A stretch of 64,000 nucleotides of DNA from a virus. The notes under the pieces were generated by a model that was given only the letters and a program-made list of their open reading frames with translations, was not told the DNA's origin and did no database searches. The position numbers were made by a program, and so were the translations under genes. The stretch covers positions 1-64,000 of the IMG/VR virus record IMGVR_UViG_3300038461_000061; one strand, 5' to 3'. Below, one piece after another: positions 1 through 64,000 of the stretch (positions are counted from its first letter, which is position 1; every line of letters starts with the position of its first letter).

Positions 1-114
1 GAAGAACAGAAGAAAGTTGCTCTTGCTTTCAAAGGCGCGTATAATATGGCTTACGTGGCTTTCGTTCAGAAGCTCTTGAAGAAAGCCGAATCAGTGCCGG
101 TAGAGAAACTTTAG
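1..114 (+). CDS. C-terminal end of a gene that starts before the window
   Basis: Frame 1 is open from base 1 to a TAG at 112-114 and gives the last 37 residues of a protein, rich in Lys and Ala and ending KAESVPVEKL. The start lies outside the window and no family can be recognised from this tail. It runs in the same direction as the next genes. Confidence 0.6.
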   Translation, partial: EEQKKVALAFKGAYNMAYVAFVQKLLKKAESVPVEKL

Positions 115-133
115 AAAAACGAAGCACCTTAAC

Positions 134-141
134 GATACAAC
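134..141 (+). promoter_or_regulatory. Possible -10 promoter element (CGATACAAC)
   Basis: The sequence ACGATACAAC lies 30 bases before the ATG at 171. Nearly the same string (ACGATACAAT) precedes genes at 16489 and 18249, which suggests a recurring phage promoter element. No convincing -35 box is visible. Confidence 0.35.
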
Positions 142-170
142 TGAAGGGAGTTTTAGAAAGGCAAATAGTC

Positions 171-425
171 ATGGCAAAGAAGGATAAGGTATTTGTTCCG
201 AATAGCGCCATTACCAAAGAAATTTGTGTATGGTGCCACAACAAACAGCGTTGGGGTTGGAGTGACCGGGATGACCGTCGTTGGGCTGATGGCAACATTA
301 CATGTGCTGCTTTGATGCGTTTGATGAAGATTACAGACGGTGTGCCTGAAGTATGTCCGTACCATTTGGAGCACACGGTAAACAAGGGACAGGAAAATGA
401 AAATCAGGTCGGGATTCGTAAGTAA
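171..425 (+). CDS. Small hypothetical protein with Cys/His pairs
   Basis: An 84-residue protein. It contains CVWCHNKQRWGW near residue 20 and a later C-P-Y-H, an arrangement that could bind one zinc ion, but I do not recognise the family. The ATG follows AAAGG at a long spacing. The 3' end overlaps the next gene (start 397) by 29 bases in another frame, so the two are probably translated together. Confidence 0.6.
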   Translation: MAKKDKVFVPNSAITKEICVWCHNKQRWGWSDRDDRRWADGNITCAALMRLMKITDGVPEVCPYHLEHTVNKGQENENQVGIRK

Positions 426-783
426 TAGTTCTTCATGCTCGTTTTTGGTAGCTTTCAATAAGGCTCCTGAGAATGTTGCAGAGCTTGAAACCATGCTCTT
501 TGATGAAGACTATTTATGCAACGAACACACTGACTTGAAAGAGTCGCCAAAAGTGTTTGCAGCACTCATTTTTAACCAGATAGTGAAAAGTGGTAGCTAT
601 GTGCGTGGATGTGGTGACATGACTGATAAGAAGTTGCGCAAAGAACAAATGGTGCAAGCCAAGAACTTTTTCAAGCAGAACAGGCAATCAAAAGTGTTTT
701 GGTTAGTCGTTCCAGAATCGGTGAATTTTGAGGGGTATAGCGGAGCTTTTAGAAAATTACGTCATAAGGCTTTTTGGAATTAA
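397..783 (+). CDS. GFVSNSSSS-family protein, short member
   Basis: A 128-residue protein, first of five tandem paralogues whose N-termini read MK-x-R-x-GFVSNSSS followed by a hydrophobic strand. This copy has MKIRSGFVSNSSSCSF and then a region like its neighbours (PENVAELETMLFDEDYL). It lacks the C-terminal MEHG-x-IF block present in members 2-4, so it is a shortened or divergent copy. N-termini of this type recur in uncharacterised phage and bacterial proteins, to my knowledge; no biochemical role is known to me. The Ser run may be a recognition or modification site (inference). Confidence 0.75.
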   Translation: MKIRSGFVSNSSSCSFLVAFNKAPENVAELETMLFDEDYLCNEHTDLKESPKVFAALIFNQIVKSGSYVRGCGDMTDKKLRKEQMVQAKNFFKQNRQSKVFWLVVPESVNFEGYSGAFRKLRHKAFWN

Positions 784-795
784 AGGATTGCAAGA

Positions 796-1365
796 ATGAA
801 ACAGCGACATGGCTTTGTCAGTAACAGTAGCTCAAGCGCATTCATCCTTGTCTTTCCGAAAGTACCGGAAATTGTCAAGGAAATGGAAGAACTGCTATTT
901 GGCGACGAGCTTTATGTGGAACATCCGTATAAAGACCTTCATCCTGCTTGCGAGAAGTTTTCCACCAAGGAGATTGCGGCTATTGTTCTTCATGATATCA
1001 CACATAAGCCGCCAGCCTTGCCACTTTCTAGGCATGATGATGCTGGTCACATAGAGACTATTCACGATTTGGAAAATATCGTGCGGGATGGTTGGTTAAA
1101 TAAATATGAAGGTATTGTAGCACCTAAAATGGAATGGAATTATGACCCAAATGAAACGGATGCAGATAGAGACAAACGATATAAGGAACATGACAAGGCT
1201 ATGGATGAGTTTGCTGACAAAGTTGCAAAGAAGATTTTGAAGAAGTGGCCTTTGAAGCACCTTTATCGTGTAGAATATGCTGATGAAGATGGCGATTTGG
1301 GTTCTACAATGGAGCATGGCGAAATTTTTAACAAAATTCCGCACATAAGGATTTCAAAACACTAG
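796..1365 (+). CDS. GFVSNSSSS-family protein (paralogue 2)
   Basis: A 189-residue protein. The N-terminus is MKQRHGFVSNSSSSAF, followed by a KVPEIVKEMEELLFGDELY segment shared with the neighbouring paralogues. The C-terminus has the family block YADEDGDLG-x-TMEHG then IFNKIPHIRISKH. The last 80 or so bases are almost identical to the next gene, so the pair arose by recent duplication or is kept alike by gene conversion. Function unknown. The start is the only ATG that keeps the shared N-terminus. Confidence 0.8.
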   Translation: MKQRHGFVSNSSSSAFILVFPKVPEIVKEMEELLFGDELYVEHPYKDLHPACEKFSTKEIAAIVLHDITHKPPALPLSRHDDAGHIETIHDLENIVRDGWLNKYEGIVAPKMEWNYDPNETDADRDKRYKEHDKAMDEFADKVAKKILKKWPLKHLYRVEYADEDGDLGSTMEHGEIFNKIPHIRISKH

Positions 1366-1367
1366 TC

Positions 1368-1955
1368 ATGAAACAGAGGCATGGTTTTGTCAGCAACAGT
1401 AGCTCAAGTGCGTTCATCCTTGTACTTCCCAAATTGCCGGGGAGCGTCAAGGAAACGGAAGAACTATTGTTTGGCGACCAGTTGTATATAGATTATCCGT
1501 ACAACGACAACCATCCTAATTCTGAAGCGATTAAATTCTCTACCAAGGAAATTGCCGCCATTGTTTTTAGGAACTTGCAAGGTGAACAAATTAAAGACCA
1601 CAGTAGAGAATGCGGTAAAATCACATCTTTTGAAATGCTCGCCGAGATTTTGAAAAATGGTGTTGTTGGCGATGAGCCAGAGAATGAACCCGTACTAGGC
1701 AAGATAAAAGAGCCTGAATACGACACGGAAGAAGTGGCTGATGGAACAGAAGAAGAGAGAGAAGCGTTTTGGAAAAATGTGGACGAGAAAGACACGGCTT
1801 TTGCCAAAGAGATTTCCAACAAGCTTTTGAAGAAGTGGCCATTAGAACATATGTATAAAGTTGAATACGCTGACGAAGACGGTCAGTTGGGTGCCACAAT
1901 GGAGCATGGCGAAATTTTTAACAAAATTCCACACATAAGGATTTCAAAACACTAG
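1368..1955 (+). CDS. GFVSNSSSS-family protein (paralogue 3)
   Basis: A 195-residue protein, closest to the gene just upstream and starting two bases after its stop. Both ends are conserved (GFVSNSSSSAF at the start, TMEHGEIFNKIPHIRISKH at the end), while the middle (residues about 75-150) is diverged and acidic. Strong ends with a free middle suggest that the termini carry the common function. No catalytic motif is visible. Confidence 0.8.
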   Translation: MKQRHGFVSNSSSSAFILVLPKLPGSVKETEELLFGDQLYIDYPYNDNHPNSEAIKFSTKEIAAIVFRNLQGEQIKDHSRECGKITSFEMLAEILKNGVVGDEPENEPVLGKIKEPEYDTEEVADGTEEEREAFWKNVDEKDTAFAKEISNKLLKKWPLEHMYKVEYADEDGQLGATMEHGEIFNKIPHIRISKH

Positions 1956-1959
1956 GGCT

Positions 1960-2490
1960 ATGAAAACTAGAAACGGTTTTGTCAGCAATAGTAGTTCAAG
2001 CTCTTTTGTGGTGGTGTTCCCAAAAGAGCTTCCTAAAACAGTAGCCGAAATGGAGAGGCTTCTGTTTGGGGATAAATTGTACGTTGGCTATAACAATGTT
2101 TACTCTACAAAAGAGATAGCTTTCGTTGTCATGAGAGATATGAAAGAAGGCCGGGTTAAGAGTCGCAAAGAGCTTTTGGATGAATTGACAAATGGTATGT
2201 TGGAACCTTCAGAAGAAGCAGTGAAACATGGATTCACCGAAAGATGTCTTATGCCTGATTGGGACTTTGCCCAAGACACACAAAATGCCATGCAGAAATA
2301 TCTTGAAAAGCGTGCCAAATGTAGAGATGATGTTGCCAAAACAGTATTCAAACAGCTACTCAAAGTATATGACTTTAATCGCTTCTTCAAGTTTCATTAC
2401 TCTGACAACGATGGTTGTGAATTAAATTCTTTTATGGAACATGGTGACATTTTTCAGGAATTGGTGCATTTCAGACTTAACCATCACTAG
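1960..2490 (+). CDS. GFVSNSSSS-family protein (paralogue 4)
   Basis: A 176-residue protein starting MKTRNGFVSNSSSSSF, the fullest form of the Ser run in this array. The C-terminus keeps a diverged form of the family block (YSDNDG, then FMEHGDIF and H-F-R-L-N-H-H). It sits four bases after the previous stop. Function unknown; the conserved His and acidic residues near the end could form a metal site, which is only a guess. Confidence 0.8.
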   Translation: MKTRNGFVSNSSSSSFVVVFPKELPKTVAEMERLLFGDKLYVGYNNVYSTKEIAFVVMRDMKEGRVKSRKELLDELTNGMLEPSEEAVKHGFTERCLMPDWDFAQDTQNAMQKYLEKRAKCRDDVAKTVFKQLLKVYDFNRFFKFHYSDNDGCELNSFMEHGDIFQELVHFRLNHH

Positions 2491-2500
2491 GGAGGACAGT

Positions 2501-3049
2501 ATGAAAATCAGGCGTGGTTTTGTCAGTAACAGCAGTTCCACTTCATTTTCTGTGCCTTTGGAGTTCTACAAGAGCACAGCAGATGTGGCTTTAGCTATGA
2601 TTCCTTTTCGTGATGGACATGAAGAAGATGGACAGAACGAAGAGCTAAAAGCAATAATTAAACAGCAAATCAAGGACGGTATAATTAAGTCAACCACTCA
2701 ATTGTCTTTCCCGTCTTGTAACTATCATACGTTCATTATTCAAAGAGGATACTATTACCTCATTTCTACATGCAACAATCATCCTTTTTGGGAAGTGCCA
2801 CATTTTCAACACAAATCACCACCAGAGGCTTTGGCTTTAGTGGCCGCTTCATGCAATGAAGATTTAGAAGATAAAGTCATAGAAAATAATGATTTTTGGT
2901 TCATTACGCGCGGGGTATATGGTCAACAGTATGACTATAACTGTCCTAAGTGTTTTATGCATTATATCAAGATAACACATGGTCCTTTGAATGGTAAGCT
3001 TGTGTGTCCTTACTGCATTGTTAATGAACCATCTGAGGGCAAAAAATAA
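2501..3049 (+). CDS. GFVSNSSSS-family N-terminus fused to a zinc ribbon
   Basis: A 182-residue protein. I chose the ATG at 2501 because it gives the family N-terminus (MKIRRGFVSNSSSTSF) and follows GGGAGGA by seven bases; an open frame also extends upstream to 2441 inside the previous gene. The C-terminus is unlike its paralogues: it has CPKC and CPYC pairs about 24 residues apart, a zinc ribbon, instead of the MEHG block. The N-terminal element is therefore portable between different C-terminal domains. Confidence 0.75.
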   Translation: MKIRRGFVSNSSSTSFSVPLEFYKSTADVALAMIPFRDGHEEDGQNEELKAIIKQQIKDGIIKSTTQLSFPSCNYHTFIIQRGYYYLISTCNNHPFWEVPHFQHKSPPEALALVAASCNEDLEDKVIENNDFWFITRGVYGQQYDYNCPKCFMHYIKITHGPLNGKLVCPYCIVNEPSEGKK

Positions 3050-3065
3050 AAACAGAATGGCTTTG

Positions 3066-3074
3066 TGGTACAAT
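3066..3074 (+). promoter_or_regulatory. Extended -10 promoter (TGGTACAAT)
   Basis: TGGTACAAT has the TGn extension plus a TACAAT hexamer, 64 bases before the ATG at 3139. No -35 match is seen at the usual distance. It supports 3139, rather than an upstream ATG at 3073, as the start of the next gene. Confidence 0.45.
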
Positions 3075-3138
3075 GATGATGGCCTTTGTGGAAGTGGATG
3101 AGCGATTTGTCAACCCATTTTATCGAGTGAGGCTTACA

Positions 3139-4119
3139 ATGAGTAATGCTACCGATTATCTCAAAAATCTACAGACCATTAACCGTAGCTTCAAAAGAAT
3201 CTCCAAACATAAAATCATGTTGTGTGACAAATCAGTTAAGGAAGATAATACTATAGTCAAAAACATACCGCATGTTGATATGGATAAGGTATCGCCGGAA
3301 GATGTGCCTTCACAATCGGAGCATAGCGACATTCCTACAGACAAAAAAGACAAAAAAGATACCATTGGGAAGCAGGCAAAAAAGAAGTGCTTAATTCGTG
3401 GCTGTAAGACCAAGCATCATGCGAAGGGCTATTGCAAGAAACATTATCGGAGTATGAAGGATAGTCCCGTCAAAACATGTTCTGTTGAAGGTTGCACAGA
3501 CAAACATCATGCTAAAGGCTATTGTAGGAAACATTATGAGAATAAGCCTGCCAAAGTATCTGCAAAAAAGCCTGTTAAACAAATGATTGTTGAAGAAGTA
3601 TCCGTTAATAAAAAGCCTATGAAAACAGCAATTAGAACATGCTCTATTGAAGGTTGCACAGACAAACATCATGGTAAGGGTTATTGCAGGAAACACTATG
3701 GACAATTTTGCGAAAAGAAGAATCAAAAATCTGCCGTAAAATCGGAAGTTGTAATCAGTGCTGAACCAATTGTTGAAGTGCCAACAAAAGTAATTGAAAC
3801 TATTAAACCAGCAGAACAAACTGCCGAAGCCCCTGTGGTAGAAACTCTTGTTGAAGTTCTCCACAAGAATTACGGTGTTCCTGATGAGGCTTTTGTAGAA
3901 AAAGTTAGGAAAAGTATTGCTAATAAGGATGCAGAAGGGAAAAAGGAAGTTAAAGAATCTAGATATTCTGCCCCCATTTTTACAGAGCCGGAAGAAAATC
4001 TTACAGAGAGACAGAGAGAAGACCTTAAGGCACATTATGCGGCAGTGAAGAGATTAGACAATTTAGCTAAAAATCCCCGTACTTTAACTAGTTTTCTTTG
4101 GGATTTGACTAGCCACTAA
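3139..4119 (+). CDS. Protein with three C-x4-C...GYC-x2-HY zinc-like repeats
   Basis: A 326-residue protein (348 if started at 3073). The start at 3139 follows GAGTGAGG and lies downstream of a promoter-like TGGTACAAT. In the middle are three copies of a motif of the form C-x4-C-x4-HH-x-KGYC-x2-HY, at about residues 90-110, 117-137 and 171-190 from this start, joined by Lys-rich linkers. The Cys and His pattern suggests three small zinc knuckles for nucleic acid binding. The C-terminal 130 residues are acidic/basic mixed and unrecognised. It ends the left cluster. Confidence 0.7.
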   Translation: MSNATDYLKNLQTINRSFKRISKHKIMLCDKSVKEDNTIVKNIPHVDMDKVSPEDVPSQSEHSDIPTDKKDKKDTIGKQAKKKCLIRGCKTKHHAKGYCKKHYRSMKDSPVKTCSVEGCTDKHHAKGYCRKHYENKPAKVSAKKPVKQMIVEEVSVNKKPMKTAIRTCSIEGCTDKHHGKGYCRKHYGQFCEKKNQKSAVKSEVVISAEPIVEVPTKVIETIKPAEQTAEAPVVETLVEVLHKNYGVPDEAFVEKVRKSIANKDAEGKKEVKESRYSAPIFTEPEENLTERQREDLKAHYAAVKRLDNLAKNPRTLTSFLWDLTSH

Positions 4120-4120
4120 T

Positions 4121-4138
4121 AGTTTTTTTATACTCTCC
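4121..4138 (+). promoter_or_regulatory. Recurring T-run motif (TTTTTTTATACTCTCC)
   Basis: A T-tract followed by ATACTCTCC lies 30-48 bases before the ATG at 4169. The same TTTTATACTCTCCT string occurs at 53501-53514 before the gene at 53552, and similar T-run plus ATA motifs occur at 10427, 23038, 39491 and 44377. It may be a phage-specific promoter or an upstream terminator tail. Confidence 0.35.
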
Positions 4139-4168
4139 TTATAGTGGATTGTGGTTGAGGAGAGTATT

Positions 4169-4375
4169 ATGAACCCCAAAGTTCTTACCGAATTAAACAA
4201 AATAGCAAGTCTTCTGGACAACGAATGGATTACTGTTGACCAGATGCGTACTGTCTGTGCCTCTTGCGCCGACAAAATGCAACAAAAAAATATTAGTCGC
4301 GTCAGAGCTTCCATCATGGTCAAAAACATCAAAAAAGCTTACGAAGGGGATGCAAGTTTGAGAGGTAAAAAATAA
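4169..4375 (+). CDS. Small hypothetical protein
   Basis: A 68-residue protein. The ATG at 4169 is preceded by GAGGAGAG, so it is preferred over a GTG at 4151 in the same frame. The N-terminus (MNPKVLTELNKIASLLD) looks like a weak version of the amphipathic module seen on the next gene and on many genes at 48-56 kb. It contains a CASC pair. No function can be assigned. Confidence 0.55.
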   Translation: MNPKVLTELNKIASLLDNEWITVDQMRTVCASCADKMQQKNISRVRASIMVKNIKKAYEGDASLRGKK

Positions 4376-4385
4376 GGGACATATC

Positions 4386-4637
4386 ATGAACAGAATGCGT
4401 GTGGCTAGAGAATTGGTTAAGGCGGCTAAAATGCTTATGGGCTTCAAAGGCAAACCATATACTCGTGAAGATGCTGCTGTGGCTCGCAACGAATTTGCCA
4501 AGGCCCGTCTTGTTCTTGATGACGCTTTTGGTAAACTAGACCAATACTCTGATATACCATACATTCACCGCATAGCATCAAGGTATCAAAATGCCCAAGG
4601 TGCTATCGAAGATATTATGGAAATGCTCAAGCCTTAA
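4386..4637 (+). CDS. Small protein with the KVAxELLKxAK-type N-terminal module
   Basis: An 83-residue protein beginning MNRMRVARELVKAAKMLMG, which matches the module shared by about 17 proteins in this window (basic start, then an amphipathic helix of the type VAxELVKxAKxL). The rest is helical, rich in Ala, Asp and Arg. The module may direct the protein to the phage head (see findings). It follows the previous gene by ten bases with a GGGA ribosome site. Confidence 0.65.
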   Translation: MNRMRVARELVKAAKMLMGFKGKPYTREDAAVARNEFAKARLVLDDAFGKLDQYSDIPYIHRIASRYQNAQGAIEDIMEMLKP

Positions 4638-4654
4638 AGGAGAATATAAAACAG

Positions 4655-5077
4655 ATGGATTCTCAAAATATAAGCGTCAGAGATGCTTCAACGGATTGGG
4701 TAGACAATCTTATTACTTACTTTAATGCCGCAAGTTCCGGCACTATTCAATTCGAAATTGGTGGTCAAGTAATTAAGACCACTCTAGCCCTGGATTTCAT
4801 CAGCTTTTTCAAAGACAATAAGACACTTCTTATTCATATCGGCAAAGATTTGTTCAAGGATTTCTTGGTGCTTATTTTTGAAAGAAAAGAAGAAGAGGCA
4901 TTTAACCTCTTGGCAAAGAACATGACTGCTGATGACATTATTGCCAGAATGAACCAGAATTATATGACGCTTGACGAGTACAATAAAGATAGGGATAAGT
5001 TTGAAGCTGCTGCCAAGACTTTCTTGATTGCTAGTGTGGCACCAGCGATAATCAAGATTCTCATTGGTTTGCTATAG
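4655..5077 (+). CDS. Hypothetical protein with a C-terminal hydrophobic segment
   Basis: A 140-residue protein. A ribosome site AAAGGAGA precedes the ATG. The sequence ends in a hydrophobic stretch (about residues 121-140, TFLIASVAPAIIKILIGLL) that could be a membrane anchor, and has another apolar segment near residues 45-60. Function unknown; a tail-anchored membrane protein is possible. Confidence 0.6.
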   Translation: MDSQNISVRDASTDWVDNLITYFNAASSGTIQFEIGGQVIKTTLALDFISFFKDNKTLLIHIGKDLFKDFLVLIFERKEEEAFNLLAKNMTADDIIARMNQNYMTLDEYNKDRDKFEAAAKTFLIASVAPAIIKILIGLL

Positions 5078-5078
5078 A

Positions 5079-5321
5079 ATGATTATGTGTGCTTGTGGAC
5101 CAAACAATATTGAAATTTCAACAAGCGTGGTTCAAGTAGTCAATCCACCAACAATGAATATCGGCGAAGTGGTATATGCTAATGGTTACCCAATCGGAAT
5201 TGTTATAGCTGTAGATAAATTAAATCAAGGTTTGGTAACAGTTCAACTCGATTCTACTTCTGTCGAAATACAGGCAGATGGTGAATTGCCTGTATTTAAC
5301 CGCGAACTTATTAAAGAATAA
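5079..5321 (+). CDS. Small hypothetical beta-rich protein
   Basis: An 80-residue protein starting MIMCACGPNN directly after the previous stop; an upstream TTG at 5064 in the same frame is less likely. The body (GEVVYANGYPIGIVIAVD...LVTVQLDS) alternates polar and apolar residues as in small SH3-like barrels. No known function. It converges with the minus-strand lipoprotein gene, with three bases between the stops. Confidence 0.5.
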   Translation: MIMCACGPNNIEISTSVVQVVNPPTMNIGEVVYANGYPIGIVIAVDKLNQGLVTVQLDSTSVEIQADGELPVFNRELIKE

Positions 5322-5324
5322 AAT

Positions 5325-5624
5325 CTACTTGCCGTCCAAATTGGCTGGTTTAGTTACGTCAATGCCAGCAGCCATTGCTTCTGCTTCTTGTGTGGTTTTG
5401 GTTGCTGCTTTCGTTCCTCTAATAGAAGCGTCTAGCGTAGCGGTTACATCCTTCATGGCATAGATAAATTTCTGCTCTTGTTCTCTTGTTGTTTTACCAG
5501 CCTTTACTTGAGCGGAAAATACTGCTGTCATGGTGTGCGTTTCTCTTGCTACTCTTTTTGTTTCTGCACAACCAGACAAGCCGATAATACATACAACAGA
5601 TATACTAACTAATAACTTTTTCAT
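5325..5624 (-). CDS. Small lipoprotein
   Basis: A 99-residue protein with a clear lipoprotein signal: MKKLL, an apolar core and the lipobox L-S-G-C at residues 16-19. The mature part is Thr/Ala/Lys rich and probably helical. A lipidated Cys followed by polar residues predicts membrane anchoring in the periplasm of a two-membrane host. In phages such small lipoproteins can act in lysis (Rz1-like) or superinfection exclusion; nothing here decides between them. The start overlaps the end of the HNH gene upstream by 20 bases. Confidence 0.7.
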   Translation of the reverse strand: MKKLLVSISVVCIIGLSGCAETKRVARETHTMTAVFSAQVKAGKTTREQEQKFIYAMKDVTATLDASIRGTKAATKTTQEAEAMAAGIDVTKPANLDGK

Positions 5625-6183
5625 ATTTTTGTCCTTGGTTTGTGGTTGATGTTTTTTTCAAATATTTTATTGCATTTGACAATAGCTCAGTTGAATCTTT
5701 TGCTATGCCTAATAATAAATTGCATTGGTTGTGAAGTAAGCCACGAAATTTGTTTGTTAAATGGCAATGGTCCATGCAAGGTTTATTGTTTTTAGTGAAT
5801 GGCTTATAACATAGTGCACATAAGTTATTTTGTGAAAGTAGGATATTCTTATAAGATTGCTTTGTCAATCCGCGTTTTTTTAAACGCACTATTCTTCCTC
5901 TAAGTCGTGATTTTTTATTAATCAATTCTCTATTTTTTTCTCTGTATCTTCGTCCAGTTTCTATTTCTTTTTTACGATTTGCTTCACAACTGCGATATTT
6001 TGCTTTGGCTTTTTTTATAACAGCTTTGCCAGATTTAGAGTTTAGATATGATTGACGACTTTGTTTATATTTTGTAGTTTTTCTATATTCTTTTAAATAA
6101 TTGTGTAACCACTCTTTATATTGAGGAGTTTCCTTTCTTTTTTTTTGCCTGAGTTTTTCTTTTTGTGGGTCTTTATATGGCAT
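5605..6183 (-). CDS. Endonuclease VII-like HNH endonuclease (likely homing)
   Basis: A 192-residue protein. The C-terminal half has the recombination endonuclease VII signature: CALCYKPF, then MDHCH, then RGLLHNQCNLLLG and a following KDS, i.e. zinc-binding Cys pairs around a His-metal nuclease site. The N-terminal half is a very basic repetitive region (KKAKAKYR, RRYREKNREL) typical of DNA-binding arms in free-standing phage homing endonucleases. It lies between a phosphoesterase and a lipoprotein gene, with which it shares no pathway, and it is AT-rich, which fits an invading element. Confidence 0.8.
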   Translation of the reverse strand: MPYKDPQKEKLRQKKRKETPQYKEWLHNYLKEYRKTTKYKQSRQSYLNSKSGKAVIKKAKAKYRSCEANRKKEIETGRRYREKNRELINKKSRLRGRIVRLKKRGLTKQSYKNILLSQNNLCALCYKPFTKNNKPCMDHCHLTNKFRGLLHNQCNLLLGIAKDSTELLSNAIKYLKKTSTTNQGQKYEKVIS

Positions 6184-6194
6184 ATGAGTATCCC

Positions 6195-7307
6195 TTACTC
6201 TACAAAAATAGGTGCTGTCAAAATTTTACCTCTATCAGCGTCTATTACAAAAAAGGTTTGTTTGGGTTCCTCAAATGGAGCCTTGATGGAATTGGCAAAA
6301 GCATTGTAACCTATCAACGAACCATTACAAATAAAATTACCATTGTCTATAAACTGATGGAAATGAGCAAAACAATCTATATATACTGCGCCTTGGGTAT
6401 TCCACTGCGCAATTCCCCTATTAGCGGGTACTGTGATGCCGCCAATACCACCACCATATTTGATAGAATCGCCATGGTGGAATCTTATTGGATATTTGCC
6501 ATAAAGATTGATGGTGTTATGATAACCATTAGCGACGACAATCTTTACTCTCTTTTCTTTTTGGAAGTATGTTTCCAAATCCTTATACATTAACCATTCA
6601 AAACTATTCTTATAGCCGGTGGAAATTTTCATCTTTTGCCCTGTTCTGCCGTGGTTACCATAGCAGCAAGGAATAATGATTTCTTCAAAGTCGCCGTCTT
6701 CTATCAGCTTTTCAATGCCGGAAATTAAAATCTTCTTGCAGAAAAGAATGGCTTCTGTTGGGCTTAATTGATTATCTTCCATCAATTCTTCGTGGATATA
6801 ACCAGAAATGAAATCGCCAAGCAGAGCTAATACGAGCCTGTTGATTTTGATTCCTTGGCGAATAAGATTTGTCAAAAACAAACCTTTTTCAAAGAATTTA
6901 GTAGCACGTTTAGCAGCAATTTGTATGTTGTATTGATTCTTGCCACTGACTTGTGCTGGCTCTACTTTTTCTTCAAGATGCCAATCAGAGGCAACCATGA
7001 CAGCAGTAGCGTTGCCGGTCTGTCCCTTGTGCTGTTCACCAAAAACCATCTTTTCGATTTTAACATCTTTCAAATCAATCAAAGTGTTGATTTGAATGTT
7101 GGCGTGCTCTAATTCTTCTAGCGTGGTCTTATATCTGCGCTGAAGCTCCGCATGTTTACCGCGAAGCTTGTTGACGTTTAAATCTGAATTAATAACATAG
7201 GTGTCGGGTATTGTTCCAGTTTCACGATACAATTTAATTAGTTCCATTTCTTCTGTGTTGAGTCTGATTCGATTGTCTTTATTGTTGTCTTTATTGTCGG
7301 CTTGCAT
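6195..7307 (-). CDS. Calcineurin-like metallophosphoesterase
   Basis: A 370-residue protein with the metallophosphoesterase motifs in order: ASDWHLE (D-x-H), LLGDFISG (GD), YGNHGR (GNH), RFHHGD and AHFHQF (H-x-H). These residues bind two metal ions and cleave phosphoesters. An N-terminal region of about 100 residues with a coiled-coil-like stretch precedes the domain. The ATG at 7307 follows GAGGGA by seven bases; an upstream TTG at 7322 is in frame but poorer. Large phages carry such enzymes near DNA repair genes, but the substrate is unknown here. Confidence 0.8.
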   Translation of the reverse strand: MQADNKDNNKDNRIRLNTEEMELIKLYRETGTIPDTYVINSDLNVNKLRGKHAELQRRYKTTLEELEHANIQINTLIDLKDVKIEKMVFGEQHKGQTGNATAVMVASDWHLEEKVEPAQVSGKNQYNIQIAAKRATKFFEKGLFLTNLIRQGIKINRLVLALLGDFISGYIHEELMEDNQLSPTEAILFCKKILISGIEKLIEDGDFEEIIIPCCYGNHGRTGQKMKISTGYKNSFEWLMYKDLETYFQKEKRVKIVVANGYHNTINLYGKYPIRFHHGDSIKYGGGIGGITVPANRGIAQWNTQGAVYIDCFAHFHQFIDNGNFICNGSLIGYNAFANSIKAPFEEPKQTFFVIDADRGKILTAPIFVE

Positions 7308-7424
7308 ACGTTTGTCCCTCAAAATGGTGAGAAGAAAAAGACTCTCTGTGGTTGACCATCTATAAGAAAATTATGAGTGAATCCACCATATCGGAATTGC
7401 GTTCAAGCCCATATAGTTCTATTG

Positions 7425-7430
7425 TATAAT
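7425..7430 (+). promoter_or_regulatory. TATAAT -10 element before the gene at 7496
   Basis: TTGTATAAT lies about 65 bases upstream of the ATG at 7496, in the 188-base region between divergent genes. No good -35 hexamer is present. The same TGTATAAT form recurs at 9900 and 20079. Confidence 0.4.
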
Positions 7431-7495
7431 GCAGAGTGAAAAAGTTGTGAGATATTTTTGTCCCACTGTCCCATTAATGAAAAAGGAGACGCCCG

Positions 7496-7762
7496 ATGGA
7501 TTACAAAGATGAAGATAAAAGAGGACACAATGAAGGACTGCCGGGAGTAGCAGGCAGAGAAGGAGTGTCGCCTGAAGATTGGGCAAGATATCGTGAAGCA
7601 GGAAAACGGCTTGAAGAACTAAAAAAGGACATCGAGAACGCACAGAAAATTTTCTCTTTGACAGCCGAATTGATACAGGTTAAATACCATGTAGGCAAAG
7701 AAGATAAAATAGGTCCAGATGGCACTATTACACGGGTTGCAGAGCAAAAACCGCAGTTTTAG
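7496..7762 (+). CDS. Small acidic hypothetical protein
   Basis: An 88-residue protein with a strong ribosome site (AAAAAGGAG). The first half is Gly/Asp/Glu rich (DEDKRGHNEGLPGVAGREG), the second half is helical with Lys/Glu (LEELKKDIENAQKIF). No recognised domain. It precedes the Ro60 locus and is separated from it by the structured-RNA region. Confidence 0.55.
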   Translation: MDYKDEDKRGHNEGLPGVAGREGVSPEDWARYREAGKRLEELKKDIENAQKIFSLTAELIQVKYHVGKEDKIGPDGTITRVAEQKPQF

Positions 7763-7789
7763 AAAAAGCGAAATTTTTCAATTTTCTTC

Positions 7790-7817
7790 TTGAAAAGTTC
7801 ATTCTTGCGTGTATTAT
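7790..7817 (+). promoter_or_regulatory. Promoter for the structured RNAs (TTGAAA, 16 bp, TATTAT)
   Basis: TTGAAA at 7790-7795 and TATTAT at 7812-7817 are separated by 16 bases. The predicted start of transcription (about 7824) falls exactly at the 5' strand of the first RNA helix, which supports plus-strand transcription of the RNAs. Confidence 0.5.
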
Positions 7818-7823
7818 CATAAT

Positions 7824-7892
7824 GCTGATACGCTTCTGGCATGGCTTACTTCTCTGAATGAAACCAGCCAAGCCAAACTTTTCGGTATTAGC
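7824..7892 (+). ncRNA. Y-RNA-like structured RNA 1
   Basis: The 5' end GCTGATAC (7824-7831) pairs with GTATTAGC (7885-7892), eight pairs with one G-U. Inside, TGGC/GCCA, a 1x1 A-A mismatch, TGGCT/AGCCA, a 3x3 internal loop (TAC against ACC) and TTC/GAA close a seven-base loop. The core GGCTTACTTC...GAAACCAGCC is identical in the next RNA, although loop and outer helices differ. Y RNAs bind Ro60 through a helix made of their two ends and are often encoded beside the Ro gene. Placement right before a Ro60 gene makes this a strong Y-RNA candidate. An alternative closing helix (7798-7808 with 7909-7920) also exists. Confidence 0.65.
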
Positions 7893-7901
7893 AGATTGGT
7901 G

Positions 7902-8005
7902 CTTAATGGCAAGAATTGAAATCAATCCACTTCAAGACCGGCTTACTTCTATCATAAACGAAACCAGCCTGTCTTAGTTTTTGGGATTGATGGATTCTTG
8001 TTAAG
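7902..8005 (+). ncRNA. Y-RNA-like structured RNA 2
   Basis: A long imperfect hairpin: CTTAA/TTAAG, CAAGAAT/ATTCTTG, ATCAATCC/GGATTGAT and AAGAC/GTCTT stack in order, then the shared core GGCT (1x1 mismatch outside it), a 3x3 TAC/ACC loop and TTC/GAA close a ten-base loop. That is about 32 base pairs in 104 bases. The core matches RNA 1 exactly while the outer helices are different sequences that still pair, as expected for selected RNA structure. It ends 27 bases before the Ro60 start codon. Whether it is a separate RNA or the Ro60 mRNA leader is open. Confidence 0.65.
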
Positions 8006-8032
8006 GCACACTTCGCAACAAGGAGATGTAAT

Positions 8033-9835
8033 ATGAGCACGATGAAGAAATTAATGAAGGCCAAGTCGGTTTCTACTTCCATCCAAAACCAAGATAAGGG
8101 AGCCAGCGTGAACCGTGCTGGCGGTGTTGCGTGGGAAATCAAAAATCCTGCTGTAAAGCTCATTACTATGACGGCGGGAGCTTTCTTCGCTGAGCCGAAG
8201 TATTACAATGATAACGTCTGGAAGCCAAATCCTAACGTCATCAGGAAGGATGCGGAAGATTTTGTGTCCCGCATTGAAATGGCAGGCGAAAAGATTAAGA
8301 AATTTGTTGATTGTCCTGAGTTGGATAGTGTGTCCCAAGAAATTCTTGCGGCAGCTATCAGTATTTTGAATGGCCCAAACCCGAAGGATTTGTTCAGCAT
8401 TGCAGCTTGGTTGCGCAATGATATGAACATCCGTTTGACACCGCAAGTTCTTATGGTTGTGGCATCTATCCATCCAAAGGGACAGCAGTTTGTCCGTCAG
8501 TACATGCCAAAGGTTGCAATCCGTCCTGATGAAATCAAGACGTGTTTGATGCTGCATCGTTTCTTTTTCGGCCCAAAGTGCTTAAAGAATTGTTTGAGCC
8601 GTGGTCTAGCTGATGCACTTCATAATTTCGGTGAGCGTGGATTGTTGAAGTACAACAGTTCCGAATTCCCGAAATGGAAGGATGTTCTGCATTGGATTTA
8701 TCGCAAGAAGGATTATCCTTTGCCGATGCCTCTCCGCACGTACATGACTCACGGCACAGTTGACAGGGCAGCTTTGCCAATCGTTGCGGCACGTGAAGAC
8801 CTGAAGCAGTGCAAGATTTTTGACGATAAGGCTAGGGAATTGGTCACACAGTCAATGGCCAATTGGGAAGTCGTTTTGTCTCAGTTTGGCCAGAGCGGTG
8901 AAAACAAGCGGGCAGTTTGGGAATACCTGATTGCCGAAAAGCTTCTTGGCTATATGGCTATGTTGCGTAACCTTCGCAATGTGGCATCGGCTAATGTTTC
9001 AGATGCAACGATTGAAAGCGTCTATGCCATGCTGTCTGACGCGGAAGAAGTTAAGAAGAGCCGTCAGCTTCCATTCCGCTTCGTGGCTGCTTATGACGCT
9101 GTTGAAGGACAGCCAAATCCTTATGGCTATAGTTACGACGAAGAGCCAAAAAAGGAAGATAAGGCCAATCCGCGCCACAAGCAGAAGCTTTTGGAAGCAA
9201 TTGAAAATGCCATTGATTTGGCTTGTCAGAATGTTCCAGAAATGCCGGGAATGACGGCTGTTTTTGCCGACAATTCCGGTTCCATGACTTCGCCGGTTTC
9301 AGACAAGAGCCAGATTACGTGTCTGAAAGCTGCGAATGTGTTGGCTGGAATGATTGCAAAGCGTTCTGAAGGTAGTGCTCTCTTGTGCGCTTTCGGTACT
9401 GATGTGGCACAAGTTCACTACACAAAGAACACGACCATTATTGACATCTCTAAGAAATTGGAGAAGGCGGATACCAATGGCTGTTCAACCAACGCACATC
9501 GCTGTGTGCAGTGGATGGCGAAAAATAATGTCAATCCAGACCGTGTTATCATTCTGAGCGACATGCAGTGTTGGAATGACGGCTACGGCGGGTTTGACGG
9601 TTCGTTGAATGGCGAATGGCAGAAGTTCAAACAGAAGCATCCGAATTGTTGGCTGCATTCTGTGAACTTGCATGGTTATGGTGATACGCCTGTCAATGAG
9701 GCAACAAAGAAGGTGAATTTGGTTGGTGGATTCTCTGAGAAGATTTTCAGTATGCTTTTGGAGACGGAAAGTGTCGTCAAGAAGGAAGAGAAGGCACCTA
9801 TTCCAACGATTGACCAGATTCGGTCTAAGTGGTAA
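8033..9835 (+). CDS. rsr: Ro60 (TROVE plus vWA domain) RNA-binding protein
   Basis: A 600-residue protein colinear with Ro60. The TROVE module spans about residues 20-390: GGVAWEIKNP then L-x-T-x-x-x-G early, NDMNIRLTPQVLMVVAS in the HEAT-like ring, and YMAMLRNLRNV near the end, as in Ro60 (T-A-L-L-R-N-L). The vWA domain follows from about 405 and has a MIDAS motif DNSGS (D413) and later ILSDMQ. Ro60 rings bind the ends of misfolded RNAs and Y RNAs; in Deinococcus the protein works with PNPase. Two structured RNAs with a common core lie just upstream. AAGGAGATG precedes the ATG. A terminator follows at 9867. Confidence 0.9.
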   Translation: MSTMKKLMKAKSVSTSIQNQDKGASVNRAGGVAWEIKNPAVKLITMTAGAFFAEPKYYNDNVWKPNPNVIRKDAEDFVSRIEMAGEKIKKFVDCPELDSVSQEILAAAISILNGPNPKDLFSIAAWLRNDMNIRLTPQVLMVVASIHPKGQQFVRQYMPKVAIRPDEIKTCLMLHRFFFGPKCLKNCLSRGLADALHNFGERGLLKYNSSEFPKWKDVLHWIYRKKDYPLPMPLRTYMTHGTVDRAALPIVAAREDLKQCKIFDDKARELVTQSMANWEVVLSQFGQSGENKRAVWEYLIAEKLLGYMAMLRNLRNVASANVSDATIESVYAMLSDAEEVKKSRQLPFRFVAAYDAVEGQPNPYGYSYDEEPKKEDKANPRHKQKLLEAIENAIDLACQNVPEMPGMTAVFADNSGSMTSPVSDKSQITCLKAANVLAGMIAKRSEGSALLCAFGTDVAQVHYTKNTTIIDISKKLEKADTNGCSTNAHRCVQWMAKNNVNPDRVIILSDMQCWNDGYGGFDGSLNGEWQKFKQKHPNCWLHSVNLHGYGDTPVNEATKKVNLVGGFSEKIFSMLLETESVVKKEEKAPIPTIDQIRSKW

Positions 9836-9866
9836 AGCCCGAAATAAAAATGGTAGCGGGGTGCGG

Positions 9867-9897
9867 AAAGAATGGGGCTAAAAACCCCATTCTTTTT
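9867..9897 (+). terminator. Intrinsic terminator after Ro60
   Basis: AAAGAATGGGG (9867-9877) pairs perfectly with CCCCATTCTTT (9885-9895) around a seven-base loop and runs into a T-tract. It ends the Ro60 transcript; a TATAAT element for the next gene follows at once. Confidence 0.85.
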
Positions 9898-9899
9898 TG

Positions 9900-9905
9900 T
9901 ATAAT
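9900..9905 (+). promoter_or_regulatory. TATAAT promoter element abutting a terminator
   Basis: TTGTATAATGG starts three bases after the T-tract of the Ro60 terminator and 23 bases before the ATG at 9928. The back-to-back layout separates two transcription units. Confidence 0.5.
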
Positions 9906-9927
9906 GGTAATGACAAAAGGAGAAACC

Positions 9928-10425
9928 ATGAAACAGAAAATTTTTGTGCTTTGTGAAAATGGCTATGAAGAAGATAATCGCGGGGTGACGATTGTTTTTG
10001 GACCACCTAAAAGCAACTTGAAAAAGCTACACGCAGAGTACAGAGCTTTAGGCTATCGCAAATATAAGCTTAAGGAACTACATGCGGTTGAAACATCTGA
10101 AACATTGGGATTTGCAGATTGGTTGATTGCGAACAAAGGATTTGCCGCTCCAAAAGACGTTGGTGTGTTTTATGTGGATGTGTACAAAGAAGAAGAGCAT
10201 ATTAAAGAATACAACGAGATACGAGAAAATCCTGAGACACCTAAGACTGTTGCAGAAGCCAAAGAGAAGATTGCGGCTATTATGAAGACCATGAAAAAGC
10301 CTATTGTTCAACAGGCAGACGACATAAAACTGAGGATTCTGCAATGGCTTGTTTATGATGCTGACGACGATGAAAAAGTACAGTATATCAGACTCCCTTT
10401 AGAGTGGGCTGCAAGAAAGTCATAA
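9928..10425 (+). CDS. Hypothetical protein
   Basis: A 165-residue protein with a good ribosome site (AAAAGGAG) and its own promoter-like TATAAT. It opens with a short beta strand (KIFVLCENGYEED), continues with basic and acidic helices (VAEAKEKIAAIMKTMKK) and ends with an acidic tail. No known family. A longer open frame from 9829 runs through the terminator and is not credible. Confidence 0.65.
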   Translation: MKQKIFVLCENGYEEDNRGVTIVFGPPKSNLKKLHAEYRALGYRKYKLKELHAVETSETLGFADWLIANKGFAAPKDVGVFYVDVYKEEEHIKEYNEIRENPETPKTVAEAKEKIAAIMKTMKKPIVQQADDIKLRILQWLVYDADDDEKVQYIRLPLEWAARKS

Positions 10426-10647
10426 TTTTTTTATAATTATCTAGGTGTGTTGGATACAATCTTTTATGAGGTTGAATGATTTTATAGAAGGAGGTGACAC
10501 TAAAGACAAAGAGTGAATAATAAAATAGCAGTCAGCAGTGCCTGAAAAGCTGAGCGAATTTACACTTCCATTGGGGAAGTTCGTAATGCAGTCAGCGACG
10601 TGACCATAGGCAAGTCACAAAACAAGCGTGAAGAGAGGAACAAAAAC
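10426..10647 (+). promoter_or_regulatory. Structured 5' leader with a perfect Shine-Dalgarno and short leader frame
   Basis: This 222-base region holds a T-run motif (10427-10436), TACAAT (10455-10460) and AAGGAGGTGA (10489-10498), a ten-base complement to the 16S rRNA end. A GTG at 10513 then opens a ten-codon frame (MNNKIAVSSA) closed by TGA; the same frame continues open into the gene at 10648. Hairpins include TTAC-A-CTTCC/GGAAG...GTAA (about 10560-10583) and GTGAC/GTCAC (10600-10618); GCAGTCAGC occurs twice. It could be a regulatory leader, or the broken 5' end of a longer gene. Confidence 0.45.
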
Positions 10648-11745
10648 ATGTCTACAAATACTCGTACTTCTGTCGAAACACTTATTTCCAAAGTCAAAAA
10701 AGCAGCCAAAGAGATTGAACCTGCATTGAAACAAGTCAATGCAAAAGGTGTAACTGCATCTCTTCCTGCCGACTTAACTGAAGCACCTAAGATTTACGGC
10801 ATCAATTGTGCAATTGAATCAAGTGCCGAAGCTTACATTTGGGATAGACTCTGTAAGCTTGGCATTTATTGTGATGAAGGAAGCCATGAGTTGCTTCTTT
10901 CTGACGACTGCACAGAGGGTGAAGCACGTCGTATCTTCTGTGAAAACGGTCAACCCAATCTCCCGCCAATTCGTTTCAAGAGATTGTGGAGCATCTTGAA
11001 GGAAGGTAGTCAGTGTTCATTTGGCGAAAAACCTGAAAATCAAATTGCTGAAGTTCATGCAGCTACCAAAGAAGTCAGAGGTATGCCTGTTATTGAAGAG
11101 TACAAAGTGGCAATAGAAACGATTGTCAAGGCTAATCGTCCTGTTGGCCAGTGGAGCGATGAAGAATTGCTCAAGGCATACAACCCTACCTGTGACCCTA
11201 CTATCTTTGAAGTGCTTGATAAAAAAGCCCATGAGCGTCCTTTCATCATCTTCCAGAACGAAGCGGAAGGCACCATTGATGTTGAAGCTTCGTTGAGTCT
11301 TCTGAGACAGGCGCGTAAGGGCAAGACGCCTGTGCATTATCCTGTGAAGAATGTCTTGAAGCGTCTCTATCGTGCAGGCCATTTCCCTTCGTTGGCAATG
11401 TTCCAATGCCCATTTCATCCGGGTGTTATTCTCGTTAATGGTTACTGTGATGAATGTGAGCGTGAATGGAATGTTGAGAAATACGAAGAGATGCAGTTTG
11501 CGCGTATTGTTTATGAAATGGGTCAAGCGCCTAAAGACAAGGCTTATATCGGCCAATTCATCAATGAGTTGATGCAGTACGGCATTGTTAGCAAGGATGG
11601 TAATGCTGGATTGAAGGACGATTATCCGAAGGCTTACGCGACATACCTTGAACGTAAGGCTGATGATAGTCTTCCTAGAATTAAAGTCAGAACCTCACAA
11701 GAGCGTGAAGTGTCAGACCCAATGAATCCTTCTCGTACATACTAA
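10648..11745 (+). CDS. Hypothetical protein with a C-x2-H / C-x2-C zinc motif
   Basis: A 365-residue protein. The ATG at 10648 follows AGAGAGGAA; an in-frame GTG at 10600 has no ribosome site. At about residues 252-272 it has CPFHPGVILVNGYCDECEREW, a probable zinc knuckle. The next gene carries a matching element (CPRHNEPFAHGRFCQKCGYEW), so the two neighbours share a domain. The N-terminal part is helical and Lys-rich. I do not recognise the family. Confidence 0.65.
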   Translation: MSTNTRTSVETLISKVKKAAKEIEPALKQVNAKGVTASLPADLTEAPKIYGINCAIESSAEAYIWDRLCKLGIYCDEGSHELLLSDDCTEGEARRIFCENGQPNLPPIRFKRLWSILKEGSQCSFGEKPENQIAEVHAATKEVRGMPVIEEYKVAIETIVKANRPVGQWSDEELLKAYNPTCDPTIFEVLDKKAHERPFIIFQNEAEGTIDVEASLSLLRQARKGKTPVHYPVKNVLKRLYRAGHFPSLAMFQCPFHPGVILVNGYCDECEREWNVEKYEEMQFARIVYEMGQAPKDKAYIGQFINELMQYGIVSKDGNAGLKDDYPKAYATYLERKADDSLPRIKVRTSQEREVSDPMNPSRTY

Positions 11746-11752
11746 CAACAAT

Positions 11753-11800
11753 GTCAGAAACTTCCTGCTATTTAAAGTATAATAGCAGGGAGTCTCTGAC
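11753..11800 (+). promoter_or_regulatory. Long hairpin carrying a TATAAT box in its loop
   Basis: An 18-19 pair imperfect palindrome: left arm 11753-11771, right arm 11782-11800, with one A-C mismatch and one G-T pair. The loop side holds AGTATAAT (11776-11783). No T-tract follows, so it is not a standard terminator. A palindrome around a -10 box suggests an operator or an RNA hairpin controlling the gene at 11825. Confidence 0.55.
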
Positions 11801-11824
11801 GAATTATGACAAAGGAGATGCACT

Positions 11825-13012
11825 ATGTTGCAATATACTAATTATAGAACAGCGACAACATACGTTCAGGAACATGCAAAAAAAGGTTGGGTGGATGTTA
11901 TGGAACACGCCGGGTTTAAGGCGCGTCTTATGAAAGCAGAGCGCATTAAAGATGATGGATTAGTTCATGTTTTGCCAAAAGGCGAGCCGCTGCCTGTTTT
12001 CCCAATTGCTTGTTTACCCGGTGCTCCGAAAGATTGGGTTCGTGCTGCTGGAACTTATGTTTGTCCTGTTTCTGTAAATATCGGTTTGTGGTTTGATTGG
12101 ACTGAAAATGACCCTCTCAATACTGCTGTTGTTCCAAGCGTAAAAGGCATGAACCCTATTACTGGAATGGAAATGAATGGTTTGGGCTTGGAAAGCTACA
12201 CTAATAATTGTCCTAGACATAATGAACCATTCGCACATGGAAGATTCTGCCAGAAGTGTGGATATGAGTGGCCAGCGCAGAATTATATATGTTCTGCTCC
12301 GCATTGGTGGGATGGTTTCAGGAATAGTAATGATGGAACTGTGCGTCAATTTTTCTTTTCAGAGGATGAAGCACGGGATATTGCTTCGTTGGTTATGGGC
12401 AGAGAGAAGACAGTTCCGGCTTTTGGTTTTGCTTTTTACAAGACTAAAATTAGACGCGAAATGCCACGGGTTGAACATATCTATCATACTTCAATTATTG
12501 GTGTCAATTCTGGTTCTAATGAATATTCCCCATACAAAAATTATGGGGGGTATAAAACGTATGATGCAACTTGGGGCTGTGGGAATATCAAAACACAATC
12601 TCTTAATAGTAACGAAAACATCTACAATGACGGTCATCATACCTATTGTTGTAATGATGCACACTCTGGCGAACTATCTTGTTCTATAAGCGATGCAGAT
12701 TTAATTAAAAGTGCTCCATCATCAGGCATTCTACGTAGTACAAAAATATCACGGAGCACGAAAGAAATACGTGTGCCAGAAACAGCATTTGAGCAAGAAG
12801 TTAAATCTGTATCGGTTGGTGCTGGCGCTCAGATTTCTCAGAAACTTGAGGATGATGTGTTGGGTGTTTCTGGGTGGGAAGAAAAGCCGGGTGGAGTGGT
12901 ACGGCTGTATTTCTGCTTTGAAAAAGAGTTCAAAAACATTGTGGAAAGAGGTGGAATTAAAGAATTGATAGCCAAGAAAGAAGGCTTTTTGGATAAGCTT
13001 CCTGTTGGTTAA
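11825..13012 (+). CDS. Hypothetical zinc-motif protein, 395 aa
   Basis: A 395-residue protein with ribosome site AAAGGAGATG. Around residues 129-149 it has CPRHNEPFAHGRFCQKCGYEW, related to the knuckle in the preceding gene, then a WWDGFR segment and an aromatic, Gly/Asn/Tyr-rich middle (NYGGYKTYDATWGCGN). The C-terminus returns to a regular fold (RLYFCFEKEF). The middle looks like a surface or substrate-binding region. No enzyme motif is recognised. Confidence 0.65.
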   Translation: MLQYTNYRTATTYVQEHAKKGWVDVMEHAGFKARLMKAERIKDDGLVHVLPKGEPLPVFPIACLPGAPKDWVRAAGTYVCPVSVNIGLWFDWTENDPLNTAVVPSVKGMNPITGMEMNGLGLESYTNNCPRHNEPFAHGRFCQKCGYEWPAQNYICSAPHWWDGFRNSNDGTVRQFFFSEDEARDIASLVMGREKTVPAFGFAFYKTKIRREMPRVEHIYHTSIIGVNSGSNEYSPYKNYGGYKTYDATWGCGNIKTQSLNSNENIYNDGHHTYCCNDAHSGELSCSISDADLIKSAPSSGILRSTKISRSTKEIRVPETAFEQEVKSVSVGAGAQISQKLEDDVLGVSGWEEKPGGVVRLYFCFEKEFKNIVERGGIKELIAKKEGFLDKLPVG

Positions 13013-13044
13013 AGATTACCCATAAAATCTAACTGTAGCTCTTG

Positions 13045-13073
13045 AACCGCGCTCTGACAAAGGGCGCGGTTTA
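13045..13073 (+). terminator. Intrinsic terminator
   Basis: AACCGCGC (13045-13052) pairs with GCGCGGTT (13064-13071), an eight-pair GC-rich stem followed by TATTATTTC. It separates the gene ending at 13012 from the histidine kinase operon. Confidence 0.75.
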
Positions 13074-13121
13074 TTATTTCTTGATATTTGGTCTTAGTAG
13101 GGCATCTATATTAGGTAGATT

Positions 13122-15437
13122 ATGAACGACGATGATGAAACAATACAAAAGCAGAACCATTTTTTGCAAACACTATTGGATGCAATTCCAATAGCTGTTT
13201 ATTACACCGATGCTAATGGTGTCTACGTAGGTTGCAATACAGCCTTTGAGAATCTGCGCAATGTGAAACGAGAAGACATTATAGGCGCTAGTCCTATTGA
13301 TGCTTCTCCATTGAAAACCGCCTATTTTCATAAACAGATAGATGACAATCTCCTTGAATCTACTGATTTTCAAACGCAGTATGAAAAAGAGATGGTAACA
13401 TCAGACGGACAAGTTAAAAACATCATCTACCAAAAATCAGTCTTAACTACTAAAGCTGGCAAAAAAATAGGTATAGTTGGTGCAATGTTGGACATAACCC
13501 AACGCAAGAAACAAGAATTGGAAATTGAGGAAACAAAACAAAGGTATAAAAGGTTGATAGAGGTTTCACCTTTCGCTACTATTTTGCATGAGAACGGCAA
13601 TATTGAATTTGCGAATAACGCTGCCGTAAGAATGCTAAGGGCTTGTACTAGAGAGGATTTACTAGGCAGGAAGTATCTGGATTTTGTTCATCCAAAATTT
13701 AGAGCACAAGAACTTCAACGCATGGAAGAAATGAAAAAAGAACGCGGGTACGAAGTGCCTCTTGTTGAAAGCCAGTTTCTTACTTATACCGGAGAACTTA
13801 TTGACGTTGAAACTGCCGCCACATCGTTTGAGCGCGTCAATGGCAATATGGTCTTTGAGGTAGTATTCCATGATATTGCAGAACGCAAGAAAGCTGAAAA
13901 AGCCTTACATGATAATCGGAAGCTGCTTTCTACCACGCTGCATTCAATAGGTGATGGTGTTATTTCAACAGACAATAGTGGTCAGATAATAGGCGTTAAT
14001 GCTGCTGCTGAAAGTATACTTGGCTATAAAGAATTTGAAATGATAGGCAAACCTCTTAACATTTTCATCAAATTTATTCACCAGTTTACTAAGAAAGAAG
14101 TACCTAATCCTGTTGAAATGGTACTCAACACGGGCGCTTTGATAGCTCCGCGTAACAACACGCTCTATGTGACTTCAAGTGGTAAAGAAGTACCTATCAA
14201 ACACAATGCTTCACCTATCATAGATGAATACGGAGATATGATAGGTGTTGTTATGGTGTTTAGAGACGTGAGCGAAGAATACCAACATCAGGAAAAGTTG
14301 CTACGTTCAGAACGATTGGCGGCTGTAGGTTTGATGGCAAGCGGCATTGCTCACGAATTCAACAACATTAATGCAGTGATTAAGGGTCATGTGGATTTGA
14401 TTTATCGCGAGACGGTGCCAGATAAGGTTCGCAAATCATTAGATATTGTCAAATCTGCTCTTTCTCAAGGAGCAAGTATCACAAACGATTTGTTGGCTTT
14501 CACTAGTACGGCTTCAAATAAAGGTAGTATGAAAGCAGTCCAGCCAAAAGCATTGATTCAAGGAGTCGTTGAACTGCTGAATATTGATTTGGGCAAAGAG
14601 AATGTAAAAGTAGATATTGTAGAGAACACAACGGCAAAAATATATGTGCAGCCGAAAGGCATAGCACACGTTTTAATGAACATGATTATCAATGCTCAAC
14701 ACGCGATGACAAAATCTCAAAATAAGCAGATTACTATTACAATTGAAGAACCACCCGAAGGTAATGATATTCTCTATGAGGACAAGATTATCCTCAAAAT
14801 AGCAGACGTTGGATGTGGCATAGCTAAAGATAACTTGTCAAAAATATTCATGCCTTTCTTTTCCACCAAAGGCAATTTCGCAGAGAAAAATTCTTGGCAG
14901 GCTAATCTGAAAGGAACGGGTTTAGGCTTATCTGTTTGTCATGCTATAATAGTAGGTCAGCACAAAGGCGAAATCAAGGTAGATACTGAGGTGAATAAAG
15001 GTACTACATTTTCTTTATATTTGCCAAAGTACATAGACCAATCACAGACAGGTTATGTCAACACCGACTATGAAAAAGGCAACGGGGAGCGTATTCTATT
15101 GTTAGGTGGTGCTCTTGATACGGGAAAACTTCTTTGGGAAGCGATTACTGGCGAAGGATATAAAGTATTTATCTCAGGTTCTATTCAAGAGGCCATTACT
15201 GAACATATCAAAGACCCATTCGCAGTAGTTATTGCAGATGCTAGAAGTAATTTTATGGACGGTGAGTTTACTAAAGAAGTAAGTGATTCATTTGATGCGG
15301 TAAAAATCGTTTTGACTAACAAAATTTGGAAGGTGCCTATCGCCGATGTTTACTACCCGAAGAAACCATATGATTTGGTAGATTTGATGGTGCATATTTA
15401 TAGCGGGTTGAAAAAAAGAAGGGAGCGCAAAGTATGA
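13122..15437 (+). CDS. PAS-domain sensor histidine kinase with degenerate receiver
   Basis: A 771-residue kinase. Three PAS domains occupy about residues 10-130, 140-260 and 265-390 (each with an N-G-x-I/V core, e.g. TDANGVYVGCN). A dimerisation/phosphoacceptor helix carries GIAHEFNN with His411. The ATPase domain has the N box (MIINAQHAM), ADVGCGI and KGTGLGLSV. From about 650 a receiver-like domain follows (VVIADARS, PKKPYD) that lacks the usual acidic pair on strand one, so it may not be phosphorylated normally. No transmembrane helix is seen, so it is a cytoplasmic sensor. Such kinases are rare in phages. It overlaps the next gene by four bases (ATGA). Confidence 0.9.
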   Translation: MNDDDETIQKQNHFLQTLLDAIPIAVYYTDANGVYVGCNTAFENLRNVKREDIIGASPIDASPLKTAYFHKQIDDNLLESTDFQTQYEKEMVTSDGQVKNIIYQKSVLTTKAGKKIGIVGAMLDITQRKKQELEIEETKQRYKRLIEVSPFATILHENGNIEFANNAAVRMLRACTREDLLGRKYLDFVHPKFRAQELQRMEEMKKERGYEVPLVESQFLTYTGELIDVETAATSFERVNGNMVFEVVFHDIAERKKAEKALHDNRKLLSTTLHSIGDGVISTDNSGQIIGVNAAAESILGYKEFEMIGKPLNIFIKFIHQFTKKEVPNPVEMVLNTGALIAPRNNTLYVTSSGKEVPIKHNASPIIDEYGDMIGVVMVFRDVSEEYQHQEKLLRSERLAAVGLMASGIAHEFNNINAVIKGHVDLIYRETVPDKVRKSLDIVKSALSQGASITNDLLAFTSTASNKGSMKAVQPKALIQGVVELLNIDLGKENVKVDIVENTTAKIYVQPKGIAHVLMNMIINAQHAMTKSQNKQITITIEEPPEGNDILYEDKIILKIADVGCGIAKDNLSKIFMPFFSTKGNFAEKNSWQANLKGTGLGLSVCHAIIVGQHKGEIKVDTEVNKGTTFSLYLPKYIDQSQTGYVNTDYEKGNGERILLLGGALDTGKLLWEAITGEGYKVFISGSIQEAITEHIKDPFAVVIADARSNFMDGEFTKEVSDSFDAVKIVLTNKIWKVPIADVYYPKKPYDLVDLMVHIYSGLKKRRERKV

Positions 15438-15796
15438 ATCCTCAGACAGCCGCCCAAGGTGCTATGACTGTTGCAGAAATGTTGGCGAAATATGGTCCTT
15501 GGGGTATGTGTGTTATCCTCATCGTTTTGTTGGTAGCCTTCTATTGGCACATCAACAAAAAACACGAACGACAAATCAAAGACTTGACTGACTTGTTAGA
15601 AAAGCGCAACAATCAATTGATGGCGTTGGCACAGAAATGTTCTAATGCATTGACTACAAGCACTAATTGTGGCGCTGAAGTTAAGACAATGTTAGAAGAA
15701 GAAAAGCGCATGAAAGAGGAAGAAAAGAGATTGCTAGAAAGAACACAACGGGTGATTGACCGTTGCCGATATGCAGCCAAAGTGAAAGAAGATTAA
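15434..15796 (+). CDS. Single-pass membrane protein with coiled coil
   Basis: A 120-residue protein with one transmembrane helix (about residues 20-38, WGMCVILIVLLVAFYW) then a long charged coiled coil (HERQIKDLTDLLEKRN, MLEEEKRMKEEEKRL). It is translationally coupled to the kinase gene and followed by a receiver gene. It may be a membrane anchor or partner for the kinase. A spanin- or holin-like role is possible from topology alone, but the operon context argues for signalling. Confidence 0.7.
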   Translation: MNPQTAAQGAMTVAEMLAKYGPWGMCVILIVLLVAFYWHINKKHERQIKDLTDLLEKRNNQLMALAQKCSNALTTSTNCGAEVKTMLEEEKRMKEEEKRLLERTQRVIDRCRYAAKVKED

Positions 15797-15808
15797 AGGA
15801 GAGGGATT

Positions 15809-16384
15809 ATGACTAACCAAAACTTCACTGACCTAAAGAACCGCTTGAATTCAACGGAAAAGGCACTCAAGCACCTCTTCAAATTTTCATTGCGCGATGA
15901 AGTCAAACAACGCACTGGTATGATTCTCTTTTTGGATGATAGACCAGAACAAGCAACCATTTTAGAAGGTTTGCTTGCTGCGGCTAATTCAACCATACCA
16001 CTTTTATATGTGAGAACGGTTCAAGAAGCTAAGGATACTGTGTCCAAACATGGCGACGGTGCTATCAAAGTGGCCATTGTGGATATTGAACTGCAAGGCG
16101 ATGATGGTAGAGGTTTCATTGAATGGCTGCACGAAAACCGTTACGACATTCCAACGATTATCAGCACTGGCCACGGTGAACTGAAAGATGAAGTGGAAAG
16201 AGAATTCCCGGCGTCTGAAATCTTTATCAAAGGTCATACCAAGCTTGAAGAATTGGCCGAAGCATTGGCGTTGTCGAACATTCAGTCGTCTAACGTCATT
16301 CCTACAGACAATGCGCCTATTGCGGCTCCAAAAGCCTCTGTTTCATCTATTTTTCTGAGACGTATATTCTCATTTATGGCATAA
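15809..16384 (+). CDS. Stand-alone response-regulator receiver protein
   Basis: A 191-residue protein. After about 35 residues the receiver domain begins: FLDDRPE holds the acidic pair (D43, D44), VAIVDIEL the phosphoacceptor D92, TIISTGHG the conserved Thr/Ser and FIKGH the Lys. There is no DNA-binding output domain; a short Ala/Pro-rich tail ends in an arginine and apolar segment (IFLRRIFSFMA). It probably receives phosphate from the kinase encoded two genes upstream and acts by protein contact. GGAGAGG precedes the ATG. Confidence 0.85.
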   Translation: MTNQNFTDLKNRLNSTEKALKHLFKFSLRDEVKQRTGMILFLDDRPEQATILEGLLAAANSTIPLLYVRTVQEAKDTVSKHGDGAIKVAIVDIELQGDDGRGFIEWLHENRYDIPTIISTGHGELKDEVEREFPASEIFIKGHTKLEELAEALALSNIQSSNVIPTDNAPIAAPKASVSSIFLRRIFSFMA

Positions 16385-16438
16385 AGCCTTGCTATATCAG
16401 ATTTTGCGAGAATTATTGATAAAAAAAGCGAAAGTTGA

Positions 16439-16447
16439 CGATACAAT
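16439..16447 (+). promoter_or_regulatory. GACGATACAAT promoter element
   Basis: ACGATACAAT occurs 42 bases before the ATG at 16489. The same string precedes the gene at 18249 and, with one change, the gene at 171. A TTGATA lies upstream at a long spacing of 20 bases. Confidence 0.4.
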
Positions 16448-16488
16448 GTTGTGCAGGTTGTGAGTGCAGCATTGTAAGGGGTAAAGTC

Positions 16489-17016
16489 ATGCTTTCACCG
16501 GAGTTGCGGTATCGGACCTTCAAGCGTTCCCTCTATTTTTCAGAGGTAGTGCGCCGTGGATACAAGTTCCGGTGTAGCTACACGCCAAAGAAAGAAGATG
16601 ATGGTTTCTTTTACGTGCATATTTTGCGAGTTCAGCTTAGCACGAAACACACAGAGCGAATCAAAGTGCGCAAGTTCCGAAGCCGTTGGAAGGCCAAGGA
16701 TTTCTGTTACAAACAATGGTGCAAGTACAAGGGCAAAGAATTCGTGTCTATCCATCGGCCACGCGCAAGCAATCTCCCGGCAAATTTTATTCCACAAAAG
16801 GGTCAGAACCCATTTGAGCAGACATATCTGTGTGTCAGCAATGTGGGCATGGAAGACTTTTTCGATTTGGGTGTGGAATATCTTGCAATTCCGGCCAAAA
16901 GAGACGATAATAAAGAGTACATCTTGGCCGAAAACAAGTTTGGCGAGAAGATGCGGGTGCTTAAAGAAAGGTTCAAGGAATCCAATGGCGAAGCAGAGCA
17001 AGATAATCCTGCCTGA
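16489..17016 (+). CDS. Hypothetical basic protein with a FDxGVxYLA motif
   Basis: A 175-residue protein. The ATG at 16489 follows AAGGGG and a promoter-like element; an earlier TTG at 16435 is part of that element. The first 90 residues are very basic (KVRKFRSRWKAKDF). The end has FDLGVEYLA then ILAENKFGEKMRV, a pattern found again in the gene at 17440 (FDKGVAYLA, RVEDKFGHIRYV), so the two share a small domain. Function unknown; nucleic acid binding is plausible from charge. Confidence 0.6.
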   Translation: MLSPELRYRTFKRSLYFSEVVRRGYKFRCSYTPKKEDDGFFYVHILRVQLSTKHTERIKVRKFRSRWKAKDFCYKQWCKYKGKEFVSIHRPRASNLPANFIPQKGQNPFEQTYLCVSNVGMEDFFDLGVEYLAIPAKRDDNKEYILAENKFGEKMRVLKERFKESNGEAEQDNPA

Positions 17017-17428
17017 CGAAATCAAGAAACAGGCGGCACCAGCACAACCGGCAAAGCCTCAGAAGGGTATCATCACGATTTCCGATGATATCAAAGACAA
17101 CAAGAAGGGCGGCAAGGTCCAGCTTGATGTCCGAAGTGGCGTTGAAGCTTGGCTTGAAGTGCGTGGGCAGAAGTTTGATTATGATGAAGCCCGTCAAGCA
17201 GCGGATTTTTCTGACGTGATGGAATCCTATGGCGTTATGGAAGAGGAAATGATGGACTACTTTAAGGAAGATTTGAAGGTGGGCCATCGGTTGTTTTTGG
17301 CTGAAAAGGTGCCAACGAAACATTTGGGCGCTGTGATGTTGAATGAAAAGGACGAACGCATTGCCAAGGTAGCTAAAGTGCGGCTTGGAGACGAAACCAA
17401 ACCAACAGGTTCAATTATCTTGGTGTGA
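16985..17428 (+). CDS. Hypothetical protein
   Basis: A 147-residue protein beginning MAKQSKIILPDEIKK, overlapping the previous gene by 32 bases in another frame. The start is the ATG after AAGGAATCC. An Ala/Pro/Gln linker (residues 14-27) is followed by a mixed domain with EAWLEVRGQKFDYDEARQAA and several acidic helices. No family recognised. It forms one operon with the genes on either side. Confidence 0.6.
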   Translation: MAKQSKIILPDEIKKQAAPAQPAKPQKGIITISDDIKDNKKGGKVQLDVRSGVEAWLEVRGQKFDYDEARQAADFSDVMESYGVMEEEMMDYFKEDLKVGHRLFLAEKVPTKHLGAVMLNEKDERIAKVAKVRLGDETKPTGSIILV

Positions 17429-17439
17429 AAGCGTGAGCT

Positions 17440-18195
17440 ATGAACATTAGCGAATTGACAGATGATGATGTCGGGCGGGCAGTTATTGTCCAGCATCCTA
17501 TAAATGGCGGCAAGAAAGAGTATGGCCGCATTATGGAATTCTCTGTTGGGGAAGGTTGGATTGCGGTAGATTTCAAAAGCTATGGTGTTGATGCAATACA
17601 CGAACATATCAACCCAGATTTTGTGACTTTTGACAACGAGCCTCTTGACGAATCATGGGAAATAGAATTCCTTGGCAGGGGAACAGGCAATTTGTGGGCT
17701 AGGTTCTTTGACAAGGGCGTAGCCTATTTGGCTGAGAAGAAAGTACGCATTAAAGATTTAATCAGAGTGGAAGACAAGTTTGGCCATATACGTTATGTTG
17801 CAAATTACGATGTGGCGGAATGGGTTGACCCCGAAGAAAAGGCGCGGCTGCTTAAAGAAAAAGAAGAGCGTGAAAAGAGAGAATTGGAGCGCCAACTTCA
17901 AGAAGAAAGAGAGCGGATAGAAGACCAGACGGCAGAACACATTTCTAATATGCCTGTGGATAGGGATGTAGAAGATAACAGACCTTGGATTAAACCGTCT
18001 AGGGATAAGGACTATGGTTATGACAGGGATTACGACTACGGCAAGAAAGAAATACTCACGCCCTGCAAAAAGAGCGAGTATTTTGACAAGTATTTAAAGA
18101 AAGAATACTCCATCTTCAAGAAGATTAAGAAGATAATCCCTTATAACTTGGAGAAAATCATTGAGATGAGTGATTCTTTTCAAAAAGGCGAATAA
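17440..18195 (+). CDS. Hypothetical protein with coiled coil and FDxGVxYLA motif
   Basis: A 251-residue protein. An N-terminal beta-rich domain (GRAVIVQHPINGGKKEYGRI) is followed by FDKGVAYLA and RVEDKFGHIRYV, shared with the gene at 16489. Residues about 130-165 form a dense Glu/Arg coiled coil (LKEKEEREKRELERQLQEE), then an Asp/Tyr-rich stretch (DKDYGYDRDYDYGKK). Unknown function. Confidence 0.6.
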   Translation: MNISELTDDDVGRAVIVQHPINGGKKEYGRIMEFSVGEGWIAVDFKSYGVDAIHEHINPDFVTFDNEPLDESWEIEFLGRGTGNLWARFFDKGVAYLAEKKVRIKDLIRVEDKFGHIRYVANYDVAEWVDPEEKARLLKEKEEREKRELERQLQEERERIEDQTAEHISNMPVDRDVEDNRPWIKPSRDKDYGYDRDYDYGKKEILTPCKKSEYFDKYLKKEYSIFKKIKKIIPYNLEKIIEMSDSFQKGE

Positions 18196-18211
18196 ATATT
18201 GTTGAATAATA

Positions 18212-18220
18212 CGATACAAT
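18212..18220 (+). promoter_or_regulatory. ACGATACAAT promoter element
   Basis: TACGATACAATTG lies 29 bases before the GTG start at 18249 and matches the element at 16439. The 53-base intergenic stretch holds little else apart from AAAAAGGAG. Confidence 0.4.
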
Positions 18221-18248
18221 TGTGGTGGTCTAAAAAGGAGTCAATAAA

Positions 18249-19457
18249 GTGGCAAAGTTCAGTGATGCAAAGAAAACGGTAATGTGCGGAATCATTGACC
18301 TGATTCGCCATAAGGTCTTCTATGGTCACATCTTACAGCAATTGTCCAAAGTCTACCTTGGCGGTCCAAATGCCAAACTTCCGACAATGGCAGTGGGAAA
18401 GCAAAAAGATGACTTGCTGATTAAGCTCTACATCAACCAAGATTGGCTGGCTAATGAGATATTCGGCAAGGCAAAATCGGAAGACCAAGCGTGGGGCTTC
18501 CTGCTTGGCGCTTTGGAACACGAAACATTGCACGTTGTCTTTGACCATTTGAATTTGAAGTTCTCTGACCGTCTGCGTGGCAATGTGGCAGTGGATTTGG
18601 TTGTCAATAGTTGCATTGATAAAGACAAGCTCATTGAAGCTGCTATGCTGCCAGATATGTTTGGTTTTCCTCCACACAAGTCTTCGTTCTGGTACTATCA
18701 GCAATTGAAGGACAACAAACAGTTTCAAAACATGTGTGCTAAGGGCCAGTTCGGTGTTGAAGGCATGTTCTCTGATGCGGTGAAATCCCATGATATGTGG
18801 GAAGAGGCTGCTTCTGACCCGATTCTAAAAGACATTGTAAAAGACATTGTTCGCCAAGCTAAAGAGCTTTGCAATAAAGATTACGGCAACGTTCCTGCCG
18901 AAGTCATTGAACAGATTGGTGACATTCTTAAGACCCGCAAACCAATCATCCCGTGGAACAAGGTGTTGCGGACTTTTGTTGCTTCGGCTACAGAGTCCGA
19001 TTTGGATTACACCATGAAGCGCGTAAGCAAGCGGTTTGGCACACGCCCCGGTACGCGCAAAGAAGATGTGTTGGAACTTGCTGTTGCAATAGATACTTCA
19101 GGCTCCATTTCTGACACCCAACTCAAGGTGTTCATGAATGAGATTTACTGGATTTACAAGAATGGTGCTCACATTCAAATGTTGGAGTGTGATTGCGCCA
19201 TTACCAAGCAATATCGGTACAAGGGCAAATGGAACGGCCAGATTACCGGACGTGGCGGTACTGACCTTGAACCAGTCTTGAAGGAAGTTGAAGGGCAGTA
19301 TGATGCTTTGATTTACTTCACCGATTTTTATGCGCCGGTCATCAATCACAAATATCAGATGCCGATTTTGTGGGTACTTACTACTGAGTTGACAGAAGAC
19401 CAGTATCCGTACAAGTGGGGCAAGCACGTTAAGATTGAAGTGCCGTCTTATGACTAA
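18249..19457 (+). CDS. DUF2201-type metallopeptidase plus vWA-like protein
   Basis: A 402-residue protein with a GTG start behind AAAAAGGAG. The N-terminal half has EHETLHVVFDH (about residues 96-106), an intact HExxH zinc site with a third His, in the layout of the DUF2201/COG3864 putative metallopeptidase. The C-terminal half is a vWA-like domain with a MIDAS-type IDTSGSIS and GRGGTDLEPV. Cellular members usually sit next to a MoxR-type AAA ATPase; I see no ATPase gene nearby. The substrate is unknown. It is the second vWA protein of this phage after Ro60. Confidence 0.8.
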   Translation: MAKFSDAKKTVMCGIIDLIRHKVFYGHILQQLSKVYLGGPNAKLPTMAVGKQKDDLLIKLYINQDWLANEIFGKAKSEDQAWGFLLGALEHETLHVVFDHLNLKFSDRLRGNVAVDLVVNSCIDKDKLIEAAMLPDMFGFPPHKSSFWYYQQLKDNKQFQNMCAKGQFGVEGMFSDAVKSHDMWEEAASDPILKDIVKDIVRQAKELCNKDYGNVPAEVIEQIGDILKTRKPIIPWNKVLRTFVASATESDLDYTMKRVSKRFGTRPGTRKEDVLELAVAIDTSGSISDTQLKVFMNEIYWIYKNGAHIQMLECDCAITKQYRYKGKWNGQITGRGGTDLEPVLKEVEGQYDALIYFTDFYAPVINHKYQMPILWVLTTELTEDQYPYKWGKHVKIEVPSYD

Positions 19458-19776
19458 GCCACATTTAGAGGGAGAACTAACTGACCGTCCAAAAGAAAAG
19501 CCTTCTTTGCTTAGGAAGGCTTTTCTATTCATTTGCCGGTGTATTCCCATTGGATGGTTAGCCGATGCTCTCAAAAGTCGTGGTGAATCGTATATTATAG
19601 TAGTGATGAACCAAGAAAAATGGGGAGAAGAAAAAGACAATAATGGTATAGGATATTATGAAGGCGAAGGTTTCATGACGTTTAGTTGCACGCCTGAATT
19701 TTGTCGAATAATGTTCGACGAATTGGATAAAAAGATTGAAGTTGAATTGTTAATGAAGAGTGCGGGAAAACTATGA
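19450..19776 (+). CDS. Hypothetical protein, start uncertain
   Basis: From the ATG at 19450 (overlapping the previous stop) the frame gives 108 residues, but its 5' part runs through an intrinsic terminator (19496-19524), and that part encodes an apolar stretch (RKAFLFICRCIPIGWLADAL). A second start at 19608, after a TATTAT box, gives only 55 residues (MNQEKWGEEKD). I keep the long form with low confidence. The C-terminal part reads as a small alpha/beta domain. No function assigned. Confidence 0.45.
   Translation: MTKPHLEGELTDRPKEKPSLLRKAFLFICRCIPIGWLADALKSRGESYIIVVMNQEKWGEEKDNNGIGYYEGEGFMTFSCTPEFCRIMFDELDKKIEVELLMKSAGKL
19496..19524 (+). terminator. Intrinsic terminator
   Basis: AAAAGCCTTC (19496-19505) pairs with GAAGGCTTTT (19515-19524), ten perfect pairs around a nine-base loop, then CTATTC. 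It should end the 16.4-19.4 kb transcript. It lies inside the reading frame that starts at 19450. Confidence 0.7.
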
Positions 19777-20069
19777 AAACACTATTCATCTGCACCAAAA
19801 AGGCTATTGTGCAACATGTGGATGAGGAATATGATGAAATTCTGTATGTAGCGGACGACATTCATACAGGCAACATAGACTCTTATGCACTGTTGATGAA
19901 GGACGCTATTCACCGGTTGGATGCACAAGACGAAAAAGAGAACGGTGCTGATAAAAAGATAGTGGTTTCCGTTGATGCTTCCCCGGCCATCCATATCATA
20001 ATGAGTCATCTCCAGCCTAGTATGAAAGAGAAGGAAAATATCATCATCGAATTAGCACAAAAAAAGTAG
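19773..20069 (+). CDS. Hypothetical protein
   Basis: A 98-residue protein starting at an ATGA overlap with the previous stop. It shows a Rossmann-like start (KTLFICTKKAIVQHV) and two further strands (KIVVSVDASPAIHIIM), so it may be a small alpha/beta domain of the receiver or toprim type, but no catalytic residues can be identified. Confidence 0.55.
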   Translation: MKTLFICTKKAIVQHVDEEYDEILYVADDIHTGNIDSYALLMKDAIHRLDAQDEKENGADKKIVVSVDASPAIHIIMSHLQPSMKEKENIIIELAQKK

Positions 20070-20075
20070 TGCTAG

Positions 20076-20084
20076 TTGTATAAT
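20076..20084 (+). promoter_or_regulatory. TTGTATAAT promoter element
   Basis: TTGTATAAT lies 46 bases before the ATG at 20131, right after the stop of the preceding gene. It matches the elements at 7425 and 9900. Confidence 0.45.
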
Positions 20085-20130
20085 ACTTAAAGAAGCGGGT
20101 TAAACAATTTTCCAATCATAGGAGAGTAAA

Positions 20131-20763
20131 ATGGCTAAGTTTACGGATTATGAAGTCAACAATGAAGTTTCAGAAATCATGGAGAAGATAATTGAAGCCT
20201 TGCCTAAAGTTTTTGAAGGCTTTGATGTCAATGCCGTGCAACCAGTGATGACCAAAGGCAAGAAATCAAAGCGTGGTACTCGTTTGATTCCGGTGAAGTA
20301 CCCTTATGACATCCTTATTGATAAGGTCTATTTTGTAGAGGTGTTTGAACAGACGTGGAAAAATTTTAGTCCTAAACAAAAGCACTTGTCCGTTTTCCAT
20401 CAAATGTGCTCTATCCCAAGTGGTGGGTTTGACCCGGAAAGCAACAACTACGCAAAGAAGCGCAAACCAGATTACGAGATGTTTGCGGAAGAATTTGCAG
20501 TAACGAATGGTGTTCCAAATTGGTTAGAGAATGATGACGCACGGGATGTATTTGAAGCAGCGGAACAGGCCAAAAAAACAGGCCAAGATATACTAGGCCC
20601 AATTAAACAAGCCCAAGCAGCCAAAACCAAAGTTCAAACAACTCCAGCATCCACAGCAAACGCAACCCCTTCAACCAAATCCAAGGCTCCTAAACAGGCT
20701 ACTACTGCTGCTGCTACTATTGCCGCTGCTACTGCTGCTACACCCGCGCCTAAGACAGCTTAA
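20131..20763 (+). CDS. Metallopeptidase-like phage protein with a degenerate active site
   Basis: A 210-residue protein. The segment PYDILIDKVYFVEVF then FSPKQKHLSVFHQMCSIP is laid out like phage putative metallopeptidases, where a HELCHIP-type motif would be expected. Here the Glu and second His of the zinc site are replaced (H-Q-M-C-S), so catalysis is unlikely. The tail (from about residue 160) is a low-complexity Ala/Thr/Pro/Lys region with an (Ala-Thr) tract. GGAGAG precedes the ATG. The family assignment is tentative. Confidence 0.5.
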   Translation: MAKFTDYEVNNEVSEIMEKIIEALPKVFEGFDVNAVQPVMTKGKKSKRGTRLIPVKYPYDILIDKVYFVEVFEQTWKNFSPKQKHLSVFHQMCSIPSGGFDPESNNYAKKRKPDYEMFAEEFAVTNGVPNWLENDDARDVFEAAEQAKKTGQDILGPIKQAQAAKTKVQTTPASTANATPSTKSKAPKQATTAAATIAAATAATPAPKTA

Positions 20764-20795
20764 TTGCTGAATAGGAGTAGGCTATAGAAAAGTCC

Positions 20796-21440
20796 TTGTG
20801 GCAGAAATTCAGCGATGCTAGTCTTGAAAATCGTTCAAGATATAGCTTGTCTGAAACGACGCGCCCTTACGCGAGAAGGCCAACCTTTTCCCGTGATGAA
20901 CTATTGTCCTATTTGCGTGACAATAGAATCACCACAAGGAATCATTTACGAAAGTGCCGTTCTCCTCAAGACCCTCTTCTCTATGACTACACAAAGATAT
21001 TTGGGAAATGGAGTATTGCAGTAAACGAAGCCTACAAAGAAATACCTAGACCAGAGAAAGCTAAAGGTCCACCTATTGCCGTAAGTAACCAAGAGTTTGA
21101 TGAATACTTGGCAAAGCTTGTTACCCAATTTAATCTGTGGACCGTAAGAGCTTATTATACTGCTAGAAAAAAACGTCCTGATGTGATTCCGCCTTTCTAT
21201 GTCGTTTTAAGGCAATTCCAATCATTCAGCCGTCTGATTTTTATGGCCAAACAGTTTTCACTAGGCGAGAATATAGACAAATACAGGGTGTTAAAACGTA
21301 TATTAGGCAAGTGGCCTACCCTTCCAGAGTGTAAGGCCCATAGAATTGACTTATCCAAGGCTCTGAGTTTTTTTAATACCAAGAGACAGTTAGACGAATA
21401 TTTAGAGCGGGCGGAAAAGGCTAAAAAGAATGAGAAGTGA
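20796..21440 (+). CDS. Basic protein with homing-endonuclease-type repeat
   Basis: At least 214 residues. The start is unclear: TTG at 20796 is far from the ribosome site AGGAG (20772-20776), while ATA at 20784 in the same frame has ideal spacing. The segment SRDELLSYLRDN through KIFGKWSIAVNEAYKEI resembles the repeat found beside HNH endonucleases (ending in F-G-x-W-x-x-A), a DNA-binding unit, and a second weaker copy may end near LGKWPTLPEC. No nuclease domain is present. A DNA-binding accessory protein is the best guess. Confidence 0.5.
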   Translation: MWQKFSDASLENRSRYSLSETTRPYARRPTFSRDELLSYLRDNRITTRNHLRKCRSPQDPLLYDYTKIFGKWSIAVNEAYKEIPRPEKAKGPPIAVSNQEFDEYLAKLVTQFNLWTVRAYYTARKKRPDVIPPFYVVLRQFQSFSRLIFMAKQFSLGENIDKYRVLKRILGKWPTLPECKAHRIDLSKALSFFNTKRQLDEYLERAEKAKKNEK

Positions 21441-21879
21441 AGAAGAAGTTGCTTTCAAAAGCAAAGAGATTTATCACAAACACCTGAGAGAACGGCAGGC
21501 TAAGTATCTATCTGTGTGCCATTTGAATTGTGTTTGGAACAAGCGTCATAGAGTCAAAGGCAATAGTGATGTAGGGTTTTGCCAGAATACAGATGTTTTG
21601 GCCAAGGTCAAAAACTCCATTTTTATCTGTAATGAGCCAGAAACAGCGCAACAATGTACCTGTTTTAAGTGTAAACATACTGAGGAGTCGGTGAAGAATG
21701 ACTTCGAAGAGATAGTCAAAAATCCGGCGCATTGTGGTCAGGAATACCCAAAATTGGCAGTTTTAATTTGGATACTGCAAAAAGAAGCCAAGCAAAGTTC
21801 ACGTAAAGAGCGTCTTAAACAAGTGTCTGGTGAGTTATGTGATACACTCAAGAACCTGTTTATGTTTAAATGGTGGTAA
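21430..21879 (+). CDS. Cys-rich hypothetical protein
   Basis: A 149-residue protein overlapping the previous gene by 11 bases. Six to seven Cys residues are spaced as C-x3-C (CHLNC), then C (VGFCQN), C (FICNE) and C-x-C-x2-C (CTCFKC), consistent with one or two zinc sites. Charged helices surround them. No known family. It appears to be cotranscribed with the NusG-like gene. Confidence 0.6.
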   Translation: MRSEEEVAFKSKEIYHKHLRERQAKYLSVCHLNCVWNKRHRVKGNSDVGFCQNTDVLAKVKNSIFICNEPETAQQCTCFKCKHTEESVKNDFEEIVKNPAHCGQEYPKLAVLIWILQKEAKQSSRKERLKQVSGELCDTLKNLFMFKWW

Positions 21880-21881
21880 CC

Positions 21882-22550
21882 ATGAACAACAATGAGCCAA
21901 GATGGGTTTGTATCAGTATAGATATCCAATATCTCAAGGGTAACAAATCTGTTGATGCTATCAAGAGCGAATTAACCAATATATTTGGTAAAGACCTTTG
22001 TGATGTCGTGATTATTGCCGACAAACTTTCCGAAGAAAATTACGAGATGCAGTTGGAAAACTATTTGTTTGTCAAGGTGAGGAACTATTTTACCTACATT
22101 GACAAGTTGCGTGACAATGATATGGTTTTTGGAGTGTTGGATTCATATGAGAATCCATCATTTTTGACCGACGAAGAAGTACACAAATTCAAAAACTCAA
22201 TGCAAGTTAAGTTCAGTAGCGTGGAACAATTGCAAGAAGGTGATATTGTGACTGTAAAAGAAGGCTACCTAAAGAACCTGAAAGGCGTTATAATCAAGCG
22301 ATTGGCTAACAACAAATGCAAGGTCATGTTCAAACTGTATACAAAGTCGTTTACTAAAACTATGTTCCGTAGTAACCTTGTGTTAGAGAACAACATATCA
22401 TATGTTCTCAGAAATCACAAGCGGTTGTTAAAGAAACTATCTGAACCATTATCTGTATCGAAACGCCGGAGAAAACGGAATGCGTATAAAGTATGTAGGA
22501 CAAAACCTAGAAAGATTAGACGCAAACGAAAGCGGCTTGGAAAGAGGTAA
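21882..22550 (+). CDS. NusG-like transcription factor with KOW motif
   Basis: A 222-residue protein. The first 110 residues (RWVCISIDIQYLKG to about MVFGVLDSYENP) follow the NGN layout; a KOW domain then reads LQEGDIVTVKEGYLKNLKGV and V-M-F-K-L. The KOW sequence G-D-x-V-x-V-x-x-G-x-L-K-N-L-x-G is the main evidence. A basic tail of about 40 residues (RRRKRNAYK, RRKRKR) is unusual and may bind RNA. NusG/RfaH proteins bind RNA polymerase and alter pausing or termination, so this gene may control phage transcription. An ATG at 21870 is also possible. Confidence 0.65.
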   Translation: MNNNEPRWVCISIDIQYLKGNKSVDAIKSELTNIFGKDLCDVVIIADKLSEENYEMQLENYLFVKVRNYFTYIDKLRDNDMVFGVLDSYENPSFLTDEEVHKFKNSMQVKFSSVEQLQEGDIVTVKEGYLKNLKGVIIKRLANNKCKVMFKLYTKSFTKTMFRSNLVLENNISYVLRNHKRLLKKLSEPLSVSKRRRKRNAYKVCRTKPRKIRRKRKRLGKR

Positions 22551-23028
22551 GTCTTCTTTGCCGTCCTTTAGCGCAGAACAGGCTAAAGAGTTTGGTCACA
22601 TCTTCAAGTTTTTGAACAACAAAGACCGCGACATCCTTTTTTTGATGTTTATAAGTCGGCTCAAACAGAATCATGTTCAAAAGATTCTGAACCGTAGCCA
22701 GCCTTCCTTGTGTTATGACATCCGCCGAATCAGGAAGCGACTTCAATTCATTCATTATTTGCATCAAATCAGGGATATCTATTTAAACTTTTTAGACATC
22801 AAAGGTGCTATGTATGACCCTGAAATACTTGAGATTTTGACTCTTATGTTTTACACCACTTCTTTGACTTGTACATCGAAAATATTGCGGCAGCAACAAA
22901 TCAAAATAAGGTATAAATACGAAAAGGCTATTAAACAGTTGGAAAAGAACAAGCATTGGGATGTATATGAAATCTTCTCATTTATCCATGACAACCTCAA
23001 TATCGTAAGGCGTTTCTACAAAAAGTAG
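22480..23028 (+). CDS. Sigma-like helix-turn-helix protein
   Basis: A 182-residue protein that overlaps the NusG-like gene by 71 bases in another frame. Residues about 30-95 (FLNNKDRDILFLMFISR, then a helix-turn-helix such as NHVQKILNRSQPSLCYDIRR and RKRLQFI) resemble region 4 of sigma factors or small sigma-like phage regulators. The rest is helical and basic. Its pairing with a NusG-like gene suggests a phage transcription control pair. No region 2 is present, so it is not a full sigma factor. Confidence 0.5.
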   Translation: MRIKYVGQNLERLDANESGLERGKSSLPSFSAEQAKEFGHIFKFLNNKDRDILFLMFISRLKQNHVQKILNRSQPSLCYDIRRIRKRLQFIHYLHQIRDIYLNFLDIKGAMYDPEILEILTLMFYTTSLTCTSKILRQQQIKIRYKYEKAIKQLEKNKHWDVYEIFSFIHDNLNIVRRFYKK

Positions 23029-23035
23029 GCAGTCG

Positions 23036-23053
23036 TCATATTTTTTTGATATT
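23036..23053 (+). promoter_or_regulatory. Recurring T-run motif (TCATATTTTTTTGATATT)
   Basis: This AT-rich element follows the sigma-like gene and lies about 55-72 bases before the ATG at 23108, at the start of the head module. It matches the motifs at 10427, 39491 and 44377. Confidence 0.35.
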
Positions 23054-23107
23054 TAATAGTGGGTAGGGGTTAGTCTATTTACAGCTTCGGGCGGGGAGTG
23101 TTCACCT

Positions 23108-23365
23108 ATGAAAGACTTCTTAGAGAGTTTTGAGTGGCATAGCTCGCTTGGTATTGACGAAACCATTGTCAACAAGAAGAAGAAAATAGCAAGCCTTCCA
23201 AACACAAAGAAGGCACGTGAGTTATTCATCATGGCGGGAGAGAATTTGCTTATCCACAAATCCACTAATGCTTTGTGGAAGCTCTCTAAAGATAAAAAAT
23301 CCATAACGCCAGTTTTTGACACTGATATTTTGTCTGCCGATGAATTGGAAGAAACTGAAGAATAA
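23108..23365 (+). CDS. Small hypothetical protein
   Basis: An 85-residue protein; GGGGAG lies upstream. It begins MKDFLESFEWHSSLGIDE and ends in an acidic tail (SADELEETEE). A central helix (TKKARELFIMAGENL) is basic to apolar. No function is recognised. It opens the rightward cluster that leads into the terminase genes. Confidence 0.55.
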   Translation: MKDFLESFEWHSSLGIDETIVNKKKKIASLPNTKKARELFIMAGENLLIHKSTNALWKLSKDKKSITPVFDTDILSADELEETEE

Positions 23366-23405
23366 ACGGTATAGGCAATAGCCAAAAGTAATAGGAGACG
23401 AGAAG

Positions 23406-24815
23406 ATGAACTTAAAGTCTATGCTGAAGGAAGGCTCGCTTAACGACTTCCAATGGTTGTTAAATGAAGAAGGTTTTGAGCCAAAAGACAAGGACAATAA
23501 CAAAAAAGATGACCTTGAAGTGCAATGGGGCACTCAAGACATTGACCCCAAATATGCCGAAAAACAAGAACAGATAGTTCCTACTCCCGTTGACAGAAAC
23601 AATACGTCTGTCATTGTACAAAAGGCGAGAAATTATCTGAATCAGGGTCAAATGGCCGCTGGCGTCATGAAACAATTGTATGACAGCTATGCCAAGAAAG
23701 ATGTAGATTTGGCTATCCCCCATCTCAAGCCTGTCTTGGCTAGTGAAGGTATTTTGGGATGTATAGCTGTGGACGTGACTGGATATAAAGACATACAAGC
23801 TGCTTTGGTTGATGTTTCGCAATCTCCATACAAGAGATTTGTGAAATATGTACTTGGCTATAAGAAAGACGTTGTGAATTTACCAATGGGTTCAAAAGAA
23901 ATCCTGTCCTCCAAAATAGTCAATTCTTCTAAGAATGCCGTTGATTCTTTCTTGAATGCCGAAGAAGATAAAGAACCCGGCACAGTGGCATATTGCAAAG
24001 AATTGATGATGCCTATTATGGCTGGTTATCAGGATGTAGATGAACATTGGAAAAATGACACCTTGATTGATTTGGCCACTGTTGGCAATATCACAGAAGA
24101 CGATGTTGAAGCTATACGCAAGTCTTCCTTGAAGCCTTATCAGCAACTCAAGTGTGCATTCAAGCTCATTGAAAAGAGGAAACACGCCGAAGATAAAAAG
24201 TATGCGGAAAGAGTAGATAGCAAAGAGCATGTTGTCAAGGCTTCTAAACTCGTAGTTCAAGTTTTAAAGGCCGTTAAGAAAGCAGAGTTGAAGATTTCAG
24301 AAACACCAAAGATGTCAACTCTTGAAGTAGGCAAGATGGTAGTAGACCCCGATATCAAAGAAGTATCATTGCCGGAAGTTCCAGTGAAAGTAGACAAAAA
24401 AGCAAACGCAGAACTGGATGTAGACCCGACAAATCCTTCGTTGTTCTCTGATGTAAATGTAATTGACAACACTGTAGAGCCAGAACTTGACGTGAACCCG
24501 GTAAATCCTTCATTGTTCTCAGACATAAATGTTAATGAAGATTCCACTGTAGAACAACTTGATGTCAATGCTGTCAATCCCGACTTATTTACAGAGGTAG
24601 ATATCAATGACGATTCGGCTATGGCACCACTTGATATTTGTGAAAGTCCGGTTGATAATGAGATAGAATTGTCTACGCCAATGTGTGAAATTGACATTGA
24701 CCCTTCTACATTTATGGAAGAGGAGTTCAAGGATACGGATATAATTCAAATAGCAAAGCAGAAGAAGGAAGCTAAAAAATTGGATGTAGACAACAAGGGT
24801 AGTTTCGACTTCTAA
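23406..24815 (+). CDS. Hypothetical head-module protein with C-terminal acidic repeats
   Basis: A 469-residue protein. The first 290 residues are mostly helical. From about residue 335 a repeat of the form L-D-V-(D/N)-P-x-N-P-(S/D)-L-F-(S/T)-(D/E)-V/I-(N/D)-V/I occurs three times (ELDVDPTNPSLFSD, ELDVNPVNPSLFSD, QLDVNAVNPDLFTE), with a fourth partial copy. Asp-rich repeats of this kind could bind calcium or a capsid partner; that is inference. It lies four genes upstream of... the terminase cluster, suggesting a structural role. Confidence 0.6.
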   Translation: MNLKSMLKEGSLNDFQWLLNEEGFEPKDKDNNKKDDLEVQWGTQDIDPKYAEKQEQIVPTPVDRNNTSVIVQKARNYLNQGQMAAGVMKQLYDSYAKKDVDLAIPHLKPVLASEGILGCIAVDVTGYKDIQAALVDVSQSPYKRFVKYVLGYKKDVVNLPMGSKEILSSKIVNSSKNAVDSFLNAEEDKEPGTVAYCKELMMPIMAGYQDVDEHWKNDTLIDLATVGNITEDDVEAIRKSSLKPYQQLKCAFKLIEKRKHAEDKKYAERVDSKEHVVKASKLVVQVLKAVKKAELKISETPKMSTLEVGKMVVDPDIKEVSLPEVPVKVDKKANAELDVDPTNPSLFSDVNVIDNTVEPELDVNPVNPSLFSDINVNEDSTVEQLDVNAVNPDLFTEVDINDDSAMAPLDICESPVDNEIELSTPMCEIDIDPSTFMEEEFKDTDIIQIAKQKKEAKKLDVDNKGSFDF

Positions 24816-24827
24816 TAGGAAGACAAT

Positions 24828-25412
24828 ATGAATGAAGAAAAAAACGAGTTTGATAAAGCAGATATAACGTTTCCATTGCAAACAACACAGGCAGTGGAAG
24901 TATTACCGCCTGACAAATTAAATCACGTCCCTCATGATGTGGTGGAACATCGTGACCAATTAGTAAAGAAATACCACAATGGCGTTTCTAGTCTTTCTGA
25001 AAGATTGAAGTTAGAAGGAAAAGACAATATTGAAAGCCTTGTAACTGCTTTAATAGATGAAGTGATTAAAGAGACAGATAATTTATTGGGCAATGAACTA
25101 ATCGCTACGCAAAATGGCAGTTTGAGAGATGCAACGATTATTTCGGAAAAACGGGCGGCAGTTCTTGCACAGGTTATCAAAGCAGCACAGGCGAAGCAGT
25201 TGTTTGAGAAAGAACATGGCATAGATTTAGATTCCCCGTCCATGAGAATAGTGTTTCAATATTTTATGGGCAAGGTAAGGAAGACCTTTAAGAACTTGAA
25301 CTATCAAGACGAAGTATCGGACGTATTTTTCAGGAACTTGGGTGCCAGTATGGACAATTGGAAAAAAGAACTAAGAGAAGAAATTACCGCTCTTAGTGGG
25401 TTGCAAAAATAA
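24828..25412 (+). CDS. Hypothetical helical protein (terminase cluster)
   Basis: A 194-residue protein, helical throughout, with a DNA- or partner-binding look (HRDQLVKKYHNGVSSLSERL; IISEKRAAVLAQVIKAAQAK). It ends shortly before the lipoprotein and terminase genes. A small terminase subunit could be expected here by position and size, but no diagnostic motif or N-terminal HTH is evident, so I do not assign it. Confidence 0.55.
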   Translation: MNEEKNEFDKADITFPLQTTQAVEVLPPDKLNHVPHDVVEHRDQLVKKYHNGVSSLSERLKLEGKDNIESLVTALIDEVIKETDNLLGNELIATQNGSLRDATIISEKRAAVLAQVIKAAQAKQLFEKEHGIDLDSPSMRIVFQYFMGKVRKTFKNLNYQDEVSDVFFRNLGASMDNWKKELREEITALSGLQK

Positions 25413-25453
25413 CCGTTCTGCTAACACGCAGACAAAATTAGGAGGAAATGAAT

Positions 25454-25957
25454 ATGGACCGCAGAATGTTCTTAGGTGCAGCAGCAGTTGGTGGTGCTTT
25501 GGTTGTAATTCCGGGTTGTGATGCTCCAAAGATTGACCCTGCTATTATTACTGCCGGATTGAAGTTGGCTGGTAGCAATGGCGCTTTTTATGGTCTACAA
25601 CAGTGGGCAAAGAAGGATGCGGCTTCGGCTGGTGAGTGTGCTGCTGCATTGAAACAGAACATTGGCGATGTTCTACTCCCTTATTTAAGCGGAGATACGT
25701 TGCCTTCGTCAGCAGAAGTGCAACAAATGATTGACGCTTCATTGTTCAAAAACGTGAAGGATGAAGTTAAAGAGGCTATTTTGGCGATTTCAGTAGCATT
25801 GGATGCAATGTTGCCGATTCCTGATGCTGGAACGTTTTTGAAGGCAGAACAAGTTGGTTATATCAAGGCATTTTTGGGCGGTCTATCAGATGGTTGTGGT
25901 AAGTTCTTGAGCAAGGATAAAGCATTGAAGAGTTATGGCAACGTTTGGATTAAGTAA
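25454..25957 (+). CDS. Lipoprotein with a Tat-like signal
   Basis: A 167-residue protein. The start at 25454 (MDRRMFLGAAA) has better spacing to GGAGG than the ATG at 25448. RRMFLG resembles the twin-arginine consensus, followed by an apolar segment and the lipobox V-I-P-G-C at about residues 20-24. The mature domain is helical and Ala-rich. A lipid-anchored protein just before the terminase is unusual; such phage lipoproteins can block superinfection, but nothing here proves it. Confidence 0.65.
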   Translation: MDRRMFLGAAAVGGALVVIPGCDAPKIDPAIITAGLKLAGSNGAFYGLQQWAKKDAASAGECAAALKQNIGDVLLPYLSGDTLPSSAEVQQMIDASLFKNVKDEVKEAILAISVALDAMLPIPDAGTFLKAEQVGYIKAFLGGLSDGCGKFLSKDKALKSYGNVWIK

Positions 25958-25968
25958 GCACCGTTTTT

Positions 25969-26019
25969 AGGAGGTGATTTGCAGAAGGTGCTTTCTGTTA
26001 AAAGGTGCCTTCTGCAAAT
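25969..26019 (+). promoter_or_regulatory. Leader hairpin with strong Shine-Dalgarno before terL
   Basis: AGGAGGTGA (25969-25977) is a near-perfect 16S complement; it runs into a 12-pair perfect stem, ATTTGCAGAAGG (25977-25988) with CCTTCTGCAAAT (26008-26019). A TTG at 25979 opens a 20-codon frame in phase with terL, but it sits inside the stem and too close to the Shine-Dalgarno. The hairpin may be an attenuator or terminator, or may regulate terL translation. Confidence 0.5.
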
Positions 26020-26038
26020 TTGTTTCAGGGAGAGGATA

Positions 26039-29000
26039 ATGGCAAACGACGACTTTATGAAGAAGCTTGCCGAATCCTTTTTGACCGGCAACAATACTGA
26101 TATTGTTGATGCTATCACTTTTATCGAAGCTCCTTGGGGATTAGGCATCAAGCTGTTTCCAGCACAGCGTTTCATCTTAAAATGCTATTATGGATTGAAA
26201 TTAGACGACACAGAAGAAACTATCGAAGTTCCTGATTTGGTCAATGACAAAATTCTTTATCGCTTCACCGAGAAAGCCTTTTTGAAGTGGCTATACCATG
26301 AAAAAAGATGTAATACCGATACAATAGAAGGTATGCAATTTCGTGAATTGGTATTGGTACTTGGAAGAAGAGCAGGAAAATGTAGATATGTTAATGATTT
26401 AATACCGACTACTGTTGGTTCTATTACTTTTGGAGAACTGCTAAAAAGAAAAAATAATAAAGAAAAAGTTGGAATCACTACATACAAACCAGATAATTTA
26501 GTGAAGAGCATTACTTATGATTTTAAGATTTGGGATAATGGAGTTAAACCTTGCTATAAATTGAAGACACAAACAGGCATTGAAGAAATATCATCTGGCA
26601 ATCATCCTTATTTAGTTTGGAGGGATGATTGGGAACAACCAAAATTTATTGATTTGAGCGAGCTAAAAATTAGTGACAGAATAGCTGTCGCTAAATCGAA
26701 TGCTATGTTCGGACAAAAGACGATTGGAATTAATAGAGCAAAGTTATTGGGTTATTTGTTAGGTGATGGAGGCATAACATGTGATGTCGGGTTCACTACA
26801 AAAGATATTAAAAAAGTAGAAGAAATTCAGTCAATACTTGATATTGAATTCCCCGGTTACTTAATTAAGAAAAGAGGCAAGAAAAATTACGGATATAGTA
26901 TTACTCATAAAGATGGGAAAAAGAAGAGACATATAAATCAAGTCAAATTATGGTTGCAAGAAATAGGAGTATTTGGGTATAAGTCAAAACATAAATTTGT
27001 ACCAGAATGTATTTTACAAGCACCAAAAGAAGAAATTTCAGCATTCATTTCAAGAATATATTCTTGTGATGGTTGGGCTACTGGACATGAAATCGGATAT
27101 TGTTCCGCTTCTGATAATCTTGTCCAAGGATTAAAGCATCTTCTTCTTAAATTTGGAATTTTAACATCATTGACTGAAAAGATGGCTCTTTGCAATGGAA
27201 AAAGATTTCATGCGAATACATTAAGCATATATGAGATGTCGTCTTTAAGAAATTTTCAAACAGAAATAAATATCTTTTTGAAGGAAGAAAAAGTTAAACA
27301 AGTTGTTAATCTAAGAAGCAATGCAAAGAATACTACAAATCTTTGTTATACATTGCCAAAAGGAGTAGTTAACAGAATAGAACGGTTACGCGATGAAGCC
27401 AGTCTATCACATAGAGACATTATTGGACCAGAAGATAAATGCAGAATTCGTCCTCAATATGCCCCCACAAGATATAAAGCAATAGCGTATGGAGAGAAAT
27501 TGAATGATAAATTCATAATAGATATGTGTTGTTCTGACGTACTGTGGGATGCTGTTAAATCAATAAAACAGGTTGGCGAATTGCAAACTATAGATTTATG
27601 TGTTGATGACACACACATTATAGGTGGTGATATTATTTCTCATAATAGCACAATGTCTTCTTGCATATCAGCTTATGAATTGTATAAGCTGATTAAACGT
27701 GGTGACCCTTCTTCTTATTATAATTTCCCTCCACAGCAATCCATTGTCATTATGAATGTGGCTCCAACAGACGAACAGGCAGGCGTGGTATTTGACCAAA
27801 CTATGAAGTTATCTATGAATTGCCCATATTTGCGTGATAGAACTGTCAACAGAACACAGTCATATTTCAATCTTCAGACTGATACAGATATGAAGGTTGC
27901 TGGAAGAAAGGTAGCTTCATTAACTTGTTTGGCTGGTGGTTGTTCATCTAACTCTTTGCGTGGTAGAAATGCTCTTACGGTTATCATGGACGAAATGGCA
28001 TTCTTCATTGACAATGGTGGTAGATTTTCAGGTGATGAAGTCTATAAAGCCTTGACACCTTCAACAACTACTTTTAGAGGTGAAGGTAAGATTATTTGTA
28101 TCAGTTCGCCTTATGCCAAATACGGCAAGTTCTATGACCGTTATTTGGAAAGTTTTGATGAAAACGATACTACGTTGATGTTCAAAATGTATTCAGCTAT
28201 GGTAAACCCGCAAGTAGACCCTGTTGTACTCAAGACAGAACGACGCAGGAATAGAGTTGGTTTCATGTGCGAATATGGTGGTGAGTTCAGCGATTCAATC
28301 ACCGCATGGATTGAGGACGAAAATGAATTTAAGAAGTGCATCAACGTTAACAGAACAATGTCTAGTCGTGGTCAGGTGGGCACTACTTACTTCATGGGAA
28401 TTGACTTGGGCATTAAGAATGACGGAGCAGCCATAGGTATTGTTCATAAAGAAGATGCGACTAATAAAATCATTGTTGATTATGCTGATGTATTTTACTC
28501 AGGTTCTTCCGATGTTTGGGAGCGTGACCAAAGCATATATTCCAGTTGCAATAAATTTGCCAAACAGGAATTGATACAAGTCTCTGACATGGCCAAAGAA
28601 ATTCAAGAATTGGTAAAGTGGTTCCCTATCAAATCAGGATGGTTTGACCAATTCAATGGCTATAGTTTGATGGAAAAATTGTATGAAATGAATCTAAAAC
28701 AGTTTCATATGGAGAACGTGACTGAAACTTTGAATAGCGAAATCTACATGATATTCAAAGACTTATATGCGGCAGGTATGGTAGAACTGATAGACCATCC
28801 CATAGCGATTCCAGAATTGTTGAGTTTGGAAGCCGAGAGAAAAGCTAAAAACAGAATTATTGTACGAGCGCCTAAAAAGGCTGGCTCGCATGATGACATT
28901 TCAGACGCTATCGCCAGAGCTATTTGGGAATGTTATACCAACTACAAACAAAGACCGGCTAATATTACTTCTCTTGTGGGCAAAAACGGCGCAGTTATAG

Positions 29001-29146
29001 TATCGGGTCAACAAGCTGTAGGAACTAGTTCATTAAACAGTTTTGCTGCGAACAAAATATTGAAACATGGCATTAATTTGCAGCGTCCTTTGATTGGTGG
29101 CAAGAGTTTTGGTGGAAGAAACTCTCCACATGGTAGGATGTACTAA
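26039..29146 (+). CDS. terL: Terminase large subunit, intein-containing
   Basis: A 1035-residue precursor. The ATG at 26039 follows AGGGAGAGG. Without the 422-residue intein the product is about 613 residues, normal for a phage packaging motor. Evidence: a Walker A motif GRRAGK-S is split by the intein (Cys at codon 26381, Ser resumes at 27647), Walker B TVIMDEMAFF, ATP-coupling region FRGEGKIICISSP, and a nuclease domain with MGIDLGIKNDG and the late SHDDISDAIARA. It translocates and cuts DNA at the portal. The Walker A site is rebuilt only after splicing, so packaging depends on intein excision. Confidence 0.95.
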   Translation: MANDDFMKKLAESFLTGNNTDIVDAITFIEAPWGLGIKLFPAQRFILKCYYGLKLDDTEETIEVPDLVNDKILYRFTEKAFLKWLYHEKRCNTDTIEGMQFRELVLVLGRRAGKCRYVNDLIPTTVGSITFGELLKRKNNKEKVGITTYKPDNLVKSITYDFKIWDNGVKPCYKLKTQTGIEEISSGNHPYLVWRDDWEQPKFIDLSELKISDRIAVAKSNAMFGQKTIGINRAKLLGYLLGDGGITCDVGFTTKDIKKVEEIQSILDIEFPGYLIKKRGKKNYGYSITHKDGKKKRHINQVKLWLQEIGVFGYKSKHKFVPECILQAPKEEISAFISRIYSCDGWATGHEIGYCSASDNLVQGLKHLLLKFGILTSLTEKMALCNGKRFHANTLSIYEMSSLRNFQTEINIFLKEEKVKQVVNLRSNAKNTTNLCYTLPKGVVNRIERLRDEASLSHRDIIGPEDKCRIRPQYAPTRYKAIAYGEKLNDKFIIDMCCSDVLWDAVKSIKQVGELQTIDLCVDDTHIIGGDIISHNSTMSSCISAYELYKLIKRGDPSSYYNFPPQQSIVIMNVAPTDEQAGVVFDQTMKLSMNCPYLRDRTVNRTQSYFNLQTDTDMKVAGRKVASLTCLAGGCSSNSLRGRNALTVIMDEMAFFIDNGGRFSGDEVYKALTPSTTTFRGEGKIICISSPYAKYGKFYDRYLESFDENDTTLMFKMYSAMVNPQVDPVVLKTERRRNRVGFMCEYGGEFSDSITAWIEDENEFKKCINVNRTMSSRGQVGTTYFMGIDLGIKNDGAAIGIVHKEDATNKIIVDYADVFYSGSSDVWERDQSIYSSCNKFAKQELIQVSDMAKEIQELVKWFPIKSGWFDQFNGYSLMEKLYEMNLKQFHMENVTETLNSEIYMIFKDLYAAGMVELIDHPIAIPELLSLEAERKAKNRIIVRAPKKAGSHDDISDAIARAIWECYTNYKQRPANITSLVGKNGAVIVSGQQAVGTSSLNSFAANKILKHGINLQRPLIGGKSFGGRNSPHGRMY
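26381..27646 (+). mobile_element. Intein with LAGLIDADG endonuclease inside the terL Walker A motif
   Basis: 422 residues from Cys (after GRRAGK) to the C-terminal His-Asn; the next extein residue is Ser. Block B is SSGNHPYLVW. The centre has KLLGYLLGDGGI and a weaker FISRIYSCDGWA, two LAGLIDADG helices, so the intein may still home. The end reads DDTHIIGGDIISHN. The region is more AT-rich than the exteins. Insertion in a P-loop is a known intein preference because the target is highly conserved. Confidence 0.9.
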
Positions 29147-29149
29147 ACA

Positions 29150-29902
29150 ATGAATAAAATACACATAGCTAGAGAACTTTTGCATGTCGCCAAATTACTG
29201 CGCGGTGAATTTGGCAAAGCTAAAGATTTAACAGACGCAGAGAAAGAGCGTGCCAAGAAAAAGATAGACGCGGTGCATACGATTTCTCAGAATATACAAG
29301 GTCTGAGAAACAAAGTGACACGTGATTTAAAAAACGAAGATGAAAAGACACAATTAACTGCATTGGTTGTGGCCATGATGGATAAGACAGCGGAGCGTGT
29401 GGGCAATGATGCATCAGCAGAAGAAGACCATGTTGGCATCACTGGTTTGAAGAAGAAACATATTAAAGTCGAAGGTTCCAAAGTAATGCTGAATTATGTA
29501 GGCAAGTCGTCTGTAGAGCATGAAAAAGAATTCACTAATGAAACCATAGCCAAAATATTGTCAGGACTGTTAAAGAGAGCAGATAAGCCTGATTCTTTCG
29601 TGATGGTGACGAAAGACGGATTCAAAATCAAAGCCGACAAAATCAATCGTTACCTTGATGAGTTTGAAGTGACTGCCAAAGATATGCGCGGTTACTCAGC
29701 AAACCGCATGGTAATAGAATGCTTGAAGCGCCAAAACAGTATCAAGGAAGAAAAAGACCGGCAAAAGAAGTTTAATGAGATTATCAAAAATGTGGCAGAA
29801 AAAGTAGGACATGGGCCAGCTACACTAAGAAAACACTATTTACTGCCGGATTTGGAAAAGGGCTATATAAAAGATGGAAAAATAATGAATCTGAAAGAGT
29901 GA
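29150..29902 (+). CDS. Topoisomerase IB-like protein with N-terminal packaging-type module
   Basis: A 250-residue protein. The first 20 residues (MNKIHIARELLHVAKLLRG) match the module shared by many genes here. The rest resembles the catalytic domain of type IB topoisomerases: AERVGNDA holds an Arg, LKKKHIKVEG and VGKSSVEHEKEF a basic strand pair, VTAKDMRGYSANRM a second Arg, and GHGPATLRKHYLLPDL the Tyr nucleophile near the end. These enzymes relax supercoils through a 3'-phosphotyrosine. It follows terL by three bases, so a role during packaging or injection is plausible. A tyrosine recombinase is less likely given the order. Confidence 0.75.
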   Translation: MNKIHIARELLHVAKLLRGEFGKAKDLTDAEKERAKKKIDAVHTISQNIQGLRNKVTRDLKNEDEKTQLTALVVAMMDKTAERVGNDASAEEDHVGITGLKKKHIKVEGSKVMLNYVGKSSVEHEKEFTNETIAKILSGLLKRADKPDSFVMVTKDGFKIKADKINRYLDEFEVTAKDMRGYSANRMVIECLKRQNSIKEEKDRQKKFNEIIKNVAEKVGHGPATLRKHYLLPDLEKGYIKDGKIMNLKE

Positions 29903-29958
29903 TTAGATAATAAGTTGATAATTGATAATATGTAGTGTGGCCAGAAGGAGTATGAATT

Positions 29959-30561
29959 TTGGGCGACCAAGTATATCAATTATCTGGCGAAGTAACATTG
30001 CCTGTAGAGCCTTCTGGCAATATGTCAAATGGTTGGGTTGCCGGTACATGGGTTAGGATAGTTGCCACGCCAGCATCAAATTATAGCAGGGCTGTTTGTC
30101 GTGTAGAGAGAACTGATGAAACAGGACGCAATCTTGGTTTCATGCTTTATGGCCCACAACACAAACAGCCAGTAGAACAATTATCTGATATGTGGGATAC
30201 TAATGGTAGGCCCGGTGGAGATACGCACAAGGATTGGACTGCTAAAGATGCTGGTATACAATATTCTTTTGATAAACAAGGGTTGTTGCAAAGTGCTGGT
30301 ACTCGTGTAGCAGTAGCGTGTATTGCTTCAGAAGGTATTTTTAAGGTTTATTGGTTTGAGAAGTTGAACAAAGCAAAACGACATAATCCCGTTCTAGGTG
30401 CTCCATTGGTTTATACGCCGGGAGCGGATTTGTACATTAGTGAAAATGGTTTGTTTACTTCGGAAAAGGAGACACCGGCTCATGCATGGAATGGTTATTG
30501 TCTATTCAAGACAAGCCATGATGATGAAGGTGACTACATTATATTAGGACAAAGCGTGTAA
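29959..30561 (+). CDS. Hypothetical structural protein (TTG start)
   Basis: A 200-residue protein. The TTG at 29959 lies seven bases after AAGGAG; an ATG nearby (29952) is in a useless frame. The sequence is beta-rich (WVRIVATPASNYSRAVCRVE; IFKVYWFEKL) and ends with LYISENGLFTSEK and YCLFKTSHDDEGDYIILGQ, as in small capsid decoration or fibre domains. Its place between terminase and portal supports a virion role. No firm family. Confidence 0.6.
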   Translation: MGDQVYQLSGEVTLPVEPSGNMSNGWVAGTWVRIVATPASNYSRAVCRVERTDETGRNLGFMLYGPQHKQPVEQLSDMWDTNGRPGGDTHKDWTAKDAGIQYSFDKQGLLQSAGTRVAVACIASEGIFKVYWFEKLNKAKRHNPVLGAPLVYTPGADLYISENGLFTSEKETPAHAWNGYCLFKTSHDDEGDYIILGQSV

Positions 30562-30562
30562 C

Positions 30563-31075
30563 ATGGCCACAGCACCGATTAAAAAGCTTGACGCTGGTTT
30601 AGTTGCGGCAGTCAAGAAAGCAGAAGAAACGCTTGCTGGTGAGGAAAAGGGTGAAAGAGTAAGAAATTTAGGTGATTTGGCTGATTTGCCGCCCGGTCAT
30701 CCTTTGCTTCGTCAAATGGAAGAAGCGAAAGAGCGCCATGAACAAAGAACGGCATTGGTCAACACACAGTTTGAACAACGCAAGTTGAAGAAAGCCAAAA
30801 GTCTTGAGAAATTAAGCGAAGTAAAGCAGAAGCAAGAGGAGGAAAAGAAAGAACAAACGCAAAAAAAGGTTATCAACGCTGCGCAGAGTTTCAATGCCAA
30901 GATAGCCCAATATGCCAAAGAAACGGACGCTTTTTTAAAGTGTGTACAGGATTCGGAGACAGATTTCAAAGACAAGCCTTTTCTGCGAAGCAAGGTAGTG
31001 AAACTATTAAGGCTGTCTTCAGGCATGAGAAGGATGTTGGATGATTCAGTTATCAAACCGTATCATGTGAAGTAG
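30563..31075 (+). CDS. Hypothetical coiled-coil protein
   Basis: A 170-residue protein starting one base after the previous stop. The centre (residues about 50-105) is a long charged coiled coil with Lys/Glu/Gln runs (KSLEKLSEVKQKQEEEKKE), flanked by a Gly/Leu-rich N-terminus and a basic C-terminus (RSKVVKLLRLSSGMRRML). Probably a structural or chaperone component of the head; no specific assignment. Confidence 0.6.
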   Translation: MATAPIKKLDAGLVAAVKKAEETLAGEEKGERVRNLGDLADLPPGHPLLRQMEEAKERHEQRTALVNTQFEQRKLKKAKSLEKLSEVKQKQEEEKKEQTQKKVINAAQSFNAKIAQYAKETDAFLKCVQDSETDFKDKPFLRSKVVKLLRLSSGMRRMLDDSVIKPYHVK

Positions 31076-31086
31076 AGGGGCAAGTG

Positions 31087-31968
31087 ATGTGTATTGTAGC
31101 ACTCAAATATTTCAAAAATGATGGTTGGGTTGGTGTAAAAAACCGTGATAGAAACTACTATCCGACTATCTACATCAAACAGTCATTTCGTGAGAATATA
31201 GAGCGCGAATTCATTTGGGATGATAAGACAAAATATGCTGAAGGTTTGAATGAACATGGGGTAAGCATACTTAATTCAGCTATGGCTGTGGCTCATGATG
31301 AAGATGAGGGAAAAGAAGCTGAACAAAAGAAGAAAGAAAAGTCCAATTTTTACTCTCCAGAGGGTAAAATAATAAGAAGGGCACTGTTGGAAAAGTCTGT
31401 CAAAAATGCTTTAGAATCGTGTATAGAAAATAAATTGCCGGGTAACACAATTTGTTGGGATGCAGAAACAGCATATCTGTTGGAAGCATCCTTTAAAGAC
31501 GATAAGTATATCCATAAGTACGAAAAGATAGAGCCTAAAGATACGGCAGTAAGAACCAATCATGGCATTTGGCTGGATTGGGCAGGCTATCACTATAAAG
31601 AGGGTGATGAATCTACATTGATACCTACTAAATCTTCAAAAGAACGATTGAAGATTGTCGAGAAAGAAATTGCAAAAGTAGAACATGCTACGGATATGCT
31701 GGATTGTATATCTGACTTCACCACTCATAAGAATTTGCAATTGAATCCTTTACGTGTGGATGAAAAAGAAGAAGCTATGCGTACTACAGGTCAAATAATG
31801 ATTATTCCGTCTCATATGACTCTTTACTATAGGCCAATATGGTGTGAGGTGGAATTCGATTTTAATAAGTTGGATTCTCCTGACACGAAGACATTTTTCC
31901 AAATTTTATCATCACAACCTGTCTTATATAAGAGTAAATCGCAGCGCAGAGGCAGCATTATATTATAA
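31087..31968 (+). CDS. Ntn-hydrolase-like protein (penicillin acylase/AAT type)
   Basis: A 293-residue protein. From the ATG at 31087 (after GAGGGG) the product begins Met-Cys, so Met removal exposes Cys2 as the nucleophile, as in Ntn hydrolases of the acyltransferase/choloylglycine-hydrolase group. Further family features are GVKNRDRNYY near residue 20, EGLNEHGVSILNSAM near 60 and RTNHG near 158. The enzymes cut amide bonds. Position next to the portal gene is unexpected; it may process a head protein or travel in the virion. Confidence 0.65.
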   Translation: MCIVALKYFKNDGWVGVKNRDRNYYPTIYIKQSFRENIEREFIWDDKTKYAEGLNEHGVSILNSAMAVAHDEDEGKEAEQKKKEKSNFYSPEGKIIRRALLEKSVKNALESCIENKLPGNTICWDAETAYLLEASFKDDKYIHKYEKIEPKDTAVRTNHGIWLDWAGYHYKEGDESTLIPTKSSKERLKIVEKEIAKVEHATDMLDCISDFTTHKNLQLNPLRVDEKEEAMRTTGQIMIIPSHMTLYYRPIWCEVEFDFNKLDSPDTKTFFQILSSQPVLYKSKSQRRGSIIL

Positions 31969-31980
31969 GGACGTTCCGAT

Positions 31981-34221
31981 ATGCCACGAACAAGAAAGAC
32001 TACACCTATAGATAATCCTTCCCCGAATGTGCCACAAGGTTCTTTCAAGGGTGGGGTCAAAAATATCGGTGTTACTACTCGCCATGTTGACCCGGTGAAG
32101 GCAACTATCGTTTCACAAATGGAACGCAACAAGGTAGCCATGCTTGGTCGTGCTGGTCGTGGAGCAGGCACACGCACTGCCGGTATGATGATGGATAGTT
32201 TGCCTATTGAAAATTCCCTTATAGGCACAAGCACTCTTTCTACCTATCAATCATCATATGCCCAAGGCTTGAATCAAGTTGGCGGTTTGAGAGATATTCC
32301 ACCATACTTCATTATGATGAATGAGCAAAATGGTGGAATCCTGTATTGGCCTGTTACGCTTAAAGAGAAGTATGAATGGTACAGATATTGGCAAAGAACA
32401 GATGCTTATTGCGGTAGAGCATTGGAACTTTTGTCTGACTTGCCAATGTCAAAGCTTTCTTTGAACATGCCAAAAATGGAAGGCAAACCCAAAGAACTGA
32501 AGAAGAAAATACATGGCTTTTTCACTGGTATGTGTGATAAGCTAAATTTATTTCAAACATTGCAGGCTATTCTTTTTGAATATAACATGATAGGAAATTG
32601 TTATTTGTTCCATGAGTGGAATCCTAAGTTGAAAATGTGGGATAGGGTTGTAATGCTGCCGCCAGAAGAAGTCAGTATTTTCCAATATCCATTCTCTGAA
32701 AATGCTAGGGTGGAATACCGTCCGCAAAGATTGATGACGCTCATTGAAGCTACAAAGAACGCTCCCGACGAAATGATGAGTGATTTGCACAGGCAGATTA
32801 TCAAATCAGTACCAGAAGAAATAGTCAATATGATTCGTGAAGAAGGCTGTATTGTGATGGATTCTGACCCTTCCACGGGTTCTTTCGTTCATCATTTGGC
32901 ACGCAGACGCTCTCCTTATTTGGATTTGGGCGCAAGTGTTTTGGAACGTGTACTTGTTCCAATGTTGATGAAAGAAAATTTCCGGTATACGCAGCTTGGT
33001 CTAGCCACACGCAATATGACACCAAAGAACAAAATTTCTGCACCGGGTCTTACGGATGAACAGTTGGGCGATTTGAGATTGCAGTTCGACTTGTCATATT
33101 TAGACCCTGATTTCGCCATTATCACCAACTACGATTGGGATTGGCAGCAAGTTGGAGCAGACCAGAGATTGCTTGATTTGCAAGCCGAGTATGAAATGAT
33201 TGAAAACCATGTATTTGCTGGATTGGGTGTTACCAGAGAATTGCTGACAGGCGAAGGCACCTATACTGGAAACAAAATCACCGTTGAAATCTTGAACACA
33301 GTATTCTTGTTAACCAGAGAAATCCTGCAAAACTATGTGGAAAAGGCATTGTTCAGACCAGTAGCCGAAGCACATGGCTGGTATGACACGGACGAGTTTG
33401 GAATCAAGACCTACTTCTATCCGAAGCTTGGCTTTAATAGATTGTCCATTCGTGATAATCAAGAAGTATTTGATAGCCTCTTCCAGTTGTATCAGAAGGG
33501 TTCGATGCCGATTGACATTATCTATGAGTTGTTCAATCTCAATACGGACGAAATTCACGAACGCATTTACAATGATTTGTTCACTGTCAAGGACGCTACA
33601 TTTAATCGTGTATTGGAAGAAGTGAATGTTGAAGTTGGTCGTGGATTAGTAGAAAAGACTGACATCTTACCGAGAGTTGCCAAATATCTACATCTTAATA
33701 TGGCGCAACCACCAGAAGGAGAAGGCGGTGCAGAAGGCGGTGGAGACGGTGGTGGAGGCTTTGATTTAGGGCAAGGTGCTTCTGATGAACAAGCACCGGC
33801 AGAAGAAGCACCAGCGGAAGTTGCACCAGAACAACCGGCAGCAGCGTCAGCAACTGAGGAAACTAAGCTACCAGATAGCTCTGAAGTGGAGCCAAAACAA
33901 GTTGAAGAAGTGGCACAAAGCATTAGTGAAGGTTTGGATGAAAATGCTACTGACGAAGATATTGGCAAGGCAGTTGATAAGGTATTAAACACAAAACAAG
34001 AAGAAGTTGATAAAGAGCAAGAAGATGCCAAGAATGGCTTAGAGAGTCAAGCAGAAGACGCAGCCGAAACTATTACGAAGGAACTTGGTGAAGATGCAAC
34101 GGATGAAGATATAGAAAAAGTAGTTGACAAGATATTAGAAGAAACAAACCAAGAGAAAAAGCCGGGAAAAAAGAAGGAAGATAAACCTGAAGACACCAAA
34201 CCAGAAGAGAAAGCGGAATAA
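31981..34221 (+). CDS. Portal protein
   Basis: A 746-residue protein. After a disordered N-terminus the portal core has WPVTLKEKYEWYRYWQRTDA, LFEYNMIGNCYLFHEW and MLPPEEVSIF, matching large myovirus portals. LGVTRELLTGEGTYTGNKI and a helix-rich part follow. From about residue 575 the tail is Gly- and then Glu/Ala-rich with two copies of an acidic unit (ENATDEDIGKAVDKVL; EDATDEDIEKVVDKIL). Its place after terL and before the protease and capsid genes is as expected. The portal forms the dodecameric DNA channel. Confidence 0.85.
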   Translation: MPRTRKTTPIDNPSPNVPQGSFKGGVKNIGVTTRHVDPVKATIVSQMERNKVAMLGRAGRGAGTRTAGMMMDSLPIENSLIGTSTLSTYQSSYAQGLNQVGGLRDIPPYFIMMNEQNGGILYWPVTLKEKYEWYRYWQRTDAYCGRALELLSDLPMSKLSLNMPKMEGKPKELKKKIHGFFTGMCDKLNLFQTLQAILFEYNMIGNCYLFHEWNPKLKMWDRVVMLPPEEVSIFQYPFSENARVEYRPQRLMTLIEATKNAPDEMMSDLHRQIIKSVPEEIVNMIREEGCIVMDSDPSTGSFVHHLARRRSPYLDLGASVLERVLVPMLMKENFRYTQLGLATRNMTPKNKISAPGLTDEQLGDLRLQFDLSYLDPDFAIITNYDWDWQQVGADQRLLDLQAEYEMIENHVFAGLGVTRELLTGEGTYTGNKITVEILNTVFLLTREILQNYVEKALFRPVAEAHGWYDTDEFGIKTYFYPKLGFNRLSIRDNQEVFDSLFQLYQKGSMPIDIIYELFNLNTDEIHERIYNDLFTVKDATFNRVLEEVNVEVGRGLVEKTDILPRVAKYLHLNMAQPPEGEGGAEGGGDGGGGFDLGQGASDEQAPAEEAPAEVAPEQPAAASATEETKLPDSSEVEPKQVEEVAQSISEGLDENATDEDIGKAVDKVLNTKQEEVDKEQEDAKNGLESQAEDAAETITKELGEDATDEDIEKVVDKILEETNQEKKPGKKKEDKPEDTKPEEKAE

Positions 34222-34223
34222 CA

Positions 34224-37200
34224 ATGGAACTAACTGCTGAAGATTTGAGAGAGCTTATTATCCGAAAGGTCAAGGAGAAGCTGCGCGGTGAAGCATCTCC
34301 TGCCCACGGTATTGATGTCAAAAACCTATCATTGAGAAATATGGGGGAAGCTCCTGCAAAAGAAGAAGGTACAGGAGAATCTAAAGGTGTTGGTGTTGGG
34401 AGTAAATCAATAGAATTGACCGATGAAGATTTCAAAGATACTGAAGCGCCAGAATCAGATGCACAGTTAAAGGACGTTGAAGAAGCATTGACTGATGTGG
34501 GGATTGAAGTGCCGGGAAAAGAAGATGAATCTCAGTTAAAAGACGTTGAAGAAGCATTAAAGGATACGGGAATTGAAGTACCAGAAAAAGAGACAGATGA
34601 TTCTGACGACGATACTCAGTTACGAAAAGACATTGAAGAATCCTTGAAGGAAGTCATGGGAGAAGAGAGTTCTGGGGATTCTGAAGACGAAGAAGCTGAT
34701 GAAGAAAAGACCAAAGAAGCATTGAAGGCTATTGGTATTAAGGTGGCTGCTTTATTGAAAGCTGCGGACGATGAAGTAACAGACGAAGACGTACAGAATG
34801 TAATGAAACAGTTTGGTGATGCTGTCGAGAAAATTAAAAGTGTTGACCAAAAAATCTTCAGTCAAAGTAAACAAGAAGAACAATCGCTGGCCGATAAGGA
34901 ACAAAAGAAGAAAGAAAAGACAGAGCAAGACAAACAGGGTTATGCTCAAAAGGATAAGATTTGGAGTATCATTGATAAAGTAGTAGACATGATGCACAAG
35001 ATGCTGGATAATGGGAAGGTCAAAAAAGCTGCTGAAGTTGACATGCTTGTTGCTCACTATGCTGATTATGCGGTCAACATTCTTACGGCAATGAATGCGT
35101 CTATTAGAATAGCTAGATGGGAAAAGGGAGACAAAGCTCCAGGTTCTGATGCGTTCCGTTGGACATATACTGACGGCAAAGGTGGAACTGCCACACGTAC
35201 ACAAATTACAGAACCAACCGGGAAACCTAGTCCCGAAGAACTTCAAGGTGGAAAAGGAAAACCAACGGAAGAAGGTCAATCGCCTACTTCACAACCACCG
35301 CAACCTGTACCAGCAGAAGGCGAAAAAAAGCCAGCACCGGGTGAAGTGGCTCCACCAGCAGCACCACAACCAACACAACCGCCACAACCGCCACAACCAG
35401 CAGCACCGGCACCACCAGTGGTTCCACCGGCTCCAATAGCACCAACACCAGCACCAGCGCAACCTATATCGCCACAGTCTGCGCAGCCAGCAGCACCACA
35501 ACCAGCGCAACCAACAGCACCACCAACACCCCCGGTCCAACCAGCACCGGCAGAAGCTAAACCAGAAGGTGAAGCTAAACCAGAAGGTGAAGCTAAACCA
35601 GAAGGTGAAGCTAAACCAGAAGGTGAGGCTAAGCCAGAAGGTGAGGCTAAGCCAGAAGGTGAGGCTAAGCCAGAAGGTGAAGCTGAGCCAGAAGCCAAAC
35701 CGGAAATAACACCAGAAGAAGCAGCCAAGAAGCATCCTTGGTTTAATCCTAGAAGACCTTTGCATCACACAAATAAGAACTTTGACAAGGATATGGAAAG
35801 TAGAGGCTTTACGCGCAAAGCAGTAGAAGAGTTTACAGATGATATGGTTTTAGTGGATGTATCTACTGGTATGGAATATAAATATTCTGAGTTGCCAGAT
35901 GATGTCAAAAAAGAATTGAATGACATGAACGAGTATGGTGATGGTATTTGGCATACTCCACCTTATGCTACTGAAGCTACACCAACAGAAGGTGAAACAA
36001 AGCCCGCAGTATCAACAGCACCAGAATCAATACAACCTACGCCAGCAGCACCAGTGGTTCCACCGGCACCACCAGCAGAAAGCGTAGCGCAACCAGCACC
36101 AACAGCACCGACTCAATCAGAGGCTGCGCCAGTAGCACCAGTAGCACCAGTAACAACTCCTGCTCCAGAACAAAAACCTGCGCAACCAATTACTCCACCT
36201 GTGCCAGTCAACCCACCAGAAATTGAGCCTGCCCCTGCTGCACCAGAACAGACAGAACCAGCCACGCCAAAACCTGTTGAACCTATTTCTGAACCAAAGA
36301 AGGAAGAACCAAAGCCAATAAAACCAACACCAAAAGCCCCTGCCAAGAAAAAGGTTCAACTACCGGCTCTTAAACAAGAACATGCTGGCGAAAAGAAAGC
36401 TTACCATGACATTCTTCATAAGATTAAACAGAGTCCAGATAAGCAAACCGCAACGTCTCATACAGATATGCGTAAGTCATTTGGTGACAATTGGGAATCA
36501 AATGATGTAGTAGCAGATTCTTTCGACGTTACAACTGAAGGAGATACAGTCACTCTTAAACCGAAAAATGAAGGCGTTTTGAAACGTCCTTATGAAAAAG
36601 TGAAGTATAAACGTGAATTGGTTGAAACACGATTGGATAGCTTGGGTCCGAAAGCTGGTGGTTTTGAATTGGCTTTGGCTCAGCATCCAGATATTGACCA
36701 AGTATGGGATTCTTACACAACATTAAAACCAAAAGAACAAAAGAAAATAATGCGTAATGTTCTGCAAAGTCTGACGAAAAAGCAAGATGGAACATACGAT
36801 GCCGATGAAATAGGCAAAGGCATGGTTTCTTGGTATCAAAAGAATAAGCCTTCTGAAATAGCAGAGGTTCCAGAATCAGTAGAATCAGAAGAAGAACAAA
36901 CACCAGAAACACCAAAGACTGAGGCACCAAAAGAAGAAGCAAAGCCAGAACCAGAGCTTCCACCGCTTCCCACTGAAACAAAAACGCGAAGAATTAAGGG
37001 TGAAAAGCTAGACGATAAAGAGAAAGGTGCTTTCCACGATTATATACAAAAACAGAAAGGGTCAAAAACCCCGCAAGAGAAAGGTGATGCAAAAGCAGAA
37101 TCCAAGAAAATAATCCAATGGTTCCAGAGCTTGTCAGATAATCAGAGAAAAGCATTCTACGAAAAGATGGGTAATAAAGAGGGTGAGAATTTCTTTGCAG

Positions 37201-37487
37201 CGTTGGCAGCATTTTTCGGTGACAAAATGAAACGGTCTTCATTATTAGAAGACAGTATAAGCTCCAGAATAGCCGCCGAATTTGAAATGGAATATGTGCC
37301 TTTTATTGCACAACACAAGGACAAGGATTTAATGAATGATACTGGTGGTTCTAGCAAGACGCGATTGCGAGAGCCTGAATTTAAGCCATCCAGAACAGAT
37401 ACGAAGAATTTTTACAGGACTAAAAATCTAACCAAGGGCGAAAAAGATTCAGATATCAACAAAGACCCGGATTTGAGAAAGGATTAA
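34224..37487 (+). CDS. Large Pro/Ala/Glu-rich structural protein
   Basis: A 1087-residue protein that starts two bases after the portal stop. The N-terminal part has three acidic repeats (QLKDVEEALTDVGIEVP, QLKDVEEALKDTGIEVP, QLRKDIEESLKEV). Two Pro/Ala/Gln-rich linkers surround a 7-fold Ala-Lys-Pro-Glu-Gly-Glu repeat. Compact segments lie between them (about 500-590, 720-890) and at the end (about 930-1085), where SISSRIAAEFEMEY resembles the module ends seen elsewhere. It is likely a virion or scaffold component that spans distances; no enzyme motif is visible. Confidence 0.65.
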   Translation: MELTAEDLRELIIRKVKEKLRGEASPAHGIDVKNLSLRNMGEAPAKEEGTGESKGVGVGSKSIELTDEDFKDTEAPESDAQLKDVEEALTDVGIEVPGKEDESQLKDVEEALKDTGIEVPEKETDDSDDDTQLRKDIEESLKEVMGEESSGDSEDEEADEEKTKEALKAIGIKVAALLKAADDEVTDEDVQNVMKQFGDAVEKIKSVDQKIFSQSKQEEQSLADKEQKKKEKTEQDKQGYAQKDKIWSIIDKVVDMMHKMLDNGKVKKAAEVDMLVAHYADYAVNILTAMNASIRIARWEKGDKAPGSDAFRWTYTDGKGGTATRTQITEPTGKPSPEELQGGKGKPTEEGQSPTSQPPQPVPAEGEKKPAPGEVAPPAAPQPTQPPQPPQPAAPAPPVVPPAPIAPTPAPAQPISPQSAQPAAPQPAQPTAPPTPPVQPAPAEAKPEGEAKPEGEAKPEGEAKPEGEAKPEGEAKPEGEAKPEGEAEPEAKPEITPEEAAKKHPWFNPRRPLHHTNKNFDKDMESRGFTRKAVEEFTDDMVLVDVSTGMEYKYSELPDDVKKELNDMNEYGDGIWHTPPYATEATPTEGETKPAVSTAPESIQPTPAAPVVPPAPPAESVAQPAPTAPTQSEAAPVAPVAPVTTPAPEQKPAQPITPPVPVNPPEIEPAPAAPEQTEPATPKPVEPISEPKKEEPKPIKPTPKAPAKKKVQLPALKQEHAGEKKAYHDILHKIKQSPDKQTATSHTDMRKSFGDNWESNDVVADSFDVTTEGDTVTLKPKNEGVLKRPYEKVKYKRELVETRLDSLGPKAGGFELALAQHPDIDQVWDSYTTLKPKEQKKIMRNVLQSLTKKQDGTYDADEIGKGMVSWYQKNKPSEIAEVPESVESEEEQTPETPKTEAPKEEAKPEPELPPLPTETKTRRIKGEKLDDKEKGAFHDYIQKQKGSKTPQEKGDAKAESKKIIQWFQSLSDNQRKAFYEKMGNKEGENFFAALAAFFGDKMKRSSLLEDSISSRIAAEFEMEYVPFIAQHKDKDLMNDTGGSSKTRLREPEFKPSRTDTKNFYRTKNLTKGEKDSDINKDPDLRKD
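35556..35681 (+). repeat. Seven tandem 18-bp repeats (AKPEGE)
   Basis: Seven units of GCTAAACCAGAAGGTGAA with few changes, in frame, encoding Ala-Lys-Pro-Glu-Gly-Glu. Such arrays change copy number by slippage, so the linker length may vary between isolates. No spacers are present, so it is not a CRISPR array. Confidence 0.9.
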
Positions 37488-37491
37488 AGAA

Positions 37492-37752
37492 ATGGAGGGT
37501 AATATCATCGAGAACATAGCCAATAAAATAGCTTCTGATGAAACAGGTGCTGACCCTTATATGCAAATAGATGAGCAACTTGATGTCATAATTTCTTCAA
37601 TTATGATTATAGGTAAACAGTTGGATGCTGTCAGGCCAGAGACAGTTGAAGAAAAGGCCAAGGTAGAACAAATGAAAGAACTGCTTAATGATGGAGTGGC
37701 ACCTTATACGGCAGACATAGCAAAGATAATGGATTCGTTTGAGGTAGAATAA
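37492..37752 (+). CDS. Small hypothetical head-module protein
   Basis: An 86-residue acidic helical protein that begins MEGNIIENIANKIASDETG. The ENIANKIASDE segment resembles the amphipathic module of the tagged genes (I-x-x-I-A-x-x-I-A). Residues 30-60 are a helix with apolar heptads (VIISSIMIIGKQLDAV). Function unknown. Confidence 0.6.
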   Translation: MEGNIIENIANKIASDETGADPYMQIDEQLDVIISSIMIIGKQLDAVRPETVEEKAKVEQMKELLNDGVAPYTADIAKIMDSFEVE

Positions 37753-37753
37753 A

Positions 37754-38077
37754 ATGGCATTGACGTTTCCAGACCCGGTTATTGGAACTATTGTTCGCCC
37801 AAGAGGACAAGGATGCACGTCCTGTGTTCATACAAAACAATGTCGAACTTTTTATTGGTTGCGCAGAGAAATATATATTAACTCTGGAAAAGAAGTGGAT
37901 ACTATGCTAGGTGTTGCATGTACTTCATGGTCAAATAATCCCGCTCTTTTCCCAACAGACCCACCCACTCAAGATGATTTGAATTATATGGATGACATTG
38001 ATAAAGAAGGTATTTCAGGGGAGCCAGATAGAAACGGTATTCAAGACCCCGTTACAGCAGGGCCAAATCAATTTTAA
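37754..38077 (+). CDS. Small Cys-containing hypothetical protein
   Basis: A 107-residue protein. Early CTSCVHTKQC (residues about 21-30) and a later ACTSW suggest a metal or disulfide site. The second half is Asp/Pro-rich and likely disordered. It starts one base after the previous stop. No family recognised; a head-tail junction or virion protein is possible by context. Confidence 0.6.
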   Translation: MALTFPDPVIGTIVRPRGQGCTSCVHTKQCRTFYWLRREIYINSGKEVDTMLGVACTSWSNNPALFPTDPPTQDDLNYMDDIDKEGISGEPDRNGIQDPVTAGPNQF

Positions 38078-38090
38078 GGAAGCCGCATAA

Positions 38091-38507
38091 ATGCCAAGAA
38101 ATATTCAAGCTGCTATCAAACGCAAGGAATTTGTTGAAGAACAACAAATTAAGCCGCGTCGTAAGCCTTTGAAAAAGAAGGCTAAACCACATGAAGAAAT
38201 CAAAGAGTGGTCCAATAGAGGTTCGCTCTATGGTCTAAGAGAAAAACGTCTTGCTATTCGTGTAGCAGCCATAAATACCGTACAAATAACTATTACCTAC
38301 AAGAAGACCACCACCCGCCAAACGAAAAAATACACTGTCTGCCCTTATAGTTACAGATATAAAAAGCTTAAAATAGGTATTCGTAAGATGTTATTCGCTT
38401 ATGATGTTGCCGATAGAACCATCAAAAATTACGCTTTGACTAATATCAAAGACGTTGCTGTCCTGCCAAAAAAGTTCGTACCAAAATGGAAAATAGAGAT
38501 AAAATAA
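38091..38507 (+). CDS. WYL-like domain protein
   Basis: A 138-residue basic protein. From about residue 60 the sequence reads as a WYL-like fold: VQITITYKK, then KYTVCPYSYRYKK, MLFAYDV, and a last strand pair (NIKDVAVLPKKFVPKWKIEI). WYL domains sense ligands or bind nucleic acid ends in bacterial regulators; short versions occur in phage structural clusters, to my knowledge. The N-terminal 50 residues are Lys/Arg rich. The last base overlaps the start of the homing endonuclease. Confidence 0.5.
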   Translation: MPRNIQAAIKRKEFVEEQQIKPRRKPLKKKAKPHEEIKEWSNRGSLYGLREKRLAIRVAAINTVQITITYKKTTTRQTKKYTVCPYSYRYKKLKIGIRKMLFAYDVADRTIKNYALTNIKDVAVLPKKFVPKWKIEIK

Positions 38508-39481
38508 TGGTAGAAACGCTTATAGAAAAAACACGCAAAGAAGCGATAAGAAGTTTCCTTCTCAAACGATTAAAAATTGACGGATGGAAACAATCATCCA
38601 TTCAACTAAAATTATCAGAAGGAATAGTAAGAAAATGGGCTAAAAAATTCAAGATAGAAGGCCCGCCAGACCAAAGAGGTTCAAAGCCAACAAATTTAAC
38701 CGAAGAACAAAAAAGCATTATTTACAATATGTACCCACAAATTAGTACATCAAAAATTGCTCCTCTTATCAATTCAACTAATGATATCGTCATAGGTTTC
38801 ATAAAAAGAAATGGAAAGTACGTTGGCTTTAACAGGAGGGCCGATACATCAGTAGATAAATCGTTTTTCAAATGGAGTAATGACTTGGCATATGTTTTAG
38901 GATATATGTGGGCAGATGGAACAACTGGAAAATATTTTAAGAAGGGATATGGAAGAAAAGATAGGATTATGCCGATTTGTGGCATCAGTTCAAAAGACAA
39001 ACAAATTCTGGATGACATACGTATAAGGATGGGGTTGAAAGCAAAGCCATGTCCTTGTGTAGTAAAAGGAAAAACTTATTGGGCATTGTCTACAAACTGC
39101 GTGTGGGTGTATGAAAAATTTAAGCGATATGGCCTGATACAACGTAAGTCATTCGTAGGAGTAGGCATCCCCAAAATACCTAAGCGATTTGTGAGACATT
39201 TTGTGAGAGGATTTTTTGATGGTGATGGTACGCGCTCTAAAGATGGGTATAGAATGGGTTTCGGATGTACTGATAAACGGTTTATGGTTTGGTTAAAATG
39301 TAGGATAATAGAAGTCGTTGGCGGCAAAGCACCAAAAATTTCAAAAACACCTAATAAAACAACCTTTTTCTCTTTTAATATCTACGCACAAAGAGCCAGA
39401 AAGCTATACAAGTGGATGTCTCCTAACGGCATAGATTTGAGGTTGATTCGTAAGTGGTCTTGCTCGACAGAGATACGCTAG
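38507..39481 (+). CDS. Free-standing LAGLIDADG homing endonuclease
   Basis: A 324-residue protein (331 if started at 38486). The two diagnostic helices are LAYVLGYMWADGT (about residue 125) and VRHFVRGFFDGDGT (about 235), each ending in the catalytic acidic residue. The N-terminal 110 residues hold two helix-turn-helix-like segments (QSSIQLKLSEGIVRKWAKKF and STSKIAPLINSTN), DNA-binding additions. It stands alone between two structural genes, with no intron or intein visible, so it is a selfish gene that cleaves a nearby target. Confidence 0.9.
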   Translation: MVETLIEKTRKEAIRSFLLKRLKIDGWKQSSIQLKLSEGIVRKWAKKFKIEGPPDQRGSKPTNLTEEQKSIIYNMYPQISTSKIAPLINSTNDIVIGFIKRNGKYVGFNRRADTSVDKSFFKWSNDLAYVLGYMWADGTTGKYFKKGYGRKDRIMPICGISSKDKQILDDIRIRMGLKAKPCPCVVKGKTYWALSTNCVWVYEKFKRYGLIQRKSFVGVGIPKIPKRFVRHFVRGFFDGDGTRSKDGYRMGFGCTDKRFMVWLKCRIIEVVGGKAPKISKTPNKTTFFSFNIYAQRARKLYKWMSPNGIDLRLIRKWSCSTEIR

Positions 39482-39490
39482 TCCTAACAT

Positions 39491-39508
39491 TCATATTTTT
39501 TTTATATT
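39491..39508 (+). promoter_or_regulatory. Recurring T-run motif (TCATATTTTTTTTATATT)
   Basis: The element lies between the homing endonuclease stop and the gene at 39584, 75-93 bases before its ATG. It is nearly identical to the motifs at 23036 and 44376, which also precede head genes. Confidence 0.35.
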
Positions 39509-39583
39509 TCTTAAATCATAGAAGAAGCTAAATAGGCTATTCTATTGGCTTCAATTATGTAGTAGCTCAAGAGGGAGCAGGCT

Positions 39584-40075
39584 ATGCCAAGCACTTACAG
39601 TACAACCTTTGTAGACCCAATTGATATTTTCAGAATTGGGGATTTTGTCACTCCACTCTATCCCGGCAGTGACAATATATTCTACGGTATCATTGTAGAC
39701 ATTTGCCGCAAAGAATACAAGGTTTACGTGGAATGGAGTGGTGGTTTGGTGAAGCAGCATGACCCTACTGAAATCCATCTGCATCCGTATTTTATGGATG
39801 AGAAGATTTATGAGCGTTACCGTGCGAGATTACGTCCTGAAGTATGTGTTGCCGCTTTGACTGAAACACCCAATCGTCCAGAAGTCGGCAAGCCTGAAAA
39901 TAGGGGTGCTGAAAAGCCTGTTGGCGGTGGATTCAGTATTATGCAAGATTTGGTTAAGAAAGATAGAGAAGAACATTTGCCGAAAGCAGTTACTCAAGTC
40001 AGTAGCATGATTAATAAGATAGCCAATAAAATAGCTGAGCCATATAACACCTTGCAATCGCGCAGAGTTAGTTAA
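39584..40075 (+). CDS. Hypothetical SH3-like head-module protein
   Basis: A 163-residue protein with GAGGGAGCAG upstream. Residues about 15-55 (GDFVTPLYPGSDNIFYGIIV, KVYVEWSGG) form a small SH3-like barrel. The C-terminus has an amphipathic helix SSMINKIANKIAEP that resembles the module at the start of the following genes. It may be a virion or scaffold-associated protein. Confidence 0.55.
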   Translation: MPSTYSTTFVDPIDIFRIGDFVTPLYPGSDNIFYGIIVDICRKEYKVYVEWSGGLVKQHDPTEIHLHPYFMDEKIYERYRARLRPEVCVAALTETPNRPEVGKPENRGAEKPVGGGFSIMQDLVKKDREEHLPKAVTQVSSMINKIANKIAEPYNTLQSRRVS

Positions 40076-40086
40076 TAGGAAGCAAA

Positions 40087-40320
40087 ATGGACAAGAAATT
40101 AGTAGCGTCAGAACTAATTAAAGTAGCCAGAAGTTTATTGGCTGTTTATCATCATGATGTTGGAAGAGTTTACAAGCGTTCAAAAGGTGAAGTAGAAAAA
40201 GAGTCTTGTATATGTCCTAAATGTAAAGATATTATGGAACGCCAACCATTTTCGAGGGGTGTTAAAATTTACATTTGTCCTGGCTGTGGTTGGAAAATAC
40301 CGTCTAACAAAGTCATATAA
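40087..40320 (+). CDS. Module-tagged zinc-ribbon protein
   Basis: A 77-residue protein: MDKKLVASELIKVARSLLA (the shared module), a short linker, then a zinc ribbon with CICPKC and CPGC about 22 residues apart. The next gene starts with almost the same 19 residues on an unrelated body. Zinc ribbons usually bind nucleic acid or partners. If the module directs head entry, this would be an internal head protein. Confidence 0.7.
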   Translation: MDKKLVASELIKVARSLLAVYHHDVGRVYKRSKGEVEKESCICPKCKDIMERQPFSRGVKIYICPGCGWKIPSNKVI

Positions 40321-40331
40321 AGGAAAAACAA

Positions 40332-40814
40332 ATGGATAAGAGACTAGTAGCCTCAGAATTAATTAAAGTAGCTCAGAGTTTATTGGCCATTGATTTCCCA
40401 ACGGATAGAGCTATGCAAGTCTATCTCAAGGAACATCCTGATGCTGATAAGAGAAATCACAAAGTAGTAAAGACGAAGCCAGAAGAGAATAAATCTAAGT
40501 CTGGAACTTTTGACTCGCATACAGATGCTTGGTTTGATGATGTTGTTAAAACTCCGCATAAAGACGATGAAGGGATTACAGAAGTAAATAAATTGATAAC
40601 CAAAGCTCCTTCAAAAGAAAATTTCATCAATGTAGTTAAAGCTTTGGGCAAGTCAAAGGCACCATGGAAAAACAAAGTTCTTCAACATGCTAAGGCTATT
40701 GTGGAAGGAAAATTTAGCGGCGAATTTGCGAGAAAACATGGACCAAAGAATCAGTCGAGCCAAGTCGGTGAATTTTTCTCAATGCTAAAACAGGCAATAA
40801 ATTACGACGATTAA
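40332..40814 (+). CDS. Module-tagged hypothetical protein
   Basis: A 160-residue protein with MDKRLVASELIKVAQSLLA at the start, 17 of 19 positions as in the previous gene, then a charged, Lys-rich body (NVVKALGKSKAPWKNKVLQH) of unknown fold. The abrupt change from a near-identical module to an unrelated body shows that the module is a portable element. Confidence 0.7.
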   Translation: MDKRLVASELIKVAQSLLAIDFPTDRAMQVYLKEHPDADKRNHKVVKTKPEENKSKSGTFDSHTDAWFDDVVKTPHKDDEGITEVNKLITKAPSKENFINVVKALGKSKAPWKNKVLQHAKAIVEGKFSGEFARKHGPKNQSSQVGEFFSMLKQAINYDD

Positions 40815-40892
40815 ACTACGTTCAAAACGTGGACATTATTGAACCGTTAGAATTGTGTAGATAAAGGAAACCATAGAAAAAGGAGAAAGAAA

Positions 40893-41195
40893 ATGCCAGC
40901 ACCAGCATCATTCAATAGAAAGAGCTATCAGGCACCGTGCGCTGGTAAAGCACGTGCGTTAGCTAATGAAGTGGAACAGGATTACGAGAAGGCTGCAAAA
41001 GTTGCAACGCCAGCCGGTTATTTCCAAGTCAATGCTCTAGGTGGAAAGAAACAGCCTACCATTGATACGGAAACCATGAATGACGAAGGCATGGGCAAGA
41101 AACCAGCCGGTGTCCTTAAGAATGGCGTGGACCTTGTTCGTAAGCCTGTGAAATCGGCTTACAACGTCAATAGCAACAACGCTTCAAACGTATAA
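40893..41195 (+). CDS. Small hypothetical virion-type protein
   Basis: A 100-residue protein with a strong ribosome site (AAAAAGGAGAAAG). Low-complexity, Ala/Lys/Asn rich and probably disordered (KPAGVLKNGVDLVRKPVKSA). A strong hairpin (41204-41234) follows. Its place in the head module suggests a structural part; no motif found. Confidence 0.6.
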   Translation: MPAPASFNRKSYQAPCAGKARALANEVEQDYEKAAKVATPAGYFQVNALGGKKQPTIDTETMNDEGMGKKPAGVLKNGVDLVRKPVKSAYNVNSNNASNV

Positions 41196-41203
41196 GTCAC
41201 TAT

Positions 41204-41234
41204 GGGGGAGGGTCATTATATTAGACCCTCTCCC
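41204..41234 (+). terminator. Strong hairpin, probable terminator
   Basis: GGGGGAGGGTC (41204-41214) pairs with GACCCTCTCCC (41224-41234) with one G-T, around a nine-base loop. There is no T-tract after it, so termination is likely but not certain. It separates the gene at 40893 from the endonuclease/protease locus. Confidence 0.55.
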
Positions 41235-41261
41235 AACATTGCTTGTAAGAGGTATAATATC

Positions 41262-41360
41262 GTGACTGAATTGCGTCGTTGCAATAGTGATAAATGCCTT
41301 CTGGAAGCATCTCAGAAGGCAAAGTCGTTTTTAAAAAATGTACTATTTGCAATCTTATGA
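41262..41360 (+). pseudogene. Duplicated 5' fragment of the prohead protease gene
   Basis: A GTG behind GTAAGAGG opens a 32-codon frame, V-T-E-L-R-R-C-N-S-D-K-C-L-L-E-A-S-Q-K-A-K-S-F, then diverges to a TGA. The real protease gene at 42012 starts MNRRCDNDKCLLEASNKARTF. The fragment is therefore the old gene start, cut off by the HNH gene that now lies between the two copies. TATAAT (41252-41257) and the ribosome site still precede it, so the short peptide may be made. Confidence 0.75.
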
Positions 41361-42007
41361 AGCCTATAGAAGAATTTAGGAAAAACAAGGGCACTTGTCT
41401 TCCTTGTGCTAAAAACTATGAAAAAGAAATGTCAAGAAAAAGATGGAGAGAGAACGGTGGAAGAATGAGAGAATATGCAAAAAACAGGTATCAAACAAAA
41501 AAGAAAGAAATTAGTGAAAAATATAAAATATGGTATGGCAAGAACAGAGAACTAAGAATAGAAAAAGCAAAAGATTATAGCAAGAAAAACAAAGAAAAAG
41601 TTTATGAACAACATAAAGAATGGCGAGAAAAAAACACAGAACATTGGAAACTTATGGCTAGGTTGCGTTACAAAGAGAAAATGAAAACAGACCCGGAATT
41701 CAGACTAAAAAACAGTCTTAGAATCAGAATACTTGTTGCATTACGAAAAACACCCAAATCGAATAACACTGCGAAATTGTTGGGTTGTTCGATTGAAGAT
41801 TTAAAAAAGCATCTTGAAAAACAATTTACAAAAGGAATGACTTGGGAAAATCATGGACTGCGTGGCTGGCACGTTGACCACATTATTCCGTGTTCTGCGT
41901 TTGATTTGACAAAAGAGAACGAACAGAAAAAGTGTTTCAATTATATGAATTTGCAACCTTTGTGGGCTAAAGATAACCTCACCAAAAAAGACAAAATCAA
42001 GAGTTAA
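41294..42007 (+). CDS. HNH homing endonuclease inserted at the protease start
   Basis: A 237-residue protein. An N-terminal zinc knuckle (KKCTICNLMKPIEEF...CLPCAK) is followed by a long basic region with YAKNRYQTKKKE-type repeats, then the HNH core: GWHVDHIIPCSAFDL, CFNYMNLQPLWAKDNLTKK. The start at 41294 overlaps the protease fragment in another frame and is needed to keep the knuckle. It ends four bases before the intact protease gene. It is AT-rich, as expected of a mobile gene. Confidence 0.85.
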   Translation: MPSGSISEGKVVFKKCTICNLMKPIEEFRKNKGTCLPCAKNYEKEMSRKRWRENGGRMREYAKNRYQTKKKEISEKYKIWYGKNRELRIEKAKDYSKKNKEKVYEQHKEWREKNTEHWKLMARLRYKEKMKTDPEFRLKNSLRIRILVALRKTPKSNNTAKLLGCSIEDLKKHLEKQFTKGMTWENHGLRGWHVDHIIPCSAFDLTKENEQKKCFNYMNLQPLWAKDNLTKKDKIKS

Positions 42008-42011
42008 AACA

Positions 42012-44276
42012 ATGAATAGACGCTGCGATAACGATAAATGCCTTTTGGAAGCTTCTAACAAAGCAAGAACATTCGAAATTGACTTGCCCATAGCCTCTAT
42101 CCTTTACAATCCAAAGAAGGAATGGAGCTATGCTGGTAATGGCAATGTTAGAATCGCCAGAGATATAAATATAGATTGGAATAAGTTCAGCGCAGACAAA
42201 TATTTATTCAGTCATTGTAGTATTGTATCAAGCTGCAATGTGGAAGAAAATGGCTACTACGTTAAAGCTCCTACCGATGAACTAGTCAATAATAATGGTA
42301 ATGGCTGGTCAGATGAAGTTCTACTGGCTTGTTTCCGTTCATTTGTGGGTGCTGAAAATTACCTTGAACATTGTTTTGTGGCTGGTACTAGAGTTTTAAT
42401 GGCTAATGGAACTTATCAAGCTATTGAGACTATAAAACCCGGTGATAAAATTATCAACAGGCTTGGAAATATAGATGTTGTAAAGAATGTTCAAATTAGA
42501 AAATCTACTTCTTTGACAAAAATAACAAGCAATGGAATTTTGTCAAGGGATATGTATGTCACCGCAAATCATCCATTTTGGGTATACCACGCCAGAGAGA
42601 CTTGCCCAAAAACAGGACGACCAAACAATCCACCTGATTTTAGTGGTTTGACGCTGAATAAGTGGACCGGATTTACTGTAGGTGTTCATAAGAGAAAAGG
42701 TGAAGATTATCCTTGTGGACTTACACCTCAATGGGTAGATGCCGGGAAGATAAATAAAGACCGTGATTTCTTAACTCATCCGGTTTCTTCTACTATAATA
42801 GAAAATAATGAAGTAAACAAGAATCGTGCAGAGTTAATAGGATGGTTCTTGGCAGAAGGTTCTTTTACTAGTCAAAATATATTTAATGATGGAGAGTCGG
42901 GAGTTCAATTTGCTCTTGGAAATGACGAATGCGATGTTGCAGAAAGAATAAAATCACTTTTAATTACAGAATTTGTAGAGTTGTTTAGAAGCGATTGCGA
43001 GCCTAGAGTATATGAATCTGAAAGTGGTTCTTGGTGTGTATCTCTTTGTAATATCAAAGTTGCAGAATTCTTCAAAAAATGGTGTGGTAAGTATGCTTGG
43101 GCAAAACAACTTAATGATGCGGCGTTATGGTTGCCCTTGGAACTACAAGCATTAATTATGAAGCATTTAATCAATGGCGACGGCACAGACAAAGGCGAGT
43201 CACGTGGTTATAGTATTGAATTAAAGACGAAGGCGCTGATTCAACAACTAATGTTTATATCTTGGCGTTTGGGAATGAACCCCGTATACAAAGAAACAGG
43301 TGTATTGCCGAGATATTCAGAAGAAACAATAGTAGACGGATATCAAGTATTCGTTGACCCCAATACCGGAAAGAAATCAAGACCCGGATATTTATTAAGA
43401 TTTACAGTACAAGATTCAAAATCGCTAGATGAAATTTTGAATTACAACAATGTACTCATCCAAGCAAGGCAAGAACAAAAGTTTACTTATGTATTTGAAC
43501 ATGAAAATCAAAAATACATAACCTCAAAGATTACAGAAGTATCTACAATTGATTTGGAGTGTGATGTATTTAATCTTGAAGTAGAAAATGATAATTCTTA
43601 TATAGCAGAAGGTGTTATAGTTCATAACTGTCAGATTCCAGAATTATCCAAGGGGAAAATTCTTGATGCTGTGCTGCGTCCTGTAGCTTATACTAGCAAA
43701 ACTGGTAAAAAGGCCAATGTCTACTACACGGACATTTTAGTTGCAACGGACAGAAAACATAGTGACCTTATTCGAAAGATAGAATCAGGCGCATTAACAA
43801 CTATGTCAATGGGATGTCAGGCAAACTTCACACAATGTAGTAAATGTGGTAAAGAATTCACTGATGCTAGTACCAATTGCCATCACTTAGATAATGAATT
43901 GATGACATATTTCGTAGATGAAAATGGCATCAATCGTATCGTAGCTGAATTGTGTGGTAGAACAATTATTGGTTCAGATGGAAAGAGGAAAGGTGACCCG
44001 AAATCTTGTATCTATATTGAAGCAAGTTGGGTAGAACGTCCAGCATTCCAAGGCGCGGTACTCAATCATTATATTAGTGAAGTGGATACAAAGAAATACG
44101 CGAATATCTTAAGTATGTCAACTACAAGCCTTGAAGGTTTGTTTGATGACATAAGTAGATTGCGCGTAGCAGATAAAAATGGAATGCTGGCGTTGCACGT
44201 GGCTTGTGCCGAATTGCGGAGACGTAAGGAGGAACAACTTATAAACAGAGTTACTATTTGGGCGGCAAAACACTAG
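42012..44276 (+). CDS. Prohead (capsid maturation) protease, intein-containing
   Basis: A 754-residue precursor. Removing the 419-residue intein leaves 335 residues. The extein has ENYLEH followed after splicing by CQIPELSKGKILDAVLRPVA, and later ALTTMSMGCQ, matching the His and Ser of prohead serine proteases (His in an E-H motif, Ser in S-x-G about 65 residues on). A zinc-like insert (CSKCG, NCHHL) follows. Gene order portal-protease-scaffold-capsid supports it. It should cleave scaffold and other head proteins. The intein lies directly after the likely catalytic His. The assignment is by motif and context, not search. Confidence 0.65.
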   Translation: MNRRCDNDKCLLEASNKARTFEIDLPIASILYNPKKEWSYAGNGNVRIARDINIDWNKFSADKYLFSHCSIVSSCNVEENGYYVKAPTDELVNNNGNGWSDEVLLACFRSFVGAENYLEHCFVAGTRVLMANGTYQAIETIKPGDKIINRLGNIDVVKNVQIRKSTSLTKITSNGILSRDMYVTANHPFWVYHARETCPKTGRPNNPPDFSGLTLNKWTGFTVGVHKRKGEDYPCGLTPQWVDAGKINKDRDFLTHPVSSTIIENNEVNKNRAELIGWFLAEGSFTSQNIFNDGESGVQFALGNDECDVAERIKSLLITEFVELFRSDCEPRVYESESGSWCVSLCNIKVAEFFKKWCGKYAWAKQLNDAALWLPLELQALIMKHLINGDGTDKGESRGYSIELKTKALIQQLMFISWRLGMNPVYKETGVLPRYSEETIVDGYQVFVDPNTGKKSRPGYLLRFTVQDSKSLDEILNYNNVLIQARQEQKFTYVFEHENQKYITSKITEVSTIDLECDVFNLEVENDNSYIAEGVIVHNCQIPELSKGKILDAVLRPVAYTSKTGKKANVYYTDILVATDRKHSDLIRKIESGALTTMSMGCQANFTQCSKCGKEFTDASTNCHHLDNELMTYFVDENGINRIVAELCGRTIIGSDGKRKGDPKSCIYIEASWVERPAFQGAVLNHYISEVDTKKYANILSMSTTSLEGLFDDISRLRVADKNGMLALHVACAELRRRKEEQLINRVTIWAAKH
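42372..43628 (+). mobile_element. Intein with LAGLIDADG endonuclease in the prohead protease
   Basis: 419 residues from CFVAGTRVLMANGTYQAIE (block A) to the end block GVIVHN; the next extein residue is Cys. Block B is VTANHPFWV. The endonuclease has LIGWFLAEGSF and IMKHLINGDGTD. Both splice junction residues are intact (Cys1, His-Asn, +1 Cys), so it should be active. It sits in the protease active-site motif E-H/C. Confidence 0.9.
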
Positions 44277-44494
44277 GCCAATAATACCTTATTTTACGTG
44301 GCAAACTAGGCTAGAAATTTATCTCCAAAGGCGTGCAATAGTTATGTGAAATTGCACATTGGAAATAGGGGTTTCATAATTTTTTTATATTTTTATAAGC
44401 TATGGGAGCGTAAAAGTTAATAAAAGTAGGAAAAAATTATAGCACCTATTACTGACCAAAAAGCCGTGAGTTAGCAAGAAAAAGGAGGAAACAA
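44277..44494 (+). promoter_or_regulatory. Intergenic region before the scaffold gene
   Basis: This 218-base region has no credible gene. It holds the T-run motif TCATAATTTTTTTATATT (44376-44393), TTTTTATAAGC, and AAATTATAGCAC (44433-44444), which recurs at 47538 upstream of the capsid gene. AAAAAGGAGGAAA is the ribosome site for the gene at 44495. The last two elements are candidate late promoter sites. Confidence 0.4.
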
Positions 44495-45262
44495 ATGGGA
44501 CGTGAAACAGGCTCTCTCGGTAAAGAAATCGAAGCTCTCGAAAAACGTCTTGCCGACCAAGACGACGAATTAAAGCAAGAAACAGAAGAACTCAAGAAGG
44601 AAGAAAAGGAAATCGTTGAAGCTTCTGATGGCGATATCCTCACTGAAATTCGTGCTCTTGAGGCAGAGTTGGAAGACGACGAATGTGAAGGTTGCAACGC
44701 TGCTGGTGAAGACGAAGAAGAAGAAGCATTTGAGGTTGAAGCGAAGAAAGCTGACGACGAAGAATGCGAAGGTTGTGACAAGCGTTCTGAGGATGAGGAG
44801 GAAACAATGGAAGCTTCTGACAAAGTAGCAGGCATGTTGGTGAAGCTTGCTCAAACAATTTTGGCCGAAGACGAAGTAGAAGAGAAAGTAGAAGCCAAGA
44901 AAGCCGAAGAAAAAGTAGAAGAGAAGGTAGAAGAGAAAAAAGCAGATGAACACGAAGAAAATGAAACAGTAGAAGAAGAAAAAGAAGAGGAAGCAAAGAA
45001 ATCCTCTGAAACAGAGCCTGGAATCGAAGACGAAATCACCCAAAAATTTGACAAGATGGAAGAAGCCTTTAACAGCCCGGTCAAAGGCGAAACGGGTGGT
45101 GAAGCCATTAAGCAACAGCGCACATCACGCTTGAAGGAAGCATCTGAGCGTCTGGACAACGTTGCTTCTTATCTCGAAAAACAAGGTTACAAGAAATTGG
45201 CACTCCGTATTGATACGTTGGCGGATGCTATTGACGCTCATCGTGCACAGATTTCTAAGTAA
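44495..45262 (+). CDS. Acidic scaffold-like protein with an internal module copy
   Basis: A 255-residue, very acidic protein. It has coiled-coil starts (IEALEKRLADQDDELKQE), two ECEGC units, then an internal copy of the module (MEASDKVAGMLVKLAQTILAED, about residues 106-127), Lys/Glu repeats (EEKVEAKKAEEKVEEK), and a C-terminal helix RLDNVASYLEKQGYKKLA. Acid-rich helical proteins before the capsid gene are typical of scaffold or core proteins. The internal module copy links the tagged genes to the head-assembly core. Confidence 0.65.
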   Translation: MGRETGSLGKEIEALEKRLADQDDELKQETEELKKEEKEIVEASDGDILTEIRALEAELEDDECEGCNAAGEDEEEEAFEVEAKKADDEECEGCDKRSEDEEETMEASDKVAGMLVKLAQTILAEDEVEEKVEAKKAEEKVEEKVEEKKADEHEENETVEEEKEEEAKKSSETEPGIEDEITQKFDKMEEAFNSPVKGETGGEAIKQQRTSRLKEASERLDNVASYLEKQGYKKLALRIDTLADAIDAHRAQISK

Positions 45263-45309
45263 ATATGTGTTATTGGACAAAATGAACTGAATCGAAAGGA
45301 GAATTACAA

Positions 45310-46323
45310 ATGGCAAGAGAACGTCTTACTAAGCGTCTTGCTGCCGCTGAAGGTGCTGAAGGCAACGGTGGTGACCCTGAGAAACCATTTCCAGGTACAG
45401 TCAATCAGCCAGACCGCAAATTTGTAGAACGTGACCATTATCACACGTTTGAACACACAGTAAATCATGAATTACCGGATATGAGACACGATTGGCAGAA
45501 CGACCAGCGTGATGAAATCGGTTTCCCGATTCCAACCGTTGCCAGTATTCGTGCCGCTGCATCCAAGGCTGTAAAGTTGGCCGTTCTTCTTCTTGGTGAT
45601 AAGGTTGAAGAAAACACCATCGAAGCACAAGCCCGCGATTTCATGAAGATGGGTTCTGAATCTTTGAACGAATCACTCAAGAGATTTGCTGACTCAGAAA
45701 ACCTTTACAAGAAAGCCGAAGAGAAGGAAGAAGAGAAGGTAGAAGCCAAGAAAGCTGCGAACCCGATTGAAAACCTTGGCGATAAGAAGGCTCCACCTTT
45801 CACCAAAGAAGACGCCAAAAAGGCCGAAGATAAAGAAGAAGTAAAGGCCAAGAAGAGCGAAGATAAAGAAGAGGAAAAGGTAGAAGCTAAGAAGGCCGAA
45901 GACAAGGAAGAAGAAAAATTAGAAGCCAAGAAAGCCGAAGACAAGGAAGAAGAGAAGGTAGAAGCTAAGAAGGCCGAAGATAAAGAAGAAGTAAAGGCCA
46001 AGAAGAGCGAAGATAAAGAAGAAGAGAAGGTAGAAGCCAAGAAGGCCGCAGAATTGGATATTCAGCTAACGGCTGCGGAAGATGAAGAAGAAGGCGAAGT
46101 AAACGCTGCCGAAGAAAAGCTCTTGGCATCAATCTTCGAAGCAGAAGACATGGAAGAGAAGAAAGCCGAAGACGAAGAAGAAAAAGTAGAAGCTAAGAAG
46201 GCTTCTGAAAAGAAGGGTGTGTCAAAGCTAGGTGGACAGCCAAAGGTAGCTTCCGAAGGCAAGGAAATTGACTTGAGCAATCTTTGGGAAAGTGCACCGG
46301 ATGTAAGCAAGCTGTTTGAATAA
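45310..46323 (+). CDS. Acidic repeat-rich core or scaffold protein
   Basis: A 337-residue protein. The first 130 residues form a folded part with DRKFVERDHYHTFEH and a helix IRAAASKAVKLAVLLLGDKV that is similar to the module. A long Lys/Glu repeat (EDKEEEKVEAKKA and EDKEEVKAKKS forms) follows, then a short end (IDLSNLWESAPDVSKLFE) that could contact the capsid. It shares the EEKVEAKKAE unit with the previous gene. Likely a scaffold/core component. Confidence 0.6.
   Translation: MARERLTKRLAAAEGAEGNGGDPEKPFPGTVNQPDRKFVERDHYHTFEHTVNHELPDMRHDWQNDQRDEIGFPIPTVASIRAAASKAVKLAVLLLGDKVEENTIEAQARDFMKMGSESLNESLKRFADSENLYKKAEEKEEEKVEAKKAANPIENLGDKKAPPFTKEDAKKAEDKEEVKAKKSEDKEEEKVEAKKAEDKEEEKLEAKKAEDKEEEKVEAKKAEDKEEVKAKKSEDKEEEKVEAKKAAELDIQLTAAEDEEEGEVNAAEEKLLASIFEAEDMEEKKAEDEEEKVEAKKASEKKGVSKLGGQPKVASEGKEIDLSNLWESAPDVSKLFE
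45822..46049 (+). repeat. Tandem EDKEEEKVEAKKA coding repeats
   Basis: Six or so imperfect 27-39 base units such as GCCGAAGATAAAGAAGAA, in frame, alternate the forms EDKEEEKVEAKKA and EDKEEVKAKKS. They were produced by repeated local duplication. Confidence 0.8.
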
Positions 46324-46374
46324 GTGTTTAGTTTTTTACGGAAGAGTGGAAAAAATATTTAGGAGGAAAGAAGA

Positions 46375-46887
46375 ATGGCTCTTACAATTTTGATTAGAAC
46401 TCAGTTGAATTCAATACCGGTGTTAAGTCCAGCTTGCTATACGAAGCAGAACTTTCCTAGTTCTTTAGCGAATGCAACTCTCAGTGTCAATACCCCACGC
46501 GGCGTATTAGGTGGTTCGGTAGCAGGCATGGACGCCGCAGGTCCAGAAGGCGGCGATTACGTAGCAATTCCATGTACCGAAGCTACAACACCAATTGGTC
46601 TGTTCGTCAATGATGCTGCTGGCGCGGCTTTTGAAAATGCACCAGCCGTAGCATCTGGTAAAGTAGCAGTTATGAAGGGCATGGGTTCAGTAGAAGTAGA
46701 TGTATACGAAACGAATCAGAAACTGGCTCCCGGTGCTCTAATTGTTTACAACGTTGGCCAGTATCTCTATAGTTCAGTAAATGGTCTGTTGACACCTGAA
46801 CATAGCGTTGCTCTTATTCCGGTTGGCGTTGTGACCAAGGTTCCAACAACTGCATCACCAACCCTTGGTTTGGATATGAGAATCTAA
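46375..46887 (+). CDS. Capsid decoration-type protein, copy 1
   Basis: A 170-residue protein with a strong ribosome site (AGGAGGAAAG). It is beta-rich with GGDYVAIPCTEATTPIGLFV and KVAVMKGMGSVEVDVYET, as in head decoration or stabilisation proteins encoded next to capsid genes. The following gene is a close paralogue; the first 60 bases, including the ribosome site, are almost identical. Both may coat the capsid surface, with different roles. Confidence 0.65.
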   Translation: MALTILIRTQLNSIPVLSPACYTKQNFPSSLANATLSVNTPRGVLGGSVAGMDAAGPEGGDYVAIPCTEATTPIGLFVNDAAGAAFENAPAVASGKVAVMKGMGSVEVDVYETNQKLAPGALIVYNVGQYLYSSVNGLLTPEHSVALIPVGVVTKVPTTASPTLGLDMRI

Positions 46888-46928
46888 GTTAAGTAAAAAT
46901 GGACAATCTCTTATAGGAGGAAAGAAGA

Positions 46929-47438
46929 ATGGCTCTTACAATTTTAATCAGAACTCAGTTGAATTCAATACCAGTGCTAAGTCCAGCTTGCTATACGAAG
47001 CAGAACTTCCCTAGTGCTGTAACCAATTCAACTCTCAGTGTTAATACCCCCCGTGGCGTATTGGGTGGTTCAGTAGCAGGCATGGATGTTGCAGCCAGTG
47101 CTCCAGAAGGCGGCGATTACGTAGCAGTTCCGTGCACTGATGCTCTTATGCCAATCGGTCTGTTCGTCAATGATGCAGCCGGTGCAGCTTTTGAAAACGC
47201 ACCAGCCGTAGCATCTGGCAAAGTAGCAGTTATCAAAGGAATGGCGTCAGTAGAAGTAGACGTATACGAAACCAATGACGGCGCTCCTGGCAATCCGATT
47301 GCTTACGCAGTTGGTCGTTATCTCTATTCGTCAGCACAGGGTCTGTTGACAATTGCACAGGGCGCGGCTGTAGTAGGCGTCGTAACAAAGATTCCGACAA
47401 CAGCATCACCAACACTTGGCCTTGATATGAGAATCTAA
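46929..47438 (+). CDS. Capsid decoration-type protein, copy 2
   Basis: A 169-residue paralogue of the previous protein (MALTILIRTQLNSIPVLSPA start, DMRI end in both). Differences cluster in a few loops (VAASAPEGGDYV, NDGAPGNPIAYAVGR). The duplication includes the upstream ribosome site. It lies immediately before the capsid gene. Confidence 0.65.
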   Translation: MALTILIRTQLNSIPVLSPACYTKQNFPSAVTNSTLSVNTPRGVLGGSVAGMDVAASAPEGGDYVAVPCTDALMPIGLFVNDAAGAAFENAPAVASGKVAVIKGMASVEVDVYETNDGAPGNPIAYAVGRYLYSSAQGLLTIAQGAAVVGVVTKIPTTASPTLGLDMRI

Positions 47439-47610
47439 GCAATACAATTGCCTTTTTGGACATTATGAAATTTACAATTTAGTTTTTGCCGAGAATCGTG
47501 CCTTTCAAGGTAGTTCTCGAAATATAGGCAAAGATTAAATTATAGCACAGGCAACAGGAAGAGTATGTCGCGCAGCGGCACTTCCAGATATAGGTAAAGG
47601 AGAAAAGGCA
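47439..47610 (+). promoter_or_regulatory. Leader region of the capsid gene
   Basis: A 172-base region without a gene. It holds a hairpin, CGAGAA (47490-47495) with TTCTCG (47514-47519) and an inner TGCCTT/AAGGTA stem, then AAATTATAGCACAGG (47538-47552), which repeats the string at 44433. The first may be a terminator or processing site, the second a late promoter. AAAGGAGAAAAGG is the ribosome site. Confidence 0.45.
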
Positions 47611-48471
47611 ATGGCTATTGACAACAATACCAAACAGGAGATTATCAGTCAGTATATTAAGACTGCTGCTGGTCGTCAACGTTTGGCCGCAAGTATGATT
47701 CAGCCTCTACGCAGACGCCGCGATTATTCCAGCGTTGGCCGCAGAGCTTTCTACGTTGAACGCCTTCCAGACGGCGCTCTCCCCATCTACGATAAAGACC
47801 CGAACGTAACCGCGTATGTGGTTGGCGAAGAAGGCTTGAATATCGTAGCAGTTGCAAAGCCGAAGCGCGTTCTGTTCCCGCTCTTCGAAATCGCAAGCAA
47901 TCCAGAAATCCAGTTGACGGAAATCAAGAATCGCCGCTTCGACCTGATTGAACGTTCAGTAGATTTGGCGAAGGCTGAAATCCAGGCCGAAGAAGACCGC
48001 AAGGTTTTCGCGGTAATGGATGCTCTTTCGGCTAACCCGACCAACCCGAATCCAGCGATTCCTGTAACTGGTAACTTGACAGCCAACGCTCTGGCCGATG
48101 CTTTCGCCAACGTTGAAAGAACCGACATTCGCGTTGCCAACGTATTCCTGAACGCTAAGGACTACGCTGACCTCCGCAAATGGGACCGCGACACACTGGA
48201 CATCGAAACACAAGCAGTGTTGTTGAAGACTGGTTTGATGGCAACGCTGTGGGGCGCGAAGTTGATTGTTTCCCGCATCGTTCCAGAAGGTACAGTCTAT
48301 GTTTGCGGTGAACCAGAATTCTTCGGACGTATTCCTGTCCGCACAGAATTGACAGTATTGTCCGCTGACGACCCGAAGAATCGCTTGATTGGTTTCTCAA
48401 TCTTCGAGAATATCGGAATCGGAGCCTACAATCCATATGCGCTCCAAGTTTTGACCATCACGAGAGTATAA
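47611..48471 (+). CDS. Major capsid protein (HK97 fold)
   Basis: A 286-residue protein. LRRRRDYSSVGRRAFYVERL with YDKDPNV-x-AYVVGEEG, then FPLFEIASNPEIQL and LAKAEIQAEEDRKVFAVMDAL match a family of phage major capsid proteins; the tail ANVFLNAKDYADLRKWDRD and GAKLIVSRIVPEGTVYV reads as the A domain. A strong ribosome site (AAAGGAG) and a perfect terminator follow, as for an abundant protein. The start has no long scaffold domain, which fits separate scaffold genes. Confidence 0.85.
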   Translation: MAIDNNTKQEIISQYIKTAAGRQRLAASMIQPLRRRRDYSSVGRRAFYVERLPDGALPIYDKDPNVTAYVVGEEGLNIVAVAKPKRVLFPLFEIASNPEIQLTEIKNRRFDLIERSVDLAKAEIQAEEDRKVFAVMDALSANPTNPNPAIPVTGNLTANALADAFANVERTDIRVANVFLNAKDYADLRKWDRDTLDIETQAVLLKTGLMATLWGAKLIVSRIVPEGTVYVCGEPEFFGRIPVRTELTVLSADDPKNRLIGFSIFENIGIGAYNPYALQVLTITRV

Positions 48472-48508
48472 TGGCTCAAAGCTAATATCAGTAAGACTTT
48501 GTAGTAAG

Positions 48509-48540
48509 AAGCCCCTTAGAGAAATCTAAGGGGCTTTTGT
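48509..48540 (+). terminator. Strong intrinsic terminator after the capsid gene
   Basis: AAGCCCCTTAGA (48509-48520) and TCTAAGGGGCTT (48525-48536) form 12 perfect pairs closed by a GAAA tetraloop, with a T-tract. It should end the late head transcript. Confidence 0.9.
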
Positions 48541-48561
48541 TTAACCATACGCCTTGCATGT

Positions 48562-48801
48562 ATGTGGATTAAAGGTGAAGGCGTGGCTTATTATAGGAAA
48601 AAGTGGGGAATTGAGCGCAAGAGTGTATTGAGCAAGCTTCAGGACATTTGTGGTGAAGGAGAGTTGACGGTGAGTATGGCGGCAGTTAAATACAATATAC
48701 CTGTGGACACCATGCGCAGAATGATGAATCCTTTGAAGCCTGTTGAAATTCATTCAAGGGTTGCGATTTACAGTGTTAAGGATATAGAAACAGTAGTATG
48801 A
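48562..48801 (+). CDS. Small HTH-like protein
   Basis: A 79-residue protein. MAAVKYNIPVDTMRRMMNPL reads as a helix-turn-helix, next to KKWGIERKSVLSKLQ. The start is unsure: ATG at 48562 has no ribosome site, a GTG at 48583 follows AAAGGTGAAGG. A small DNA-binding regulator is likely but unproven. Confidence 0.45.
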   Translation: MWIKGEGVAYYRKKWGIERKSVLSKLQDICGEGELTVSMAAVKYNIPVDTMRRMMNPLKPVEIHSRVAIYSVKDIETVV

Positions 48802-48865
48802 TATTTTTTAGATAGCTGACTATTGATAGCAAAAGGACTATTATACTAAATAAGGAGCCAAAATC

Positions 48866-49273
48866 GTGGATAATAAAAAAGTAGCGTCAGAGCTTTTGAA
48901 AATTGCCAAGTGCTTAATAGCAGAAGGAAAAGTATTTGACATAAATAGTGTTGAAGATGCTATGACAAAATTAAAAAGTGGCATCAAGGCTCCGCATGTG
49001 TTTGTATCAAAAAGCACTCTTGGTGGTGATGAGCGTGTTTCAATTTACATAAAGCTATCTTTGGATGACAAAGCGAATTGGTCCAACGGCATTTACGAAA
49101 ATTCAAGGTATTTTACTATGTCTTTTTACAATGAGGGAATGCTTGAGGTTTTTAGTGGTGGATTAAGGTCACATAAATTTAGGAAGACGAGAGTGAAGAG
49201 TGTAGAAGATGCTATAACGAAGATTAACAAACATTTGAGTGAAGTAAAGGATGTGGACAAAACTAATTGGTAA
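48866..49273 (+). CDS. Module-tagged hypothetical protein (GTG start)
   Basis: A 135-residue protein starting with GTG after AAGGAG, giving MDNKKVASELLKIAKCLIAEG, the fullest form of the module. The body (beta strands VSIYIKLSLDD, FTMSFYNEGMLEVFSGG) is an unknown alpha/beta fold with the repeat NSVEDAMTKL and KSVEDAITKI at its ends. It is the first of a run of tagged genes after the capsid gene. Confidence 0.65.
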   Translation: MDNKKVASELLKIAKCLIAEGKVFDINSVEDAMTKLKSGIKAPHVFVSKSTLGGDERVSIYIKLSLDDKANWSNGIYENSRYFTMSFYNEGMLEVFSGGLRSHKFRKTRVKSVEDAITKINKHLSEVKDVDKTNW

Positions 49274-49321
49274 CTATAATTCTTTGATAGAACGCCATAT
49301 ATGAATAGGGGGATTAAAGCC

Positions 49322-49636
49322 ATGGACAACAAAAAAGTAGCTGGTGAATTAGTGAAGCTTGCTAAGTCATTAGTTTCAAAAATGGACAAAGAAGACATGG
49401 ATAGTGCTGATTTGGGCGAGCTTGTTGAAGAGCTTAGAGGCCAAGAAAAATTGAATCGAAATAATATGAAGGCATTAGAACGTGTAGTTAAAGCTATTGG
49501 CTATCTTAATCTTGAAGCATTTTTCAGCGATAATGAAGGGGCGGTTGAAACTCTTATTGGATGGATAGAAGATGTTGACAGCAAAGAATGGAAAGATTCT
49601 GTTAAGGACCAGCTTGAATATTCAGGCAAGGAATAG
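49322..49636 (+). CDS. Module-tagged helical protein
   Basis: A 104-residue protein. The ATG at 49322 gives MDNKKVAGELVKLAKSLVS; an upstream ATG at 49301 in frame has no support. The body is helical and acidic (DLGELVEELRGQEKL). No family recognised. Confidence 0.65.
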   Translation: MDNKKVAGELVKLAKSLVSKMDKEDMDSADLGELVEELRGQEKLNRNNMKALERVVKAIGYLNLEAFFSDNEGAVETLIGWIEDVDSKEWKDSVKDQLEYSGKE

Positions 49637-49638
49637 CC

Positions 49639-50013
49639 ATGGACAACAAAAAAGTAGCCGCAGAATTGTTGAAGATGGCTAAGAGTCTTGTAGCTGGTGG
49701 TATAGGCCAAAAGACATATACCGTATCAAAAGACATGGTAACTATTAATTGCATTATGACGTTTGAAAAAGGATTTTTGTATGAGGGAGAAACCGTAACT
49801 GCTTTTGGGCAGTTTTGGAAGGATTTGAAGGGTACAAAAACTGCATTGAACGGAGAAGGATTTAGAACTATCAATTTGAATTCGCCGAGATTGATTGCGG
49901 ACGATAAATATCATGATGTGGTTATTCAATCTACAATAACTTTACCATTAGCCGAACAGAAAATATCGCAAGTGCATCAAGCTATGAAAAATTTATTTAT
50001 CAAAAAAATGTAA
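49639..50013 (+). CDS. Module-tagged hypothetical protein
   Basis: A 124-residue protein with MDNKKVAAELLKMAKSLVAGG, starting two bases after the previous stop. The body is alpha/beta with a strand-rich centre (MVTINCIMTFEKGFLYEGET) and a C-terminal helix. Unknown function. Confidence 0.65.
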   Translation: MDNKKVAAELLKMAKSLVAGGIGQKTYTVSKDMVTINCIMTFEKGFLYEGETVTAFGQFWKDLKGTKTALNGEGFRTINLNSPRLIADDKYHDVVIQSTITLPLAEQKISQVHQAMKNLFIKKM

Positions 50014-50037
50014 AGCTTGTATTGGGAGAGTAAAACC

Positions 50038-50283
50038 ATGGACGACAAAAAGGTAGCCGCAGAATTGTTGAAGCTTGCGAAGTCGTTATGTGCTGAAGAA
50101 ACGGCAAAATCCAAGCACGATAAATTGACAAAAGAGGTAAATAAATTGGTAGAAAAACTGCGAATCAAGTTAAAGAGAGATGCAGAAGCTTTTAAGAAGG
50201 ACGAGAAGGATTGGGGTTATGTAGGTTCATTAGAGCGCGTACAATCGTCTCTTGAAGATTTGAATTCATTTTTAGGGGAATAA
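50038..50283 (+). CDS. Module-tagged small helical protein
   Basis: An 81-residue protein starting at the ATG after GGGAGAG: MDDKKVAAELLKLAKSLCAEE, then a basic helix (KLTKEVNKLVEKLRIKLKRD). It is helical throughout, so the module may continue into a coiled coil. Unknown function. Confidence 0.65.
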   Translation: MDDKKVAAELLKLAKSLCAEETAKSKHDKLTKEVNKLVEKLRIKLKRDAEAFKKDEKDWGYVGSLERVQSSLEDLNSFLGE

Positions 50284-50286
50284 ATC

Positions 50287-50850
50287 GTGGACACTTCTAA
50301 AATAGTAATCAAAGTAGCCAGAGATTTTCTTGCTGACCTTATTTTGTCGGATAAAGACAAAAAGGTTATTGATGCTTTCACAGACAAAAAAGCTCTTACA
50401 GGCAAGAAGCTTTCTACTGACGGCAAGACGCTGGACGGCAGTTGGATGGGCGGCAATAAACTTGCACATTGGGAAGGCGATAAAATCGTTATCAATGATG
50501 TAGGTTCAAAAGCAGGTGATGTGGTTGCAAGATATTTAAGAAAAATTGCTCCCAAAAATTTCTTTGCAGCAGAAGGTATGTTTGATATTGGCAAGACCTA
50601 TCAAGTAGTAACGGAGTTTTCAGCTTATTGGGTAGAAGGTCATGAAGCCGTTTCTCCTCATAGTGGTGAAACTTCTACTGCTGTTAATTTACTAGAAGGC
50701 AATTTAGTGAAGGTACTTAGGAAGCGCGGCAGTTGGTATGAAGCCAAACTACTTCATCCGATTCGCTTAACAGACAACGGCAAGACATTCACACACCAAG
50801 GCGAAGTTCTAATCAGCAGTATGGACGCCGACAACCTTATGGAAAAGTAG
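50287..50850 (+). CDS. Tagged hypothetical protein (GTG start)
   Basis: A 187-residue protein beginning MDTSKIVIKVARDFLADL, a looser copy of the module. Residues about 45-90 (KLSTDGKTLDGSWMGGNKLA) are a distinct alpha/beta segment, and a second domain from about 100 looks SH3-like (YQVVTEFSAYWVEGHEAV, LVKVLRKRGSWYEA). No catalytic residues recognised. Confidence 0.6.
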   Translation: MDTSKIVIKVARDFLADLILSDKDKKVIDAFTDKKALTGKKLSTDGKTLDGSWMGGNKLAHWEGDKIVINDVGSKAGDVVARYLRKIAPKNFFAAEGMFDIGKTYQVVTEFSAYWVEGHEAVSPHSGETSTAVNLLEGNLVKVLRKRGSWYEAKLLHPIRLTDNGKTFTHQGEVLISSMDADNLMEK

Positions 50851-50865
50851 GGAAGGATGATACCA

Positions 50866-51393
50866 ATGAGTCTTGATTCGATAATTACCAAGATAGCCAA
50901 GAGCTTTTGTGCAGACCATGTACGTGGTTTATTGCATTTCAATGGCAGAGTCCAAGGCGTCATTGAGTTTGCCATTACTAATAAAAACCATGTACATTTG
51001 AGCACTCCTAATATTTCAAAATTGAAGTTACGGAATGATGAATTCAATGTCAGTCTTCATCTTTTTGAGATTGGTGGTGTTTGGCAGGTTAGAAATGCTG
51101 ACCGTCCTTATATCACCCGCAATTTTGATGATGCGCCACCAAGTTTCAGAAGGATTATCATAGATGAAATTACTAAAGCTTGGAATGAGCATATCAAAGC
51201 ACATCCAGAACAAACTGCCGAAGCAGAAGGAAAGAGGAAAAGTGATTTGTTGAATTCGATAAGACTTGATATTGCTTCAACAGAGAAGGAATTGACAGAA
51301 TTGAAGGATATGCTATCTGATATAGAAATAGAAGGTAGTGATTTAGATGAGATACAAAATAAAATCTCAGAAATCAAGAAGAAATACCACTAA
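50866..51393 (+). CDS. Tagged hypothetical protein
   Basis: A 175-residue protein. The ATG at 50866 (MSLDSIITKIAKSFCADH) has better spacing to GGAAGG than the one at 50857. The N-terminus is a weak module copy. A beta domain (GVIEFAITNKNHVHLS) is followed by a coiled coil (LDIASTEKELTELKDML). Unknown function. Confidence 0.6.
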   Translation: MSLDSIITKIAKSFCADHVRGLLHFNGRVQGVIEFAITNKNHVHLSTPNISKLKLRNDEFNVSLHLFEIGGVWQVRNADRPYITRNFDDAPPSFRRIIIDEITKAWNEHIKAHPEQTAEAEGKRKSDLLNSIRLDIASTEKELTELKDMLSDIEIEGSDLDEIQNKISEIKKKYH

Positions 51394-51403
51394 AGGATAC
51401 ACC

Positions 51404-52036
51404 ATGAACAACAAGAAAGTAGCTTCCGAACTAATGAAAGTAGCACAATTATTGACTGCTAAAGATGAAGGTAAAGAAATCGGAAGTGTTTATCTTCATA
51501 TTAGTAATAGCGGCGTGACATTCAAAGTAGTTGACAAGGGTTTCGGTCCTACTATTGTTGTGTATTCAAGCTCTTTTGGAAATGCTATCAACGAACTTGA
51601 AATCATAACACATGGTGAAGCTTTAGCTGCTCTTGGTGAGCTATTTACAGAATGTTCAAAAGAGACATACAGCAAAGAGTATAATGGTGGGTTGGCAAAA
51701 CTGAGCGAGAAGAAGATACCTCATAAACTTCCAGAAACAATGTACGGAGAAAAAGGAACAGAAGCGAAGGAGAAAACCAAAAAAGCTTGGCGAGACGAAG
51801 GCTACGGAGAAAAGCTGCGCGATGTTGAAAAACAGCGGTGGAATGAATTGGAGCAAGGTAACAATCCACAACATGAACATCAAGCAGAAAGAGAATATCA
51901 ACGTTGGAAACGCACAGTAGAAAAGGCTTTTAACAAGGAACAATTGGAATCTTTTGGTGAAGACCAACTACGGCATTTGTTTGATTCGGAATGGTCTTTT
52001 AGAGAAGCCATAGATTTCATCAGAAACAAAGTCTAG
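51404..52036 (+). CDS. Module-tagged hypothetical protein
   Basis: A 210-residue protein. The ATG at 51404 (after AAAGGATA) gives MNNKKVASELMKVAQLLTAKD. An alpha/beta domain (SVYLHISNSGVTFKVVDKGF) is followed by a charged, Trp-rich helical tail (QRWNELEQGNNPQHEHQ; REYQRWKRTVEKAF). No family recognised. Confidence 0.65.
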   Translation: MNNKKVASELMKVAQLLTAKDEGKEIGSVYLHISNSGVTFKVVDKGFGPTIVVYSSSFGNAINELEIITHGEALAALGELFTECSKETYSKEYNGGLAKLSEKKIPHKLPETMYGEKGTEAKEKTKKAWRDEGYGEKLRDVEKQRWNELEQGNNPQHEHQAEREYQRWKRTVEKAFNKEQLESFGEDQLRHLFDSEWSFREAIDFIRNKV

Positions 52037-52042
52037 GACTAT

Positions 52043-52747
52043 ATGCCGGATTTAGGCATTATCTTTCAATACTATGACGGTGCCCCTGCTGACGTAGTTA
52101 CACAAAATCTATCTTCTCTTATCCATTACAGTAACGGTAAATATCCCATAATTCCATTAAAGCGTACTGAGGGCCAATCTGCTTGGCGTAATGGCGATTT
52201 GGGGATGTTTCATTGGTATCAACAAAGGAAAGTGGAATGTGCTCGCTGGCTTTATTTGGAATGGGATGCTTATTGTTGTCAGTCTATAGAAGATTTTTTC
52301 AAGCCGGTATGGAGTGATGATATATCTGCTCCAAACATTGCATTGCCAAATAATGGATGGCATTGGTTCTGTGAAATTGGAAACTTACCTACGCAAGCAA
52401 TACGTGAAAATGCTTGTGGGGTGTGGCCTATGTGTGCTGTCATGATGTCTGACAAAGCAATGAACGTTTTATCAAAAACAATTATTAACGAACCATGGCC
52501 AGTCATCTCTGAATTGAGAGTGGGAACAGCAGCAAAAATGAATGGTTTTATTATTAAAGAACACCCGTATTCAAAGTATACTATTAAGTGGTATGTCTCC
52601 GATGAAACAAATATTGCGGCTCGATATCATAGAAGTGGTATTTGGCATCCTATAAAGACTCTTGTTAATGACGATATCCCAAAACGTGATATCAACAGTT
52701 TAGACGTTTTTGTATGGCCAGATAAGGAAATTGGATTTTATGAATGA
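52043..52747 (+). CDS. Glycosyltransferase-like protein, copy 1
   Basis: A 234-residue protein without the module. LGIIFQYYDGAPADVVTQNL and LYLEWDAYC (a D-x-x-C/D-like metal site after a strand) resemble GT-A type glycosyltransferases. The next gene is a close paralogue (LYLDWDVFF). They may glycosylate virion or host surface molecules. The assignment rests on fold-level features only. Confidence 0.45.
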   Translation: MPDLGIIFQYYDGAPADVVTQNLSSLIHYSNGKYPIIPLKRTEGQSAWRNGDLGMFHWYQQRKVECARWLYLEWDAYCCQSIEDFFKPVWSDDISAPNIALPNNGWHWFCEIGNLPTQAIRENACGVWPMCAVMMSDKAMNVLSKTIINEPWPVISELRVGTAAKMNGFIIKEHPYSKYTIKWYVSDETNIAARYHRSGIWHPIKTLVNDDIPKRDINSLDVFVWPDKEIGFYE

Positions 52748-53453
52748 TTTGGGCATCATTTATCAATACCATGACACTGCCGATATAAATGTAGTACGGC
52801 AGAATCTTTCTTCTGTCATTCAATGCAACACCAACAACTATCCACTCATTGTCATTCGCAGTACAGATTGTTCTGGTGACGCATGGTTCCATTGCGATAT
52901 CCCTATGTATTATTGGTATCAGCAAAGAAAGGTAGAATGTAAACGTTGGCTCTATTTGGATTGGGATGTGTTTTTTGGTATGCTTGTAGAAGAATTTTGC
53001 AGGCCGGTTTGGGATGAAGACATATCGGGGTCATCTTTACCGGGGAACGATTGGTCGTGGATGAGGACAGTTTATCAGTTGCCAGTAAAAGCGCAACCTT
53101 ATGCTTGTGGTATAGCACCATCATGTGGATTGTTGATGAAAGATGAAGTCATGGCGATGTTGTCTAAGACATTCACTCAAGAATTTTGGCCTGTGATTTC
53201 TGAAATGAGAACAGCTACGGCAAGCAAGATGAACGGATTTAAGGCCAAGCAGCATCCTTTCGCGTATGAGACATTTTGGTGGTATTGTAAGCCGGAATTT
53301 GATGCTGGTGTGGTGAACAAAGAGAAACGAGTGTGGCATCCGATAAAGAGTGTTTTGAGAAATGACATACCTCTCTGTGACATGAATAGCCTTGAAACTT
53401 TCGTTTGGAAAAAGCCTGAAAACTTACCCGGCCTTTATGATACAAAAAAGTAG
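52740..53453 (+). CDS. Glycosyltransferase-like protein, copy 2
   Basis: A 237-residue paralogue of the previous protein, starting inside its last codons (eight-base overlap). Conserved blocks are YQQRKVECKRWLYLDWDVFF, KMNGF and R-V-W-H-P-I-K. D-W-D takes the place of a D-x-D metal motif. The tandem pair interrupts the series of tagged genes. Confidence 0.5.
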   Translation: MNDLGIIYQYHDTADINVVRQNLSSVIQCNTNNYPLIVIRSTDCSGDAWFHCDIPMYYWYQQRKVECKRWLYLDWDVFFGMLVEEFCRPVWDEDISGSSLPGNDWSWMRTVYQLPVKAQPYACGIAPSCGLLMKDEVMAMLSKTFTQEFWPVISEMRTATASKMNGFKAKQHPFAYETFWWYCKPEFDAGVVNKEKRVWHPIKSVLRNDIPLCDMNSLETFVWKKPENLPGLYDTKK

Positions 53454-53497
53454 TCTTTTGATTGTTAGATTCAAAGGAATAGGTTGAATTGTAACAA

Positions 53498-53514
53498 TTA
53501 TTTTATACTCTCCT
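53498..53514 (+). promoter_or_regulatory. TTATTTTATACTCTCCT motif
   Basis: It shares TTTTATACTCTCCT with the element at 4125-4138 and lies about 40 bases before the ATG at 53552, after the glycosyltransferase pair. It may start a transcript of the second tagged-gene run. Confidence 0.35.
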
Positions 53515-53551
53515 ACCATTAGACAGTACCTTATTTTGGCAGGAGATTATA

Positions 53552-53926
53552 ATGAACAAAATAGCTTTGAGATTGATTAAACTCGCCAGAGAAGTAATCG
53601 CAGCCGACCATAAGATTGTTAAAGAGCTTAAACTACGGTCTGGAACGGTTATTCCTGTTGGTATGCACTGTAAAGTCGAATGGAAAAACAAAGACGCCAG
53701 TGTAGCTATTGTTACGATAGACGATGATGAAGTCCAGCCAATCAAGATACATACTAGTTCATTGTATAAGTATATTAGCGGATTTCACAAAACACCGAGC
53801 ATGAACACACTTGAAAAATGGAGCAGCGATGGAGTGGCTAAGAGTGTTACGGGCCAAAGAGTGGAGCCTGATGGTTGGGGCGTTGATGGTGCGCCTAGTT
53901 GGTTATTGGCTATTGGTGTAATATAG
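53552..53926 (+). CDS. Module-tagged hypothetical protein
   Basis: A 124-residue protein with GGAGATTATA before the ATG. It starts MNKIALRLIKLAREVIAADH, a variant of the module, followed by a beta-rich body (GTVIPVGMHCKVEWKNKDASV) and a Gly-rich end. Unknown function. Confidence 0.6.
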   Translation: MNKIALRLIKLAREVIAADHKIVKELKLRSGTVIPVGMHCKVEWKNKDASVAIVTIDDDEVQPIKIHTSSLYKYISGFHKTPSMNTLEKWSSDGVAKSVTGQRVEPDGWGVDGAPSWLLAIGVI

Positions 53927-53938
53927 GGTGGTTGTAAA

Positions 53939-54487
53939 ATGAAAAAGATAGCCATTGAATTGATGAAGATAGTTGCCGACATGATAGCGATGCAGCCTGA
54001 GTATTTCTTGTCGTTTTTGATAAGAAAAGGACATCCAAGATTTGTCAATGAAGGTAAAGAAGGTGTTGATAGAGATGCGCCAAGAGGTATGGAACTAGAT
54101 TCAGAACATTATGGAACGGCCTATTATGGCACATTGAGATTTGACGTAAGCTGTTCTACTATGGAATTTTTGGCTGCTATCGCTACGGAACAATTTGGTG
54201 AAGACAGAGACGGTTTGAAGAAGTATCTGAATCAATTTAAGAGAACGGCTGAGAAATACGATTGGGTCAGAATTAAACAAGACATTATTGAACGTGCCAA
54301 AGATATGTTGAACAATGATGACTCAGATGTTATTTGGAACGACCTAATCGGGAAGGAATATAGTTCTTCTGGCGCGTTGGAAAAGAACTTGACTTTGAGT
54401 TGGTTGAAAGTAGACATCAATGAACGGAAAGCAACTTTTTCTCTTGGGCTAGATTTTGAAATTGTGCAGGAAGATGAAGGCAGATAA
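53939..54487 (+). CDS. Module-tagged hypothetical protein
   Basis: A 182-residue protein starting MKKIAIELMKIVADMIAMQ, a looser module. The body has an alpha/beta part (YYGTLRFDVSCSTMEFLAAI) and a strand-rich end (NLTLSWLKVDINERKATFSL). Unknown function. It overlaps nothing and ends 13 bases before the ferritin-like gene. Confidence 0.6.
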   Translation: MKKIAIELMKIVADMIAMQPEYFLSFLIRKGHPRFVNEGKEGVDRDAPRGMELDSEHYGTAYYGTLRFDVSCSTMEFLAAIATEQFGEDRDGLKKYLNQFKRTAEKYDWVRIKQDIIERAKDMLNNDDSDVIWNDLIGKEYSSSGALEKNLTLSWLKVDINERKATFSLGLDFEIVQEDEGR

Positions 54488-54500
54488 GGACATGAAGACT

Positions 54501-54836
54501 ATGGATAATAAGAAAATTGCTTCAGAACTACTCAGGATAGCAAAAGGACTCACATCTGGTGCCGCTGATAACTTTGGCGAGCTAATCAAGGGTGAATCCA
54601 AAAATGTCAATCTGAGGGCAATACGAGTAGCGACGATGGCTGAATATGAAGCTATCAACTTGTATGAGCGATTGGCAGAAGTAGTAACCGATAAGAAGCT
54701 CAAAGAAGTATTACTTGATATTGGCAGGGAAGAAAAAGTTCACGTCGGAGAATTGGAAAAGATGTTGACCACTTTAGACTCAGAGCACAAGCCTTCTGTT
54801 AACGAAGGTGCCAAGGAAGTGGATGGAAAAGAATAA
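54501..54836 (+). CDS. Module-tagged two-helix ferritin-like protein
   Basis: A 111-residue protein. The start at 54501 gives MDNKKIASELLRIAKGLTSG. The body has two helices laid out like rubrerythrin or encapsulated ferritins: AEYEAINLYERLAEVV with candidate Glu ligands, and LLDIGREEKVHVGELEKML with an E-x-x-H pair. Two helices would dimerise into a four-helix di-iron site. Encapsulated ferritins are known cargo of HK97-fold encapsulins, so a module-tagged ferritin-like protein near an HK97 capsid gene is notable. Iron binding or peroxide removal is a reasonable guess. Confidence 0.65.
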   Translation: MDNKKIASELLRIAKGLTSGAADNFGELIKGESKNVNLRAIRVATMAEYEAINLYERLAEVVTDKKLKEVLLDIGREEKVHVGELEKMLTTLDSEHKPSVNEGAKEVDGKE

Positions 54837-54887
54837 TCATAACAGGTAAGGCGTATAGATGCGCCTATTTTAGAAAGGAAGAACCCA

Positions 54888-55136
54888 ATGGACAGACAGA
54901 AGATTGCGGCGGAATTGTTGAAGCTGGCCAAAGAGCTTGTAAGTGCTGAAACTTTCCCATGCCCTGATTGTGGCACTAAGGTTTTGGAGAATACTGGCTA
55001 TTGTCTAAAGTGTAAGAAGAAAGTCAAGCAAGCAGCGGTTGCGGCTGGCACGTTTCCTTGTCCTAATTGCGGAACAAAAGTTCTTGAAAATACTAAGTAT
55101 TGCTTGAAGTGCAAAAAGAAAGTAGAACCTAAGTAA
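54888..55136 (+). CDS. Module-tagged double zinc-ribbon protein
   Basis: An 82-residue protein: MDRQKIAAELLKLAKELVSAE then two nearly identical zinc ribbons, FPCPDCGTKVLENTGYCLKC and FPCPNCGTKVLENTKYCLKC, each with C-x2-C and C-x2-C. The ribbons arose by internal duplication. With the module it is a compact candidate internal virion protein that may bind nucleic acid. Confidence 0.75.
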   Translation: MDRQKIAAELLKLAKELVSAETFPCPDCGTKVLENTGYCLKCKKKVKQAAVAAGTFPCPNCGTKVLENTKYCLKCKKKVEPK

Positions 55137-55164
55137 TTGTAATGAAATTAAAAGGAGAATAGCC

Positions 55165-55497
55165 GTGAATAAGATAGCTTTAGCTAAGGAGCTACGGAGA
55201 GTAGCACAAATTCTAACTGCATGGGATGAAGAAGGCACGTTAAATTTTTTCATCCCATACACAGGCAATCCTGAAAAGACTAAAGGAAAACTTGATGATT
55301 ATGTCAACTCCTTTAGCGGCGATTATGAATTTGACCTTTACATGGGCAGTATTAGTGTTACAGCTTTAAGAGGCCAGCCCGGTTTGATTGCGATGCCTGT
55401 TACTTTTGAAAACAGGAATCAGGCACGTAAAATGATGCGGGAAGTCAAGGCAGACGCTAATGCAAAGAAGCTAGGCATCACTGTTGAATGGGATTAG
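55165..55497 (+). CDS. Module-tagged hypothetical protein (GTG start)
   Basis: A 110-residue protein with AAAGGAGAATAGCC before a GTG. MNKIALAKELRRVAQILTAWD is followed by an alpha/beta domain (LNFFIPYTGNPEKTKGKLDD; ISVTALRGQPGLIAMPVTFE). Unknown function. Confidence 0.6.
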   Translation: MNKIALAKELRRVAQILTAWDEEGTLNFFIPYTGNPEKTKGKLDDYVNSFSGDYEFDLYMGSISVTALRGQPGLIAMPVTFENRNQARKMMREVKADANAKKLGITVEWD

Positions 55498-55498
55498 T

Positions 55499-55633
55499 AT
55501 GAACAAGAAAGCCATTGAAGAACGATTGGTTCTAGCTTATACCTTCAATGTGTTTGAGGAAGGGGGAGATTTATTCAACCCCCCCTTCCTTGGGGAACAA
55601 ACAAGAAGTCTCACCCTTGAATGTAGAACCTAG
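55499..55633 (+). CDS. Short open frame, possibly a disrupted gene
   Basis: 44 codons starting at the stop of the previous gene (MNKKAIEERLVLAYTFNVFE). A run of seven C bases at 55581-55587 follows a G-run. The frame at 55548 overlaps it, so a one-base slip in the C-run could join the two into one gene. Alternatively this is a short coupled peptide. Confidence 0.35.
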   Translation: MNKKAIEERLVLAYTFNVFEEGGDLFNPPFLGEQTRSLTLECRT

Positions 55634-55868
55634 ATTGCCACACGACATAGAGCGTTGGAATCAAATCAAGCTAAAGAAATACATAGCGCACCTAGACAAG
55701 AAGATTAAAGCGTATGGCAATTTCATGTTCGAGAATAGAGAAGCTTTGCGTGAGCGTGACAATCGTGACATATCTATAAACATCAAGAAACTCATTGACC
55801 GGTTGCAAGAATTGGGAGCACAAGCTAAGATAATCATGTATAGCAACTTCAATGAGGACATAAAGTGA
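55548..55868 (+). CDS. Hypothetical helical protein
   Basis: A 106-residue frame. Its beginning (MCLRKGEIYSTPPSL) covers the G- and C-runs and may not be real; from about residue 26 (NVEPRLPHDIERWNQIKL) it is a convincing charged helical protein (LKKYIAHLDKKIKAYG). No ribosome site is clear, which supports a fusion by frameshift with the preceding short frame. Confidence 0.45.
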   Translation: MCLRKGEIYSTPPSLGNKQEVSPLNVEPRLPHDIERWNQIKLKKYIAHLDKKIKAYGNFMFENREALRERDNRDISINIKKLIDRLQELGAQAKIIMYSNFNEDIK

Positions 55869-56245
55869 ATTATTCAGAAGTAATCGTTCGAATAGCCAAT
55901 GATATCCTCTCGAAAGACAGGCCAAATACTTTGTTCGAACAGGCATTTTTCGATTTACGTATTAAAATGAAGGATTTGAAACATGACGCTGCTGAGAAGA
56001 TTTTGAAGCGCCTAGAAAAGACATTGAAGGAAGACCTGATTAGTAAAAAGGTTGACGTGAAGGATTTGGATATGAAGCTTGGTGCTTTTAGAGGCTCAAA
56101 CTTTATCACATCTTCCAAGCTGCATGTAATTATGAGAAGCGAAGAAGACGCCCAAAGGCTGGCGAAATATCTGCAAGAGACGTTCAGCCCCAAGTTCAAA
56201 TTCAAGAAATTGGAAGACGGCATAGCAGAATTCAATATCCGCTAA
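55865..56245 (+). CDS. Hypothetical protein with a loose module (GTG start)
   Basis: A 126-residue protein with a four-base overlap (GTGA) with the previous stop. It starts MNYSEVIVRIANDILSKD, a weak module copy. The rest is helical with a final alpha/beta part (SSKLHVIMRSEEDAQRLAKY). It converges with nadD; the two stop codons overlap. Confidence 0.55.
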   Translation: MNYSEVIVRIANDILSKDRPNTLFEQAFFDLRIKMKDLKHDAAEKILKRLEKTLKEDLISKKVDVKDLDMKLGAFRGSNFITSSKLHVIMRSEEDAQRLAKYLQETFSPKFKFKKLEDGIAEFNIR

Positions 56246-56838
56246 TATAAGTTATGTTCTTTGATATAGGCCAATACAGCAGGATTGACCAGTTTATTTA
56301 TTGCCGAATCATTGCGCTTCAAGGTTTCTCGCACTTGAGTAGAACTAACTTCCATGATATTGGTATCGCCAGCCATGAAGATATGAGGCGGTTTAAGATA
56401 CCATGTGCTATTTTGGTCAAATGGAATGCCTTTGCGCGGGATGACTACAAATTGCATGGCTCGTTCAAGGAATTCATAGTTCACCCACTTATCGAAGCTG
56501 TTGGCATTGTCTTGACCGATGATATAGGCAAAGGTATAGCGGTCTTTCAAAAGTGGTTCTTCTACCAACTTTTTGATTAGGTGATAGGTTTCGCCTGCCA
56601 ATTGATTTTTGATTTCATAGTTGGACACACTGATTCGTCTATCTACAGCAGCCGCTAATTCACACATAGCAAACCTGTGTTCTGGTGCGCTCATTCTCTT
56701 ATCGTACATGTGGCGGAAACACGGCATGAGCCATACTTGGTCAAATTCTTTACTGTTATTGAGCACGTGTTGAGCTACTTGAATGTGGCCAACGTGGATT
56801 GGGTCAAAACTTCCTCCGTATATGGCTATTTTGAGCAT
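56242..56838 (-). CDS. nadD: Nicotinate-nucleotide adenylyltransferase
   Basis: A 198-residue protein, the usual length for NadD. IYGGSFDPIHVGH (residues about 5-17) is the nucleotidyltransferase signature (G-x-F-D-P-x-H-x-G-H); EVSSTQVRETLKRND is the second motif (I-S-S-T-x-x-R). It joins nicotinate mononucleotide and ATP to form deamido-NAD and pyrophosphate. It is the third step from nicotinamide in the Preiss-Handler route, whose other enzymes lie upstream on the same strand. Its start is overlapped by 35 bases by the Vsr-like gene. Confidence 0.93.
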   Translation of the reverse strand: MLKIAIYGGSFDPIHVGHIQVAQHVLNNSKEFDQVWLMPCFRHMYDKRMSAPEHRFAMCELAAAVDRRISVSNYEIKNQLAGETYHLIKKLVEEPLLKDRYTFAYIIGQDNANSFDKWVNYEFLERAMQFVVIPRKGIPFDQNSTWYLKPPHIFMAGDTNIMEVSSTQVRETLKRNDSAINKLVNPAVLAYIKEHNLY

Positions 56839-58444
56839 TCATTTTTCTCCAACAATTTGCACAAAAATGATGTTTCCTGCTGTTCGTTGTTGATTCCCAC
56901 TTACGACCACATTGACAAATCCACCATACTTTCCTTGATGAACCTTTGCTTATATCATTGGGCGTGAAACTGTTTTTATCATAATCCCATTCTTTAGCAA
57001 TATCAGGATGTGTTTTAGACAGGCAATTATAAAAAGTTGCTTTTTGTCCTGAACAATAGGGACAATTTCTTTTTTGTCTAGTTCTTTTCTCAATAGCGGC
57101 AATCCATTTATGTCCTTTGTTACACTTCCACCATACCTTCTTATGAGAACCGAATACCACGTTTTCTGGATTTAAACAACCGTTTTTATCATAATCCCAT
57201 TCTTTAGCAATGTCGGGATGCGTTTTTGATAGGCAATTGTTTTTATTTATTTGGCGATTAGAACAAAATGGACAATTTTGTATACGTCTGTTTTTTACAG
57301 TCATTGCCCATTCGTGTCCTTTGCTGCACTTCCACCATACCTTTTTATTTGAACCATAGCTTACAAAACTCGGATTTAAGCAACCATTTTTATCATAATT
57401 CCATTCTTTTTCAAGAAGAGGATAACGAGCGAAAATTGAAATTTTTGGTTTATTTACAGAACTAACAAGCCTATTAAAGACATCGTTGTTTAAGAATTTA
57501 TCATACAAAACTTCTTTGCCTATGATTGTTTTCAAAAGTGATTGTATTGTTATTACAAAATCGTCTTTACATGAGAATGTAATATCATTATTTGTGATTT
57601 TTTTAAGAGGCAACTCTCTGAGCCGAATAACCTTCTTCCCAAGATTTGTCAATTTTTCAGTTTTTTTAATATCTTTTTTTAGTTTGTCTTTATGCCAAAA
57701 ATAACCGTCTGTTTCAATTACAATATTCTTTGATGGTATATGAACGTCTACTTCCATTTTTTCAATAGTATCTTGCCAAACAGCATCATTAAAAAAGAAT
57801 AGCAATTCTGAAAAAGTTCTAATTTCTTGTTGAGAAGTTTTCAAAAAACATTTAGGACAACGCAGAGCAGATATTTCTTGACAACATTTCCTTTGATATG
57901 TGTGCCCAACATCGCATTTCCACCATACTTGTTTATCTGAACCGGCACTGATAAAATAAGGAGTTAGGTTTGTATTCTTACTACAATCCCAATGTTGTAA
58001 AAGGAATGGATGAGTAATTGCGATAGAATTTTCTTGTGAGCACATTCTACCAGAACAATAAGGGCAACCATGTCCCAATATAGTTCGTGCTTTAATACTG
58101 GCTTGCCATTCATGCCCTTTATTACATTCCCACCACACTTTCTTATAACTTTTTATTGAAAAATTTTCAGGGTTTAACACATTTTTTGGACTCCATTCTT
58201 GCGCTAAATCTGGCTTACAAGTTCTAAGATTGTTCTCTTTTGAAACTTTTCTGCCAGAGCAATATGGACATCCCGTATGACCTTTCTTTGTTCTAATGGG
58301 AATTGTTGTTTGCCATTGGTGACCTTTGTTACATTTCCACCAAATTTTATCTCCAGTTGTAAGCAAGACTGGATTTGAATGATGCGCGGAATCTACTTCT
58401 TTCAATAGTTCTGGATATTTAATATGCCAAAATGTTTTCTTCAT
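56804..58444 (-). CDS. Zinc-ribbon repeat protein with Vsr-like endonuclease domain
   Basis: A 546-residue protein with AGGAGGG before the ATG at 58444. It has six or so copies of a treble-clef-like unit (K-x-W-W-K-C-N-K-G-H-x-W, then C-P-Y/F-C-S), a family known as DUF4379-type. Between them, about residues 220-310, lies a Vsr-like nuclease: NIVIETDGYFWHKDKLKKDI (Asp and His as in Vsr D-G-x-F-W-H) and KVIRLRELPLKKI. Such proteins are regarded as free-standing homing endonucleases (EDxHD class). It interrupts the NAD cluster just before nadD. Confidence 0.75.
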   Translation of the reverse strand: MKKTFWHIKYPELLKEVDSAHHSNPVLLTTGDKIWWKCNKGHQWQTTIPIRTKKGHTGCPYCSGRKVSKENNLRTCKPDLAQEWSPKNVLNPENFSIKSYKKVWWECNKGHEWQASIKARTILGHGCPYCSGRMCSQENSIAITHPFLLQHWDCSKNTNLTPYFISAGSDKQVWWKCDVGHTYQRKCCQEISALRCPKCFLKTSQQEIRTFSELLFFFNDAVWQDTIEKMEVDVHIPSKNIVIETDGYFWHKDKLKKDIKKTEKLTNLGKKVIRLRELPLKKITNNDITFSCKDDFVITIQSLLKTIIGKEVLYDKFLNNDVFNRLVSSVNKPKISIFARYPLLEKEWNYDKNGCLNPSFVSYGSNKKVWWKCSKGHEWAMTVKNRRIQNCPFCSNRQINKNNCLSKTHPDIAKEWDYDKNGCLNPENVVFGSHKKVWWKCNKGHKWIAAIEKRTRQKRNCPYCSGQKATFYNCLSKTHPDIAKEWDYDKNSFTPNDISKGSSRKVWWICQCGRKWESTTNSRKHHFCANCWRKMNAQNSHIRRKF

Positions 58445-58595
58445 TGTTTTTATCCCTCCTAACAACGAAGAATATAAAATAATTATGAAATTGAATTACA
58501 CACATGGGCAGGGTCAAGAGCACCACAAGGATAGCCATTTTGCCGAAAGAATCGGTAAATAGGGTATCAATTTCCTTCATCAAATCCTGATTCAT
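58419..58595 (-). CDS. Small membrane protein, possibly truncated
   Basis: A 58-residue frame starting at an ATGA overlap with the previous gene. An apolar segment (MAILVVLLTLPMCVIQFHNY) suggests a membrane helix. Its end overlaps the start of the Vsr-like gene by 26 bases, so the original C-terminus may have been replaced when the endonuclease inserted. No function assigned. Confidence 0.45.
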   Translation of the reverse strand: MNQDLMKEIDTLFTDSFGKMAILVVLLTLPMCVIQFHNYFIFFVVRRDKNNEENILAY

Positions 58596-59257
58596 TTTTG
58601 ATTTCCCTTGAACAAAGTACACTCTGGTAATTTTTCAAGAGTAGTTACCTTAATCCAATCAAGTTTAGTATTGAGCATATAGGCATATTTTTGTGGCTCT
58701 GCTATATATTTGTAAGGCGCTATATAGCCGCCAGTAGAAGCATCACTCTTTGCGAATGTTTCATGTAAGGTAAAAAGCAGTTTCGAATGTCTGCATTCTG
58801 TATTTTTACAGTCTTCCCAATTTTTGCATTTTGTGAAATCTTTGCCTTGGCAACCACTGCATTTCCTTTCCATATTATCCCGTAATGCTACTATTCGTTG
58901 CATTTCTTGCATATCATAGGCAACAACAACTCGCCCCTTATCTAAAGCATGAATTCCAACATCTGCCCCACTAAGTTGTAAGCCATTCGGGACGTGCTTA
59001 CCGTCTTTGACTCTCCACCACTCTATACAAATGTTTATCGTATAGTCCTCTTCGCATTTACATTCTACGAGCGTGGTTTTGCCATTGAAAGTTATGTGCC
59101 TGTCGAATTTTTCGCACTTCCCTTTATAGCCCAAATCCTGTGGACATTTAACAGTTACGGCACTTCCCAACTTATCAATAAAGGTTTGTTCTACGGCCTT
59201 TTCCCATATTTCACCGTTCTCTTTGCAATTTTTCCAACTTATGTTTTTTGCTTCCAT
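58592..59257 (-). CDS. PD-(D/E)xK-like nuclease candidate with Cys cluster
   Basis: A 221-residue protein; GGAGTG lies before the ATG at 59257. KCEKFDRHITFNGKTTLVEC then K gives a D...E-x-K layout (FDRHI, VECK) as in restriction-like nucleases. Later CSGCQGKDFTKCKNWEDC and TECRH may bind zinc. The gene lies between pncB and a small membrane gene in the NAD cluster, with no clear link to it. The nuclease call is an inference from a short motif. Confidence 0.5.
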   Translation of the reverse strand: MEAKNISWKNCKENGEIWEKAVEQTFIDKLGSAVTVKCPQDLGYKGKCEKFDRHITFNGKTTLVECKCEEDYTINICIEWWRVKDGKHVPNGLQLSGADVGIHALDKGRVVVAYDMQEMQRIVALRDNMERKCSGCQGKDFTKCKNWEDCKNTECRHSKLLFTLHETFAKSDASTGGYIAPYKYIAEPQKYAYMLNTKLDWIKVTTLEKLPECTLFKGNQK

Positions 59258-59259
59258 GT

Positions 59260-60423
59260 TTATTTCACTCCAAAAACGCTCTTGAGGTATTCTACATACT
59301 TTTGGTCTTCGCACATGTTCTTTTTTGGATTATCGGACAATTTGGCAACAGGCTGATTATTGCAACGCACCATCTTAATAACGATGTTGATAGGTTCCGG
59401 TCCAAGGTCATTTGTCAAGTTGGTGCCAATGCCGAAGGACGTTTTAATCCTTCCCTTGAACGTCTTATGAAGGTCAATGGCTTTTGGAAGGTCTAAACTA
59501 TCAGTCCATACGGCAGTCTTGGTCAATGGGTCAATTCCCAATGCCTTGTAGCGAGCAATAACCTTATCACCGAAGATGTATGGGTCACCACTATCATGGC
59601 GCACACCATCAAAAAGCTTGGCGAAGAATAAGTCAAAGTCCTTCAGGAAAGCGTCAAGACAAATGGTATCAGTTAAGGCGATTCCCAAATCACCACGATA
59701 CTCTTTCATCCAAGAATCTAACATGAATTTTTGGCTGTGAATCAACCGGACATCACACGCCTGTCCAGCTTCAATCCATTCGTGAGCCATTGTGCCGATA
59801 GCTTTCATGCCAGTCTTTTTGGCCAGCATGACGTTGCTTGTTCCCACACAATGCAAATCTCTGTGCAAATAGTTCAGCACTCGTTCTTGCCATGCTCTTG
59901 AATACCGGCGACGTGTGCCAAATTCTGCATAGTGAAAATCATTGGGAGCATTTTCAAGCAATGCCAATTTCGCTTTGAGACGGTTCATTCCTACTTCTTC
60001 GTGTGGGTTAAAAGCATCCGCTCTATGATGCCTGAAGTATATTTCATTGATGATAGATAAAACAGGAACTTCAAACAAAATTGTGTGGAGCCATGGTCCA
60101 GTGATACGTAAGTCTAAACCATTATGAGTATCCATAGAAACATAGTTTGCATTGAAGCGGAAGAATCTCAAAAAGTCAATGAAGTCTGAGCTAATGAATC
60201 GCAAAGAAGACAGATACCTCAAATCGTCATTATCAAAAAACAGGTTCTCAAGTGCCGTGATTTCTTCGCGGATTTCTTGTGCATACGGAGTCAAATCAAT
60301 CTTCTCGTTCCGACACGCAAACTTATACTCCACTTGTGTTGCAGGAAACTGATGAAGAACACCCTGCATCATCGTAAATTTATAAAGGTCTGTATCTAAA
60401 AGACTTGTGATTATGGGAGACAT
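59260..60423 (-). CDS. pncB: Nicotinate phosphoribosyltransferase
   Basis: A 387-residue protein. The start at 60423 gives MSPIITSLLDTDLYKFTMMQ, the PncB N-terminus; VEYKFACRNEKIDL follows. GTMAHEWIEAGQ contains the His that is phosphorylated in PncB, and FGIGTNLTNDLG binds the phosphate. It converts nicotinate and PRPP to nicotinate mononucleotide, helped by ATP. Upstream in frame, an extension to 60543 overlaps the Nudix gene and is not needed. Neighbouring genes supply the steps before and after. Confidence 0.93.
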   Translation of the reverse strand: MSPIITSLLDTDLYKFTMMQGVLHQFPATQVEYKFACRNEKIDLTPYAQEIREEITALENLFFDNDDLRYLSSLRFISSDFIDFLRFFRFNANYVSMDTHNGLDLRITGPWLHTILFEVPVLSIINEIYFRHHRADAFNPHEEVGMNRLKAKLALLENAPNDFHYAEFGTRRRYSRAWQERVLNYLHRDLHCVGTSNVMLAKKTGMKAIGTMAHEWIEAGQACDVRLIHSQKFMLDSWMKEYRGDLGIALTDTICLDAFLKDFDLFFAKLFDGVRHDSGDPYIFGDKVIARYKALGIDPLTKTAVWTDSLDLPKAIDLHKTFKGRIKTSFGIGTNLTNDLGPEPINIVIKMVRCNNQPVAKLSDNPKKNMCEDQKYVEYLKSVFGVK

Positions 60424-60427
60424 TGTT

Positions 60428-61063
60428 TCAACCTTTCTTGGCGTAAAGTGTTGCTGGCCTGTGTGGTTCACCTTCTTGTTTCTTTGGCAATTCTTTGATG
60501 CCCTTCTGCTGTAAAATCTTCTTACGGAAGTTGCGCGTGTCAAGCTTCGTATCCAAGATAGCTTCGTATACTTTTTGCAAATCAGTCAATGTGAAATTCT
60601 TTGGCAGAAGTTCAAAGCCAATCGTAGTGTATTCCAACTTCCCACGAATGCGTTCTAGCGCCTTGGCTAGAATCTTATGATGGTCAAACGCCAATACGTC
60701 CGGTTTGATACCCACATCATACCAACCTACATTTTTGGCGTCTGAGCCTGCTTGGATAGCTTTGTTTGGAGCCACAAGAGCGTAGTAGGCAACAGTGATG
60801 ATACGTTCTCGCGGGTCACGGTCAGGATTGCCAAATGTGAAAAGTTGTTCAAGATAGACATTCTTTACGCCAGATTCTTCTTCCAACTCTCTTTCGGCAG
60901 CATGTTCAAGACTTTCCCCAATCTCTACGAATCCACCGGGAAGAGCAAGTTTACCGTTGTCAGACCTTTCAATGAGCAAGATTTTCAACTTGCCGTCAAT
61001 GATTGTGAAAATCACAAGGTCTACGGTGACGGCTGGATGTGGGTACTCGTATGTGTAAGGCAT
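60428..61063 (-). CDS. NrtR-like Nudix protein with winged-helix C-terminus
   Basis: A 211-residue protein. A Nudix domain (residues about 10-140) has an intact box: GGFVEIGE then AERELEEESGV, matching G-x5-E-x7-R-E-U-x-E-E-x-G-U. The end (IGFELLPKNFTLTDLQKVYE, LDTRNFRKKIL) matches the winged helix of NrtR, the NAD-pathway regulator, including the final R-P-A-x-L-Y. NrtR binds ADP-ribose to release DNA. The intact box suggests it may also cleave ADP-ribose. It overlaps neither neighbour and starts two bases after the radical SAM gene. Confidence 0.8.
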   Translation of the reverse strand: MPYTYEYPHPAVTVDLVIFTIIDGKLKILLIERSDNGKLALPGGFVEIGESLEHAAERELEEESGVKNVYLEQLFTFGNPDRDPRERIITVAYYALVAPNKAIQAGSDAKNVGWYDVGIKPDVLAFDHHKILAKALERIRGKLEYTTIGFELLPKNFTLTDLQKVYEAILDTKLDTRNFRKKILQQKGIKELPKKQEGEPHRPATLYAKKG

Positions 61064-61064
61064 A

Positions 61065-61928
61065 TTAGACTATCGCTCCATTGTATCGCCAATCGTAGCG
61101 CACCAACCCGTCAGAACAAAAAATCAGTGTGCGGATATCGTCGCTGTTGGCTTTCAAAGTCATGCAATCGGTGATGCAAACGTTTTGGCCTTCGTAGTCA
61201 TAAATCGTCGCACCATGGCTCAGTGTCATCAACTTCGTGGCATTCTCTGCAATCCATTTGTTGATTTCTTCTGTGTGTAGTGGTTTATTCTCATTTGTCC
61301 ACCGATTGATTTCAGGGTCACGTGTTTCATTGGTTGCCATGACAGCACGGAATGTCAACTGCTCTGCCTTGTTTTCTTTGGCAATCCGAAGCATCTTTTG
61401 TGCGCTATCAATGCTATCAATGCGATTTTTCAACATGATAACCGACCAACGCACCATTATGCCGTACTGGTGGATAGCTTCAGTCAACTTGAACAGGTCA
61501 ATGTAATCTTTGCGATATGGCGTATAAATCAAACGGTTAGACTCAGGCACATAGTCAACGATGGAAAGGGCTATGGTTGTCAAGCCAAGGTCATTCCATC
61601 GGGCCAGATAGTCCAGATTGCCGTTCTTTTGGTAATCATCCCATAGTTTGATGCCATTGGTCTGTATTTCAACGCGGGGGAAGTCGTAGGGCTTCAATTC
61701 CTTCAAATACGTCTCAATATCCTCTTGATACAACATCGGCTCACCCTTGCCCGTCAGAAGCACTGTGGTACTACCGCCAAGTTGCGCTAATCGGCAAGCA
61801 CGCCTAAAGCTATTTAGGTTAATTTTAGCACATTTGGGAATGCCTGTGGTCTGTTTAGAAATACAGAACGGGCATCGCGCATTACACGCTTCGGTTCCCA
61901 CCACCACGCTAAAAGTCTGGACCTTCAT
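61065..61928 (-). CDS. Radical SAM protein
   Basis: A 287-residue protein; AGGAGACGACAA precedes the ATG at 61928. CNARCPFC at about residues 16-23 is the C-x3-C-x2-C site for the iron-sulfur cluster, with TGKGEPML as the SAM-binding G-x-G-E element. Later Cys residues (NVCITDC) could hold a second cluster or substrate. The target is unknown. It lies between nadE and the Nudix gene, so a role in the NAD cluster or in peptide modification can be considered. Confidence 0.75.
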   Translation of the reverse strand: MKVQTFSVVVGTEACNARCPFCISKQTTGIPKCAKINLNSFRRACRLAQLGGSTTVLLTGKGEPMLYQEDIETYLKELKPYDFPRVEIQTNGIKLWDDYQKNGNLDYLARWNDLGLTTIALSIVDYVPESNRLIYTPYRKDYIDLFKLTEAIHQYGIMVRWSVIMLKNRIDSIDSAQKMLRIAKENKAEQLTFRAVMATNETRDPEINRWTNENKPLHTEEINKWIAENATKLMTLSHGATIYDYEGQNVCITDCMTLKANSDDIRTLIFCSDGLVRYDWRYNGAIV

Positions 61929-61969
61929 TTGTCGTCTCCTCACTATACTTATTGTACTTCTCACAATAA

Positions 61970-62194
61970 CTATATCGTCAAATTTTGCTGTTTCCTCATA
62001 TTATTTTTGCTTAATTCATCACGTTGCGCTAAAGTGTGTTCCAATAAGTATTTACAATGTTCTGGAACTGTGGGTTTTTCATCGCTTGTGCAAGGATACC
62101 AAACAGCAGCATGTTGACCTTCCCTGCAAAATTTAATGTGCCTGTAATAATCACAATACTTCGCACATATTGTGAAGTCTGGTATAATGTCCAT
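61970..62194 (-). CDS. Small Cys-rich protein
   Basis: A 74-residue protein starting at an ATG that overlaps the nadE stop (TAATG). Five Cys residues (DFTICAKYCDYYRHIKFC, YPC, EHC) suggest a zinc or cluster site. Unrecognised. Its position between nadE and the radical SAM gene makes it a possible partner or substrate of the latter. Confidence 0.5.
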   Translation of the reverse strand: MDIIPDFTICAKYCDYYRHIKFCREGQHAAVWYPCTSDEKPTVPEHCKYLLEHTLAQRDELSKNNMRKQQNLTI

Positions 62195-63855
62195 TATCCA
62201 TTCCATTTTTGGGCTATAGACAAACAACGGCCCACACCGAACGCTTTACGTGTGACCTTCAACCCCAAAGGAGCCTGTTTTCTTTTGTACTCGTTTCTAT
62301 CCACCTTCCTGATGATTTCGGCAACGAACTTTTTTGGCAATTTCAATTTCTTGTTGATTTCCTCAGTTTCCATGGCGTCTTCAATATATAACTGAAGAAC
62401 CTTATCCAGAATGTCATACGGCGGTAATGTGTCTTGGTCTTTCTGGTTTGGCTTCAATTCAGCCGAAGGCGGTTTGGTAATCGTGTCTCTAGGAATAATT
62501 TCCTTGTCACGATTGATGTACTCACACAAACCATAAACTTTGGTTTTGAACAAGTCATTGATGACTGCCAAACCACCACACATGTCACCATAGAGCGTGC
62601 AATACCCCATGGCGAATTCACTCTTATTGCCAGTAGTCAAAAGTAACGCGCCAGTGCTATTAGAAACTGCCATGAGAATAGCGCCACGAATACGCGCCTG
62701 AATATTTTCTTCCCACAGAGGCACTTTGCCGTCTGTCTTGGCTTTAGTCAAGTCTTCAATAGGCACAGATAGAAGATTCATATAAGAACTGTGAACGTCT
62801 TTGATAGGGATTGTGGTGAAATCAACACCAAGGTTTTGAGCAAGCTTCAGAGCATCGCTTTTACTACCGTCAGAAGAATAGTGGCTAGGCATTGAGATAC
62901 CGAGCACATTCTTAGTTCCAAGAGCTTCAGCCGCAAGTACCGCAACAAGAGCACTATCAATGCCGCCAGAAAGTCCAATGACAGCTTTGGTAAAACCAGT
63001 TTTGTTGGCATAATCCCTGATGCCAAGTACCAAAGCCTTGTAAAGCTGTTCGTATTGATTGTTCTCTTTAACTTCGATTGGCGTAAGATTGCCTGTATCA
63101 ATAACAAAAGTATTCGTTTCAAATGGCTTCAATTCAGCACAGAGTTCGCCTTCTGCATTGAACACCAAACTATTGCCGTCATAAATCACGTCGTCATTCC
63201 CACCGACTTGATTTACGTAAATGAAAGGCTTCTTATATGTGCTCGCCAAATGCGAAATCATCTTTTGGCGAACGGCTGGTTTACCAAGAGCAAAAGGTGA
63301 AGCGGAAATGTTGATAAGGATATCACTAAAGGGCGCAACGTCCTTAACGGGGTCTTCTGAATATAAGCGTTCCTTCCAAAATGTGCGGTCGTTCCAAGCA
63401 TCTTCGCAAATAGTTATGCCAAGTGTCGCGCCATTCTTTGCAGTCATCCACAAACATTGACCGTTAGAAGGCGAGAAATAACGCGCTTCATCAAACACGT
63501 CGTATGTGGGTAGTAAAGTCTTTTCTTGATATCCTTTGGTTTTACCGTCAAAGGCAGCAAGGGCACAATTGAAGAGCTTTTTTGAACCATTGTGATTGTT
63601 TCTCAAAATAGAACCAAACACGATAGTTGTCTTGCTTTTGCTCAAAGCGGCCCATTTCTTGTTGTATCGTAGAACAGCTTGAACAAAAGCAGGTTTTTCA
63701 AGAAGGTCTTTTGGCGGATAACCTATAGTGACCAATTCAGAGAAGACAATCAATTCCACATCTTTTGGAGCATTACATACAATAGCTTTGGCCTTTTGAA
63801 AGTTGCCTTCCAAATCGCCAACTGTAGGATTCATCTGTGCAACGAGAACTTTCAT
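62194..63855 (-). CDS. nadE: Glutamine-dependent NAD synthetase
   Basis: A 553-residue protein. The start at 63855 gives MKVLVAQMNPTVGDLEGNF; a longer frame overlaps pncA. The N-terminal nitrilase-like domain (residues about 1-260) has the Glu/Lys/Cys triad regions, with ITICEDAWND carrying the Cys. The synthetase domain has GLSGGIDSALVAVLAAEALG, the ATP P-loop, and ATGNKSEFAMGY-like residues (LTTGNKSEFAMGYC). It aminates deamido-NAD to NAD with glutamine and ATP, the last step of the pathway. Confidence 0.94.
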   Translation of the reverse strand: MKVLVAQMNPTVGDLEGNFQKAKAIVCNAPKDVELIVFSELVTIGYPPKDLLEKPAFVQAVLRYNKKWAALSKSKTTIVFGSILRNNHNGSKKLFNCALAAFDGKTKGYQEKTLLPTYDVFDEARYFSPSNGQCLWMTAKNGATLGITICEDAWNDRTFWKERLYSEDPVKDVAPFSDILINISASPFALGKPAVRQKMISHLASTYKKPFIYVNQVGGNDDVIYDGNSLVFNAEGELCAELKPFETNTFVIDTGNLTPIEVKENNQYEQLYKALVLGIRDYANKTGFTKAVIGLSGGIDSALVAVLAAEALGTKNVLGISMPSHYSSDGSKSDALKLAQNLGVDFTTIPIKDVHSSYMNLLSVPIEDLTKAKTDGKVPLWEENIQARIRGAILMAVSNSTGALLLTTGNKSEFAMGYCTLYGDMCGGLAVINDLFKTKVYGLCEYINRDKEIIPRDTITKPPSAELKPNQKDQDTLPPYDILDKVLQLYIEDAMETEEINKKLKLPKKFVAEIIRKVDRNEYKRKQAPLGLKVTRKAFGVGRCLSIAQKWNG

Positions 63856-63856
63856 T

Positions 63857-64000
63857 TTATGCAATCTCCCCGCTCTTGACCATGACAACGCCCTTTGACA
63901 CCATCTCTTGTATCGTCAAATCGGTAGTGTTTTTATTGACACCACGGCAAGCATCTTCAATTACGAACGTCTTGAAACCTGCCTTAACTCCGTCCAGTGC
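63857..64000 (-). CDS. pncA: Nicotinamidase, C-terminal part (cut by window edge)
   Basis: The last 47 residues of a gene that continues beyond 64000. ALDGVKAGFKTFVIEDACRG matches the C-terminal part of nicotinamidase/isochorismatase-fold enzymes (T-x-L-D-G-x-x-x-G-F, then D-A-C-R-G-V). The stop lies one base before the nadE start. It would convert nicotinamide to nicotinate, the first step of the route. The catalytic Asp and Lys lie outside the window. Confidence 0.75.
   Translation of the reverse strand, partial: ALDGVKAGFKTFVIEDACRGVNKNTTDLTIQEMVSKGVVMVKSGEIA

Follow-up and report, generated by a model that had tools for sequence, protein, structure and literature searches.

The window analysed here, a 64,000-nucleotide stretch of virus DNA (positions 1 to 64,000 of IMG/VR record IMGVR_UViG_3300038461_000061), encodes a series of otherwise unrelated proteins that begin with the same short sequence. 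What does this shared N-terminus do, and where would it take the proteins that bear it? A preliminary description had listed 17 such genes and had read the module as a head-targeting or scaffold-binding tag. The analysis confirms the module itself; portable localisation is well supported, and the prohead core is its best-supported destination, as judged from sequence.

The N-terminal module and its passengers

All 17 listed genes were found in place, all on the plus strand. When scored with the final 16-column profile, 14 of their N-termini reached 19.7-36.1 bits and bear significant tags, whereas the three cases described as weak came out differently from one another:

4386..4442, +, tag of gene 4386-4637, 36.1 bits
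29150..29206, +, tag of gene 29150-29902 (topoisomerase IB), 27.5 bits
40087..40143, +, tag of gene 40087-40320 (zinc ribbon; arisen by fission of a longer ancestral protein), 32.1 bits
40332..40388, +, tag of gene 40332-40814 (HPxAD domain), 28.0 bits
48866..48922, +, tag of gene 48866-49273 (135 aa; passenger a phrog_3308 domain), 33.2 bits
49322..49378, +, tag of gene 49322-49636, 32.8 bits
49639..49695, +, tag of gene 49639-50013, 35.9 bits
50038..50094, +, tag of gene 50038-50283, 31.2 bits; L006 ortholog with the same tag and a passenger 49% identical
51404..51460, +, tag of gene 51404-52036, 31.6 bits
53552..53602, +, tag of gene 53552-53926, 27.8 bits
53939..53989, +, tag of gene 53939-54487, 19.7 bits
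54501..54557, +, tag of gene 54501-54836 (ferritin-like passenger), 33.8 bits
54888..54944, +, tag of gene 54888-55136 (two zinc ribbons), 35.5 bits; tagged ortholog in L172
55165..55221, +, tag of gene 55165-55497, 22.3 bits
50287..50850, +, gene with a probably decayed tag, 5.9 bits, not significant alone
55865..56245, +, gene with a probably decayed tag, 9.6 bits, not significant alone
50866..51393, +, weak case left unsupported, -0.8 bits, no tagged ortholog found

The tags of 50287 and 55865 have probably decayed, because their orthologs start canonically: the L006 ortholog of 50287 (passenger 82% identical) starts VNNKKIASALLKVARGMLA, and the L129 ortholog of 55865 starts MRDLLARELTGLARALVAKERP. 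Genes 52043 and 52710, which lie inside the tagged cluster, have no tag.

A profile made from the window's own tags gave no match of at least 8 bits in the reversed window, and a general profile run on 2.29 Mb of window and related sequence gave 268 module matches vs. 8 in the reversed sequence. Grouping of 168 tagged reading frames by passenger gave 111 groups; about 25 tagged genes are clustered in one genome. The tag is about 19 residues long, ends in L-x-(A/G/S), and its helix is strongly amphipathic (Eisenberg moment 0.57 vs. 0.28 for shuffled sequences). Four-fold degenerate sites were alike in 59/142 between-tag comparisons, where about 30% is expected, and the DNA upstream of the tags is not common to the tagged genes. 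As codon use is near random and the upstream DNA unshared, the tag is conserved at the protein level and not as a DNA repeat.

The passengers proposed earlier, namely zinc ribbons, a topoisomerase IB and a ferritin-like protein, were all recovered. The topoisomerase IB (29150; PF01028, 3e-30) is untagged in most relatives. The closest counterparts of the 54501 passenger are ferritin domains and cargoes of encapsulins (5N5E, 2E0Z, EncB, EncC and EncFtn; PDB matches to 5N5E at 1e-13 and to 2E0Z at 6.5e-13). The nearest domain is one found enclosed in the HK97-fold shell of an archaeal encapsulin; this passenger is the only tagged one from a family known as encapsulin cargo. A single-sequence structure prediction, which has no bearing on function, placed a low-confidence helix at residues 3-29 of this protein, before a confident two-helix hairpin. 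Other tagged passengers include a tRNA nucleotidyltransferase, a polyvalent-protein domain and a match to S-adenosylmethionine lyase. Gene 40087 represents a natural fission, in which the distal half of an ancestral protein has its own tag in the window, and the proximal half is a separate gene:

39584..40075, +, gene for the proximal half of the ancestral protein, tagged gene 40087 being the distal half; identified from the relatives' fused form

The 39584 protein ends ..LQSRRVS*, while its relatives read on (..LRSRRA|MYW..) into the zinc ribbon. Taken together, the unrelated passengers, this fission case and, as the strongest of the new evidence, the replacement of tags between lineages described below provide good support for a portable localisation tag, as far as the sequences can tell.

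Head genes, capsid lineage and a second tag

Among the genes of the window are those of a tailed phage for portal, large terminase, protease and capsid, together with genes for putative core proteins:

31981..34221, +, portal (phrog_16240, 1.5e-23)
42012..44276, +, prohead protease (phrog_18299, head maturation protease), split by an intein at about residues 121-539
44819..44866, +, internal module in the protein 44495-45262 (A+B fusion), equal to the C-terminal module of the relatives' protein A
45310..46323, +, protein C, acidic and Lys/Glu-rich, candidate scaffold or core protein by composition and by its place between the protease and capsid genes
47611..48471, +, major capsid protein (phrog_2522, 6e-52)

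An intein-free form of the protease occurs in L028. Tagged genomes without a prohead protease, which the preliminary description had named as evidence against its reading, were not found among the contigs covering the region, and every contig with the window's tag (tag 1) that spans the region encodes the protease.

The module is not confined to N-termini. In relatives, protein A is a separate protein of about 100 aa that bears the module at its extreme C-terminus in many genomes, 2.3-2.9 kb upstream of the capsid gene. Protein C has a degenerate copy (8.2 bits, at about 45550), and further copies occur in multi-tag fusions (L066 and L030). The internal module of the 44495 protein is an addition to the earlier list. 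Proteins A, B and C gave no family match in Pfam or PHROGs and are candidate core-type proteins, so called from position and composition.

Between -10 and 0 kb and between +10 and +30 kb from the capsid gene, tags occurred at a density of 2.3-2.4 per 10 kb, and no tags were found at -40..-20 or +40..+100 kb; 187/187 tags lay on the same strand as the capsid gene. Tags are alike within a genome, and the C-terminal module of a genome resembles its own tags (p 0.003).

A lineage whose capsid protein is about 70% identical is without tag 1 and has instead tag 2, LRSKLIRLAHxNPxLRxxLLPLLK, with 11 copies in one 485-kb genome. The same passengers recur behind different tags: the phrog_3308 passenger (48866) bears tag 2 in LR745208.1 and is untagged in cyanophages, and the HPxAD passenger (40332) stands behind tag 2 in G038. 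The type of tag tracks the capsid lineage with no exception. With overlapping records included, capsid identity of at least 85% went with 287 tag-1 and 0 tag-2 matches, and identity of 60-85% with 0 tag-1 and 41 tag-2 matches. In LR745208.1 the copies of tag 2 are scattered, do not adjoin the head genes and lie in part on the strand opposite the capsid gene. Neither tag 1 nor tag 2 occurs in G001, a 469-kb genome with a capsid protein of the same family (70%). A different N-terminal repeat, M-x-R-Y-x-I..K, was seen on about ten G001 proteins.

No shared N-termini were found in phage G (head region only) or Tunturi_5 (part only). Tag-1 consensus peptides had no match at E<=10 among annotated phages, and tag 1 is therefore absent at high identity from deposited phage records; tag 2 matched LR745208.1 only. 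Further tagged loci were sought with degenerate DNA patterns, and the pattern matches L231, L235, L236 and L253 were rejected as chance matches. A lineage-wide portable tag was not found described in the open-access literature.

The terminal residue and known targeting signals

Tag 1 ends in A, G or S in 168/191 cases when protein follows vs. 8/29 at C-termini (p 3e-11), and tag 2 has a small end residue in 32/38 vs. 1/5 cases. Since this residue sits on the polar face of the helix, amphipathicity does not explain it. Such a constraint is as would be expected of a cleavage site.

A close parallel is the capsid-targeting sequence (CTS) of T4, an N-terminal signal of 10-20 residues on IPI-IPIII and Alt, which the prohead protease removes and which suffices to load foreign proteins (PMC7411985, PMC5694885). 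As in T4, a short N-terminal signal is common to unrelated proteins (14 in the window); T4 ipII and ipIII start MKTYQEFIAEA, and both signals end in a hydrophobic-x-residue triplet. The ip genes of T4 also lie apart from its head cluster, and the genome studied here has a prohead protease and, by position only, a core between the protease and capsid genes. There are also differences. There is no sequence similarity (T4 ipI-ipIII score -3 to -22 bits against tag 1 and below -25 against tag 2), P1 would be A/G/S and not E, and the present tag also occurs at C-termini and internally, has dozens of cargoes and exists in two lineage-specific versions. The best reading by analogy is that the tag works like the T4 CTS while being unrelated to it in sequence.

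In SPN3US and phiKZ-like giant phages, several inner-head proteins have N-terminal propeptides, two of them of 20 and 24 residues, which the prohead protease removes after A-x-E and for which prohead targeting has been proposed (PMC5694885, PMC10052503). In contrast to the tag, most of these propeptides are about 80-130 residues long, share no portable sequence and are cut after E. The N-terminal region of P1 DarB sends the protein, and also a reporter, into the head (PMC9024508); unlike here, this concerns one protein and no repeated short tag. Encapsulin cargo-loading peptides are similar, being short signals by which enzymes of unrelated kinds dock within an HK97-fold shell, but here an N-terminal helix is found in a phage with a portal, scaffold region and protease, not in a cellular nanocompartment. 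In herpesviruses, the C-terminal helix of the scaffold binds the capsid protein, and a protease of presumably related fold (assemblin) cuts at (V/L/I)-x-A|S. This site resembles the L-x-A at the end of the phage tag, a resemblance only.

Probable destination of the tagged proteins

The explanation that we consider probable is that the tag targets proteins to the prohead core, is probably removed by the prohead protease and leaves the cargo in the head. The core is the best-supported destination because the module occurs in proteins encoded between the protease and the major capsid protein, the tag type tracks the capsid, the end residue is cleavage-like, and one passenger is of an encapsulin-cargo type. 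By means of the amphipathic helix of about 19 residues, proteins that are otherwise unrelated would assemble together with the prohead core in this lineage of soil-type huge phages. As the core-type proteins have the same helix, the tag would probably associate with the core by packing against helices of its subunits, or else occupy the site, on shell or core, that serves the core's own helix. The protease would then probably cut after the small residue, and the cargo would stay in the head, to be delivered with the DNA. We infer receptor, virion presence and cleavage alike from the gene and protein sequences. Against this reading stand the zinc ribbons and the tRNA nucleotidyltransferase, which are not recognised as virion proteins, the tagless G001 and the scattered, partly opposite-strand tags of LR745208.1.

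Alternatively, the tag might gather proteins into some other structure built by the phage, for instance the tail, a nucleus-like compartment or a body for replication or transcription. Lineage-specific tags would fit any receptor that diverges along with the capsid, many passengers (tRNA nucleotidyltransferase, topoisomerase IB and zinc ribbons) look nucleic-acid-related or metabolic, and the LR745208.1 tags do not adjoin head genes. We nevertheless find this unlikely, given that protein A, encoded next to the genes for protease and capsid, ends in the same helix, of which fusions in that region contain further copies, that tag density peaks around the capsid gene, and that the cleavage-like constraint fits a maturation protease. 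Somewhat less likely still is an oligomerisation helix without any address role, through which the tagged proteins and protein A would form one heteromeric complex. The alanines at positions 4 and 11, seven apart, suggest close helix packing, N-terminal, C-terminal and internal placement suits an assembly helix, and tags resemble others of their own genome; yet the small residue at the exact border before the protein and the different kinds of tag on orthologous passengers are left unexplained, and such packing may be the mechanism of core targeting and not its rival.

That the helix binds membranes and recruits phage proteins to the inner membrane of the host seems very improbable to us. Its strong hydrophobic moment and the basic residues on its polar face would suit this role, but the membrane is the same across capsid lineages while the tag differs without exception, tag 2 has conserved prolines and a different pattern, the helix has an Ala-rich face, and the module also lies at C-terminal and internal positions in acidic core-type proteins. 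Hardly any credence is left for an N-terminus without function, be it a mark of an expanded gene family with diverged downstream parts or a DNA-level recombination or translation-start element, even though the tagged genes are small and neighbouring. A DNA repeat or translation-start element is ruled out by the near-random synonymous sites and unshared upstream DNA, and a divergent gene family by the 111 passenger groups and by the same passengers behind different tags; internal and C-terminal modules argue against both.

Our opinion is evenly balanced on a broader form of the core-targeting explanation, according to which huge phages would possess a general cargo-loading code. Each capsid lineage would possess a short tag of its own that its core recognises, and a gene of whatever kind would turn into head cargo on gaining that tag; the putative cargoes number in the dozens. 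As the head matures, cuts at small-residue sites would take off the tags and split fused cargoes apart. Prediction of the proteins inside huge-phage heads is difficult, as these have no family in common. Should the tag be an address for the head, candidates for injected proteins could be read off directly in many uncultured phages, among them the tRNA nucleotidyltransferase, the polyvalent-protein domain, the S-adenosylmethionine-lyase match and the encapsulin-type ferritin domain; core proteins would become identifiable in a lineage where homology misses scaffolds, and two distinct signals would be available for packing proteins into very large capsids.

The head gene cluster and its relatives

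The window is a piece of a huge-phage genome; it covers the first 64,000 bases of a virus record 66,331 bases long. Its nearest deposited relatives are the metagenomic LR745208.1 (485 kb, 70% identity to the window capsid protein), Tunturiibacter phage Tunturi_5 (308 kb, 48% identity) and Bacillus phage G (37% identity). The capsid protein is 85-100% identical in many IMG/VR fragments and about 70% identical in fewer; the majority of the compared contigs are fragments. The head cluster runs in the order terminase, topoisomerase IB, portal, protease, acidic proteins, two decoration-like proteins and capsid protein. The features in and around it are:

25979-29146, terminase large subunit, 1055 aa
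42012-44276, prohead protease gene with an in-frame intein at about residues 121-539
46375-46887 and 46929-47438, two highly similar copies of a decoration-like protein, 5′ of the capsid gene
47611-48471, major capsid protein (phrog_2522, 6e-52)
52043-52747 and 52710-53453, untagged paralogous protein pair within the tagged cluster
56242-56838 (− strand), nicotinate-nucleotide adenylyltransferase-like reading frame (judged by eye only), where an untagged opposite-strand block begins

The protease intein is found at the equal position in the related contig L030 and is missing from L028. The terminase probably holds a second intein of about 420 residues, because only its residues 20-135 and those from 556 onward can be aligned with shorter relatives. 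The major capsid gene is interrupted by homing-endonuclease-like reading frames in L066 (4032-7725) and is divided into four pieces in G031; these interruptions are probably introns.

The N-terminal module and its distribution

Every gene that the preliminary description listed as carrying a shared amphipathic N-terminal helix (tag 1) was found in the window. The 14 modules it considered clear score 19.7-36.1 bits each with a 16-column profile, the core of which is [K/R]-[I/V]-A-x-E-L-[V/L]-[K/R]-[V/I]-A-[K/R]-[E/D]-L-x-[A/G/S]. None of its three weaker cases reaches this range, but two of the three have canonically tagged orthologs. The reversed window gave no match at 8 bits, and the window with its relatives (2.29 Mb) gave 268 matches at 10 bits vs. 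8 in the reversed sequence. Four-fold degenerate sites among the window tags agree at 42%, close to the approximately 30% expected from codon use, and the DNA upstream of the tags is not alike, so the tag is maintained by selection at the protein level.

The 168 reading frames tagged at the N-terminus fall into 111 passenger groups, 93 of which have one member, a passenger being the remainder of a tagged protein. All 187 counted N-terminal tags lie on the capsid strand (vs. about 80% of reading frames overall), and tag density is highest at distances of up to 40 kb from the capsid gene. Tag number per genome differs greatly, with 4 in 200 kb of G002 and 31 in G003, where about 25 tagged genes occupy 16 kb.

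The same helix also terminates protein A, one of three products (A, B and C) encoded between the protease and capsid genes; all three are core or scaffold candidates by position and composition, and family searches gave no match for them. In many genomes, this protein of about 100 residues, encoded 2.3-2.9 kb 5′ of the capsid gene, has the module at its very end, 0-2 residues from the stop codon (e.g., ..VSEADKVKVAKKLVTLARELLGE before the stop). In the window, the module is internal (at 44819), since A is fused to B. Single reading frames of L066 and L030 carry three or four modules, several of which directly precede a passenger domain that other genomes encode as a tagged gene of its own.

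Replacement of the tag between capsid lineages

LR745208.1 has no tag 1. Its ortholog of the window gene 48866 (32% identity over 87 residues, 5.6e-8), located two genes 5′ of the capsid gene, starts with MTTLRSKLIRLAHENPALRPQLLPLLKEAG, which is present 11 times in that genome on various proteins; cyanophage homologs of the 48866 passenger domain are untagged. This second tag (tag 2) occupies N-terminal, internal and C-terminal positions in G038 and G008. The HPxAD domain stands behind tag 2 in G038, mostly with A or G immediately before it, and behind tag 1 in the window gene 40332 and many relatives. In relatives, the 40087 zinc ribbon forms the distal portion of a longer protein (..LRSRRA joined to MYW..). 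The window has the proximal portion stopping at 40075 (..LQSRRVS before the stop), and the zinc ribbon is encoded independently there, behind a tag of its own. In these comparisons, the tag is swapped as one unit.

Of the contigs that include a capsid gene, only those with at least 85% capsid identity carry tag 1 (287 matches, 51/61 contigs) and only those with 60-85% carry tag 2 (41 matches, 6/18 contigs); none carries both. The counts include mutually overlapping records (e.g., L074 within G008). The LR745208.1 tags are not grouped with the head genes, just as the T4 ip genes lie apart from theirs. G001 (469 kb) has neither tag, showing that a closely related lineage can manage without them. 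About 10 G001 proteins, at 128-137 kb and 437-448 kb, share an N-terminal M-x-R-[Y/F]-x-I-[A/I]-L-x-K; this motif could represent a third tag type or be of a different nature.

The end of the tag, the passengers and the proposed role

When modules were located with columns 1-14 only, column 16 was A/G/S in 168/191 modules followed by at least 7 residues vs. 8/29 at C-termini (p 3e-11). Where protein follows, the flanking columns are much less constrained (A/G/S in 37/191 at column 15 and 82/191 at column 17). An earlier split of tag 1 modules agrees (132/152 vs. 6/28); the profile was first trained on 16-column N-terminal modules, which biases their absolute percentages upward and affects the C-terminal contrast less. 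Tag 2 behaves similarly at column 26 (32/38 with protein following vs. 1/5 at C-termini, p 0.007). Amphipathicity or helix capping fits this small residue poorly, because column 16 sits on the polar helix face and Ala is a helix former. A protease site at the end of the tag would account for it. The T4 gp21 and SPN3US proteases recognize a triplet ending at the cut (PMC7411985, PMC10052503); their triplets have Glu, whereas the tag ends here in A/G/S.

Few of the 144 passengers scanned matched Pfam. The matches comprise tRNA nucleotidyltransferase (four genomes), topoisomerase IB, zinc ribbons, rubrerythrin/EncFtn-like proteins, DUF7007 (4e-20), S-adenosylmethionine lyase (3e-8) and LPD29 (3e-17), a polyvalent-protein domain; polyvalent proteins are a class proposed to enter with phage or plasmid DNA. 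In L012, L137, L151 and L164, the region between the portal and capsid genes encodes a tRNA nucleotidyltransferase whose tag is diverged. The nearest match of the ferritin-like passenger is the domain within the Pyrococcus encapsulin (5N5E, 2E0Z), followed by the encapsulin cargoes EncB, EncC and EncFtn, all proteins that act inside an HK97-fold shell.

A replaceable, lineage-specific tag requires a lineage-specific receptor. The C-terminal module of a genome is more similar to that genome's tags than to tags found elsewhere (p 0.003, 14 genomes). The simplest candidate for the receptor would be the prohead core, bound by the tag, and that for the agent at the terminal site the prohead protease, cleaving there. 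If tagged proteins bind the core, enter virions and lose the tag by cleavage, as we infer, the tag would work like the T4 capsid-targeting sequence, to which it does not belong by sequence comparison.
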